Shown here one piece after another: positions 1 through 64,000 of a DNA stretch of 64,000 bases. Both the position numbers and the translations under genes were made by a program. The DNA lies in contig JAQGEQ010000043.1 in NCBI GenBank assembly GCA_034620365.1, forward strand, positions 992,001-1,056,000, given 5' to 3'. Below the pieces are notes generated by a model that ran no database searches, had not been told where the DNA came from, and worked only from the letters and a program-made list of their open reading frames with translations. Source of the DNA: Pegea sp. RAD2-039 (lineage: Eukaryota; Chordata; Thaliacea; Salpida; Salpidae). The stretch's first letter is position 1; every line of letters starts with the position of its first letter.

Positions 1-612
1 TCAAAGGGCTCATTCAGGTGACTTATTTGAAACGTAAAGTAGTTAGCTTACTCATCAGTTAACCGAAAGAGAGCTTTTTATATAGTTTGGTTTGAATTTA
101 TCTAATGTAAATTCTATATAAGTTTCTTACAGGTTATAGATATCAAGACACAGTTAGTTTATTTTATCAAAATAAAATTTTTATAATAATTTTAATAGCT
201 ATTCTTTAAACTATAACTCGAGCCTTCAAAAAATATTTTTGAATCTGAAAACTTAATTCAAGTGTTTTTGCAGCAAAATGTTTTATTGACATTTAATTTG
301 TCACATTGAGGTGATTAATTTTATTTTACGTAATTTGGCACTAATTATTTTTGTGATTTGTTTTTCAAACTACTTCTGCTTTTATTTCATCAATTACCGA
401 TGTAATTTGTGCTAAATATTTTACTTATTTAGTCAAGTTCTTTAAATTGTATCTATTTTGTACTGCTTATATCATATTTGCAAAGATTTTTTCATGAGTT
501 TAGAAAATTTAAGCAAGTAGCAGTTTTAAAAAGCAAAATGAAAACAGATTGTGAAAATAGAAAGTATTAATTTTTGAGTATTTTAATATTTGATTCCAAA
601 TTTGTACATCTT
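1..612. other. gene-free A+T-rich DNA at left edge
   Basis: I see no exon with a supportable family match and no clear repeat in this stretch. It may be intergenic DNA or the distal upstream region of the small GTPase gene that begins at 1694. Confidence 0.5.
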
Positions 613-1018
613 TGTGGTGAAGCGGTAACCATATATGCCTACCAAGCGGGGGTCCCTGGTTTGATTACAGGTGGACACGTATTAGTGACTAGGAAAAGTC
701 TATATAAAATACTCAAGTAGGTAACCAAAAAAGGGACCAGAGAGTCTGGTGAAATAAACACTTCTGGGAGACGCAAAACTACGAATTCAAAACTGGAGTT
801 GGAACCCCGTAGGAAGTTTGTCACTGTACTCAGTTACGTTCTGGTAGCTCCTGACACGTCAGCTAAAAGCAGCTGCATCAGTCTATCTGCCCGCTGCATA
901 GCCTAGCTGTCGTGGAAAGTGGAATCCTACTTCATGGGTAACAACTGCAAATTCATAACTTCTGCCCCGGCACATATATACATATGACCGATTGGGGCCG
1001 AGGTGGGCCACTTTCTTT
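613..1018 (+). repeat. tRNA-derived SINE, copy 1
   Basis: The head (about 613-680) looks like a tRNA. It has an A-box-like segment (GTGGTGAAGCGGTAACC) and a B-box-like segment (GGTTTGATTAC). The body (about 780-960) aligns by eye with the minus-strand element at 7887-8270. Shared blocks include the CGTTCTGG segment, a GCTGCATCAG segment, and the ATGGGTAACAACTG-type segment. The 3' end carries the GGCCGAGGTGGGCC tail, followed by a CTTT-rich simple run. It lies about 680 bp upstream of the small GTPase start. Short open frames inside it are not genes. Confidence 0.75.
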
Positions 1019-1693
1019 CTTTTTCTGATTTCAAATTTGCAGAGTGGTAATGATTCATACTAGTACTTTGTTAAAAATGTTGTGAATCAAACAGTCTGCT
1101 TGAATTTTTTTGTATTATGTGATTCCAGCAAAACTTCTGACAAGTATAATTATAAATTTATTGTTTAGTTATTGAAATAATTAAGACTGAATTAAGCTAC
1201 ATATATAAAAAGTTTAAGTTATGTAGTCAGTATTTTTTCAACTAATTCATATAAAGAACAGATGAGTATTGAAAACTGAGAAAAAGCTAAACTTGTATAA
1301 TAAGTTGACATCACTTTTATATAAACTATTTACTATTGTTGAGTTTTTAATTATTTTATTATAATTAAACAGGACTATAAAGCTTTATATTTGTTTTGTG
1401 TAGTTTTAGTAATAACGTTTAGAATTTCATTCAGAAAAACTGTTCAAATATATTAAAAAAAGTTTAATCTTTACCACATTTTTCTTAAAAACTTTTTAAA
1501 TAGATTTTTAAAATACGATTTAATTAACTTTAATTCCTTCATACACAATTCTAACTCACAAAAAACTTATAGTAATTTTATTTTAAAATAAATTTATTTT
1601 TAAAAATGAATTGTATAAAAAAGTCAATATTTTTGTGACTCAAAGCTAATTGAAGTAAATATTGTTACAGTTACAAATAATCACATTTTAGTA

Positions 1694-2899
1694 ATGGGCT
1701 CTGGTTTTGCAAAAGTATTTGCTGTTTCCAAGAAAGAACCAATACGTGTTTGTATGCTGGGCTTAGATGCAGCGGGTAAGCTTTATTGCATTTTGAAATG
1801 AGTAACATCTAGTGAAAGTAATATTTACTAATAAAAATATTTATAGGCAAAACTACTGCAGTAGAGATAATAAAGACTGGTGAAAATAATCGAACCCTAC
1901 CAACTATAGGATTCAATGTAAATACTATCAAACCTTGCAAGGGCCTCACACTAACAGTTTGGGATATAGGCGGACAAGACAAAATCCGGCAGTTATGGAA
2001 GCACTACTACACTACAACTGAAGGTACGACCAAACCTAACTCAATTACATTCTCAAACTTTTTATATAGAAATGTTTTTTTTCCAAATATTGTCAAATTT
2101 TCCCGTTTAAGGATTAATAATCTTGCTAATAGCAAATAATTTTAAACTGATTTTAAAATCTACCAAATTTATACTTAGAGCTAAGTATATATTTTATTGA
2201 TTTAATATTTTCATATTTCATACATATACTTTCTTTCTAAATAGATTTACAATAATTATATTTGAAGATAGTCACTTTTCATGATTTTAGTTTTCTAAGC
2301 AAGTATGCTAAAGTAGAATATTTCTTAAACAGGAAAGTATTTTTAACCAATTGCAGGCATCATATATATAGTTGATAGTGCAGATGAGAGTAGATTTGAC
2401 GAGGCTGTTGGTGAACTGCAAGCCATTATCAATGATTTAGACATAACAAAGGTAAAATGTGAAAACAAGATTGCTATCAATTGCAATATGTTTAAACATT
2501 CCTAGTAAACATTTAAATTATTTACTAAACGTTTCATTTGTTATTACAAAAAATATTTATAACAAGAAAAATCAACTTATAAGTAAATTAGATTAAAGTC
2601 TTTGAATAATTAAAGCTTTTAAAATTTCTTAGATACCTATTGTAGTATTAGCAAACAAAAATGATTTGGCTCATTCTGTTTCTATAAAAGAAATAGAAAC
2701 GATCTTTCAATTGGATCAATTACCAAAAGGATCAATGTGGCATATAGAAGTAAGTGACTGAAAACTTACTTTCAATTTATTTAAACACTAATCATTCATT
2801 TAGAGCTGCTGTGCTATCAAAGGCGAAGGGATTAAAGAAGCGTTTGAAACACTTGGAAAATTTATTCGTAAAGTTCGAAAAGATGCGGAGACTAACTAA
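1694..2899 (+). CDS. ARF/ARL-family small GTPase
   Basis: Five exons: 1694-1775, 1847-2023, 2357-2451, 2633-2749 and 2804-2899. All have GT-AG borders and agreeing phases, giving 188 residues, the usual size for ARF/ARL proteins. The protein has Gly2 after Met, a possible N-myristoylation site. The P-loop is GLDAAGKT, switch I is TLPTIGFNV, switch II/G3 is WDIGGQ, G4 is NKND, and the G5-like segment is SCCAIKGEG. Such proteins bind GTP and recruit effectors to membranes in trafficking or ciliary transport. The YYTTTEG segment is ARF-like, whereas the CCA-x-x-GEG end recalls ARL4/11/14, so I do not assign a subfamily. The gene converges with TBCE, with stops about 380 bp apart. The start is the only Met giving the canonical N-terminus. 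Confidence 0.93.
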
Positions 2900-3278
2900 A
2901 AAATTGAACAGTGATAAAGAAGACAAAGAGCATTGTATCTTCGGTGGAAGTTAAAATATATTTTGCTTTGCCTTAATTTGATGGCTTTTAATTATTCTTT
3001 TCAAAAAATTAAATTCTCTTTCGCCATTTAATGTTTTTAGAAAGTTCACATGAAGACATTCGAATCTCTATTGTGTCTCCAGACTCTATTGATACATCGT
3101 GAAGCGATTCAGAATCCCGAATTAACTCAATAACAATTTCTTTGTTCTGTATAAAAGTAGAAATTGAAATGAAAATCTCAAATCAAAATGAAGAATTTTG
3201 TGAAATAATTTCAAGAATTAAAACTTGTGATAAATTAAAACCAATTACAGAAATAAAAGCGCTGATCAATGAGCCACC

Positions 3279-6200
3279 CTACAGTCTAATCGGTTTAATC
3301 CCATATGCTTGTTCTAGTAACTCAGGATTTGACTCTATGTCATCGAGAAAAGGTTTATAATCAGCCAATGAGTCCACGAAGGTGATACAATCACCGTTTT
3401 GAATAGAAACATGATGAAGAGTGTCTTCATCATGATCTAATAAGACTTTATGAGAGGGATTCTAAACAAAGAGTTTGAATGAGCCACTCAAAAAAGTCTT
3501 CGTAACGAGTTTCGAAATCTTATAAAATTTTGAATATTTTCGACTTACATTTTTACTGATATAAACCAACTTGTAATCGTTGGTGTTCGCTTTTTTGGTT
3601 AGTCGAAAAACCATCTGCTTCACACTTGAGATTTTCATTGATTTAGGTAGCTTGCGAGTAACAGTTTTAAAATTGGGGTTAGTTGCATCTGCTATCTGAA
3701 CCTCTAATATAAATTTAAATGATAAAACATCAACATATCAATTTTCTACAAGTTTTTTCACCGATTAAGTTGGCTTTTAGTGCAGTTGTTTGCTTAAAAA
3801 CTTCATTATCTTCAGGAGCCCCATATTCTATATCAATTGTTTAGTTTAATAACAATTTAAACGGCTGAAAAAATTCAATTACTTTTGATAAGGTTCATAT
3901 ATCGAGGGTGTTGAATGAGAAAGTCTTTTGAAGGTTTATTCTGCTTCGGATTTTGATGTCCTCCGCAATTTCTCCAGTCAGCTCCATAAAACTTTAAATA
4001 ACCCAGCTCACTGTCTGCTCGTAGTTTCTCACTCACCTAAAACAATCAATTAGTTGCAATCTCCAATAAAAGTTTGAATTTTAAGGAAATTTTTTAGGGC
4101 TGCAAAACAGAAAACTAAAATTTCAATTTACTATTTGATTATTGGCTTTTTGAAGGCGTGAAATTTTAGCAATCATCATTTCTATTACTGTCCAAAAGTC
4201 ATGTTTTTTATTTAAAGGATTTCTCATACATAAAACTTCTTCTAAACTTTCCAGTTTGTTTAATCCATTCAATACAGAGAACTTAAAGAAAATATAAACC
4301 AATTAAGCAGATAGATATATGAAAGATGAATCCTACTTTTTCAAATTTATTTTCATCGATAGAAATACTTTTTAAGAACTTAAAGTCTCCATCTTCTATA
4401 TTGATTTCTGAAAATCGACAATCACTTACTTTTAGAACTTGCAGTCTGACAAATACAGCAATTACAAAAATGTAAAACTTAAATTAAAAACGACTAAAAC
4501 CTTGGTAATTGATTTAGAATTTTCAAGTTACTCCAATTATTTATCGGATTTCCACTCAATTCAAGATGGGATATATTTAGAAAAGATTTATGAAGAGAGT
4601 CAATTCGAGTTATATCATTATAACGAAGAGAAAGTACAGACAATTCGCCCCAATAACAGCAGCTTCTTATAAACTGAAAATCAAAACAAATTTAAATTGC
4701 ATTTAATCAAATATATTTGGACAAAACAAATGCTAAATCGGTAGTTTTTACTAATTAACTATAAAATCTCAACGCTTAAAGAAATATGCTACAAAAGTTA
4801 TTGAGCAGCATTATACTTTATTCCAGTTCAAATTACATCTGTTTAGTAAAACAGTATGTAATTGAGGCTTTAAGGAAACTTTTCCATCAGCTATTTCATT
4901 CCATTTAAAATAATTTTCACTAAAACTTATAGTTTGTAGACCAGGTAATTGAGTTATCACATTTTCTATGTCATCGCAAGATGACAAAAGATTGCCTTCT
5001 AAATATAGCTCAGCGACACCTAAAAACATAAGTTTTTTATGAATAACTTTTAAAGTTAGTTTGAGTAACAACACACCTGAAATAATTTTCGAAAGCTTAG
5101 TAATATCTCCAACAGAATAAATAAGTTTTTTGCCAAGTGAAACAACTTTTGAGCAGTTTAATCTCCTATTTGCAAATATATTTTAGTCAACAATATTTTG
5201 ATTATACCAAATTGTGAAAGATGCTTTTTCAGTTTTAGTAATTCAAGATTGTAAAATGTTTTTTGTAAATTCATTTTTTTAATTGAGAAAGATTACTTAT
5301 AAGAAGATACCAAACTAATTATAAAACCTTTAAAAGTAAAAAAACATATCTTGATATAAACATCTTTATGTTTTATACTTTTTGATCAAATAAAAGAAAC
5401 TAACTTGGTATGTTTATTTAAATGAGATTCAATAGTTCCATCTACTGATATCTTATCATCACAATAAGTGTTGAAAAAAGCTTCTTCTAATGTAACACCA
5501 TAATTGATTTTATGGCGTCTTACAAAAGATCCCCCGGTTTGTGATCTATAAAACAAAATTTAAAACAATTGTTGGGCATCATTACCCGTCTAATAGTGGA
5601 TTTCAACAACTTATTGCAATATAAATTACTTAGTACACCTAAAAACTTCATAAATGTAAATACAAAGCAACTTTTATTTGGTATTAAGTCATCGACTGTC
5701 AAAGTTACAATTTTTAATTATAAAACTGTTGATAAATAAATCTCATTTGAACTATTAGAACAAATTAAAACTTTCAGTATATTTACAACTTAATTTAAAT
5801 AAAGTCTTACTACAAAAATTTTAAATCTAGTAAAATAAAGTTATTTTTCAACTGATGGTTTAATAAAAAAGAAGTAATCCAAAAAATATGAGAGCAACTT
5901 AAAATTAAATTAATGTTTTTGCACTATAAACTCTACTTTATAATAGAACTATTACTAACATTCTAATTGAAATAAAATAGTTTAACATACTTTGCTTTTT
6001 AGTTGAGACTTATTTCAAGTTTGAGCAGAAATTTTAAATGAATCTTTAGTGAAATATAATTTAATAGCAAACTTACTTGCAAGTGAAATATTGTACACCA
6101 TTTTTGTAGCCATTATGCTTTCCTCTTTTTTCATTATCCCATTCCACTCCAACCCATTCACCTTTAAAATAATAATAACAAAATATATTTTTAAATTGTT

Positions 6201-6522
6201 TAAAAACTTTTAAAAGTTGTCGAAGACATAACTAATTAATTTAATTTTACCTGAAATCAATAAAGCACTTAGTAGTAAAATATATATAAATCAAATACTT
6301 GTGTATTTGTAAGAATATGAGTTATAAGAACATTAGTTAGACTAAAAATAAGTCCCCTAAATAATTCTTAAACATCTTAAATGTATTTATATATAAAAAA
6401 GTAGAAAGAATAGTAATGAAACAAATACCTTCAGTAGGAGGAACAGGGCCTAAAAACTTAATAGTTGAAATTTCACCATTCACATCAACTCTATCTCCTA
6501 TTTTTAGCTCAAACTTTTCCAT
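3279..6522 (-). CDS. TBCE: tubulin-specific chaperone E (tubulin cofactor E)
   Basis: Twelve exons, read downward: 6522-6429, 6161-6077, 5545-5405, 5165-5077, 5019-4817, 4673-4501, 4445-4337, 4281-4132, 4036-3883, 3827-3762, 3703-3549 and 3461-3279. All junctions agree in phase, giving about 533 residues; human TBCE has 527. Residues about 8-75 form a CAP-Gly domain (EWVGVEWDNEKRGKHNG, then GGSFVRR). Residues about 110-350 are leucine-rich repeats, for example AELYLEGNLLSS and ISHLELSGNP. A GGHQNPKQNKPS block and a YGAPED block typical of the family follow. Residues about 415-533 form a ubiquitin-like domain. TBCE acts with cofactors C and D in alpha/beta-tubulin heterodimer folding. The intron at 4500-4446 is only 55 bp. 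The gene looks intact. Confidence 0.95.
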
Positions 6523-7880
6523 TTTAAAGCAATAAATTTAGAAGATAAAAACTTTAAAATAAATTTATCTCAGTTTTAGTTCCAGCAGGTTAACTTGTGA
6601 ATGTAAGAAATTCCTGTACATTTTATTATTATTTTATTATCACTTTTTAACAATCATATAAATAAATTGAAAATTCAGTTTTAAACATAATACCAAAAAA
6701 AGATGTCAATAAAATTCAAAATAACATTTATTAATAAAAAAATAATTAGTTTTATAATTTATCAAGAAACAAAAAGATAATATAGATCATTTTTATGGTA
6801 TTAAATATTTTTCAATTAAACTATGTTAACATTTTAATTAGAAAAAAAAATACTTACTAAAGTAATACTTACTTAAAATTAATTCAATAATTTTTAGAAA
6901 GTTAGCTTAATTCAGTTTTTATCTATATTACAATAGTTTAAATTAATAATGTCAAAATTTTCTACTAAATAATTTTATCAAAATAAAATTGAAATAATTT
7001 TTAAGAAAATTATTGATTGAAAAACAAATAAGAGTATAAAAATCAGAAATTCATCATAAAAGACATGATAATTCTATAAGTAAAATTAAATTATTTATCC
7101 TTTCAAAATAATATTAGTTGAGAATATATGCTGTTAAAAGTTAAAATATACTTACTAAAGAACAATGTCTTATGATAACAATGAAATAAGTTTACTAAAA
7201 GTTTTGTCTATAAAAACTGATTTATATAACTCATCAATTATAAAAAATTAATAAACTGAGAAATTTTTTGGAAGTGAAAATTTAATTTCACTTTTAGAAG
7301 TGAATTATTAGAAAAAGATAAACATTTTTTTTATTCTAGGAGTAACAATTCATTTACTTAAAACAAAATCAATGCATTTTAGGATATTTTAATAGTAATA
7401 AGTAAAATGTAAGGTAAATATGTTAAGATAAACATTGTAGCATATATCTTGACAAAACTATATTTTGCCATACAATGTATAAACAAAAGTAAACATTGTA
7501 AATTTGGAGTTTTACCCTTTCAGCATTTTTACACAAAGTGTTAAAATAAAAAACTTTTACTCAAACAGACGATAAGAAATAAAATATTTATGGATAATTT
7601 AAATAAAAACAAACCAAACATGAGCTTTCTCTGCATTTTGACAGTTCATTCGTACAAAAATCCAGTGGTAAATACAGTGAGCTTTTTAGAAGTTGAGATA
7701 AAACTATGATGTGCATCGATTTAAAGCTCAACCATCAATTGTAAGCTATTTTTACAAAATTTATTGAATTTATCTATATATTGAAAAATTAAGTTTTTCT
7801 TAAGAATTTTTCAATTAAAGAGTTTCTATTACAAGCACAGCCTTCGAAAATCAAAATATTATGCATTGGATATGATATTA
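6523..7880. other. gene-free A+T-rich DNA upstream of TBCE
   Basis: This is the 5' flank of TBCE, so its promoter is presumably at the left end. I see no coding exon, tRNA-like element or tandem repeat. Confidence 0.5.
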
Positions 7881-7886
7881 TTTCAA

Positions 7887-8270
7887 TATACCTTCCTGTT
7901 TGGCCTGCTTCGGCCGAGAACGGCAATTTATAGATATATAAAGACAGAAGTTAGAAAGATTCAGTTGTTGCCCATGCAGCAGGATTTTGCATTCCACATT
8001 GGTTATGCAGTGGATCAGATGGGCTGATGCAGCCACGCTCGGATAGCGACGCAGGAGCGGCCAGAACGACACTACGTAAAACGACGAACTGCGCACGAGG
8101 GTCCAACTCTGGCTTTTAAGTCGGAATCTTACGTCTCTAAGAAGTGCTGTCTTTGCAACAGTTCTTATAAACTCATCCTTGTCGCAAATATATGTTCTCC
8201 TGGGCTAAAACCCGGAATCTCCCCCTTGGTTGGTGGGTATAGTAACCGCTACACCGCACATAAGGACACT
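7887..8270 (-). repeat. tRNA-derived SINE, copy 2
   Basis: Read on the minus strand, the element starts near 8270 with a tRNA-like head (GTGTAGCGGTTACTATACCC, then a B-box-like GGTTTTAGCCC). It continues through a body that aligns with the copy at 613-1018, including GCTGCATCAGCCCATCTG and GCATGGGCAACAACTG. It ends near 7890 with GTTCTCGGCCGAAGCAGGCC. It is clearly richer in G+C than its surroundings. The tail segment recurs next to a LINE at 55941-55978. Confidence 0.78.
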
Positions 8271-8470
8271 TTGATATGATAACTGCGAAAACGAAGGAAA
8301 TCTTAATGCTTAATTTTTATATCGCGCATGGGTGGCATGTTCCTCACTTAAACTTTGTAAAAATAATCAAACAACATAAAAGATGTAACGTGAGCTCGCG
8401 GATAAACTACCACATACTGTTACACACCAATAACTCAAATCCACAAAAACTATCATACTACAACCAGCGC

Positions 8471-8568
8471 TACCTACAACCAGTCTATCCCCGAATGACA
8501 ACCGCCAGTATGAGGAGGACATCTAGCACATTTACGTCAGCGACAAAATACTTCACTGTTATACCTCA
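8471..8568 (-). repeat. interspersed ~100-bp repeat, copy a
   Basis: The reverse complement of this segment aligns with 23561-23660 and 45898-46000. Shared blocks include GTATAACAGT(A/G)AAG, a GCTGACGT-type block, GGTTGTCATTC and the GATAG/ATAGGCT region. The open frame spanning 8276-8581 passes through this repeat and is not considered a gene. Confidence 0.65.
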
Positions 8569-8599
8569 GAAGGCTTATTAAAGAACATCTCCAAACTCA

Positions 8600-10339
8600 A
8601 TCATAATCTCCATAATTTTGCTAATCGTAGGGGCATTAGGAAATTCTAGCCTTCTGAGTAAACAATTCGAATCTCAAGAACGTTTATAAGGAAGTGAATC
8701 CCAGCGTGTTAAGTGGATAGCTTCATTCATTGGCGATTTCAGCTTGTATGTAAACGATGTAGAAGAAAATTACAAAGATAAGGATACTCTAGAGTTATGA
8801 ATAAAACTTCTTTTCGCGCTACCAGACATAGAATAAGTTAATCAAAATAATTCTGGCTTATCGTTTAATTTAATTATTAAACAAAACAAATCCAAATGCT
8901 TATTGTAAGAATGATAAAAGTTCTGTTGCGTTTACAATTACAATTACAAAAGCAAAGTGTATTAGTCTGGTTTACGATGAAACAGATGCAAATACTAATA
9001 TATATAATTTAATAATTTAATATAAACTTTAAGACTTCCTTAAGCTGTAACTTAGTAAAGTGTAAGTAAGTCATTTTATCAAAATTACTAATAGTTTAAG
9101 TTTTGTAAATGAATTAATAAAACGTTTATCGATAAATTTTTTTAATCCAATTATGTTTGTAAGATTTTTTAATCTTTCAATCTTAAAACAAGACGTTGAA
9201 AATGACTACTACTAACCAGGTAATTCGTCTTTGAAAAAAAGACTGTTTTTACAATTGATATTTTTTTGTTCTAGTTAACGCCTAAAAGTATGTACGATTG
9301 ACTTTCTCATTATCGAAAAAGTGTGCTTCTGCGAATAATCTTTCACCGAGTAGGTGAAACTTATGGACTACTACGCAGTGTAAAACTTTTTCACAACTGT
9401 ATGAAGAGCGATGCGTAAAGTTAGCATATTAACTGCGATATCCTTTGTTTGTATTGATAATTATTGCTCATATTTAGTACTAAACTTTTACTTAAAAGTA
9501 TTATTACTTCGAAGCTATTATTAGCTAGTTTTATACTGTTGTATAGCTAAGATGCACTTAATTCTGTATGAAATAACCAATTTTCGTTTAGTTATTTATT
9601 ATTCTTTTAATATCTTTAATTTCTTTTAATTCTTTTAACTGTTCACTATTATTCTACTGGAGTCAACTTTCCAGTTTAATTAGTGAAATGTAAATTAAAG
9701 TAACTTGTCGATAATTTAATTTACTAAAAATTTCCCAGCAAGCCTAATACTTTTTATCCAGCTTGTATGTTTTTAAAAGTTTACTCTTGTTGTAAATTTA
9801 CGAGCTAACAATTACGTAAAACCTTTTTGTTAAAGCATATTTTGTTTTAAATGATATATTTCTAAAGTTTTTGTAATTAACTAGGTTTCAATAATTGTAT
9901 CATGAAACATTCAATCCTAACATGAATATATTTTACAAAATTTAGTTTTGAGTATAGTTTGAATTCTATTTAATTTTCTTGGTGGCTAAATAAAAGAAAA
10001 TAAACCAAAAAGTATACATTGTTGCTATAATGTTTCTAGTAAACCAAGTCATCATAAGTACTGATTTTAATAGAATAAGATTTAATAGCGAGTACGGTAG
10101 AGTAGCTACATTTATACCATTTTTTAAATTTTTCAAAGTTTTTATTATTATATTTTTTTTTCTTCTACTTTAAACGATTTATGAAAAATACTTATGTATT
10201 TTAAACTTATTTAGTTATTTTTATGTTTCTTAGATAGCTGAATTTACCAAGTCAAAACATATTCTCTCAAATCATTGTACTAAAATTAATTATTAACATT
10301 TGTTTACACAACTTTCACTAAACTTTCACAGTGTAGAAA
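8600..10339. other. intergenic region upstream of the GT31 gene
   Basis: I can call no convincing gene here. One candidate short spliced frame (9202-9219 joined to 9275-9418) contains an in-frame TGA and is discussed as a finding. The rest is A+T-rich and featureless. Confidence 0.45.
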
Positions 10340-12583
10340 ATGAATTTTCTAAAAAATGTTAAAATAAGTGTAATCTTTCGCCTGCTAATTGGTATACTGT
10401 TTGGTTCTAACTTTGGCCCTTTTTTTGGACTTCAAAAACTATTTACTAATGAACTTTGTGATTCCAAACCTCATCAGATTTATGATTTAAATGAAAAATC
10501 ACAAATACTTAAATGTAGCAAGTTGGAACAAACACTTTCATCTCCAAATTATACAGATAAAATGTTTTTATATGTTGGTGTTTTATCAGCGGGAATGTTT
10601 GTAGATTCTCGAGTCAGTGTTATTAATAATACATGGAGGAAAACGGTACCTGGTTGTTTACAGTTTGTGTTGGGTAAAGATGCTCAAAATCAGACTGGAA
10701 ATACTGATTTACCATTTTTATATCTTAACAAAGTTAATGATACCAGCTATCCTCCTCAAAAAAAATCACTTATGCTTTTAAAATCTATGTATAACTATCT
10801 GAACTTCGGGTAAAAATTTTTTCTATACATCGTTTATGTTGTGATGTAAAAAATATAATTTACCTGAGCTTACTCAATGTCTTAATTGACGACTTTAAAT
10901 AATTCAATATACTTAGCTGGATATACAACCTTAGCACTTTAAAATGTTAATTCTTTAAAAAAGTTTCAATTTCATTATAACTATCATTTTTTAAATAATT
11001 TTAAAATATAAGCTTTTAGGTATGATTGGTTTATGAGAGCAGATGATGATGTTTATGTTCGTGGTAAAAAGTTGATGAAATTTTTGACAAAATTAAATAG
11101 TAGTCGACCTATTGTAATTGGGCAAGCAGGTTTTGGAAATAAAAAAGTAATAAAGCTATTTTTATAAAAATCTTTTAGCTGTAAATATTCTATTTTTTAT
11201 GTTAATTTTACAAATTAATTCTCTGTTTTATATCAGAGTTTTAGTAAACCACTAAAATTACGAGATAAACTTTACAATTTCTGTTTTATTGCTTTTTAAT
11301 GGTTTGTTTGACTATAAGCTTGATCTGTAAAATGTTATTCTGAATTTATTTTGAAATGTTGGTGTTGAATTTTTTGAATTTTTGTTACAGTAAAAAACCA
11401 GTTTTTACTCTAAACAAATAGCTGAATAATTTTTTTAGTAAGATTATTTTGTAGGAAAGAGGTAAACTACATTTGGAGAATCGTGAAAACTACTGTATGG
11501 GTGGACCTGGAATGATATTCAGTAAAGAAGCGATACGTTTGGTTGGACCACATTTACATAAATGTCTTCAGGAAATGTACACGTGGCATGAAGATGTTGA
11601 AGTCAGTAGATGTTTAAGACGTTTTGCCGGCGTCAACTGTGTTTATTCTTATGAAGTGAGTGATGTACATATTTTGTGATTTTTTCACTCAGTTACATTA
11701 TTTCTAAAAGTTTGTTTAAGATTAGATTATTTAATAGTTTAATAATCAGTTCCTTTTTCATATAAAAGCATCTGTACTAAATTAAAATCGATTTTTAAAA
11801 AAGCTTTTGATGTAAATGTAATTTTCCATAAAATAGGCTACACAATTGTTCCATGAATACTATGAAGTAAGAAGAGGTTTTATAGATCCCTTTGATGAAC
11901 GATACAACAGTGAATTACCAAAAGTAATTACTCTTCATCCAAATAAGAAAGAAGCTTATCACTATAGTGTACATCATTTCTATCTTAAACAAACTATGAA
12001 TGAAAAAATTGAGTTTATAAAAAAAGCGAGTGTTGAAATAAAAAAGATGTCCGAGTTAAATGGTTTTTCAATAGAAACTGAAATAGATAATGTAGCTTTT
12101 AAACCATCTTCACAAATTTTCGTTGATTGTTGCTTACTACTGGATTGGAGTTTTTTTAAAAACGATACATCTTATGGTTTAAGCAGTTTGAAGTGGAACC
12201 AGACACAATCTGTTGTTGAAGATATCCAACCTTTTATAAGAAACGTAAGCATATTGTAAAAGTTAGTTTGTAAAAAATTGTTTTAAGCCTAATCAAGGTT
12301 TCAAATTCATTTTTTAAATTTACGTCATCAGATTATTACGAAATTAAACATTCAATCATCCAAATCAAAGTACACGCTTCACAAAATTAACCATGTGTAC
12401 CGCCGAATATATCCTCCGTTGGCTGTCGAATATAAACTGGACCTAATCTTTAATCGTGTTAATAAAGCTTCAAAAAAGAGTTTTCACCGACAAATTTACA
12501 GTGTACAACAAAACTTTATTCATGCTCTACTTCATGAAAGATCACTGCTTTCAAGAGACAAATTGTCGATTAGAAAGAAATAA
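10340..12583 (+). CDS. chondroitin sulfate synthase-like GT31 glycosyltransferase, single-domain
   Basis: Five exons: 10340-10809, 11020-11146, 11455-11655, 11837-12244 and 12332-12583. Phases agree, giving 485 residues. A hydrophobic stretch at about residues 8-30 suggests a type II Golgi membrane anchor. The family signatures are SYPPQKKS, WFMRADDDVY (the metal-binding DxD-type motif, residues about 161-169), ENYCMGGPGMIFS, MYTWHEDVEVSRC, and ITLHPNK. These match the N-terminal Fringe-like half of CHSY/CHPF proteins. In vertebrates that half is assigned glucuronyltransferase activity or a polymerising-partner role in chondroitin synthesis. The C-terminal GT7 (GalNAc-transferase) half, with its GWGLEDVDLF-type motif, is absent. 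The stop at 12581-12583 follows the linker, and I see no continuation downstream. It could be a non-catalytic partner or a specialised enzyme. Confidence 0.88.
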
Positions 12584-13328
12584 AATTTCTTCACATGTCG
12601 TCAAATTGACTTTATTTATTGAAGATTTTTTCTAATCTTGGTAAAATCTCATGAGTGATTACAAGACCTTGTAAATGGAATATTTTTAGAAATTTCCAGA
12701 ACCTATTTGGTCTTTAACTATAAAAGCCTTCATTCAAAACATCTTACCCTTAGTTTTGTTGGAGGTGAGACAGTGAAAAGCCAAGCAAATATGATTTTAA
12801 AAATAGTTACAAAACCTAAAAATTTAAGCAAACTTTCCCTACAACTTAAAAATTATTCACATTTATTTTTAGTCCAAGAGTTGCATGAAAAAAGACAACA
12901 AGCAAATAAACTTTTTATTTATATATTTTGTAGTTAGCAATGAATGGAAAACTGAGATAAAGAAGAATTTGAAAAACAAAAATCTTGATAAAGTAAGTAG
13001 CTGCAGAAGCAGATACGAAATGAGAAGAAATTGAACAGTAAAAGTAAAGTTGAGACTTAAGAACACAAAAAATGCTAGCAAGCTGCAATTTCAAGTAAAT
13101 GATTGTTTTAAGGAAATCATCTCATTTGTATCGATTTCATCAAACAATTATTTAAGGTCTATCCAAAGCTCTTCAAAAACAAAAATGTTGAAATTATTAA
13201 TAAGTAAGAAGCAGTTACATCCAAAAAATTGTTCAAAACTAAGTTTGCAGAATGTAATAAAAAAGTACAACATGCTTTCATGATATACAAATAATTTAGC
13301 TGAATAATTACTTAGTAGTATATAAAAA
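12584..13328. other. convergent intergenic region, GT31 gene to Speedy
   Basis: The 3' ends of the two convergent genes face each other here. Several short open frames exist on both strands, but they are K/N/S-rich or L/F-rich low-complexity products of A+T bias. I support no gene. Confidence 0.5.
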
Positions 13329-15403
13329 TCAAATCTTACGATCCATATCAAAGGTCGAATGATCATTTAACAGTGTATCAAAAATGTCCTCATTTTCGTC
13401 GGGTTCGATTGCCAAGACATTTTCAAACATCTGTCAAAAGAAGAGTTTTAAAATAACCTTTTTTGCTAACTTATAAATAAAGTTACACTTAAACATAAAA
13501 AGTATTTACTTTCTATTACTTAGCTAAAAATTAACACCAGATAGCAACTAACCTTCCCTCCTTTCCTATTAAAAAACACCTTTGGAGAACGATCATCATC
13601 TGCAACTTCTAGAAAGCAGTCATCAGCAAGGTTCTCATCGGAAAAGTAGCTACATATATGATATTTTACCTCTGTAGTGATTTCAACGAAACTATATTCA
13701 CTCACCCACTTGTGTCATCAAGCAGACTACATACACTGCAATTAATGGGTGATCTACCTGGTCCTCTTGGAACAGGGTTCTTTTCTTGCTGATTTTTACT
13801 ATAAAACCGAGTTGCACCCCCGTGATACTCACTACGTTGTCTCTTCCAAATATAGTGATCTGGGCGAATTTGCATGACCTACAAATTAAGGTAATAAATG
13901 GAAAATATTACTCATTCTTCTTTATCTTAACGCTACAACTTAGCTTTCATGAAAACTAAAATTCAACCTTTAAATTTAAATTTATTTTCAACCTTTTCAC
14001 ACAATCTCTTATTAACTGCAGCTCGGAAGTTCATTTTTTTCCACATTATAACGCGTTGGTCGAGAAAACTTTTATATAAAACACGCCAGTTTTTACCAAG
14101 TGACCAAGGAAATATCTCATACTTATAGTCCTCTTCGTCTTCTTCGATATCATTAGCTAAGTATCTAATTAATAATTGTAAGTCGAATAATTTCACAGTC
14201 GATATTGATCTTTAATAATTAAATTTGTTTCATAAAGTATTTCAAAATAACAGAAAAAAACAAACTACCAAACTTTTGATATAGCGATTAATAAAAACAA
14301 GATTTTCGAGTAAACCACAATTAAATTAATAAAAATTATGAATAAAAGAAACTTACAGAGCAATAAAAAAGTTCATACAATTATACTCTGGCAACGGCAA
14401 TGATATTCTTTGAAAATAGATGAATACCATGGATAGAAGATAATTATCAGATATACGATAGCATGTGTCCAGAGAAAGAAACTCAAATATCAATTTATGA
14501 TCTAAAATTTTTTTTCAAAAGATACTAAATAAAACTGCAAACTAATATTATCTAATTTGAACAAACCAAAAATATCAAAAAATGCATTTATTTTATCATC
14601 AGTAAAAGTAATTTCATCATTTTTTTTCAGCCTTTTTATAGCAGGCTCCTGGATGCTTTGATTTTCTGATCTAAAAAAAATTTAAGGGATTAGCACATCT
14701 TACTTCATAAGCAATATTTTTATATTATTTTGAAATTATTTATAACGAAACATTATCACAGTTATCGTAGAAAAAGTCTAGGCTATTGAAACATTTAAAA
14801 TGTTTATAGTGTCCTGTTTGTCTTAAAAAATAATTTTTTGTATTTAGTCGTAAATAAAATATTTCTTTGTTTGGAAGTGTGACAGAAACGTTTATGTAAA
14901 ATTTCAGATACAATAATTAGTTAAATGTCAAAAATTAATAGAAAAGTAGTTTCGCTATTTTTTTGATCTATAAAGCTCCAAGGCCAACAAAACCGATCAA
15001 ATTGGTCATAATAATAACAAACAAATCGTTCTCTATACTTGACGGTTGTTCCAAAAAAAAAGATATTATTATTATTATCCTATCTTGTTTTAAATATTTA
15101 TTATGTTTTACATTTTTTATCGTAAATATGTGTAAAAGTACTCAAAATAAATTCTAATGATCTTTCTACGATGAATTAGAAAAAATTATTTTATATTGGT
15201 ACAATTACTATTATGCAAAATCTTAACTATCAAAAAAGATTTTTACTATTACCATTAACTAATTTTATAATTATTCATACTACATAAAAAGGAAAAGTAA
15301 AAATAGCTTAAAAAAGTTGAGAATAAATTATAAAACACCTGCATCTTTTCGTAGCTGGCGGAGTAAATCGTAGAACATACGACAAACACATTTTAGAAGC
15401 CAT
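13329..15403 (-). CDS. Speedy/RINGO family CDK activator
   Basis: Seven exons, read downward: 15403-15339, 14670-14567, 14501-14357, 14164-13993, 13878-13706, 13649-13553 and 13430-13329. Phases agree, giving about 285 residues; human SPDYA has 313. The Speedy/RINGO core spans about residues 50-185. It begins with INAFFDIFD, continues with DNYLLSMVFIYFQR and NFFIALYLANDIEEDEED, and then KYEIFPWSLGKNWR, MNFRAAVNKRLCEKV and DHYIWKRQRS. A PRGPGRSPINCSVC segment follows, as in SPDYA. Such proteins bind and activate CDK1/CDK2 without a cyclin, notably in meiosis. The first exon is less certain: it was chosen because it supplies an ATG (15403, or 15391) and a donor whose phase fits exon 2 across a 668-bp intron. 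The rest is secure. Confidence 0.9.
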
Positions 15404-17140
15404 TTAAAAGATAACAATTTATTTAAAAATAATAATGTTAAAATGAATAAAAGTCCTAAGTCACAAAAAAATATTTTACTCAATAATTACGATCAACAAT
15501 AGTAACAAATATTATTATGAATTATTATTAAAAAGATACGATTTAATTGCTGATTAATTCTAAAATTAATAATAAATTTAATTAAATTACAATATCAAAA
15601 AAGTTGAATTTTAATTGAATCAACAAATAATATCAATAAATGAGCTAAAGAAAACCAGAAAACAGCTAGGTGAATGTCTCAAAATATGTAAAATTAAAAT
15701 ATCGAATTAAAAAATAATCACTATACTAATTTTAAACAGCTTTAAAGTAACTACAAATATTTAGAAATAAGTTATTGTATAGATGTTAGTAAACAAAAGC
15801 TTGTCACAGTGATGACCACGGAAAATCTAGACTTAAATAAATAAACAAGCAATTGAAGACATGATAGATGACGTAATATATATTTTGAAGATAACCGTCC
15901 TATTATGGTCATTACCAAAATCAAAAATTAAGTGTCAAATTTTTCTTTGTGAGCAATTGTTAACTTTAATAATCAAAAGATTGGTTTAATTAGTTAAATA
16001 TTATTTAATAGTTTTTAATTAGTCAAATGTATTTAAAATTATATTAAATATTTAACAATATTTTAAACATCTTAAAGATCTACCACTGAAATATTTTGTT
16101 TACACTTTAGATAAATTTTATATCATTTTACTTTTCATAAAAACATAGCAAACTCAACAAAAGAGAGTGTTAGAAGTCCAAAATTGGTTTATTATATCAT
16201 TGCAAAATGCTTTATGAATGCACAAATAAAGACGAGTTTTCTAATAACAATGACGACGTAAAAAAGTTATCTAAATAACTCAAACCTATTTTATAAGTAA
16301 AAAACAAAATATAAAATTGAGAAGGTAGTCACTTTGTTTTGTTAAAAAAAAGTCTCTTCACATATACAAAAATTATTGTACTACTATTCTTATACTAAGT
16401 AATTTTTAATTTTAAGTGTTTTGGGATCGGATGTAAATACTTTTAGAAATCTCAATACAGACTCAAATAATTTTTTAACACGAAACAATAAAATAATCAT
16501 ATATAGCATATTAGAAATTAATAGAAATTCAGATCTTTATTATAGGCGAAGGTTTGACAATAAAAACTTATTTAAGAATAACTGAATCTTCATTTGTACA
16601 AACTTCATTTAACATTAAACTTATTATAACAGTTTATGTCAAGTTATATTCTTCATAAAATATTAGAAAAGTTTACGTGAGGAAAACAATTGAATTCTAC
16701 CATTCAAATTTGGCAAAAGTGTTCATCTTGAAAAGTAGCTTTTTTCAAAACTTGCAATATCAAGTATAAAATAATGATACAATTAGTTAAGGATTTAAAA
16801 AAGACATGCAGCAAGAAAAAAAAGCTTTCAATGCTTTTAAAGTTTAAAAAAGCCTTACTATAATTTATTTGATTGGAATAAAACAATTACATATTATTTT
16901 TATAAGCGTAATGAGTATCAAAATAGTTGCTTTTCTGATAGATCGTCTTACCCTTGGCTATCATATGCAAGATCGATCTTAAGTTTTTCTAAAGTTAATT
17001 TTGTTTGTCAAACTACTAAATCAGCTCATTTAGTTTTTCTTATTTAACCCTTGGCTGTGAGTTAAAAATTCTTCAGCTTTTATAGCGAACATGGTAAACT
17101 AGATAGAATTATATAGAATTAAGCAGAAATTTTGTAAACA
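15404..17140. other. gene-free A+T-rich DNA
   Basis: Intergenic DNA between the Speedy start and the 3' end of DDX20. It is highly A+T-rich with many stops in all frames. I see no recognisable element until the tRNA-like repeat near 17145. Confidence 0.5.
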
Positions 17141-17144
17141 CAGA

Positions 17145-17310
17145 AATAAAGTGCCTAGAGCTTTTAGCTTCCTACCGCCCACCATTTCAAGCCTCCTGAC
17201 ACCTAGATTACATGCCACAACACCCGGCTTTTGTGTTCTACCTGGGATTCGAGCTAACACAACTTATAAATCAAAGTTTTTATCTAGCGACTAAACAAGC
17301 ACGCTTTACT
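17145..17310 (-). repeat. tRNA-like SINE head, second family
   Basis: On the minus strand, from about 17310 to 17215, there is a tRNA-like segment. It has an A-box-like TTTAGTCGCTAGAT, an anticodon-stem-like ACTTTGATTTATAAGT and a B-box-like AGCTCGAATCCCAGG. A G+C-richer body follows (GCCGGGTGTTGTGGC, GGTGGGCGGTAGG). The body does not resemble the SINE copies near 0.6 and 8 kb, so it is probably a separate tRNA-derived family or a decayed tRNA pseudogene with an attached body. Confidence 0.5.
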
Positions 17311-17440
17311 ATTTGTTTTATTTTTTAATAAACTCCACTATAGATATCAGGATAAAATATAAAAACTAAGACACAATAGCTTCAGATATCGATGAAACAA
17401 CTTATAATTTAACGAAATGATTGTTATTACACTTGATTTG

Positions 17441-20400
17441 CTACTTAAGATGTTTCAGTAGATGCTGTAATGCATTATTGTAAACAAAATCAGCATACTT
17501 ATCATCGTTCAGCAGCATATTGGCAGTTTTATCGGGTTTTAAAACCTTGCTAGACAGATTTGCTGCTTTCAATTTAGTGGTACTTGAAGCGATGTTCAAC
17601 AACAAATTTTTCGGCGGATTTTGTTGACGTCCACTATAACTAGATTCATTTTCAGATAATTTAGCGCTTGAAGTATTTCCATGAATTTGATTTGAAGTAT
17701 TTCCATGATCCTCACTAACTAAGAAGCTCTCCTGTTCAAAAATAAAGTTTCGTGAATGATGTTGTAGCGGGGGTTGAAGTAAACTATTCAAACTGTTTTC
17801 TTGATCAAAATCTGCCATTTCATTTCTTTTATCAGATGAATTAAAAGGCTGTGAAGGCAGCTGATGCGTAAGATGATGACTTACGTCAGCATGAGGAAGA
17901 CATACACATGGAGGTGGCTTCATTACTAAATGATGATGATGATAGCAATAAGGACTAGGTGTAGCTGTAGGAGGCAACGGAATGTATTTGATTTTCTTAA
18001 AGAATGGATTACTAATATCTGAAATTTCAGAAGCTATCTTATTTTTACGATGCTTTGCGGTGCTAGCTTGTTTTAAGCTTGCACTACCTTTTGAACTAGA
18101 TGATGTAGATCTTTCAGATTTAGATCCTTCAGAGTCAGATGATGGAGATCCTTCAGAGTCAGATGATGCAGATCTTTCAGAGTCAGATGATGCAGATCCT
18201 TCAGAGTCAGATGATGGAGATCCTTCAGAGTCAGATGATGCAGATCTTTCAGAGCCAGATGAAAATTCAGAAGTTGAATCACTTTTCAAATTTGACAGAT
18301 CTACATGAGCGACGTGATTTCGATTTCTGTTATGCTCGTAACATCCATCACAATCATGTTTGATTGGTTGATTAAAATCCATCATATACTTTAAATCTTT
18401 ACCAATATCTTCAGAAGTCATATGTAAGTAATAAGTGTTGATGCGATATTGATCAAAATCAGCTGTCAAGTCGTTTATGTCACAAATTTTCAGATTTTCA
18501 TCATCTTGACAAACTTCTGACTTTGGTTTATCTTCCTTGAGAGTTCTACGTTTCTTTTCTCTGATTTTTTTATTTTTGTTGCTTTTCTTAGCAGTTTTTC
18601 TACCAGATTGTATCGATATCTCATTATTCGGACGAAGTAGTTCCTTTACTTTTTCACTGTTGGAGTCAATCGTAACCAAATCGAGCGACACTTCCTCATT
18701 CATTTGTGTATCCGATGAAAGACGATCTTTATTGACTAGGGTATCATCACGTGACTCATCAACTGATAGTGGCTAGTGAACAAAATAGAAATCAAACACC
18801 CTGATTAAATGGCTTGTAACCAACTTTAACTGGTTCTTCTGTTCCATCAGTGACAAGTTTCAACTCATGTTGATAGCCATCAGGATACAGAGATTGTGGA
18901 TATAACTGAATAGGTAAGTTACATTTCTCGACAATTGAACAAAATCTGCTCCCTTCGGAAGTTGGGTTGACCAGTGTAAAAGCTTTCCCTTCTCTGCCAT
19001 AACTGAAAACAGAAGATTTTAACAAATGATGGAAAGCGAGTAGAGGTACTGACCGACCAGCTCTACCTATTCGGTGCAAGTAAGTTTCCCAACTAAAAGG
19101 TACGTCAAAGTTAACGACAAAATCGACGTTTCTGGCATCGATTCCACGCGCTGTTAGATCGGTGGAAATGAGGATCCTATAAAACATTTTCGAGTAAAAA
19201 ATTGGTAAGTTTAAAAAGAAAAAAAGGAAACTTGGTTTTGTTGCGTTTTTATGCAAATGAGCAAATTAACCTGCATCGGAAGTTCTTCAGCCTATTAACA
19301 GCGTCTATTCGTTCATCTTGAGTTAAGTGACTGGATATGAAAGTTGTGGGCCAACCTGATCTTACCAACAACGTATTGAGTTGGTCACAGCTAAACAAAG
19401 AAATTTCATATCAACTTTGAAAAGCTTTAAAAGTAAATTTGAAATACATACATGTAATGCGAATTACAAAAAACCAAAGCTTGGTTGAACTGACTCGATT
19501 TGAAAAGGTTGCTAATTACAATCACTTTTTCATTCAGCTGTAATGAAGGGTACTGAGCTGGCTTGGTAGTCACGTAGAATTGTTTCAGGCCTAAGTGAAA
19601 GATTTCAACGTTTAGCCTCATCTAGATCAGAACTCTAAGTTACAAAAGTTGAAAATTGAAAATGACTTACCTAAGAGCGACAAATTTTTGGGGTTTAAAG
19701 AAACTCGTTTGGGAGACTCCATATATAACTTGATGTATTCTTGAAGATCAGCTGAATATGTAGCTGATATAGCAAGTATTTGCTTTCTTTTTGGCATTGT
19801 AGAAAAAATCCAACTGAAAATCAATTTTTTAATTTAGAAAATTTCGAAAAATTTTGTTTTGTAAAATCCTCAGAATAATTAGTTAACAAATGTTGACTTT
19901 ACTTACTTGATTTGATCATTATTTCCAAAGGATTTTGCTACTAGTTTGTCAGCTTCATCAAGAACAAATATTCGAACATTAGTTGTTTTCATTACTTCTA
20001 ATTTAATTAAATGCATTATTCTTCCTGTAATAAGTTGAATGGAAATATATTATAATTTTATAGTTATGTCGATTTATTATATTTGTTTATTTATAACTGG
20101 TAATAAAAAGCGATTCACGGACAGTCACTATAAACCAAGAAAAGTAAAAGATAGAGACTATTTCGTGGAAGTAGGAGTTTGGCTAGGGCACAATGCATAG
20201 GTCTTGGATTACATTAGAGAGTGAAAGTAAGTAACGGTATTTGGAAAAGGGATTCAACATTAAAACTGCGTAGCATATGCGCTATCAATACATAATATAT
20301 ATCATAGTAATAAATATTCTATATAAATACAAATTTATAATTTAGTAAATGATATTCAATCTATTCAATAATTTAAATAAGGACTTTAACAAAAGCTTTG

Positions 20401-22172
20401 ATAAAACTAACAACTAACAGATTGTGGCAAACAATTCGAAACAATTTCAAAAATTGATTTGACCACCACATTAATTATTAAACTTGGAATTTTGTTTAAC
20501 ATTTTGGTGTATAATTATTTATCTATCTTGTTAACCCAGTTGTGAGGGGTAATTGAAATATAAAAACTTACTACAAAAGCAGGAATATAATTCAGTTTTA
20601 TGTATTTATGTTACAACTAAATGACAAGTGGTTTATCAAATTAGCTCTTTATGAAATAGTTTGAATGATAACAACTATTAAACATTCAGAAAAATAAAAC
20701 ATTAAATTCAGTCTTGTGTCTACTCACTAGGACTAGAAACTATCTACAGACACATGTTGCAAATAGTGATAAAAATAAATTCAAATTACCTGGGGTGCCG
20801 ATAGCAATTTGGCAAGATTCCAAGTTCTTTTTATCAGTTTCTAATGAAGTTCCACCAATGAAACAATTAACTTTCAAATCTTTATAGTGTACTCCTATGG
20901 CTGATATAACCTCATAAATTTGCAAAGCAATTTCACGGGTGGGTGCAAGAATTAATACCTAAAAATATAAATAAACTTACATAAGTATAAGGGCTATAAA
21001 ATAAATAAAAAATCAAGCTTCAAGCCAGACACTTTTATAAGTTTAATAGTGATGAGCAAGTTAACTAATCAAAAAGTGATATTTGATATATACTGAGTTT
21101 TAAGGGCTTAAAAACTTACATAAACATCAACCAACTAATGAACTGCATGAGTTTAAAGATCAAGCTTTAATTGTATTTATGTGTAACAAGTAAAAAAGAT
21201 TTAAAAATATTATGATACTAACAATATAACTTTCATCAGAGAAATTTTTAATTATTGGTTAATGAGTACATTTATCAAACTTTTAAAATAAATTAGAATA
21301 TAACTTAACAAGCTGTCTGTCTAATATTTATACACTTATTTATATTTTCATTCAACAAATGGCTGCAAGTAACAGAATATACAGCTCTTTTACCAAACAA
21401 AACAATATGATTGTAGAGAAATAAAGAAAAAGTACCACAGTTCAGTAATTAAGGAAAAATAAACTGCAGAGGCATAAATATAATAAGTTAGAAATATAAA
21501 ATAGGTACAAAAAAAAGTTTTAATCCACCAAAAACTTTAATTACCCAAAAGTATGAAATAGAAAACTTTAATGCTACAAACATACTTTAATTGATCAAAA
21601 ATTATATGATAAAAAAATAAACTTTAAAGAAATTTCTGATAAAAGAATCTTACTTGGACAGCATGAAAAGATAGGTTAATACCTTCTAACGCTATAACTG
21701 CAAAAACACAAGTTTTTCCGGTTCCAGATTTAGCTTGCACAATTAAATCTAAACATATAACTTTTTAAGCTTCTGATATATAAAATTAGTACTAAACATT
21801 CCAATTTATGCACAGTTTTCACTAAAATAAAATGATTTATCTTCTTATTATACTTCTTCAATTATATTTTATATTAGCCATTTAGCTTTGAATGGTAAGG
21901 TTTGTTATCTTAAACTTTGTGTCATATAGAATTAATGATACAATAGCCAAAAATATAAAACTGAAATTACCAACTCCCATTCTACCAATAGGTATGGCCT
22001 TTGCTTGAATTGGTGATGGTTGATAAAATCCAGCACTCTTTAGGCCAGATAAAGTTTCATCTTTTAAACAAAAGTCATGAAACTCTTGCTTATGATTAGT
22101 TGTAACATCACATGTTCTTTGGAGTGATAAATCATGAGCAATAATTAATGATTTAGATTCCTTTTTTACCAT
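17441..22172 (-). CDS. DDX20: DEAD-box RNA helicase DDX20 (Gemin3)
   Basis: Ten exons, read downward: 22172-21971, 21748-21654, 20958-20790, 20024-19907, 19813-19671, 19590-19452, 19390-19271, 19176-19054, 19002-18800 and 18762-17441. All phases agree, giving about 877 residues (human 824). Motifs in order: Q motif (GFYQPSPIQ), I (AKSGTGKT), Ia (APTREIA), Ib (GTPGR), II (VLDEAD, about residue 178), III (SAT), V ([10 protein letters not shown]) and VI (HRIGRAGR, about residues 362-369). The best family match is DDX20, through [40 protein letters not shown] spacing and [11 protein letters not shown]. In animals Gemin3 is part of the SMN complex that assembles spliceosomal snRNPs. The last exon encodes about 440 residues of low-complexity tail: a basic region, a [12 protein letters not shown] segment, then Ser/Asp/Glu repeats. 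Confidence 0.95.
18107..18262 (-). repeat. 24-bp tandem repeat coding SSDSEGS(A/P) units in DDX20
   Basis: About six imperfect 24-bp units lie inside the last DDX20 exon. Each encodes an eight-residue [16 protein letters not shown] or SSDSERSA unit, giving an acidic, serine-rich tract with many potential casein-kinase-2-type sites. The units differ by a few bases. The antisense strand and another frame are also open through the repeat, which creates spurious reading frames there. Confidence 0.85.
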
Positions 22173-23280
22173 TATAGGTTTATAAGCTAAACAGAGAAAA
22201 AAAGGTAAATAAGATAGTAAGATATTACAAAAAGTAGTAAAAAAGCTTAACGAATTTTTAACATTAATTTAGTTGCTACATAATGCCAATAAAATAATTT
22301 AAATTTTAATATTCAAAATAGCAAGAAGTATAATGACTACCAGGTCTTAATTAATAAATAAAATATAATAAAATTGATCTTAAAAACTACATATACTACT
22401 ATCTGCTAAAATACTTTTTAATGAAATAACAAAACAGCTCAATAGTAATAATGCTAAAAAGTGAGAATGTGATAAACACACATTTTTATATATTTATTTG
22501 TTGATTAAACTTTTATATTTATCTAAAATTATCACATTTTAGATTTATAATATAATATTACAAATTGTTATAACCTAATAATAATGACGTGATAAAATGG
22601 TTTTAACTTAGGCTAACATGTGATATTTAATATATTATATAAAAAAATAATAACATACAATAAATTATTTAGTAGAAAGTAAATTGGAAACGTAGTTCAT
22701 TGTTTCCAAATATTAAAAAGTTTTCAAGGTAATTTATGAACCTAATAACAATCACGTTATTAAAATATTAAAAAAATCTTTGCAAATTCTGCAAAGGTCT
22801 ACACAATTACTCTATCAAACTCTAATACTTAGAAACAAAAAAAAATTTAATAAATTAAGCAAATAAGTTATTGAACACATTTACTACATGTTTAATTTTT
22901 GTGTTTTCTAAGAAAAGGCCATTTTATCAAAGACACTTTGATGCAAAATATATAATTTGTTTAGTATACAAATTTAATAGATATTTTAAAATTTAATAGT
23001 CTAATTAAAAAGTAACAATAATAAATAGCCCCAAAACTTGAGAAATTTACAACATTTAAAAAACCTTTTTTATGCAAACAAACTAAAGCAGACTCTTCCT
23101 TCAAATCTCTGAACAAAAATCTTTGTATAGCTTGTAAGAAATCTATTCCTAATTTCTACGTCGGAAGAGAAAGTGCAAACTTATTTTCACCTAGCAAGAA
23201 AATGTTTTTTGGCTTTATAAATCACAAGTGTAATGCACGATCTTAAATGCTTGCTTGATATAATAACCAGCTTATGATAG
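22173..23280. other. gene-free upstream flank of DDX20
   Basis: A+T-rich DNA upstream of the DDX20 start. The promoter is presumably here, but no motif stands out and I see no gene. Confidence 0.5.
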
Positions 23281-23284
23281 GATA

Positions 23285-25187
23285 GAAGAATAACGCTGAA
23301 TTGCTACACAACCAATTTAATAGTGTTTTTATAACCGACAATAGTGACTTTTCTTTCCTACTCCGACATTATCGACAGATCTTGACATAACATTTGATGT
23401 GATAACTAAGGCTATATCTTCTTTAAAATCATCAGTTTCCAACACCCTTGGTTTTTTAAGGAACACTGCTTTCTCTTTATCACTACTTTCTAACATCACT
23501 CTGAGGGCGAGCTTCTCAAATGTAAAAGAAAGCTATCATTATTCCTATTTGTGGTATAGTTGAAATGTATAACAGTAAAGCATTTTGCCGCTGACGTAAA
23601 TGCGTTAAATGTCATTGTCGTATAGATGGTGGCCATTCAGTGATAGGCTTTGTGGTAGATATTAATTTGAATTAATTTGAAAAAAGCCCTATATAAATTT
23701 CATTATCATTACACTATTCCCGAAATTAAACTTAACTACAGACAGTTTTACTAACTTCAGTTATCTGTAGAACTAAAGAACATATCGTTTAAAATCATAT
23801 GACCAGTAATTTAATGAAGTACCATATTATTATATTATCTGATTTCCAGCATGGCTTCGTGAAACGGAGATCTTCTTTAAATCAACATCTCACTTTTCTT
23901 AATGAGCCCATAATGAAAGTAGTACTCCTTGATACATCATATATCTCGATTTTGCAAAGGCGTTTGATTCAGTCCCACACAACAAGCTTATTATTGTTTT
24001 ACAAACATTAATAATCAATAGCTTTATCTTAAAGTGGGTTGAAAATTATTTATCAGGTAGAATCCAACCAACTCGTGTTGAAAGATCTTTATATACTTCT
24101 AGTCAAATCATCAGTGGTGCTCTTCAGGGTTCCATTCTGGGTCCTCTACTCTGTTTAATTTTTATTGACGACCTCATCAGAAGAGTAGCAGTAGACGATC
24201 TCAGTGCGTTTGTGTATTCAGATAATATCAAGTTGTTATCTTACAATGCTTCAAAACTTCAAAACTTCAAATCAGAATCTGAACTAGTAGCTCGGAATCC
24301 AGCCCACAAAGTCTGAACTTATAACTTTCGCCCGTAAACCAGCTGCGAATTTCTTAAACCGATATTCCATCAATGAATTTATTATTCAACGAATATCTTC
24401 GGTCCTATACCTTGGCATTACCCTATCATCTGACTTTAAATGGCACAATTATGTTTCCAAAATCTTTGCAAAATCAATCAACCTTGTCTTATTATAAAGA
24501 CGTTTAGTTATAAGGATCAATACTTTTTTATCAATCTTTTCAAACTGTACGTACGTCCAATTCTTGAACACAATGTCAGTGCATGGATGCCATATCAAGT
24601 TAGTGATATCATAAAAATCAAATCTACTCAGGCAACATTTACAAGATTGGTATGCAGGAAAGTTAATATTAAATACGATAGTTATAAACATCGTCTTAGC
24701 TTCTTTAACTTAGATACTTTGAAAATTCAATGGGTTAAATACGACTTAATTCTTATTTTCAAAATTATTCACAACTTAATTGACCTTAAATTCGATGATT
24801 TCTTTTCCATTGGTCCTTCTTTCAAGTTATATCAACTGAAACGACATACATTACATTTCAATAAGCCCATATCACCTGGAACTTTGTTCAGAGCAAATTT
24901 TTTGTCATACCGCACAATTAGTACATGAAATCAGCTGCTATCAGATATTGCCATGCCAGACTCTCTCGCGTTGTTCAAGCTGAAGTTGAACTGTTTTAAT
25001 ATTGCTTCGTTTATCGTTTTTAAACTGTGATTCGTTTTAAATAACTTTTAAACTGTATAGGAATCACTCAAATGCCAAGTGGCTAATTTTTTTTTCTATT
25101 TGCACTTTTAAATATTTATTTGTGACAATGTGTGCTTATTTCAGGCACCCTTCTTCGCGTTTATTGTAATAAATAAATTACCTATTT
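23285..25187 (+). mobile_element. decayed non-LTR retrotransposon (Jockey/CR1-like LINE), copy 1
   Basis: Broken reverse-transcriptase frames run left to right. There is a linker with AELLHNQFNSVF (about 23298). The RT palm follows, with DFQHGFVKRRS (about 23844), a FDSVPHNKL block (about 23960), and SGALQGSILGPLLCLIF (about 24112). The catalytic box has become VYSDNIKL (about 24212), so the usual FADD-type pair is altered. The C-terminal region ends with the DSLALFKLKL-type segment common to this class. Stops and frameshifts are frequent. A short interspersed repeat (23561-23660) sits inside. The element ends near a TAATAAATAAA run at about 25170. Confidence 0.85.
23561..23660 (+). repeat. 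interspersed ~100-bp repeat, copy b
   Basis: It aligns over its length with 45898-46000 in the same orientation and with 8471-8568 in reverse. It interrupts the reverse-transcriptase frame of the surrounding LINE and so probably inserted after that element. Confidence 0.7.
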
Positions 25188-25189
25188 AC

Positions 25190-28100
25190 TCTTGACAAGA
25201 AATCTCATTGTCAGTCTTTCAATCAGGTATTTTTTAAAAATCATATTTTGTAAGGTCTTTGGCTTTTACATGCATCTGTTACCTCATATATACTATTATA
25301 TACTGAAATATTACAGTCATTACATTGATATATACTTTCTACATATACAGATAGATAGATATTCTGAACAATGCATTGATTTTAGTTGAGTAGTTTATTT
25401 TTAAACTGAGCTAAATTTCATTATTGTCATCATATTTTGATTGGTGCTTTCAATGTATAAAGTTTTCGGCGGTCTTTTTCTTATACTTGAACTGTTTTTT
25501 ACAGCAAAATATTTATTTAGTTTTTAGGATTATCAATGTTATTATTTATTAATTCATCTCTTGTATGACTAATTTCATAAATTGTCTGTTGAAAAATGTA
25601 GCAATTTTACAAAAACTATAAAACTAAAGTCTGTATAAGATAAACCAATATTTTCCTAAAAAGAAACCAGTGTGAAAAATAGTTCTCTTAACCAGTTTGT
25701 AGAGAAAAAATATTAGACCTTTGCAATCAAAGTAATTATCAAATTTCTGGAAATAAGCCACACAAAGTTAATATATATAGTCTTTTGGTTATTAAATTTA
25801 AAACCTATTTTTATAATTTTACAAAAGAAGTGAATTTTAATCTAAAATTAACTAATGACAATTACCAAAATCTTTAACTATTCATTATATATCATAATAT
25901 AAATGAGCTGAAAACCTTTAAAATAAAAATAATTTTCTATTTCGAATCAATTATTCTATATTTTTACAGCAATAGTTTTTGAAAATATCTATTTTAATCT
26001 TTTAATTTGTATGGCTTTCAAAGTTGAAAATGGAAACTTATACTTATAAATGTTATGCATGACTTAAAAAACTTAAAGACTATCGTTTTTAACAAAAGTC
26101 AAGACATATTGTCCAATTCAAGCACTGATAAAGTTTCATTTTTGTATGATAGCAACTTAAAACAACTATTCAGAAATGAACTTTGTTTACTTTCAGGTCG
26201 AACTGCAAATTTCTAACACTGTTCACATTTTCTCAACTAACTATAAATTAACTCCGAGTTCTAGTTAAATAGTTTTGTATTTTATCATATTTAAATTCAG
26301 GCTGTGCGTTCCTCCTGAAGCAGAACAAACACTTTAAAACACTTTCCGGCAAATATAACTAAGATCAGGACTTCCGTCTTATGAATATTTAGTTTTAGGT
26401 GGTTAAGGATGTTGGGTGCAAGTAATTAGGCGCAGCAAAATTTGAAATATGTTTACTGATCTAAGCAAATTAGAAGAACTTAATTTATTTAAGATATTCC
26501 TTTTATAATTATTACAAAAATCCATAAGTTAAGTTTTGATATAATTTTTGTTAATTTATAAATAATAAAGTTACCTAATTAATGAAATAGCAAAGCTTTA
26601 TAAAACAATTAAAACTTTGGCTTTTACATATAATGTGAAGCTTGAAATGATTGTACTTAAGTGTTTTCAAACACAAGATAAGTTTCATCTTAATTCACCA
26701 TTTTCCTTATCCACTTTTGAATGATAACTTGACAAATATGACATGGTTAGATCATGTAAAGCTATGATGTCACGGTGTTCCGCTTCAGTTGTTTCAAGGC
26801 AAAGCGGTATTTCTGCTGCCATCTTGCAATTTGTAATTGTAGCGTAATCACCGTGTGGCTCCTTAAATCTTCGTCTGATCATTCATCTCACCAAAATGAG
26901 AAAGATGAACTTTTAGGTATCAGTAGCATCTCTAGGATTTATTAAATCATCCATATCAAGCAGATGAGGAGCGACATTGAAGAATGAAGCAATACACAAT
27001 AGAAAAAATCAAACTACCTCTGAATCATCTTCTTGGTCTCTCTGATCCTAATCCATCACGAGACATGGACACGCTTACGACTTTCAAAGAGGTTTTATCT
27101 CCTACTATCACATGAGGGCGCTCTTGATGGTCGGTACTGTGTGTGTAATGAAGAGGAGACTGACAGGAGACACACGATCAAGAAAAAGAGGAAGATATAA
27201 AAAGAAAGAAAAAGGAAGAAGATTGGAATGTTGAAGATGAATTGTCGTTTGAGCATCAGCAACGTTTATATCCGATCATTTGTTTATCTTTTTTTACCAG
27301 GCATCGATCTTGTTTGCACGAGAGCAACATCTTACCATATCTTCTTTGGATGTTGGCAGACTAAGGAGGTAAAAAGATAAAAGTTCAAGCTGATCTTCAT
27401 CTATTTAATATTTCATAAACTATCCTGTTTTGTTCAAAATTGAATTTATTTATGAAGTAACTTATTGAAAAATTTAGAATAATTGAAAAAGAAAATTCGG
27501 TAGCAAAAATGAAAAAACAAATCAAGAAAGGAAAAATCTCTGAAAGAATTTCTTATTTTATACATTAAGTATTACTCAGAAATCAAATATTTAAAGGTAA
27601 AACACTGTTTCCTTTTTATTGTCATGTTTTTAACCAAAAAACAAACCAAAAACAAATAAACGCTTATTTTGAAGATATACTGAAAAGTATTCCATAAAAA
27701 TAAAATACCTTTTAAACTTCAAACAAATATACTCATAGTCTTTGACAAAACCTTTGATGGTATTTGACGTAAGTAAAAGATATAGTTTGATAAAAATGAC
27801 CGCTTCAAGCAGCAGAGAGACTAATAACTTTTACATCAATTCAATACTTTTTTTAAACTCTTTGAAAGAGGATTATTACTTAGCATAATGATAAATATTT
27901 ACAGTTGTCTCTTTTGAAGATACCTAGAGATCTTCTTATCAAACAATTTATGTAAATAATTAATCTTTGAGAATGTTTCATTGGTTACTAATTGAGAAGA
28001 AATGCGAACATAACAAGTGACATGTTTTTTAATGTGTCTTAAACTAAATTGTAAAAACTCGCATGGGCCTTTTTGTACTTAATCCATATTTGACACTGTT

Positions 28101-28600
28101 TGTTTACCACTAAAATAAAGTGATGGGATTATTGCCACACACACTGCAGGCGTCTAGTGGTTGTCATGGTACTCACAAATATATGTAATAATTAAATGGT
28201 TAATTTGAAGAATAGATTTGAAGGTTGTGCAAATAAAATATGGAAACCGAAAACTGTACTTTCTGATATTAATTCAATTGAAAAAAAACTATTTTCAAAT
28301 TACATCTAGGCTTTTTGTGACCTTAAAAATAGAAATAGATTAATAAAGAGTAAATGTCAAACTTCTGATTAGTTTCATCGCCTTCAGTTTCTACATTTTC
28401 AATTTTGCATTTTAGAACAAATTTCAGTAAAAAAATTTCAAACAATTAAATATTTGATGTTCATCAATTGCCTCAAGCGTTTCGTGAAAATATTTTTATA
28501 CAATTATCAAATAATAATCTCTTAATTGTGGTGTCCTCAACACTCCCTACCTCGTTTACTGCTATTAACAACCTCTCTCGCCCCACACTACTGAAGACAT
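25190..28600. other. non-coding region, with G+C-richer islands
   Basis: No gene can be supported. Two G+C-richer patches stand out from the background, about 26690-26900 and 27020-27320. The first contains a minus-strand open frame of 65 codons that I do not recognise. They could be exons of an unidentified transcript or conserved regulatory DNA. Confidence 0.4.
28160..28173. promoter_or_regulatory. RFX X-box-like site
   Basis: GTTGTCATGGTACT resembles the imperfect palindrome bound by RFX factors (GTTGCCATGGCAAC-type). It lies about 500 bp from the start of the TGACGTCA cluster. This is a sequence match only. Confidence 0.35.
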
Positions 28601-28721
28601 GTTTGTGCTTAGTCTTCCACTATATTGACCAATGAAGTAAATAGTAGTCGTGACGTCATCAGTAACTTGTTGATGATGTGTGTTAGTAACAATAGCAAAC
28701 ATCTGTGATTAGAGCTCGATT

Positions 28722-28735
28722 ACTACCATGACAAC
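28722..28735 (-). promoter_or_regulatory. RFX X-box-like site
   Basis: The minus strand reads GTTGTCATGGTAGT, close to the RFX X-box. It lies between TGACGTCA sites at 28651 and 28797. Confidence 0.4.
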
Positions 28736-30804
28736 TTCACTTCACATCTCGATACTTATCGTGCGTGATTGACACGATCAGTAGCAAACTGCTGTGTGAC
28801 GTCACAGGAAGGGACCACCCAGCAAGGACGACTGGCCCAGCCCGATATGCATCATTGACAATTTTCGCTATATTGTGGCGCGCATCAAGTTGACGTCACA
28901 GCAGCGCAAAGATTGCACACATTGAAGAAGTGTTTCTTTGTGGATGATCACATACAAAAGAGGCTGAAATTAGATTTATGTCTTGAGATGTGGGAGGGAA
29001 GTAAAAGTTGTGCGTGTGGTCAGATATTCCTCGACCTCCCATGATGGAAACAAATAAGAAAGAAATCGCGTCTGATGACGTCATTGCTCTTTTGTGAAAG
29101 TGTTTAAAAAGTTTCGAAAGTATGAGATAAGAGAGAGGGGGTGGTGACGTCATCACGTATCGATACATGCAAACGATGAAGCATAATCTGATTAAGATGA
29201 AGTGAAGATAATCACAGACGACAGTTGCAGAATGATACTAAATATACTTCACAGTCGGTTACAGCTCAATCTGCCTCAGCATCCTCATCTTTAATCGCCC
29301 ACCTTGTAAGTGAAGTCTGAAAATCGTTTTTTAATTGAATTGCCTACGATTAAATTGCCAATTTCATTTTTTCAGAGTATTTTATCGACAAAAATATATA
29401 GATAATGATAAATATTTATTTTGGTGATAATCTTTGGGTTGCTTTGTAAATAACAATAGTTATAACATAAAAATAAAATTTCACTTTTTATAAAACGCTT
29501 TGTTATAATTTTTTTAAGATTAAATTTTACTAGATTAGTTATTGGACTTCAATCTAACAACAAGACTTTAAATCATACAAAAGTAAATTTAGTCTAAAAT
29601 AGAATGTCTGAGATGACAAATCAATACATTGATCCAAATTGAATGAACAATTCTTTCTGTTAACGCAGTCTTAGTGCAGATCCAAGAAATTGTTCTTAAA
29701 GGCAAAACTGTTGTCTGGTTGTCAGTTCTAGATGGTGTTGGTATTCTGCCTGGTTACATTCAATTCTTAGCTATTAGGTTTAATTTCTATTATAAGGCTG
29801 CCAATAAATAAATTTACGATTTACTTTGAATGAGGGTACAAATAATTATTAAAATGATTAGAGTAAGATTAGGCTGTTTGTTGAAAAGATAACCTTTTCA
29901 AGGTGAAAGTATTTAGAAAACTAGTATGGCATCAAATTTGATTGTAATTTTGTTTACTCCATATACACCATAGATTAACACTAGGAGTAACGCTTCAAGT
30001 TTCCTCGTCTAAAGAACATAATTAAAAGGCTCAAATTAAACACTTTGTAGAGTATAAACCAACAATAAAAACTACATCACACTAAAAATGAGGTTATTTA
30101 AGATAGAAATAATACAAGCAACAACTAAACAGCTTTCTCTAAAAGTTGCAAAAAGATAAATCTTCAAATAAAGAAACATCAATCAAAAGATAAACAGATA
30201 TCAAGAAGTTAATCTAATCTTTTAATCCTTTTTCAAATATTTAGTTGATCAATGATAGCTTCATTTTAACTTCTTAAAAACCTTGGTAACTAAACTTTTG
30301 AAGTCCGAGGGGCCAATAGTGAGGACAGGCTGGTTTGGTAAATTCATCACCTATAAGTTGGTTAAAAGAATTTCTAACAACTAATCGATGATGAAAAAAA
30401 TATGAAATTCTTCAAAACATTTTCTTCATTTGAATCAAGCTGCATACCACAATGACGTCATCGATTACATGTTTAATTGTCGATTGCACAAAACGCAAAT
30501 GGCTTTCACAGATTTTGATTCATTAGAAAAGCTCGAAGTTGCTCACGTTAAATTGTTGGTGAAAATTGATCAATAAAAATGATCTTAGAAGAACTTTAAC
30601 CGCAAGATGACGTCATATATGACGTCAAACCTCATTATGACACACGGAATGAAATCGCTGTCTGATGACGTCACTGTCGGGTTATTTCTTTTCTGTGCCG
30701 GTCATTTGTGATAGTTGCTGCTTTTTAAAGAGGTCCAGATAAATGTTATCTAAGACAAATACGCGATCGAAAAAGGAGTTACGTCATCAGTAATCATTGT
30801 TGTG

Positions 30805-30819
30805 GTTGCTAATGACAAC
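30805..30819. promoter_or_regulatory. RFX X-box-like site
   Basis: GTTGCTAATGACAAC forms two half-sites in X-box arrangement, about 20 bp to the right of the near-CRE TTACGTCATC. Confidence 0.35.
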
Positions 30820-31109
30820 TATGACAACGCAAACTGGTTTGGTATCAGAAATTGGTTTCACTTCATCGATCACAGATGCACCTTTTAATGTGTTTTTGTT
30901 TCTATTAGAAAAGATGTACGGCTGTTACCATGAAAACTGTATGACAGCCTGGCGGCATTTGATGATGTCGCGTTGCAAGCGCCCGCTTGAGTAAAGTAGA
31001 ATGGAACACTTTCTATTTTCGATGACGTCACGGTAAATGGCGACGACAGTGTTTTTCAACACTTATACTGCAACACAACATATGTTTACGTGTAAATTCA
31101 CGCTTATCT

Positions 31110-31123
31110 GTCACCATAGCAAC
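31110..31123 (-). promoter_or_regulatory. RFX X-box-like site
   Basis: The minus strand reads GTTGCTATGGTGAC. It lies about 80 bp beyond the last TGACGTCA of the dense cluster. Confidence 0.4.
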
Positions 31124-31130
31124 CACATGG

Positions 31131-34100
31131 ATTTCGCTAATCTAAAGTTAGATATTGAATACCTCCTGTAAAGGCTTATCGTTGTTTAAGCAAGAAAGTT
31201 GTTTTTCGAATTTCAAAAATTTCACCAGTTTAGTTTTTTTATTTATTTGTATAAGAATTTTAAAGAACGTCTCTTTAACAGCCGCAATATTTATAGGATC
31301 GATAAAAGAATTTAATCAGATAAGTAATTCTAGTATCATTGTTGCAATAGAGTGACCACAAATTACTTTGCCTATTAGTTATGATAGTTGTCAAAATAGT
31401 TAAGCTCTTAACACGCTAAAATAGATTAGTGTTGATTTAAATAGTTCAGTTGTTAATAGTGAAAGTTTAAACAGGCATGAATAAAAAAAGAATTCTAATC
31501 TTATCATAAAAATGTTATCTTCATCAAAAGTCCGTTCAAATCTTACAATTTTGTTACTGTATAAAGTAAAGTATTTTTTTGATGATTGGCAGAATAATAT
31601 TTCAGTTTTTAAAAACTTATTGTAGCTGAAGTCAAAATATCTGAAGTATTTTAGGTATTTGATAAAGAATAAATAAATTAAACATTTTTATTATAGTAGT
31701 CAATCGTCATGATCGAATAATTGTGATAAAGTAATTATATGTTTACGCTGTTTAGAAATTGCTTAAACAGACAGAATAGTTTTTATCTGAGTAAAAAATA
31801 CTTGAAGATTTCAATTTCAGATATAAGCTGATATAAAATATATGCTTTAATTAATTCATAGAGCATGAAATAACTGTACTATAGCTAAATCAATTTGATA
31901 ATATAATAATGTTTAAGATTTACTTTTTAACAAATTATAAATAATATAAAAGTTTTTTATAAAAAAGTAATACAAAAATTGTTTATACTAATTACTGTAA
32001 TTAGAGTAAATAAAGTTAAAGCTAAATTCTAAGTATTCATAACTTCAAGCATAAGTTGAAACTAGGAACTTTGAAATAGTATTTTAAGAAATGAATTAAA
32101 TCGTAAAACGTTTGCAAGTAATTTAAAACTTTGTAAATAATTTGTTATAGGCCATCATTGAATAACTTATCCAGTAAAAACAAAGATGAAACTAAACAAT
32201 ACCGAAATTTAGTAATTAAGAAATAACCTTAATTTTCCTTCTAGTGATTAAAGTCAAAAGTTTAGTAAAATTGTTCATCCAATTATCAATAATATATTTT
32301 GGTTAATATTTGCTATTTGAAAATCTAAAAAAGTTGTCAGCGATTGTTCAAGCATATTTTCCAATCTATAAATTTTCTATACTAAATATATCTGTACAAA
32401 AGATGAGACGGAAAACAAAACAGTTAAGTATTGAATGACATAAGAATTAAATTCATTTTTTCAGGTGTAGGAAATTGTTTTTGGTGAAGATAAACCTTAT
32501 TTTGTAAACTGGATTTGTCTGGTGTATTGACGGTTTTTATATCTTTAAGATTTCAAACAATTTTTAAAATGTAAATTAAAATGAATTCTCCACAATTGGT
32601 TTTTCATTCTCATGTGTTTAACTGAAGTTAAAGTAAATATCATGAAACAGTAAAATAAGTTTTTCCACTTTAAAAAAGCCAAGGTTATATAAATAAAATA
32701 GTCTGTAAAATTAAAATACATGTTTAACATGAGGTCTTAATAATTTTTAAAATATAAAACAAATAAATACAAGACTGGTAACTATGATTAATCGACCCAA
32801 AATAATCTTCTTCTTGTTTCAACTGAGAGAAAAAACACGTGATAAACTGAAGGAGGGAGCACAATTACCTTCTTACAAATATATCCGATTGATAATACAA
32901 CAAAAACAAATTAGTCGAGGCAATCAATATGTTTCTTGACTATACAAGTCAATCGAAGCATAACGTCACTGTTGTCACGGCAACGAACATGCTGAGTAAT
33001 CCGATTATAAGCATAAAATAATTTTCATGATAAGTTTCAAAGTAAGAAGCTTCATCGGCGAGTTTTTAGTAAAATAGAAATTTATTGATAAGAGTTGAGT
33101 ACATTTGAAGTAGATTTAGCTGGAAGTAACAATATTTTGCTCGTTATCCTCTAAATTACTTCATGCAAACACTATATCAATCACTAAGATATGTGATTGA
33201 CAGTCAACAAACAGTTTTAATGCACAAGTAAGTAACTACACAGGCTTCCTTCAAATTACTTTCCTTACTGCAGTATTTTGGTTTCAATCCAAGTTTGACA
33301 AAAGTTAAATGATAAACTTGTTTTATGGTTCAAAGCTAAAAATAATCTTTTTGAAATTGACAACTTTTTTAGAGAGTTACGTACAATAAATATTATGACC
33401 AAAATTCGTAAATTTTTTTATGATTGCTTGCTGTAATTGAAAACAAAATGTTTTTGAATAAGATTAATTATTAAATCTTTTTTTAAGACTTAGGTATAAA
33501 GATTAATTTTCTAGAAGTCAATCAACAGTTTTGTGATGAAACTATAAAATAAAATCGGAATTGTTTTATATAAAATGAAAAAAATAATAAAAAGATTCCC
33601 TTATATAAAAAACTTGTCTGTTTATTTTGTCTGAAAAGCTTATTTTAAATTTAAAGTATTTATCGAAGTTTTTCCAATTCTTATTCTGTCATTTGTTGAT
33701 CACCAAAATTAAATTCTAATAATTCGTTTTTTTAACAATCTGATTATTTCTGTTGATCATTAAGAATCAAGTGAGTGATAAATTAACAACAAGCTAACTA
33801 ATCGCACAAAACGATCAAAGCAACAAGAAGTGAGATTCGATTGAAGCAACTTTTTGACTCACAACAACAAGAATGTTTGAATGATAATACAAGTAGAAAC
33901 TTACTTGTTTTCAGCCGGACCACCAACTTACATGGAGTGCAATTAATTTTTTGGCTTCTCACTCTTATCACGTGTCTGAGCGAAAGTTTGATAGATAAGC
34001 GTTAAAGAAACAGTAATAACATCACACGAAACTAAAACTTTGCTTTTTTTCTTGATATGGAACAAACAACAAAAACACAAACCTCTAAAACCAATTAGTA

Positions 34101-37100
34101 GTTTCAATTTCTATTTATTTTTCAGCATTGTTACCAACACTTAAAATCATGTCTGTATATTCAACCTGACTCACCACAATTCCTCTACAATCGTTCTGCC
34201 CCACTAAGCAACCGATCGTGGTATTAAGGACAATATTTTATAGTTTGTCGATCGGAACATTTTCACAAATTTTTCTAGAAGTATCGTTAGTAAGTTTTGA
34301 ATTTTTTCTTTCTAATAACTTTCTAAGTCTATTGAATCTGCTTGTCATTGTTTAATCTTTTCCTGCGTCGTAACTATCCTAGCGTGACGAGAGAAAAGAT
34401 AAGTTCAAACTATCTGCCCCTCTTTTATGTCTCAATCTATTCTTCCTTCTCTTTTCACCTTTGTGTTGTTGCCATGTCGACAGCTTTATGCTTGACTGAA
34501 TGTATACGTTGGCATGACAATGACAACCGTTTCCTAAAAGCCATCTCATTCCGCTCATCCAAACTTGATCCGTATCACGTGACTCACACATAGCAGATTG
34601 GAAACAGTTTGTTTTTGGATTTAGGAAACTTGTAAGATTTCCGGCAAAGACCACCCGCGTTTTTACAGCTTTTCTATGCTCGCTGTCTCTTCTACTTTCT
34701 GATTTCTCCATTTTTTGAATCAACTTGATTGTTAAGATAACAGTTGAGTTCTTTGTCTTCTACAAGTCAAGAATCGAAGTGAAATGATCTCCTGACAACC
34801 AGGCCACCTTTGCGAAAATTAAAATCAACTTTTCAGTCTGAAGTGTGATGAAAATTATTTTGAGCGATGCAAGTTAAATAAAGTATTAAAAGTTAGAAGA
34901 TAAAATTTATCATCAAATATGATTTTCAAAACTTTGTATTGTTTATTACAGCTTCGCCAACTTTACTCTTTGCAGCTGATTATTTTTTTTCAGTTTTAAT
35001 ATTTATAAAAAATGGTTCGTACCTGGCCGAACTGAATGTTTTGTAAGCATATGATCGGGCTACTATAAAGAGACCTAAAGCTTGAAGCTTATGTTATTGG
35101 CCTATAAGATTTTACTGGTCAAGGTGCTAAATTGCTTTTTATTTATTCTTTCTTATAAGTTTTATCAACCAGAAATAAAACCTAGGTTCCCGATCTCACA
35201 TCCACAAATTATTGATTTAAAAGAAAAATAGACACGCTTATCAAATTAAACTATCTACTAGTCTTTAATTTTCACATTACATATTTAATTTGTATCGAAA
35301 ATTGAAAGTTAGTGTAGTTTGTTTTCTACTGATTGCGTTTGATTTTATTAAGAAGAACAAATAAATGAAAAGACTCAAGTAAAATTGAAAAGCAATTTCC
35401 CGTCAGATATAATCGAATAAAATTGACGGAAACTGATTTAGTCATGGTTGAATGAGCTTCTGCAAAGCTGAATACAATTGCAAAGTGATATTAGAGCAAA
35501 CCTCGATTAGTTTGAAGAAGTGTCTTTGATTTATGAACGCAGATTGACGTATAATCATTTTAATTAGATCAGTTGTAAAAAAGATTAGCTTCACAAAAAA
35601 GACTGTCTTGCCGGAATTTACCACAAACATGTTTGTATCAAATGCTAGATAATACAAGTAAAATAGAAATTTAAAAAAAAAACTCTTTCTTCTCACTATA
35701 AAATTACCTCCGTTGTTACAAAAAGTTTTTGATAATTTCTTTCAATATTAGAAGCATATAATACTTGTATTAATTGGTATTTAGTATTTTCATTTAATCT
35801 TGATGATGCAGTGTAATCCAACTCTCTTGTGAAGATTGCTGAAATAATGAAATTAACATTTTGGTGGAAGTTGAAAAAAGATTTGACGGATTTATTTAAA
35901 TAGCTTTTTAAATGCGTCAAATTTCATAGAGATTATTTATTCTGTTGTAGTTTCAAAGTGGTTTCAGTAAATATTTCGAATGCATTTAACTTCAAGTTTT
36001 TCAACTTAACTATCTTAATTTTTCATAAAAGTTTTCAGAACTCTTAGTTAGTTTTTAAAATATAATTAAAATTTTCATATTTTCAATTCTTTGACCAGAT
36101 TGCAAAAAGACCAGCTTTCCGCCTCGACTCTCGACTAAATATATTTTCCTATATGATTGTTTACATAGCAGTTTGCTTAATTTTCTGTTTCTTGTGTTTT
36201 TTATCTCCTTTATTTTCGTTTCACTTCTAAACTCGACATAGTGAATAAGCTTGATGTCCTACTTTTATGCTTGACTTAATATATAAAGTAAAAATTTGTT
36301 AAGGGATTGATAACTATCCAAAAAAAGGTCTTCTTACCGACTACTACAGAAATCACCTTTTAATTTCATTTAAGAATTGTTTTGACACTAACAAGCGACC
36401 ACAAATGATAATTTTAATCTTATTTTATTCCAATCTGTTGCCGCGCCATTTTCTCCACGATTTATAGCAGCGAGAAAGTGCGGCAGTGAAAAAAAGTTGT
36501 CATAGGAACAAATTAAACTTAAGTTAATAACTTACTGATATTTAAACGTAATCGCACAAAACAAGAAAATGCACTGAACATGATTCTTTGGTTTTTTGAT
36601 TTGGCGAACAAAAGTGATCACTTTACTAAAACTACCAGGGAAACCACCTCATTGTAAATTTGGTGTGATAGTCGATTGCATATTGCTGCCATTCATAAGT
36701 AGTTGAAATATGGCGGGTATACATGCGTCACAATGCTTTCGTAAAACTCGCTTGTGTGATGTAAAGAAAGAAACAAGCAAAAATGAGAACGCAAATAAAA
36801 GTAAACTAATTAAAATTCGCTAAATATAAAAGAAAATACAAAAAAAGCGGACAATAAACAGATTCGAATTTCAGTCTACTGACACGAGGCTCAATTGGAG
36901 GCCATTAATGACAAGTTTACGAAAAGTAGAAGGCTTGCCAAAAAAACAAATAAACAAATAGATAATTAATAAAAATACTAATTTAATAATGATTTGATGC
37001 AAAACAAATTCATGGAAACTGTTTCTTGGTAAGACACCTTTTAATGAATCTATCATCTGCTCTTGAAAGATAAAATCGAAGTTCAATTTCTTCCATGAAT

Positions 37101-37115
37101 ATCAGATGAAGATGA
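31131..37115. other. non-coding region on the 3' side of the DMRT gene
   Basis: No coding exon can be supported over about 6 kb. Small G+C-richer islands occur near 32780-33010, 34130-34700 and 36420-36760. E-boxes (CACGTG) lie at about 32836, 33968 and 34575, and further X-box-like sites at 34468-34481 (GTTGCCATGTCGAC) and 36496-36509 (GTTGTCATAGGAAC). The 114-codon frame at 34379-34723 (-) has no recognisable family and is not called. Confidence 0.45.
32961..32984 (-). promoter_or_regulatory. composite X-box plus CRE-like element
   Basis: On the minus strand, GTTGCCGTGACAAC (X-box-like, 32984-32971) is followed two bases later by TGACGTTA (32968-32961), one base from a perfect CRE. RFX and CREB/ATF sites are known to pair with this spacing in the X1-X2 module of vertebrate MHC class II promoters. 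Here it lies in non-coding DNA between the CRE cluster and the DMRT gene. Confidence 0.45.
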
Positions 37116-40100
37116 TCATGGTTTTGTTGATAATCCGTTTGAAGCTACATGACTCGCGTCATCTACTGCGTATCCATTTAATGGAAGGCCACGGGCAGAT
37201 AGAAATCGCCGCATGACGTCATCCATTGAGTAGTTTGCTGACGTCACATTTGGAAGAAACGTAGGAAGAGTAAGATGATGAAATGGGAGGTTGTGATTGG
37301 GAGTTACTGGAAAAGAAGAAAAGTTTTGCTGAAACCTTCTCCACAGATTATGTGGACTCTGAAATCCAACTGGAGTTGTACGAATAGCAAGAGGATGAGA
37401 TCTAGAGTGAAGATGCAGAGGCTGATGAGGTCGGAAAGAAGAATGATGCAAAAAAGGATTGAATGAAGTTGAAACTTGAGAAAAATTTTGCTGATTTTCA
37501 CTTGATGAACTAGATTCCGGGACTGACAAAGCTGATGATGACGTCATGGCCGCTTGATAATGTTCGAAAGTGATTGGATCTGATTGTGAGTTTCTGATAT
37601 TGAAATTGCTGATTGTAGGTGACGTGTTAATTGTTGCGCTTGTCGTTCGACTTCTCATCTTCACTTCTTCTGTTTCTAAATCTGATTTTTCAGGTTTAAA
37701 TAAACTCAGTTAAATTTATCGAGGTTTATTTACTTGGTTCAATCTTTGGAAGCTTTTCGAGGTTAGATTTGTGGATGTAAGATTCTGATGAAGATCGGAA
37801 TTGTTTAAAGACTTCTGAGCTTGGAGAAGATGTTTCAACTTGCTCTCTACTTGAATTTGCTGTTCTTTCTCGAGCATCTAATATCTGTGGAAAAGTTGAA
37901 AATGTTGTTTTATTTGGAACTTTTTAACTAACGGTTTCTGTTTTTCATTTAAACAATTTCTGTTTTTATGAAAATTCTCTTTTTCATTTCAAATTTTATC
38001 TGTTAACTGAGTTCATTTTCTTCCTACAATTTTTAGAGTAATCAAAAACTAAGTTATCAATGTCAAGAGATGATACAACATTCTGTTTTCCACTGTTCAA
38101 ATAAATTGTTACCAAAAAAGATTAATTGAATAACATTAAGACCAATTTTGTTCACTAATTGAAAACAAGTTCAGTGTTCTTGCTTTGAAAGCCGCATAAA
38201 TTAGTTTGTTTATAGTGATTAGTTGAATTTTTAAGCCTTCAGTTTTATATTTAATCTAAAACTTTCTTAACTGAAAACATGACAATGTAAAAAGCAATTC
38301 GAATACACATACATATTCAAAAAACTTTAAAAGATTTTAATTGATGTAGAGCAAACATTTTTTAGTTATTTCTAGACATTGAAATAATCTTGAATTAAAA
38401 CTGAAGTTCAGTTGATTTGAAAAACCGATTTTATTTTCAATCATTTCGATTGAGATATTATTATAAGTCAGCTGTGATCAGTTATCAGTTAAGATTTTAT
38501 TTACATAAGATAACAGATCTATAGTCTCCTACTTTAATAAATTTAAATAATTTTCTGTTAAGTAAAACTTACTTTAGTACAATTAATGGTTTAATTCTAA
38601 ATATTCAATAATTTGAGAGCAAAATAGTTATTTAGTATTGAGTAATTCAGCTAAATCATGTAGAGTCACTGTAAAGGAACTTTTGAGCCAACGACATATT
38701 TTCAAGTAAAATGACTCTGAATCAAATTAAATGATTTATCTTTCATCAAAGTATTATATTTTTAGCATTGTGCCTGTATTAAATTGTAAGCAGAATATTA
38801 ATCTTTCTTTTGGTTTTTAGCAGATATCTTAGTCTGTATTCCAGTTTGAAAAATTCCATGTTTTTATCGACTCAATTCTTTTGTAAAACTTTAAAAGTTA
38901 TTTTTTATCAATTTAAAATCCTATTTAATAATTTTAGCTGAATACAGTTGAACTGATTGCTAATTAAATATTTTGCTTGATCATACTTTCAAACTCACCA
39001 ATCAAGGAATAAGAACAAAAGAATCACTAAAACGAAACATTTTCTACAAAATCTCACGTGACTGAAATACTTCTATTAGTCTAAGTGCCCCTTGGTGGCT
39101 GTTTTTCTCAATCTTATCCTTGCAAAAATGTTTACCAAAATATTTAAACGTTTAAAAATAAACAAACCATTTGGATTGCAACCATCACTTTGCCACCTGC
39201 ATCACTTAAGATCTTCATCAACTTCTCTTCTTTTTCTTCTTTCCCGAAAATTCTCGTTAACATTTTTATCCCGTTGCTTCAAATAGAGAAGTTTTATAAA
39301 AGAGGTTTTAAGAAGATTTTTAGATCTTACCGGAAATTGTCTTCATTTTTTGATGTCATCAACGAAGCGTTGGTGATGTCATTGGTCCTTGGACTTGATC
39401 CTTTGGAGCTTGAACTTCTCTCCCCATCACGAAGACCATCACTCGGAGAACATCTCAGATTGGTAACCTCTGGTGACGTCATCACCCCTTCATTAGAGGC
39501 AATTCCAGGCGAGTTGCTGCCACTAGTCGGGGACAACAAGTGAGCTGAAATAAACAAAACCACTTTCCTAAAAACGCCATTTTGTAACATTTTGTTTGTT
39601 TTTAGCTTATCTACGATTTCAAATGATGCATATTTGTCGCAAGTGTCTCATTTTGATCAAGAAACAATTTCATGAATCTTGATGTCTCGATAATCACTTC
39701 TGGATGTAAGAGTTTGGGGGAAATAAATAATTCATTCCTTTATCTGATTATTTTGAAACAAATGAAAGTACTTGTTGCCATGATAACAAACTAGCCCACC
39801 TAAACGCTAATCTGTGTTTTGTAGCAGTTCTATTTTCAGATTTCAGCACCGGAAACAAGAGTTTACGAGTGTTTGGCGCGATACCTTCAACTCACTAACT
39901 AAAATATAATCAAATCATAATCTCGAAATCAACATTAAGGAGCTTATTTGACTGGCCTTAATAAAAAAACGAAATAAAGGCTTAGATTTGAAGTACACGA
40001 AGTAGATGTTAAAGATTAGTATGAAAATTAAAAGATTGGGCGAAAGTGATTTGTTGTCTCCTCCATTTTCTTGAAATGTAAAGAAAATGGTAGTAAAAGG

Positions 40101-40816
40101 AATTTCGCTCAATTTGCAGAAAGATAATTAATTACACGAACCGTTTACATCAGTCGGACTTCCCACTCTTTTATCTGATCGGATTCGTTTTATTGGAGGT
40201 GCTAAAGATGTCGATGATGCAACTATTCCTGCATCAGTGTATTGTAGATGTGAAGCAGATGAAAATGATGCTGAAGACATGAATCCGTTATTTGCGTAGA
40301 TCAAGTTCATGCTTCGTTTTTCATTTTCTTCTTGAGCTTGTTGACGGCGCAATGCCACCTGTATGAAAAGTTGCTACATTGATCATGATGTCATCAACAG
40401 ATCTGAGACTAGGTGTTGAAGCTTCTGTCGGTTTTTATTTATTACATTTTATTTTTTATCTGAACTTTTTTAATCACAAAAGTATTTTCTCATAAAGTAT
40501 TTTGGTGAGTTACCTGAGCGGCCATTACTCGCTGTCTTTCTGCTATCAATGAGCAATTAGCACAATCGCAATCTTTCCATCTACAGTATCGTTTGTGTCC
40601 TTTCAACAGACTAACTACTCCATGGTTACGACAACGAGCACATTTCGGTGCTCGAACATATCGCTCAGCCCTTCGCGTGACAACTGTCGCTCCTACATGC
40701 TGATTCTGCAGCTGTGCTTGTATTAAGTGTTGTTGCTGCTGTTGTTGTCCTGTTGTTATTGAAATTGTTGCATTGCCTGGTATCAATGAAGAAGTAAAAA
40801 CCGGACGCTGATTCAT
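37116..40816 (-). CDS. DM-domain transcription factor (DMRT, DMRTA-like)
   Basis: Six exons, read downward: 40816-40514, 40358-40142, 39544-39331, 39276-39168, 37884-37734 and 37681-37116. Phases agree, giving about 519 residues. The DM domain is at residues about 55-101. Its zinc-binding pattern is Cys59, Cys62, His66, His74, Cys78, Cys83, Cys85 and Cys88, within [20 protein letters not shown] and [20 protein letters not shown]. The [12 protein letters not shown] extension follows in exon 2, as in DMRTA/DMRT3-type proteins. Exon 4 plus the start of exon 5 ([20 protein letters not shown], then [12 protein letters not shown]) resembles a diverged DMA domain. The rest is Ser/Pro/His-rich. DMRT proteins are DNA-binding regulators of sexual and neural differentiation. 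A polyglutamine run lies near residue 24. Two donors (40141 GTTCGT and 39167 GTTTGT) are non-consensus. Exons 5-6 are predicted by phase and openness, not homology. Confidence 0.88.
37214..37246. promoter_or_regulatory. two TGACGTCA palindromes inside DMRT last exon
   Basis: Exact octamers at 37214-37221 and 37239-37246 lie in coding sequence. They encode parts of DDVM and VTSA. They may be regulatory sites overlapping codons. Confidence 0.4.
37539..37546. promoter_or_regulatory. TGACGTCA palindrome inside DMRT last exon
   Basis: An exact octamer within GATGATGACGTCATGG. The coding strand reads Met-Thr-Ser here. Confidence 0.4.
39474..39481. promoter_or_regulatory. TGACGTCA palindrome inside DMRT exon 3
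   Basis: An exact octamer within GGTGACGTCATCACC. The coding strand again reads Met-Thr-Ser. Near-CRE forms (ATGACATCA) lie about 100 bp away in the same exon. Confidence 0.4.
39774..39787 (+). promoter_or_regulatory. RFX X-box-like site in DMRT intron 2
   Basis: GTTGCCATGATAAC, close to the RFX consensus palindrome, lies in the second intron of the DMRT gene. Confidence 0.4.
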
Positions 40817-42820
40817 ATCTATACTTGTTTAATTATTCGATAAAAACATCATGAGTACAGCTGCAAAGGGTAAGAAATCAGAAAAATAAGACTCAATCTA
40901 AAACTGTTGAAAGACTGAAGCAAGAAACAAAGTTTTAAGCTTCCAAACACTGTTTGAAAGACCACACAAGATTTCAGACTGCTTTCAACTATTTCGACTT
41001 TCACTCATCTCAACCTCACAAGATTCAACCTCTACTTCTTCTCATTTCTCTCTCATTTCTGATCTTCTCAACTCTCTCATTTGGCCGGTTTCTTTTTACC
41101 AGTAATCTATTTGTTTTTATTTCTGATTTTTCGCTGTCTTAAATCTAATCTTAAATGAAAAGACTTGAATGTTTGAATCTGCGATTTAGCTTGTACCATT
41201 GCAAGAAAATTTTATTTAAAAGTTCTCAAAATTATATTTTCATACAATTTAATAATCTGAATCTTTTCAGCACCTTCAAAGCTTAATTTGAAATTAATGT
41301 AGAATTAGCTTGATATGATTAAGATAACCAAACTGTTCTAATAAGAAATCCTAACAATGTTTTGTGACACTTTGTAATTCAACACAAGATGAAAAATGAA
41401 TTTTTGTCATACATTTAAATTAAAAATCGTTAAATAATCTTCGAATATTGCATCGACTTGTACTAAGCTGTATTAAACATTTTGCTTCACACTTGATTCA
41501 CAAAACCTATGTATTCAGAAGAATCTCATAAGTAAACAAGGTATTGCATTACGACTCTTATAAAGTAAAGCTTGACTTATATAATTAGGGATTTAATTGG
41601 AATTCGTTGACACTGGTATGTGATTTCATTTATAGCGTAGAGTAAAAATTTGCTGCTTCAATGCAATCTATAGAAAATTTATTTTCAAGACCTCTTACCG
41701 ACATTAAAATTTTTCAACAAATTAACTCTAATCCTTTTATTCCAATGAGTTTGTAAGTATTGAATAAATCTAAATGTAAACAACCAGTTTTGGGTTTGAA
41801 GTCTAAACAAAAACAAATTGAAAAAGTATATAATGATGACGACTTAATAAGTATTTTTAGTCAAGCATAAAACCTGTATATATGACGTGTAAGCTTTGAA
41901 TATCGTATCAGCTGCTGGACGTGACGTAACAAAAGAGAAAATTTCGACCACCAAAGATGCCTCAACCTTAGACGTCAAAATTCGACACTTTTTATAATTT
42001 GAACGCCCTCAATATCATATGTGAATGTGTGACGTCATCATAAGTGAGTTAAAGCAGAATGAGTGTAAAATAAATGATATCCAGTTTGTAATCTTCAGAT
42101 GAACAGTTATGGTTTCCATTGAATCTTAGCGAAAATTGTTTTCTATTTTAATCTAAAAATCCTTTTCATTTCTGTTTTATGCTTCACTGGCTGAAGCTGG
42201 CTTGAGAAGATTAAAAGTATTTTAGATTGATTTTACACCATTTAGTGGCAAAAAAGGTTTTTGTTAGGCTGGAAACTAGTAATCGTACAGTTTGTGTTAG
42301 TCATCTAGTAATAGCATTTAAAGAATTCAATGTTTTAATGAGATTTTTAGACGTTTTACAGCTGATGGTGAATGTAGCAAGATGATTACTGTAAGTTGAT
42401 TTTATCTGCCACTGAAACTACCAAATTCAGCTTTTTGAAACCTTATATTGATTTCAAAGTAAACTGAAACTCAGTTAATGGTGATAGAACTATCAAAAAT
42501 TTATTTATTTTAACCTTACTCAGCAGTACTGAATAAGTTTAAGTCCATTACCTAATTCATTACTTAATTCAAAGCAATCTAATTTTTAAACATGTTTAGG
42601 TTTAGTTTCTATAGAAGTAGAAATTAATTCATAACTTAATTAGACAAATTTAGAAATCGAATCCATCTCAACGGTGAATAGCCATCAATTTTATTGCATT
42701 GATCATGGTAATGGTTGAATAGTTATGGCAAGGTATTAAAACTTTACACTAAATTTGCAAAATTAAATCTTGTAAAAGAGTTTATGTAAGAAAATAACCA
42801 AAATTATATTTGCTGCCAGA
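40817..42820. other. upstream flank of the DMRT gene
   Basis: Presumed promoter side of the DMRT gene. It holds one exact TGACGTCA (42030-42037) and partial forms (ACGTCAAA near 41973, TGACGTAA near 41922, TGACGTGT near 41883). I see no coding exon. Confidence 0.5.
42030..42037. promoter_or_regulatory. TGACGTCA palindrome upstream of DMRT
   Basis: Exact CRE octamer within GTGACGTCATCA, about 1.2 kb upstream of the DMRT start codon. It is the rightmost copy in the window. Confidence 0.45.
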
Positions 42821-42822
42821 AA

Positions 42823-45800
42823 TTATGTAATCGGCTGTACAACTTGTTGCTTTGTTTCAAAAAGATCAGATCTTCCATGATCATCTGATGTATAACTTGG
42901 AGGTTTTTCACTTGAAATATTTTCTTTCATTTGCATCAGATTAGATTGATGAGTTGATGAAGATTTACGTGAAGGAAGTAACTTTCTAAGAAGCTCTTGA
43001 CAAGGCCACTCAATAAGCAGAGCAACAACAAAAGCCAATTAAAATGTGATGATAATACTTCCTATAAAACAAATGTCTTAACTGGCATTAGTTACAGAAA
43101 CTTGTTGTTGAATTTTTGGTTATTTTATCTTTTTAACTTTCGAAAGATATCTTTATAAGAAATGTCTTTGATAGGATCAAAATTAATTTTCTAAATATGC
43201 TTAATTTGTATTGTTTTATAAAACAAAAACATATTTGACTCAGTTTTAAAATATTTGAAATTATTTCATCTGCTTAAACTGTTTTTACTACTATTTACAC
43301 AAGATTACTAAAAATATTTGTAGAAAAAGTCATTTCATATCAAAACAATAATTAATATGTATTTTCAGAAGATTATTGAACTATGTTTTTAAATTTTGTT
43401 TTATATCTGCTTTTTAATACTAGTTTCAAGATAAAATGAAAAACAAACCACAGCTAGAAAATAATTAAAATATTAATTTTAAAAATAGTGAATTAGCTGT
43501 TTGAAAAATTACTTTTTAGTCATACTTTATCCATATTAAATTTATGTTCTTATATTTTTATTAAATAACCCAAATTTATACGGTTTAATTAATCTTAAAA
43601 AGGATTCTTGTTTATCAAAATGTTACCTAAAAATGAGTATATAAGCCACAAACTCCCCATAAAATACGTGATACTCCGTTGTAAAAAGCAGCTACATCAA
43701 CATCAATCGTTGCATTATCTCTTGTTGATCCATAAAAATCATAGACAGTACTCAAAGCTGTTCCGGCAGCAAAAAGCCATCCAGTAAATGCAAGTAAGAC
43801 ACTTATTCTACACAAAGGTGTGAAGTACAGATCACTTTGAAACCTTTGATGTTATGCATAATTTGGTTCATTTAAAGCGCTTGACGGAATAAATCTTAAT
43901 ATTTTATAGAAATACAATAAAAGCATATTATTAGAAACAACCATATCTTAAATTTGAAAAATGATTACAGCATTATTTTAAAGTAGAAATTATAGTTTTC
44001 TGGATTAGTAGTAAATAAAATAAGTTTTGTGAAAATCTAAAAGAATGAAGAAATATTTTTTTAATAAAACTATTTTATCAACGAATACTATTGCAATAAA
44101 ATCTTAGAGAGAAAAAATCTTAGCATTACTAATAGCCATTGGTTGTTGATAACCATCCAGTATTTTCAATACTAGCCAGTATTAGGTTACTGATACTACT
44201 TAACCCTAGCTGTGAAATTCTTGTAAACAAAATAACTCTATTTAATATCAATTGACTAACGACTTGTAATGATCATAACTTTCAAATCTGTATAATATAT
44301 GAAAATTGCGATAGAAGGTAGAACTGCTTACCACAAGCCAAATATCAAACATGACCAACACGCTGTAAAGAAATAGGTTTAAATGATAAAAGTATAAGAT
44401 ACTTTTAAAAGTAAGAACAGCAAAAAAAAGCCTAACTAATTATTTTACAAAAAGGGTTTGATAGTATTTAATAAAGCAGACTAGTTTGTGAGCGGATAAA
44501 ACTTGTTGGTGTATAATAGATTAGTTCATCAGTTAGCAGAGTAGCCTAATTTAGCTGCTTCAACTACTACATTCCATTATGGGTCACTTCCTAAAAACTT
44601 GTAGATTCCCATCGAAAATAACAGAACATAAGCATACAATTGCTTTGTGCTTAAAATCTTCTTTGGAATACTTACACTTCGGTTTTTTATTCCATCATTA
44701 AATTTTGCAGCTTTGATACACTTTTCTTTATGTGCTAAAATATTCAAGCTGTCTACCTCTTTGTCAGACTCAAGGAGTTTTGATTCAGATTCTGTTTAAA
44801 CCTGGTTTACTAAATTTAGCTTCACCTATATTTGAAATTTGTTAAAAATAAAGCTTGTGTTACTGAAAGAGCTCAATCATCTAAGATGTACAAAATAAAT
44901 AGATTTTGCAAAACTAATCTCCATCTGTTAAAAAACAGTGCAGAAATGTAAATCTGTTTGTCATGGAGGGCCTCGGTATAGAAGTGATGCTTGGAAGGGT
45001 CTTCCTTAAAACTTATGAGAAGGCTGTGTTTAAGTTATGAGGATATAGTCACCAAATTGCAACACCAAGCTGTTACGCCAAATGTTTATGATGTGGACAG
45101 AGATGACAGTATAGTTATTCAGAAGAAAGGATAGTGGAAGCGGGACAAAATACTTTGCAACGCTAGAACTTCCTTATTATCCTTTTTATAGCTGCATTTC
45201 ACGTTGTTCGTTTATTCAGTATGTAAATCTTTGGTAAAGCCAAAGTACCACCTACAGTTCTGTAGTACGTCGGAGACACAAAAATGACCTTAAACGAATT
45301 GTAGTATATAGAGTAGAAAAGCTTTGTTTCCAAGGTTATTGGGTTATAAGAGATCATATAAAACCTGATTCGGAGTGTTTAATCCTTCTGATAGATCTTC
45401 AGTCCCTTACAAATCTAAGTCGTTGCAGAGTTTGCAGGGAATTTGTTGTCCTATGAAGATGGGTTTGTAAACTTTTGGATAAGGTCCGTCAATTCTCTAT
45501 GAGAGGAGAGAGGGTGGTGAGTTTGATATGACTTAAGATTGAGATAAACTGGACGAAGCAAGAAGAGAGCTTCACACTATCACTTAGGTAGAAGAGATGT
45601 TAAAAGTTTCTGTCCGTATTCTAGCCAATAAACAAGATGATGATAGTGTAAAGAAGGTTGAATTACTCAAGTCTAACCCGATTTACACGCAAGGTTTCAT
45701 GGTTCGGGTACCAGGAGTGGTAAAGAGTAAAGAATGGTAGGAAATGACGGCGTGGAAGTTTAGCGGTTCACCAGATCATTTAAAGGAGTACCTCCAAGGC

Positions 45801-48250
45801 GCTACGGTTGGGACTAACTGTCGTTGATGGCCATAATGAGATAACGTGTGATCTTTACTGTTCGGCCGAATTATTTGGTTAGGGAGAATGTGGCTTATTT
45901 GAAATGTATAACAGTAAAGTATTTTGCAGCTGACGTGAATTTGTTAAATGTCAGTATCGTATAGACGGTTGTCATTCAGTAATAGGCTTTGTGGTAGATA
46001 GTGCGTATTGTTAATATACTTGTTGTTGTTATTTGTCTTATTAGATAACGTCTTATATAAAGAATTATTAATATTGCAAATTAAAATACGAAAATTATTA
46101 CTATTTAAAAGAACAAACGTTCTACTATAAAATTGGAGTGTTCTGTTGAACACAGCTTTGTGTCTTAATCATCAAACAAACGTTTGCCTTCGAGACAACA
46201 ATTGCTTGGCTTAGTATTGATTACCAAAGAGTTTTTACCAGTGATTCTAAACTGATTTAGTTGACTCTTTACAAAACATATTTATTTTGAGTAAGTTTCT
46301 CGCTGTTTTCACAATTTAAAGTTTTATCACCCTTCTAGAGAAATAAAACAAAGTATTTTAAGACCATAAACAGCTATGGGGAAGTACCTTAATCTGTGGG
46401 GAAAGTTTTTTGTAACATATATAGCTTCGTTTTGTCGATGAAAGGAAAATAAAAGCAATTATAAAAATAATAAATCTCTAAACTCATATTTACTTAATAT
46501 GACAAATTGTCATTATTAAAGTTTCTAAACTTACAAATGGTAACATCATTTTTTTTATATAAGTAAAAAGTACCAATTAAAGCAATCGTTAGAAATATGA
46601 CAGAAATGATTCTTTAATTAATCGATTTATGAAGCAAATAAGACTAGTAAAATGTTGATAACTGTACTTACATGATAAAGATATCAAATCCACCATAAGT
46701 ATAACCTTGAGGACAAGTTGTTTTTAATGTTGTAGTTTTAATATCATCTGATGTTGCAATTTTAGTTGATCTCATTCTGTTGTTGCAGCAAAAATAATTG
46801 AACCAGCTTGTATTCATCTAACTTATTATACAATCAAGACAGGATAAACGCTACTTACAACATAATTAAAGTAAGTTGTACAGAATTTTCCTTTAAAATC
46901 ATCCCCAATAGAGTTGACACATTCCCAATAATGTCCTTGCCAACGAACATTAGCTTCTAACATTCCACCTTCTCTCATCGACCATGAATCTCGCACTGAT
47001 TTATTAAATTAATGACTTTATTGTCACATAATGAACGTTTACTATTTAAAAGTACATAGATAATATTGCTAAATAAACTTTTAGGTTATTATACTACTCG
47101 TATATTAAAAGTTGCGACAATGAATAATGCTCAGTAAAGCAATAATAAAATATATTAATCAAAATTGTATAGTAAAGTTAAAAAAATACTTTTTTGGATA
47201 TGTAGAAAAACTCATTAAGGAAAAAATACTGTGAAATTTCGATTATTTTTTAAGATATCGAGTTTAAGCCTTGAAATATCGTCATGTCATGTGTTAATAA
47301 CATTGATTGCACTGAAAATAAGGAGCAGAAAATTTTGAGTAAATTATTTTATAACCATTTTAAGAACAATCATTAAGTTCATGCTTTTTTAATTGAAATT
47401 AGTTTCAAACATTTAGATAAGTTTGGTTAATTATTGATGATGATTTTTAGTCTGAAGTACAAAATAGTTTCTCATAATCTGAAAACATTTGTGCACCAAT
47501 TAACAGTTAATATCCAAGAAGCTTTCTTATCTGGTTAATCAGCCAATTTAACAAAATTTAACTTCTTTCAAAACTTAAAATTGGATTTATTATATATTGG
47601 TTTAGCAAGATTTATTAAAAGACTAACAAAAAACTGTAAGTATAAAAAAATGTTATAAACTAATTTTGTAAAGTATAGAAATACTTTTGGTTTAAACATA
47701 TTTTCATATATCGGATTTTTTCGGGTGACGCTTTATATGATAAATGTTTAAAAAAGTGAGGTTTATTTACTAGTCTAGAAATTCTGAGTTTACGTTGAAC
47801 AGATACTACATGAAAAAGTTTTTGAATCTTTTTTCTGTTTATGAGCTTTGAAATAATCAAATTAATAATAAAGTAATCCCAAAACAATTTTTTTCATAAG
47901 CTCAATTAAGTCATGAATATTTTCAAACGATAACAAATAGATTAAAAACCGTTGAAATAAAGCTACTTTTCTCAACTCGAAAAATAAACGATTTAAATTT
48001 TGTAATTTTCTCCTTCTACTGCACTAAGTATAAAAAACTCCGAAATATTTTTTTATAAATTCATTTTTTTTTCATAGGTTTTTGCTTTGTCATCAAGTTG
48101 TAAGTTTTTGTTGAATACTAGCCCAGCAAAACTATTATTAACTACCCACGGATTTAGCTCGTTACTGCTATCAAATTCACTGGTTAAAAATGTTATAAAC
48201 AAAGAACAAAAGCAATTGAACCAAGCAAACTACATTTAGTATGTGCTGTG
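42823..48250 (-). pseudogene. decayed NRF-6-like acyltransferase copy C
   Basis: Remnants in gene order are as follows. A diverged exon 1 lies at about 48240-48080 (NPWVVNNSFAGL). An intact exon 3 is at 46995-46859. Half of exon 4 is at about 46790-46672 (KIATSDDIKTTTLKTTC). A region at about 44800-44575 has KKILSTKQ running directly into LYAYVLLFSMGIYKFLGSDP and then a stop. An exon-9 remnant with TGA for Trp is at about 44375-44330, and an exon-10 remnant at about 44170-44110. A fusion at 43850-43627 reads LYFTPLCRISVLLAFTGWLF. The terminal exon is at about 43040-42823, with a stop replacing its start. The two fusions join pieces of non-adjacent exons without an intron, so they reflect deletions. 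A transposon-like block (about 44940-46000) lies inside. The gene cannot encode the full enzyme. Confidence 0.82.
44940..46000 (+). repeat. unidentified degenerate repeat block ending in interspersed repeat copy c
   Basis: This stretch is richer in G+C than its surroundings and has long nearly open segments on the plus strand (about 45265-45455 and about 45540-45830), broken by stops. Its right end (45898-46000) is the interspersed repeat shared with 8471-8568 and 23561-23660. I cannot name the element. It probably inserted into pseudogene copy C. Confidence 0.5.
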
Positions 48251-49199
48251 ATTCAAGAATAAGCTATCATTCTATTACCACTGAACTATATACGACTTAA
48301 TGCAAGCAACTTCCACACAAGTTTTATAGAAGAATTGGAAATTTTATTTGTTCGCTCATCAGCTAGAAGTTTAAAAGTTTTTTTTGCTTTATCTTCAAGT
48401 CAAGATTTAAAGTCTAAATAGTGGGAAAAAATTTCAACATTACAAGCTTGATTCAAATCGGTATTTTTAGGAGCAGTGTTTACAAGTCAAGGTGCTAAAT
48501 CGATCCGACTACTTTTTATATATTTTGTTAAACGACGTATTTAGACCTGCTAACAATTAAACGACTTTTATTGATCACTACTATTTTCTATATATACTGA
48601 ATACTTATACTATATATATTCCTATATATCCAATATTACATGATGTCTACAAAAAAAACTTTTGTACCTCAAGATTTAACACATACTAATGTTTAAACAA
48701 AAACTTGAGGAACAGTAATAAAAGTTTTGCATGAAATTAAATTATAAGTAAGAGTCGTAACCAAGTGTACATTATTGGCTACAGATACTGGTGAAAGATT
48801 GTGGTTTACATATTTATAAAAAAATTTAAATTAAATAAGTTGTAGCTAAACGTAGTAATGCTTGCATGGTTATGGATGATGCCGTTGACATAGACGTAGT
48901 AAAGACTTTCTTATTACAAAAAAAATGGATCGAACACTAAATTAAAACATTTCTAGTGATGTTGCTAATAAAACTGCAAAAATAAAACTTGCTTACATAG
49001 ATATTTGCTTAGGATTAGTTTAGACGTGACTAATGGGCTAAAAGTGTATAAATAAACAGAGGATTAAAATACATTCTTTGCTTCTCCTATAAAAACAGTA
49101 TTTATTATAAGAAAATTATAACTGTCTAACCTCTTTTTAGCTGTGAAAAGATTAGCATAATCTACTCTACTCAAGTAAAAAATTATATTTTATTTGAAT

Positions 49200-51400
49200 A
49201 AGTCTTATAAGTGCTAAAATATTAATTTTTGTAAACATTTTAAATTTCTCTTGTGATATAGACACATTAAAGATAGATGTCAATGTACTGGCTATCACTT
49301 GTGGTGTATGCTTAGATGGCATCAATGATAAAAATTATAAGAAGTACAGTGCATACACTATAAAGTATGTATCCATTACTAGTAATGCAGAGTGATATTT
49401 ATTTCTACTTGTTTGAAGATTTTAATCTTCCTAGCATATATTTGACTATTCCTCTGTGTTTAGATGATTCTGCTCATAACAACTTCCTCAATTTTACATC
49501 TACTAATCCCTAACTTATTGTTTTCATAAAACCTCTCACTTAAAAGGTCACATATTGGATCTTTTATTCTATAAGACAACAAGACTTACCAAATTCTTAT
49601 TATGTTCACTCAATCTTCATTTCGTTTTTTACTTACGATCATTTTGTTATTTTTTTACAGTTTAGTTCAGTCTGTAAATACCAGTGATAGTAATATAGCC
49701 TGTCCTAACTTCAATAGATCCAACTTTAAAAAGATACACACCTCTCTATTCTCCTCTAACTAGAAGCAAATCCTTAGTAAGTATTCCAACTGCAATCGTA
49801 ATGAAATTCTACATCACATTAAACGATTGTTGAATGAATGTATGTCTTTAACAAAAGATATAAAGTCGAAAATTCGTATGCAGCAAAAACAAGCTTAAAT
49901 GTTTTAAATTTGAAAATGAAGTTTACAATTGATAACGATCCTGAAATTTATTCGTGAGCGAAAAAATTATAGCTAATGAGTGATCTGATTATTACTGATC
50001 TTAAATATTTCACTGCTGTACACTTGAAAAAAATTCTTCTTATTTTGTCAAGCGATCTGTTTATTATAAAAAAAAAACCTATATTACTTATCTTCGTTTC
50101 TTTATTATCTTTCAGTTACCTTTCCAATGGAAGAATTCCAACATTATCCCAGTTCATAAAAAAGGAGACAGAAATAAGCCACTAAATAACCGACCAGTTC
50201 CTCTCACTAGTGGCTTCTGTTAAATCGTCGAGCAAAATTGTTTAACAAAAATTTCGACAAATATTTTCCATAAAATGTTACTTTCTGATTATCAATTTAG
50301 GTTTCTTTCCGAAAGATCCTTCAGTGATCAGCTGCTGCCCTGTCTTCATCAGTAAGTTTCAGCTATGTTCCTCATCAACTAATTTAACCATTAACATCAT
50401 TTATACAGACATTAGCAAAACTTTTGATTAAGTTTCACATCCCATATTAGTAGGAACTTTCAGACAGTTATATATTGACCTTACTCTTATTTTTTGGAAT
50501 AAGCAATTTCTTAAAGATAGATAATGAGAAGTCATTGTTAATAAATCTGTTTAAACTTGTCTTCGGTTTAGTGCTGTTCCCCAAAACAGCTTCTTTTCAA
50601 TATTCACATCAATGAATCTTCTTGATCTCTAAATGATTCTAAAAATCTAATGCCTTATGCCAAAGATTACAAGCTTTTTAGTACTAAATCAGTTAGTCTT
50701 CAATCTATTTTGCAGTCTACAAACTTATGTCTTCAATATAGACAACTCAAACTAGCTACCGAAAAATATCCTTCACCCTTCAGACTTTTATCTAACCAAC
50801 AATAAAATTTCTTAGCGACCCATCATCAAGGACTTGTTCAATTAAGATCACGTAAATTATTTATTCAAAATTAGTTCATTTACTTCATACCAAATTCTCG
50901 AATCTTATAAGATCAAACCTATTTCGACACTTAAAACTTTTCATCACATACATCCGTCACGAGTTACATTACAACTCTTTCACATACAATGATAAAGATA
51001 TCATAAAGTTTGAATCCGTTCAAAGATCGTTTACAGAGAAGCTTTCGTTAGATGTAGCATACCCTTTTTTTCTTTATACAAAGATCGTCTCTATAAGCTT
51101 AATATTTGCCTTCGACCTCACACAATTATTAGAAATCATTGTAATCTTAAATTCAATGTTCTTCCTGAGAGGTTTATCGTTCAAAAGTAACCCACTTAAC
51201 AACTTTAATAAAAACCATGTTGCTATCGTTATTACTCATACCCAACTCCATCACTACATCAATTCATCATTTTGATCCCAAATGATTCATAATGCTGCCA
51301 GTTTGGTCATTTTGTATTTTTGATCCATAACCTATATTTATTTACACCTCTGTAGTGTTTTTACTGTTCATTAAACATTTAAAACTGTAGTACTTAAGAC
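49200..51400 (+). mobile_element. decayed non-LTR retrotransposon (LINE), copy 2
   Basis: Heavily broken frames follow LINE order. An endonuclease C-terminal region has the FNLPSIYLTIPLCLDDSAHN block (about 49425) and a DHF motif (about 49630). It is followed by the RT region with KNSNIIPVHKKGDRNKP (about 50130) and SLTSGFC-like, FRFLSERSFSDQLL-like and DFL-type pieces up to about 50600. The C-terminal part runs to about 51350. No frame exceeds about 70 codons, so the element is old. It lies between NRF-6-like copies C and B. Confidence 0.72.
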
Positions 51401-52037
51401 TTTTTTTATCTTTCTGCTTACATTGTTTTATCTTTGCTATAAAAGAGCTGCATAAATTGTCATCTGCAACCATGTGTTGCATAAAATATGTTTTAATTAT
51501 GATTCATTATAACCAAATGTATTAGAGATTCATTTTATCAAAATATATTTTAACTTAAAGATGACAAATATTATGAAATAACATTTTTGATTTGAATGAA
51601 ACAAAGATTTATTTAACAGCCACCGTAAGCTTCAATGATACATTCTTTAATTTATAAACTACAAATGGTATCCGAATAATATAATAATTGCAGCACATGT
51701 ATTAATAAAATTTCAATTTATTTCAAAAGATTTAGTTCAAACCCTTCTACCAAAACAAGAAGTCGACAATAAAAATTTGAAAAATTTCAAACATAATGAT
51801 TTAAACTATCAATTTATAAAAATTATCATTATTAAATTCAAATAAGGACACTTATGTACAAATTATGTACTACAGTATTGGGTAACTAAAAAGATATCAA
51901 AATGTACAAGAAAAAGTAGGAAAGCTTACAAAAAAACTTTAAGAATTTCACTGAAAAATCTAGTCGTTAAACAATTACCCGCTAAATTCATTGATACATA
52001 AAACAAGCGCAGTTTGAAATCATAATATTACTTGTAA

Positions 52038-55000
52038 TTACAAATTAGTTGAGATGTCTGTATGCGATTGATAACTCGGGTTGATTTTTCCGTTTTTCTC
52101 TCCATTTGAATCATTGATTTCATCTTCAATAACAAATTCTTTCACGTTTCCAACTTGTTGCTTCGTTTCAAAAAGATCAGATCTTCCATGATCATCTGAT
52201 GTATAACTTGGAGGTTTTTCACTTGAAACATTTTCTTTCATTTGCATCAGATTGGATTGATGAGTTGATGAAGATTTACGTGAAGGAAATAACTTTCTAA
52301 GTAGCTCTTGACAAGGCCACTCAATAAGCAGAGCAACAACAAAAGCCCAACAAAAACTGATGATCACGTGACCTGTATAACAATTTAATTGTAAATTTAT
52401 GGTTCAATTTATTTTCATTTACTTATCTATAAAATCAAAAGTACTCGACAAATACTTCTAAAGATGTTTACAAAAAATTTTGACTCAAAACGAATGCTTT
52501 TATCTGTTCAAAAAAGTTCACTAATAAAACTTCTGCTATTAACAATTCTTTTTATAAAGTAAAGACGCATAATTCGATCTAATTTATAGGTGAAAAATAT
52601 AAATTTCTATATTCCGATGTATAGATTATACATCATAGTTATAGTTATAGATTATTCATTTTGGTTTTTCTTACAATTTTTTGAAATAAATTAATTAGTT
52701 TCAACTAATTACAAGTTTCAACTTATTTAAACAGAAAAACCATTATTTGTGGTTTTAAGATTATTTCTCTATAATTAAAATTTGGCTAAAAAGTTTTTTA
52801 AAACTTGTTATTGAATATTAATAAAAATAAGGAAAAAAAATATATACAAAACTAAATACTAAAAGCTTAGATATTTAAGCGAATAGTGATAATTTCAAAA
52901 AACAGTTCTCGGATTAAAATTCTGCTATCAGTTATTCTTTGAATTTTTGTTGTACAATATTTTGAAAATCTTAATAAAGTTATTATCTCAAATGCAACCA
53001 CAGTTTTTCAATTAAACAAATTTAAAATGGTTATCAAGTACAGAGTTTCAACAAAAACATCATACCTAGATTGTACGTGTATCAAACTAATAACTGCTTT
53101 AAATTTTCACTTTTCAATTCATAGAAACCAATATTAATTACCTGAAAATGAATATGCCACCCAAAGAGGAGAATAGTGATTGTAATATTCCTGAGTTCCA
53201 GTGTGCCAATAGAGTACGTATAAATGGACCAAGTAAGCAGCATAAGTGAGACGACTAAGCGGTAGAAACAGTTTCCAGTTGAGAAACTTCGTCACTGGAC
53301 CTTTATAACAAATTAATTTCTAATTTTTTAATAATCCTATTTTCTTCTATTTCTCATAAGAAGTCTTTACTTTTTTAATTTATAAGAAATCAAGAATTTA
53401 AGACAGCCGTCAGATAAATCTAAAGATGTACATTAAGCTATGAATTTGAATTAAAGTTTGAATTCTACAAACCTCCATACCCACAAGTACAAGCAACTAT
53501 CACCCATGAGATACAAAGTCCCCATAAAGGACGTGAAACTGCGTTGTAAAAAGCAGCTACATCTACATCAAGTGGTTCAGGAACACTTGTGGATCCATAA
53601 ATACCATAAACAATACTCAAAGCTGTTCCGGTTGCAACGAGCCATCCAGTAATTACACCAATCTAAATAAGCAAAATCTTAAGGAGATTTACTGATTAAA
53701 ACTAGCAAAAAGGTAACAATTATATATTTTATCATGTATATTTATTGCAGTCGGTATAATTTGGAATCAGCATATACTTGAAGAACATTTTGAAAAATCT
53801 GTAAATTATATTAGATTTTTATTGTTAAAATTTTTTTTAATGTTTCCATTTAATTCTGAAACTGCAGAGTTTGATTAAACTTGCTTTTAATAAAGCTTCT
53901 TAACTACTAAGGTAATAATTTTTATAACAACAAAACTAGATACTACTAACATATATGTAAACTTACTTTTGGTATTTTGATCTTAAGTTTAGTTTTAAAG
54001 AGAATATATCCAGTAAGCATACCAATAAGATAAACGTTTATTCTACACCATGGTGTAAAATACAGATCAGATTTAAACTTTTCTTGAAATGTTTTAGTAG
54101 TATTTAGATATTGTGGAGGAATTAGCCTTCCCAGTCTGTATATAAATGTAAGTTATTGAAGTAAAAATCTTTCTAATCTTAAACATTCATCAACGATTAA
54201 TCATTTATTTTATTATATATATTCTTAAATAACTTACACAGAATACCATATAGCACTGTTTAGTACTACAGGTTGTTGTTGAGACCAATCTGACAACCAC
54301 CATGTCACTCCAATACTTGCCAATGCAAACCCAATAGTTTGGCTAACTCCTAGCCAAGGTATTCTGTTAAAATTGAAAAATATGAAGTTTGTATTTCAAT
54401 AAATACCATCAGCATTATTTATGGATTTATTAAATTTGACATTTTTTGCGTGTTATTTGCTATCTACCTCTAGCTATTAAATTTACAAGTTTACCAAGGA
54501 AAAGGGTTTTGAAAGATTCAATGTTTAATAAATTTAAACAATCCTTATTCTTTAATTAAAAATTAAAAGCACGGACTTTGCTCAAACAGAAACTTGTTAA
54601 TGATAAATAAACAATTTAGTTTTACATTTAGTTTTAAAACAAAATGTAAATTACACAAGCTTATGAGATAGTTACTTACTTGTACATAGTATAAACAAAC
54701 AAAGGAGATAGAAGATAGAATTGCATGTCACATGCCAAATACCATGCATGTATAAAACACTTCAAAATTAAGAACAGAGTTAGCTGTAGATTACTTTGAT
54801 TGCTCAATGAACTTACAAAGTTTTTTTCTGGATAAAGATTATTGATATAAAGTAAGTTTGTCCACCAATAATTATCACAATCTTGTTTAGCAACTTCAAA
54901 TGTAGACTTCCATATCGGACCAGATCCAAGAAATTTGTATATTCCCATAGTAAATAACAACACATATGCATAGAGTGGTGTTAATCTGTTCAATAGAGAA

Positions 55001-58000
55001 AATAATTAAATAATTCGTTCATTGTTTTATCGGTTTAAAAGTTTAAGCTGCTGAGAGCTTCATCTCTTGATAAATTGAACAAATATACATTGCAATTATT
55101 GAACAGTAGCTATTTTAAGTAAAACAAAACCAGCACTTAAAGGAATTAAAAATTTTACAACTAAAGATTAAATTATTTAACTTAAAGTTAACTTGCAAAT
55201 ACAAATAATGCTACGCACCTTAAATATCTTTGTAAATACATCAAAGGTATATTCATTTTGCCTTTAGTTTTTTTCAACGTCTTAAGTGTCAGATAAGACG
55301 TCAGTAAGCCACCAATACAAAAGAATGTGTCAACAGAAAAGGTTCCGTTCAAAATTGCCAACATTTCAAACCTTCTACGGAGGTCCTGACCCATTGCAAT
55401 CATGTTATCTAAAATGTGGGTTTAAGTATCAGATATAATTAATCACAAACTATGTCAGAATGGACTAGTATTATATAAGTAATTAAATAGTTTTTAAATT
55501 ATAGGCTTCTTCGAGTACTATCTTAACTTTAGCTTAGCACCATTTTAGTTCTGTGTTTATAAGATACTATTTTTAAACATATTATTTAATATCTACAAAT
55601 TCTTTACCCATATAAGACGCAATTATTGCCAATGTGTGTCCAAGTATAACCCATGAGGTACTAATAGTTCGGATTCCATTTATTGCAGAAATATTACCAG
55701 GTGATTGCTTGGTGCTTAAAATCTTCTTTGCATTACTTTTAATGGAAAAACATAAGAGCCATTCACCTTCGAATTTATAATGAATTTAAAATATTTTAAG
55801 CAAAATTTCACATTATTAAAACATGAAGTTTCACTATTCAATGATGAAGCTTAAACAATAATATTTTTATCTTTTAGGAAGCAATGCGAAAAGCTTTGAG
55901 GTTTCTTAAAGCAAAATCAACTAATTATATAATAATAATAGGGGCCTGCTCCGGCCGAGAACGGCCATGTGGGATAAGTTTTGAATTATGATATCAAAAT
56001 TAAAACAAAACGCAGAGAAAATAATGGAGCAACACACAGTGAAATGGAATAGAAAAAAGTGTTTTATTTTATTTAAAGCTGTCTTTTCTATCCTTTTGCT
56101 TGTCTATCTATTTGTTTGCAGAAAAGAGAATACCATTCGAAGGGATTTGCTGAGACATTCTCCCAATCGCTAGTACTGATGTTGGGAAATTTCATATCGC
56201 TCTTGCAAGTATTTTTAAAGCGAACGATTGATAATGCCTTTTGATAGCTCCTAGCAAATAGACGTGTCCGAGCCGGCAAAGCCTTTACTTAGCATGTTGT
56301 ATATTGTTATCAGACCAGTGCATTTTAAGACTTCCTTGTTTTGAGATCTTTCGCTGCCACGTTAAACGTAATATGCGACGAAAGCAAGGGAAATAAAAGC
56401 TGTTGAGTTTATTTTCGCTAGCCTTCGACAAAATCCAAATTTCACTGGCGTACATTAGTGTACTGCAGACAAAAGCTCTCTAGATGGCAGCCTTGATCAT
56501 CCCAGACCCTGGAAGTGAACCATGCAAATGTACGAGATGCTTCGTCGATGCAACTGTTGATAGCGGCTTCGATAGATGCTGATGATATCATTTTTGAGCC
56601 AAGATTGACACATTAATCTATAGCCTCAAGGACTCAGCCATTGATATTGATTGGTAGTGGATCGTTAACACCTTAGATGATAAATTTTGTCTTTTTGCGC
56701 TGATTTTCATTCCGAAGTCTCTGCAGGGTGATGAAAGTTGGTTTATCAGCATCTGCAGGTCTTTTGCTGAATGTGCAACAATTGCTTCGTAATCAGCGAA
56801 AAGAAGGTCGCGGATGTAGATCTTTTATACCTAGCTTTTTGCCTTTAAACGTGCTTAGTGAAAAAACCTTCCATCAGATCTTCCTTCATCAAAATAGATT
56901 CCTTCAGAAGACACATGAAACGATTGTCTTAGTAAAATTGAGAATAAAATCCCAAATAGCATAAGGATAAGGATACTCTCCTTTTTACTCCATTTTTGAT
57001 TGTAAATTGCACACAGTAGCTTCCATCATACTTGCCTTAGTATTCGTATGAAATGGTTTCACCATACTAAGTAGGTAACATTCTTTAACAATATCGAGAA
57101 CAGAGCTTCCCTACTGACGAGGTCGAAAGCTGTAGTTAGGTCAATGAATGCGGTATACAAAAGCCATACAGAAAAAAAACTAGTCTGTGGTAAAGCGTTC
57201 GGATCTGAAACCACGTTGTAACTTGATACCCTTTCACCAATATTTGTGAGAGGGAAAGTAGCGAGTTCCTTGCCTGTAGTGGTAAGCAAGAATATTCCGC
57301 TGTGATTGTTGAAACCTGACACCACTGTTTTTGTACAATGTTATGATCTTTGTCTCGCGTATGTCTTCTAGAATCTGTCCTTTTCTCCAACATTTGATTA
57401 AAACATCGTGGAGAAGGGTAAAAGGACAAGTTTTACATTGTTTCAGTAGGTCAAGTGGTATATCGTCGCTACCTAATGCTTTTCCAAAACCCATTGCTGA
57501 AATGGCTTTGCTGAGTTCTTCTCTTTGGAGAGGAGAATCGAAAAATGTTCACTCACCTCTTATATTATTAATATTAATATATATTAATAAATATATTAGT
57601 CTATCTTATATATAATTAAATATTAATTAAATTGTAACAATTTAATTAATTATAATTATCTAATAGTTCAACTGCTTATATTCATCATAATTTAATCTAT
57701 CTCAACTGATCAATCAATTTTTTAGAGTAGTAAGGAAATTGTACAATTTTGGTGGATGCGTAACAACATCTGCTAGTAGCAGTAGAGTTCTTAGCTTCAT
57801 ATACAAACAAACGAAAGAATTGTGACTAAAACAAGCTACGTTTTCCTCAGTGCAACTGATTAGACTGGCTAAGGTATTAAAGTAAATCAACATTCGTTCT
57901 ACTGAAATTTATACCTTTCCTATTTATAGTGTTCGTCAAGTTAAAGTATTTCTTAATACATTTAGACAAACAGACAGTCATAAACACTATAATCAAACAT

Positions 58001-59716
58001 TAAGAAATTTGAATAATAAATTTTCTGTTCGTAAAAACTAACGTTGAAAACGTGCATAGCAACAATTAGATGAACAAACAAAGATTGGAGACGCAATTGA
58101 AAAATAAACTCAATTTAAGGTCAGTGAAACTTACAAACATTTTGATGAGCTTCGAAGTATCTTTCATTTTTAATGAACAAGTCAACAGAAGTGCCAACTA
58201 GAGCTAATAATAAAATCACTGCAGATATAACTCTGTGAAAAAATACAATATTTTAATTTACTGATTTATGGAAATATTATTTTAGTAAGTTTAAATGTTG
58301 AACTTTTTTACTAACATTGTTGAGATTTCAACACCAGAGTAAGAATAATCAGGAATCGGACATTTTGTTGCTAATGATGGAACTCTAATGTCATCTGATG
58401 TTGCAATTGTAGTGAGATTCTGAATAATTTCTTCATTACACGAATCAGGGAAGCAAGAGTCAAATGTGATGTCATATGGAATCAATGATGAATGAGGCTA
58501 AAAATGTAATTTGTTTAAAATTTTAACATAATAAAAACGCCTTTCCTAAATACAATAAAAATGATAATCATAATAGAAATTTTATAGAAAACAAACATTC
58601 GAAAGTTTTTTTTACAAATTTCATAAATTAGTTTTATCAATTTATAAATTACATATTTCTATTGACTTTTATCAGTCAATTTATTAAAATTTATGATTTA
58701 TACATAAACAAACAAAATATAAGTTTAATTTATTTGTGAATCACGTAACAAAACTTCAAGAGAATATAGAAAAAAATACATAAATAAAACTTACAAAATA
58801 ATTAAACCCGTAGTAAGTTGTACAGAATTTTCCTTTAAAATCATCCCCAATAGAGTTGACACATTCCCAATAATGTCCTTGCCAACGAACATTAGCTTCT
58901 AACATTCCACCTTCTCTCATCGACCATGAATCTCTCACTGAAGTCGTTTATACAAAAGTAATTTTATTATTTGTTCAAATACATTTGTTGCAACCTTATG
59001 AAAAGTATATATCTTAAATATTATTTAAAAATAAAATTATGCAAAAGTGTTTTTAAGAAGTTGAAATCAATTTAAACCTATAACACCAGCTTACTTTGTA
59101 GAGCATATAGCTTTAACTTTGTAGCATCTTCTATCCATTTTGAAATATCATTGATGCATTTAAGGTCATCATCTGATACTTCGGACTTTCTCAAAACCTG
59201 AAGAGCTCTAAAATAGAAAATAAATGTCTAATCTATTTTTATTTGTTGCATTGAATATTTATTTTTTATAAGTTTTATTTCGAAAAAAAAAACAGTTTTA
59301 TTTCGTTTTTGCACTCTTAAATGATTAAAAACTTTATGTATCTTTAAAATGAATAAGTAATCATATAAAGTACTGATATTAAACCGAGATAAACAGAACT
59401 TCAACATATGTTAATGGTTCAAATTTTTAAGCATTATACTCAACTCAAATAATGAATGATTTGATTTTTGAAACTGCTCTTTTTTGCTATGTACTGAATC
59501 CAAAAACTCTGATAGATTTTCTATAAAATCGGATTTTTCACCATCAGCCTTTAAACTACCGTCAGTTTGTAATATTTTATCATCTAATAACCCAGCTATA
59601 TTTTGATTTAAAACCCACGGATTTTGAAGCCATCTTATTTCCTTACTTCTAGCAGTATCACTGCTTAAAGTTATAAAAACTAAACAACAAAAAGAATTCA
59701 ACAATTTGAGCTTCAT
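52038..59716 (-). CDS. NRF-6-like membrane acyltransferase, intact copy B
   Basis: Fourteen exons, read downward: 59716-59440, 59205-59095, 58937-58795, 58497-58316, 58232-58135, 55766-55608, 55408-55219, 54985-54817, 54759-54680, 54363-54238, 54135-53967, 53662-53473, 53300-53142 and 52372-52038. All phases agree, giving about 795 residues. An N-terminal signal-like hydrophobic stretch is followed by the extracellular NRF domain (residues about 94-230; MLEANVRWQGHYWECVN). A membrane segment in exon 5 (VISAVILLLALVG) comes next, then an acyltransferase-3 domain (about 290-700). That domain has the R-x10-H motif (RTISTSWVILGH), HAWYLACDMQFYLLSPL and PLSRLTYAAYLVH. A 95-residue hydrophilic tail follows. 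Family members are multipass proteins implicated in lipid and drug handling in nematodes; the substrate here is unknown. The intron at 54816-54760 is 57 bp. Intron 5 carries a LINE in the same orientation. Confidence 0.93.
55941..55978 (-). repeat. LINE 3' tail resembling the SINE tail
   Basis: The minus strand reads GGCCGTTCTCGGCCGGAGCA followed by GGCCCC. This is nearly the same as the 3' end of the SINE copy at 7887-8270 (GTTCTCGGCCGAAGCAGGCC). It lies about 100 bp beyond the end of the LINE reverse-transcriptase frame, and a TAT/TTA-rich run follows. Confidence 0.65.
55985..57550 (-). mobile_element. decayed non-LTR retrotransposon (LINE), copy 3, in intron 5 of copy B
   Basis: Read on the minus strand, the RT begins near 57540 with GFGKALGSDDIPLDLLKQC and ETKIITLYKNSG. 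It continues with AFIDLTTAFDLVSREALF (about 57150) and a RDLLFADYEAIVAHS segment (about 56790). Next come CSTLMYASEIW (about 56450), and the C-terminal KSDMKFPNISTSDWENVSAN (about 56170). Frameshifts and stops are present, and the second catalytic Asp of the FADD box reads Tyr. No endonuclease part is seen, so the copy is 5'-truncated. This class, with LYKNKGD and IDLTKAFD-type blocks, is widespread in invertebrates. It is distinct from LINE copies 1 and 2. Confidence 0.87.
57555..57680. repeat. A/T-only simple-sequence tract
   Basis: An almost pure A/T stretch (TTAATATTAATATATATT-like) at the 5' side of the LINE insertion. It may be a pre-existing target or a product of insertion. Confidence 0.5.
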
Positions 59717-61984
59717 TTAGTCTTCTGCCTCTTTCACATCTGATCTTAGTTAGTATGACGTTTCAGCTTTTATCTCTATCTACGACCACACACTCATGTG
59801 TTCACAACTTGATGTTGCTTCTTTATTTGCATTGCAAAGGTTACCAGAAATAGTTTTACTTTAATTGAATTCTTTGTTTGATTAGAATTTCTTTATATGA
59901 TTTCGTAAAATGACAAGTAATTTATCAACTTCCTGGTTATTTGAACTTTGTTCTCTTCTTAAAAGGATTAAAGTCCATGGAAAGTTTTGGTAAATTCTTT
60001 TCTCATTAGCTGTAGACAAATATTATGCCTTCAGCTCATCTAAGTAAAGTGTTTTAAATGTACTAATGATGATTCAAACCTTTCTAGTGTAAGGTATAAC
60101 ACATTTGGTAATAAACTGACCGATGTTATCATAAATTTTATGTGAACAACATAATTCTTATAAGAATGTATCACAAACTTCATTTAACTTATTACCTTCA
60201 GTTATAAAATTATTTGTTACACAAAAGTTTGAGCAATAAAAATTGTTTTTCGGCAAATCTTTATCAGAAATCATAATTTCCTATCTCATATGAAATATTT
60301 AGAGGGTAATTTGTCGCACATTAAAAAAAGCATTTAAGACAATTCTATTTTTAAATTAAGTTTATAAATTATTTGCTAAAAATTATTTTTTTAAATTTCT
60401 ATTTCTTCATATACTTATAAGTAGATTTATAAAGCACTAAAGTTGAATTTGATGATTTCAACTAAAACGTTTTCTTTTCCATAGAGTGTTAGTTTTTATA
60501 ATAATTTTAAATTCTATTTATGTACAGATTAGTAAAAAATATTAATTGAAAAAGAAACTGACTAAAAAAAGTGCTAGGATTTTATCGATGGTCAATGCAG
60601 TTCATTCAACTTGTTAACAACTTGGTAAACTTAACTTGGTGCTGTTATTGAGTAACATAAGCACTGTAATAAAAAATTCCAGCAAACAACAATTTAATCT
60701 TGAGCTTTTCTTATCTTCAATATGAAAGTTTTTATAAGGCAATTTAGACGAGGTCGAAGCGAATTTAGACGCCGCAAAACCTTAGGGTCAAAGTATTAAT
60801 CAAAATGAAAGTTTTTTTTATTCAAGCTTTAAATAAGCGCAACTAAGGGTTTTTATATAAAAGTAATTCATATTTGACGTTTCTCTCTTTTTGTTTAACT
60901 AACTTTTTGAACTTTTATTTAAGATTATTATGGAAATATACTATTTTTAGATTTAATAAATTATAAAAGCGTTATTGAATAGACTACATGTTTGCTTTAA
61001 ACGTTCGTCTGAGTACTTCAGACAGAAATTAATTACAAATGAATCCAATTAAAAATGGGAGAATGGAATTAGAATAAAGACTAGTCAACAAAGTTTGCAC
61101 AACAAAATAATTAACTAAATTATTACTTGTAGATTCCTAAAATAATAATTGTTGTAATAAAGTAAAATTTATGAAATTTGTTGTTTTAAGATAATTGTTT
61201 GAACACTTAAAAAACTTTCAACTCTAAGTTTGTTTGTTCAAGACGTGGTTTTAAAAGCTGATTAAATCAAATATCTTTGAAAAGATTTAGTATTAAAATT
61301 AATAAGTTGAAGTAATATTACATAATGCTAAAGAAGATTGCCTAAAAGATTGTTAATAAATGAGGTTTTTAAGTTAGTTAGAATTATCTTATTTTTATTT
61401 GTGAAATCTGCATGTGAAAAATTGTTCAAATTATCTGATACTATCTGGCTATAACCAATTGCTCATAACTTTTAAAGATATTTGACTACAAGTAGAAACC
61501 TAAGAATAAATTTCATGATCAAATAGTTTTCTCTGTGCCACTGACATAAAAAAATCTACAATGACTTTATAAATTTATTGATGAATTCGTTTGACATTTT
61601 TCAAATGATCTATTAAATATAATTGTTTCGGAAAATAGATTGAGATTTTATTTTGATTATATTTTACTATTTTAATCATTACATTTTTTTAATTCAATTA
61701 TATAATTTGCCTATTCGTTTGCAATTTCCTGTTTGCAAATAAAAACTATGTTGAAAAATCTGTGAGTTAATAAAAAAACTAATGAAGCTTCAAAGTAAAA
61801 GCAAACTTTAAAGCTTCACTTGAAGAGCTACAGAGCAAAAGTGGAATGTTTGCGATCTGCTATCAATTTAAATATTTTATAAAGTCAAACTAAAATATTT
61901 CTTTATACCAAACAACTCTCTCAAAAAACTTTTTTGGTATTCTATAGATATTTTAATAAACAAACGTAAATAAATCTTCACTAA
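59717..61984. other. spacer between NRF-6-like copies A and B
   Basis: A+T-rich DNA with no supportable gene. About 30 bp just upstream of the copy B start codon match the same position upstream of copy A, so the duplication covered the start region but little of the promoter. Confidence 0.5.
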
Positions 61985-63713
61985 TTACAAATTAGTTGAA
62001 AACTCATTACGCGATTGATAACTCGGGTTGATTTTTCCGCTTTTCTCTCCATTTAAATCATTGATTTCATCTTCAATAACAAATTCTTTCAAGTTTCCAA
62101 CTTGTTGCTTCGTTTCAAAAAGATCAGATCTTCCATGATCATCTGATGTATAACTTGGAGGTTTTTCACTTGAAATATTTTCTTTCATTTGCATCAGATT
62201 AGATTGATGAGTTGATGAAGATTTACGTGAAGGAAGTAACTTTCTAAGAAGCTCTTGACAAGGCCACTCAATAAGCAGAGCAACAACAAAAGCCCAACAA
62301 AAACTGATGATCACGTGACCTGCAGCAGAATTAGATTTTAAGTAAGCATTGATAACCAAAGCTAAAATATTTTACTGATGTTCTTAAAATCCTTTAGAAT
62401 TCATAAATCTTTCGCTGTTAAGTTGCCTGACTATTTTTCAATGAGTCAAATGTGATATCATATGGAATCAATATAAAAGCAAACTAAAAATTTAAGTATA
62501 AATCAATTAGTCCAATCAATAAATCAAAATAAACAAAAGAAAGTTGGTAAGACTTCAAAAAGAAATCTCTAAAGGCTGATGACAAATGAGATTTGAAATT
62601 AGTTTAAATAAGAATATTTAGAGATGAAACGATGGTAGATTTTGTTTCAGTTTTATATAGACTTTTAATGCTTCAAATTTAAAAATAATTCATGTCAGAA
62701 ATTAATTGCTTAATTAAGTAAAGAAAAACTTTACAAAAAAATACGATAAAGAGATACAATGATAAAACTTACAAAATAATTAAACCCGTAGTAAGTTGTA
62801 CAGAATTTTCCTTTAAAATCATCCCCAATAGAGTTGACACATTCCCAATAATGTCCTTGCCAACGAACATTAGCTTCTAACATTCCACCTTCTCTCATCG
62901 ACCATGAATCTCGCACTGAAGTCGTTTATACAAAAGTAATTTTATTATTTGTTCAAATACATTTGTTGCAACCTTATGAAAAGTATATATCTTAAATATT
63001 ATTTAAAAATAAAATTATGTAAAAGTGTTTTTAAGAAGTTGAAATCAATTTAAACCTATAACATCAGCTTACTTTGTAGAGCATATAGCTTTAACTTTGT
63101 AGCATCTTCTATCCATTTTGAAATATCATTGATGCATTTAAGGTCATCATCTGATACTTCAGACTTTCTCAAAACCTGAAGAGCTCTAAAATAATAAAAA
63201 TATACATAATTACTTTCACAACTGTCGCATTGAATAAATATTTTGAAAGTTATTATTTTAAAATAAAAACTTAGTTTTTTATGCTGGATGTTTTTGAAGC
63301 TTTATCTTTTCGTCAGACTATCTTTATTATTTTCTATTATGATAATAAATTAACAAAAACAAATTAAATTAAAGAAACATTTTAACAAAAAGTCTTATTG
63401 AACGATTATTTTTACTACTAATTTTAAGGTATTTACTTAACTCAAATAATGAGTGAGTTGATTTTTGAAGCTGCTCTTTTTTGCTATGTACTGAATCCAA
63501 AAACTCTGATAGATTTTCTATAAAATCGGATTTTTCACCATCAGCCTTTAAACTACCGTCAGTTTGTAATATTTTGTCATCTAATAACCCAGCTATATTT
63601 TGATTTAAAACCCACGGATTTTGAAACCATCTTATTTCCTTACTTCTAGCAGTATCACTGCTTAAAGTTATAAAAACTAAAGAACAAGAAGAACTCAACC
63701 AATTGAGCTTCAT
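61985..63713 (-). pseudogene. NRF-6-like copy A, exons 4-13 lost
   Basis: It retains exon 1 (63713-63437), exon 2 (63183-63073), exon 3 (62915-62773) and the last exon (62319-61985). Each has exactly the length of its counterpart in copy B, with intact splice sites and reading frames. Exons 4-13, which encode nearly all of the acyltransferase-3 domain, are gone except for a scrap of exon 4 near 62440-62490. Exon 3 ends in phase 0 but the last exon needs one base before it, so direct splicing would read Val-Thr-stop. The possible product is therefore a secreted protein of about 179 residues with only the NRF domain. Either this is a recent deletion pseudogene or a small secreted paralogue. A possible exon beyond the window cannot be excluded. 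Confidence 0.78.
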
Positions 63714-64000
63714 TTAGTCTTCTGTCTCTTTCACATCTAAAATACATGTTTAGGGTATTTATAATTTATAACCCTTATAATTAAGCAAACAATGATGTTA
63801 CTATAACATATTCTTATTTACTTGATTGCATTTGACTTGATTACTTAAACAGTATATTTAGTTCAATATTGTGTTTGTAAAGTGACAAATACTTGAACAC
63901 CTTATTAGTTTGTTTGGACTTTGTTCATTTTTAGGACAGGTTTTGTCCACATCATTTTACTTAAATTTTATTAGAAGTTAAGTTGTTTCTCATTAACCTC

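What the first reader, a model, noticed from the sequence alone, without database searches (positions are those of the whole stretch)
28651..42037. Fifteen exact TGACGTCA palindromes confined to a 13-kb block around a DMRT gene
Exact octamers start at 28651, 28797, 28891, 29076, 29145, 30453, 30608, 30620, 30666, 31023, 37214, 37239, 37539, 39474 and 42030. I find none elsewhere in the 64 kb. At roughly 28-30% G+C, simple arithmetic expects less than one per window. Ten lie within 2.4 kb and many share the longer GATGACGTCATC core. Homotypic clustering on this scale suggests a cAMP/stress-responsive or ATF/JDP2-type enhancer controlling the DMRT gene, or an unusual chromatin-boundary or silencing element.
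Basis: partly seen in the sequence, partly recalled or inferred. Interest (0 to 1): 0.82.

Follow-up and report, generated by a model that had tools for sequence, protein, structure and literature searches.

The report
Genome-wide CRE palindromes in animal genes
The cluster is real but not special to this gene: the same eight-letter word, the docking site of CREB/ATF-type gene switches, occurs nearly 28,000 times in this small animal genome, far above chance, bunched in and around CpG-rich genes.

Summary
The 28.5-31.2-kb block is single copy, not a multiplied transposon.

The real finding is genome-wide. TGACGTCA is the most over-represented octamer in 264 kb around the window (36 places, 1.3 expected). 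The 12-mer GATGACGTCATC occurs 3,824 times (control 4). The E-box palindrome TCACGTGA is in excess (4,614; control 237), but the hybrid TGACGTGA is not (1,573; control 2,261): symmetry that points to dimeric DNA-binding proteins. Sites cluster in CpG-rich DNA, in introns, coding exons and intergenic islands, and favour short-intron genes (4 of 5 against 3 of 26). CpG-decayed copies are fewer than intact ones.

Best reading: CREB/ATF-type bZIP sites kept at extraordinary density (about 80 times human) as a general chromatin or regulatory code. Taxon unresolved; binding untested.

The parts
28651..29152 (.). non-coding CpG-rich island with 5 TGACGTCA (28651, 28797, 28891, 29076, 29145)
   Evidence: no gene predicted between 23496 and 37116 by the in-house gene finder
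30453..31030 (.). second non-coding island with 5 TGACGTCA (30453, 30608, 30620, 30666, 31023)
   Evidence: window 28501-31200 has no other long copy in the genome
37116..40816 (-). predicted DMRT gene, 6 coding exons (40514-40816, 40136-40358, 39331-39544, 39168-39276, 37734-37884, 37116-37681), ATG to stop
   Evidence: gene model; DM domain Pfam PF00751 E 6e-24; no transcript evidence
37214..37246 (.). two TGACGTCA inside the last DMRT coding exon (read as DDV and VTS)
37539..37546 (.). TGACGTCA inside the last DMRT coding exon (read as MTS)
39474..39481 (.). TGACGTCA inside a middle DMRT coding exon (read as MTS)
42030..42037 (.). TGACGTCA 1.2 kb upstream of the predicted DMRT start codon

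Best explanation
The 15 octamers are a local sample of a genome-wide iterated DNA element: the full palindromic cAMP-response element (CRE), the site of CREB/ATF-type bZIP dimers. Shown: 27,792 copies; dependence on two-fold symmetry; preferred GA..TC flanks; concentration in CpG-rich DNA and in short-intron genes, across introns, coding exons and intergenic islands; clustering at gene scale, and at about 250-kb scale in the one stretch listed. Inferred: an abundant CREB/ATF-type bZIP factor binds many of these redundant sites, keeps the genes in open, probably unmethylated chromatin and helps their transcription. A second, bHLH-Zip-type factor on TCACGTGA does the same at fewer sites. Sites accumulate wherever sequence is free to vary (short introns, weakly constrained coding linkers, intergenic islands) because placement is loose while density is selected. 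The DMRT locus is one member among many.
For: Counts. Of the NNACGTNN words only the palindromes TGACGTCA (36 vs 1.3) and TCACGTGA (13 vs 1.4) stand far out; AP-1 TGACTCA is not enriched, 24 vs 32 (264 kb). Flanks: T or C first (88 of 100), C second (44 of 100) in 50 sites, and 3,824 12-mers. GC 0.40-0.41 within 200 bp of 36 sites, 0.31 at 1-1.5 kb, region mean 0.286. Sites in exons as well as introns argue for action on DNA. Of 66 short introns of compact genes 11 hold the octamer (0.42 expected on shuffling) at 3-37 bases from the 5' splice site, so at no fixed place. CpG-decay product TGATGTCA 11,070 genome-wide, about 6,800 above a scaled trinucleotide expectation, against about 27,300 excess intact copies: maintained, renewed or young. 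A CREB orthologue is present.
Against: No binding, accessibility, methylation or expression data. Density in coding exons and gene bodies is unusual for transcription-factor sites known to me. One-mismatch neighbours in the islands are only 2.5-fold over expectation (35 vs 14.0), a sharper cut-off than expected if weak sites also worked. The bZIP set looks ordinary (12 exon-level matches to PF00170, a lower bound). No related genome could be compared, so selection is not demonstrated. CpG-rich surroundings could be cause or consequence. Three of 26 longer-intron genes carry sites too, the DMRT gene among them.
Confidence: 0.5

Rival explanations
1. Animal 'highly iterated palindrome': a repair, conversion or replication bias writes and rewrites TGACGTCA, with no regulatory selection; sites pile up where that process is active (CpG-rich compact genes).
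For: One exact palindrome dominates and the hybrid is not enriched; near-miss words other than the CpG transition are few; sites lie in coding, intron and intergenic DNA; resembles HIP1 of cyanobacteria, for which a mismatch-repair writing model is proposed (PMC4390886, abstract and passages).
Against: The flank preference GA..TC and the co-enriched E-box palindrome fit two known dimeric TF classes (recalled). No methyltransferase or nuclease recognising TGACGTCA was looked for.
Confidence: 0.15
2. Meiotic recombination hotspots of the fission-yeast M26 type: a CREB/ATF-type dimer on ATGACGT opens chromatin for Spo11, and GC-biased conversion makes the surrounding DNA GC- and CpG-rich.
For: The M26 heptamer ATGACGT bound by Atf1-Pcr1 (PMC9775316, passages) is part of the commonest form here; GC peak of some hundred bp around sites; domain-scale clustering on C1 at 1.99-2.24 Mb.
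Against: Hotspot alleles are normally converted away (recalled), yet the motif accumulates. The GC-rich first 1.6 kb of the adenylate-cyclase gene has no site, so GC is partly a gene-level property. In fission yeast a full TGACGTCA in ade6 was not bound by Atf1-Pcr1 and did not promote recombination.
Confidence: 0.12
3. One reading: a homotypic CRE enhancer or boundary devoted to the DMRT gene.
For: Two non-coding islands with 10 sites 6-8.5 kb downstream of the DMRT stop codon; the densest block of the 264 kb read.
Against: Genome-wide density; comparable clusters elsewhere; 4 of 15 sites are coding.
Confidence: 0.1
4. Splicing or intron element (RNA level), for example an enhancer of 50-bp intron removal.
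For: 11 of 66 short introns in compact genes hold it; about 2.8-fold denser in introns than exons of those genes (22 per 11.7 kb vs 12 per 17.7 kb).
Against: Variable position in the intron; sites in exons and intergenic DNA; splice donors around 50 sites show no bias towards the site (GTRAGT 3 toward, 5 away; GTRAG 7 and 11; GTNAGT 11 and 8); the palindrome requirement has no evident reason at RNA level. The genome-wide orientation test did not complete.
Confidence: 0.05
5. Copies left by one multiplied transposon or satellite.
For: Copy number alone.
Against: The 2.7-kb block has only two other matches, of 112 and 99 bases, that cover no octamer (the tool skips simple repeats and very common words). 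50 distinct contexts share little beyond 2-3 flanking bases. The 100 listed of 548 TGACGTCATAAA places are scattered over C1-C14.
Confidence: 0.02

Closest known systems
CRE / CREB-ATF bZIP sites of mammalian promoters
   Same: Identical octamer TGACGTCA; CpG-rich context; palindromic dimer site; CREB orthologue present in this genome.
   Different: In human 7% lie in promoters (-1000 to 500) and 7% in CpG islands; here they run through gene bodies and clusters. Whether the human ETS-CRE pairing exists here was not resolved (CCGGAAGT 0 vs 0.97 expected in 264 kb).
HIP1 (GCGATCGC) of cyanobacteria
   Same: One exact palindromic octamer iterated far above chance through a genome (PMC4390886, abstract and passages).
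   Different: Animal genome; the word is a known bZIP site; a second palindrome is co-enriched; HIP1 goes with methyltransferases, which were not searched for here.
M26 meiotic hotspots of Schizosaccharomyces pombe (Atf1-Pcr1, ATGACGT)
   Same: Same core, same protein family, intragenic position (PMC9775316, passages).
   Different: No recombination data here; the motif accumulates; the full palindrome in ade6 is not a hotspot.
Loop-anchor motifs of ctenophores and placozoans
   Same: Thousands of copies of one word in a compact animal genome at promoters and enhancers (PMC12221973, passages).
   Different: That paper's main text has no TGACGTCA, CREB or bZIP; the ctenophore motif is GC-rich and read by zinc-finger proteins, the placozoan one lies in Mutator terminal repeats.

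Membership tests
CRE-type (CREB/ATF) bZIP binding sites | exact TGACGTCA palindrome with dimer symmetry (both half-sites TGAC) | tested here: met
   27,792 palindromes; hybrid TGACGTGA 1,573 vs control 2,261
CRE-type (CREB/ATF) bZIP binding sites | flank preference R..Y, as in (R)TGACGTCA(Y) (consensus recalled) | tested here: met
   88 of 100 half-flanks are T or C 3' of the octamer; 3,824 GATGACGTCATC
CRE-type (CREB/ATF) bZIP binding sites | a CREB/ATF protein in the genome | tested here: met
   CREB bZIP matches CREB chains 5zko and 1dh3; 12 bZIP matches
CRE-type (CREB/ATF) bZIP binding sites | occupancy in vivo or in vitro | not testable with these tools
   no ChIP, DAP-seq or ATAC data
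locus-specific homotypic enhancer | local enrichment over the genome background | tested here: not met
   window 15 vs genome mean 16.8 per 64 kb; denser than its own 200-kb flanks, 21 sites
multiplied transposon | copies share flanking sequence | tested here: not met
M26-type recombination hotspot | elevated double-strand breaks at sites | not testable with these tools
   no recombination data
HIP-like repair-written palindrome | enrichment independent of function, also in constrained coding sequence | tested here: inconclusive
   sites in exons (12 in 17.7 kb) but about 2.8-fold sparser than in introns of the same genes

The most novel reading that the evidence does not exclude
An animal genome carries a highly iterated palindrome: TGACGTCA (with TCACGTGA) spreads and is kept at about 28,000 places by a process acting on DNA itself, either bZIP-directed meiotic conversion of the M26 kind or a repair bias. 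It sets CpG-rich, short-intron, palindrome-bearing genes and domains apart from AT-rich, long-intron, palindrome-poor ones, with transcription-factor use being secondary.
Probability: 0.2. Interest if true: 0.85.

Novelty: new variant of a known kind. Interest (0 to 1): 0.6.

Why it matters
If the sites are bound, this would be the densest use of one palindromic transcription-factor site that I know of in an animal. It would be a natural experiment on how redundant sites relate to intron length, CpG content and chromatin domains. If they are not bound, it is a eukaryotic counterpart of cyanobacterial HIP1. Either way, the counts and controls make the question testable with one ATAC-seq or DAP-seq experiment and one related genome.

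Tried and rejected
Satellite explanation of the count: the 100 listed of 548 places of a rare-flank sample (TGACGTCATAAA) are scattered over C1-C14, not in one array. Composition artefact: 36 places vs 0.26-0.49 expected from the composition of the octamer's own islands. First gene-finder settings over-predicted and were dropped; stricter penalties with strand competition were used. The 70-bp cut between compact and longer-intron genes was chosen after seeing the data, and median intron length is a gradient rather than two clean classes. L001 and L002 (overlapping parts of one CAMSAP gene) and L035 (formin) were fetched because they hold sites; L001/L002 are left out of the 4-of-5 vs 3-of-26 comparison and L035 was never in it, but all three are in the exon/intron densities, where the L001/L002 overlap counts some bases twice. 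In one search I counted 9 intronic sites in the formin gene; one search shows 8 (plus 1 at the gene end), so the 2.8-fold figure is recomputed by hand. The local splice-donor test showed no bias, against an intron-only reading. Taxon: no COX1 match in the assembly; the 18S search did not complete; a kinase frame matched deoxycytidine kinases best, not decisive. A DMA-like motif in the DMRT protein is by eye only; Pfam gave DM alone. Rfam found nothing in the window. Literature: seen as listings with abstract starts, listed no report of such a genome-wide TGACGTCA excess in an animal; some searches were topic searches; PMC5349851 was seen as passages. Subscription papers are not covered.
Full report
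OBSERVATION. The 15 exact TGACGTCA are present at every stated coordinate and nowhere else in the window; shuffles give 0.38 on average. The window is 28.9% G+C (from the base counts). None of the 15 has GATGACGTCATC in full; 11 of 15 have GA before or TC after the octamer (read).

THE LOCAL CLAIM FAILS. The window is bases 992001-1056000 of contig C30 of a 105,744,746-base assembly in 387 contigs; that genome has 27,792 TGACGTCA against 969 for the reversed word. That is one per 3.8 kb, so a 64-kb stretch should hold 16.8; this one holds 15. Density is uneven: the first 100 sites on C1 span 1.56 Mb; the 264 kb around the window hold 36, of which 21 lie in the 200 kb outside it. Of eight arbitrarily placed loci (34 kb), three hold 6 sites in all and five none. 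Bunching is general: in the C1 list 23 of 99 gaps are 200 bases or less (uniform 1.3), and in the 264 kb 13 of 35 (uniform 0.9).

THE WORD ITSELF. In 264 kb the octamer ranks first of all 8-mers: 36 places, 1.3 expected from trinucleotides. Of the NNACGTNN words only TGACGTCA and TCACGTGA are far in excess. Genome-wide: TCACGTGA 4,614 (control 237); the hybrid TGACGTGA 796+777 (control 1,158+1,103); GATGACGTCATC 3,824 (control 4). So an exact two-fold palindrome is favoured, as for homodimer-type protein sites; AP-1 TGACTCA is not enriched in the 264 kb. Of 100 half-flanks in 50 non-redundant sites, 62 are T and 26 C next to the octamer, and 44 have C at the second place. The CpG-transition product TGATGTCA has 5,503+5,567 places (control 1,373+1,300). 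Scaling the 264-kb trinucleotide expectation (10.7) by hand gives about 4,300, so about 6,800 excess decayed copies stand against about 27,300 excess intact ones. The intact sites are therefore kept, renewed or young; mutation rates here are unknown. In islands (44.3 kb around 64 sites, some loci chosen for having sites) all one-mismatch neighbours are 35 vs 14.0 expected, 15 vs 2.9 for TGATGTCA.

WHERE IT SITS. Sites avoid AT-rich DNA: the 69 one-kb bins below 25% G+C have none, the 8 bins at 40% or more have 10 of 36. G+C is 0.40-0.41 within 200 bases of a site, 0.34 at 400-600 and 0.31 at 1-1.5 kb; CpG falls from about 0.04 to 0.019 per base. A small gene finder written here (octamer masked from scoring; reproduces my hand reading of the MFAP1 gene) was run on 264 kb plus ten single loci. 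Of predicted genes with three or more introns, leaving out the two CAMSAP loci fetched because they hold sites, 4 of 5 with median intron of 70 bp or less carry the octamer, against 3 of 26 with longer introns (Fisher p 0.005, cut chosen afterwards). These five have G+C 0.31-0.42, with CpG o/e 0.83-1.18 in the four with sites and 0.48 in the one without. The four are MFAP1, dyskerin, a two-domain adenylate cyclase and a B4GALT-type transferase by Pfam (names of the last two partly by eye); the fifth is a cyclin by eye. A CAMSAP gene and a formin gene, found through their sites, look alike. In the MFAP1 gene 3 of 8 introns hold TGACGTCA and 3 others TCACGTGA. In compact genes plus the formin, 11 of 66 introns of 100 bp or less hold the octamer, 0.42 expected on shuffling, at 3-37 bases from the donor. 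Coding exons carry it too: 12 sites in 17.7 kb against 22 in 11.7 kb of intron. Exonic copies include one in dyskerin and four in the DMRT gene. Around 50 sites splice donors show no orientation bias, so introns are a favoured place in some genes, not the rule.

THE WINDOW. The DMRT gene (37116-40816, minus strand, DM domain E 6e-24) has four octamers in predicted coding exons; one lies 1.2 kb upstream; ten lie in two non-coding islands 6-8.5 kb downstream. Apart from itself the 2.7-kb island block has only two matches, of 112 and 99 bases at 73-75% identity, and these cover no octamer.

DOMAINS. The first 100 rows for GATGACGTCATC are 58 places on C1 up to 2.96 Mb. Of these 33 lie in 1.99-2.24 Mb (132 per Mb; genome mean 36). 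Merging copies within 5 kb leaves 33 clusters, 17 of them in one 250-kb span, above all 2,000 uniform simulations (maximum 12). The E-box also rises there (72 vs 27-32 per Mb), the hybrid does not (12 vs 8-14). No other part of the genome could be examined this way.

MECHANISM. The symmetry, the flanks and a CREB orthologue with a CREB1-like basic region make CREB/ATF-type bZIP binding the best reading. A solved CREB chain is 1dh3; that it is a CRE complex is recalled. Twelve bZIP matches, with Jun and a CREB3-like protein among them by eye, look ordinary. That binding keeps these genes open and expressed is inference. Site redundancy would explain why position is loose. The sharp exact-word excess, the coding copies and the CpG-rich, short-intron context leave room for a writing process, either repair-based as proposed for HIP1 or meiotic as at M26, though in fission yeast a full CRE in ade6 was neither bound nor active.

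COMPARISON. Human has 10,355-10,389 and mouse 14,297 TGACGTCA (PMC3464117 tables, passages). With a human genome of about 3.1 Gb (recalled), this animal is roughly 80 times denser. The searches made (listings) showed no such case in an animal.

LIMITS. No relatives, no functional data, taxon unknown, gene models unsupported by transcripts. 

Noticed in passing
C1:1990000-2240000 of the own genome: A block about 250 kb wide with 132 GATGACGTCATC per Mb (genome mean 36) and raised TCACGTGA: a possible chromatin or recombination domain.
   Followed up: partly
own genome: TCACGTGA, an E-box palindrome, occurs 4,614 times (control 237); in the sample it is denser in compact genes (6 in 24 kb) than in longer-intron genes (6 in 114 kb).
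   Followed up: partly
window 52038-63713 and C30:1056349-1063576: Repeated, inverted copies (by eye) of acyltransferase-like genes on either side of the window end; one exon matches Acyl_transf_3 weakly, below its cut-off.
   Followed up: no
window 23933-24316, 24440-24928 (+) and 57234-57548 (-): Non-LTR reverse-transcriptase fragments; the first matches RVT_1, the others by eye.
   Followed up: no
window 30924-30932 and 31114-31124: GTTACCATG and CCATAGCAACC, RFX-like half-sites by eye, in and next to the second island; TAGCAACC was over-represented in islands (5 vs 0.4).
   Followed up: no
C30:989715-990764 and window 1694-2899: Two neighbouring Arf/Arl-type GTPase genes on the same strand (the first by eye).
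   Followed up: no
264 kb around the window: Predicted genes range from CpG-rich ones with about 50-bp introns to AT-rich ones with introns of 100-360 bp.
   Followed up: partly
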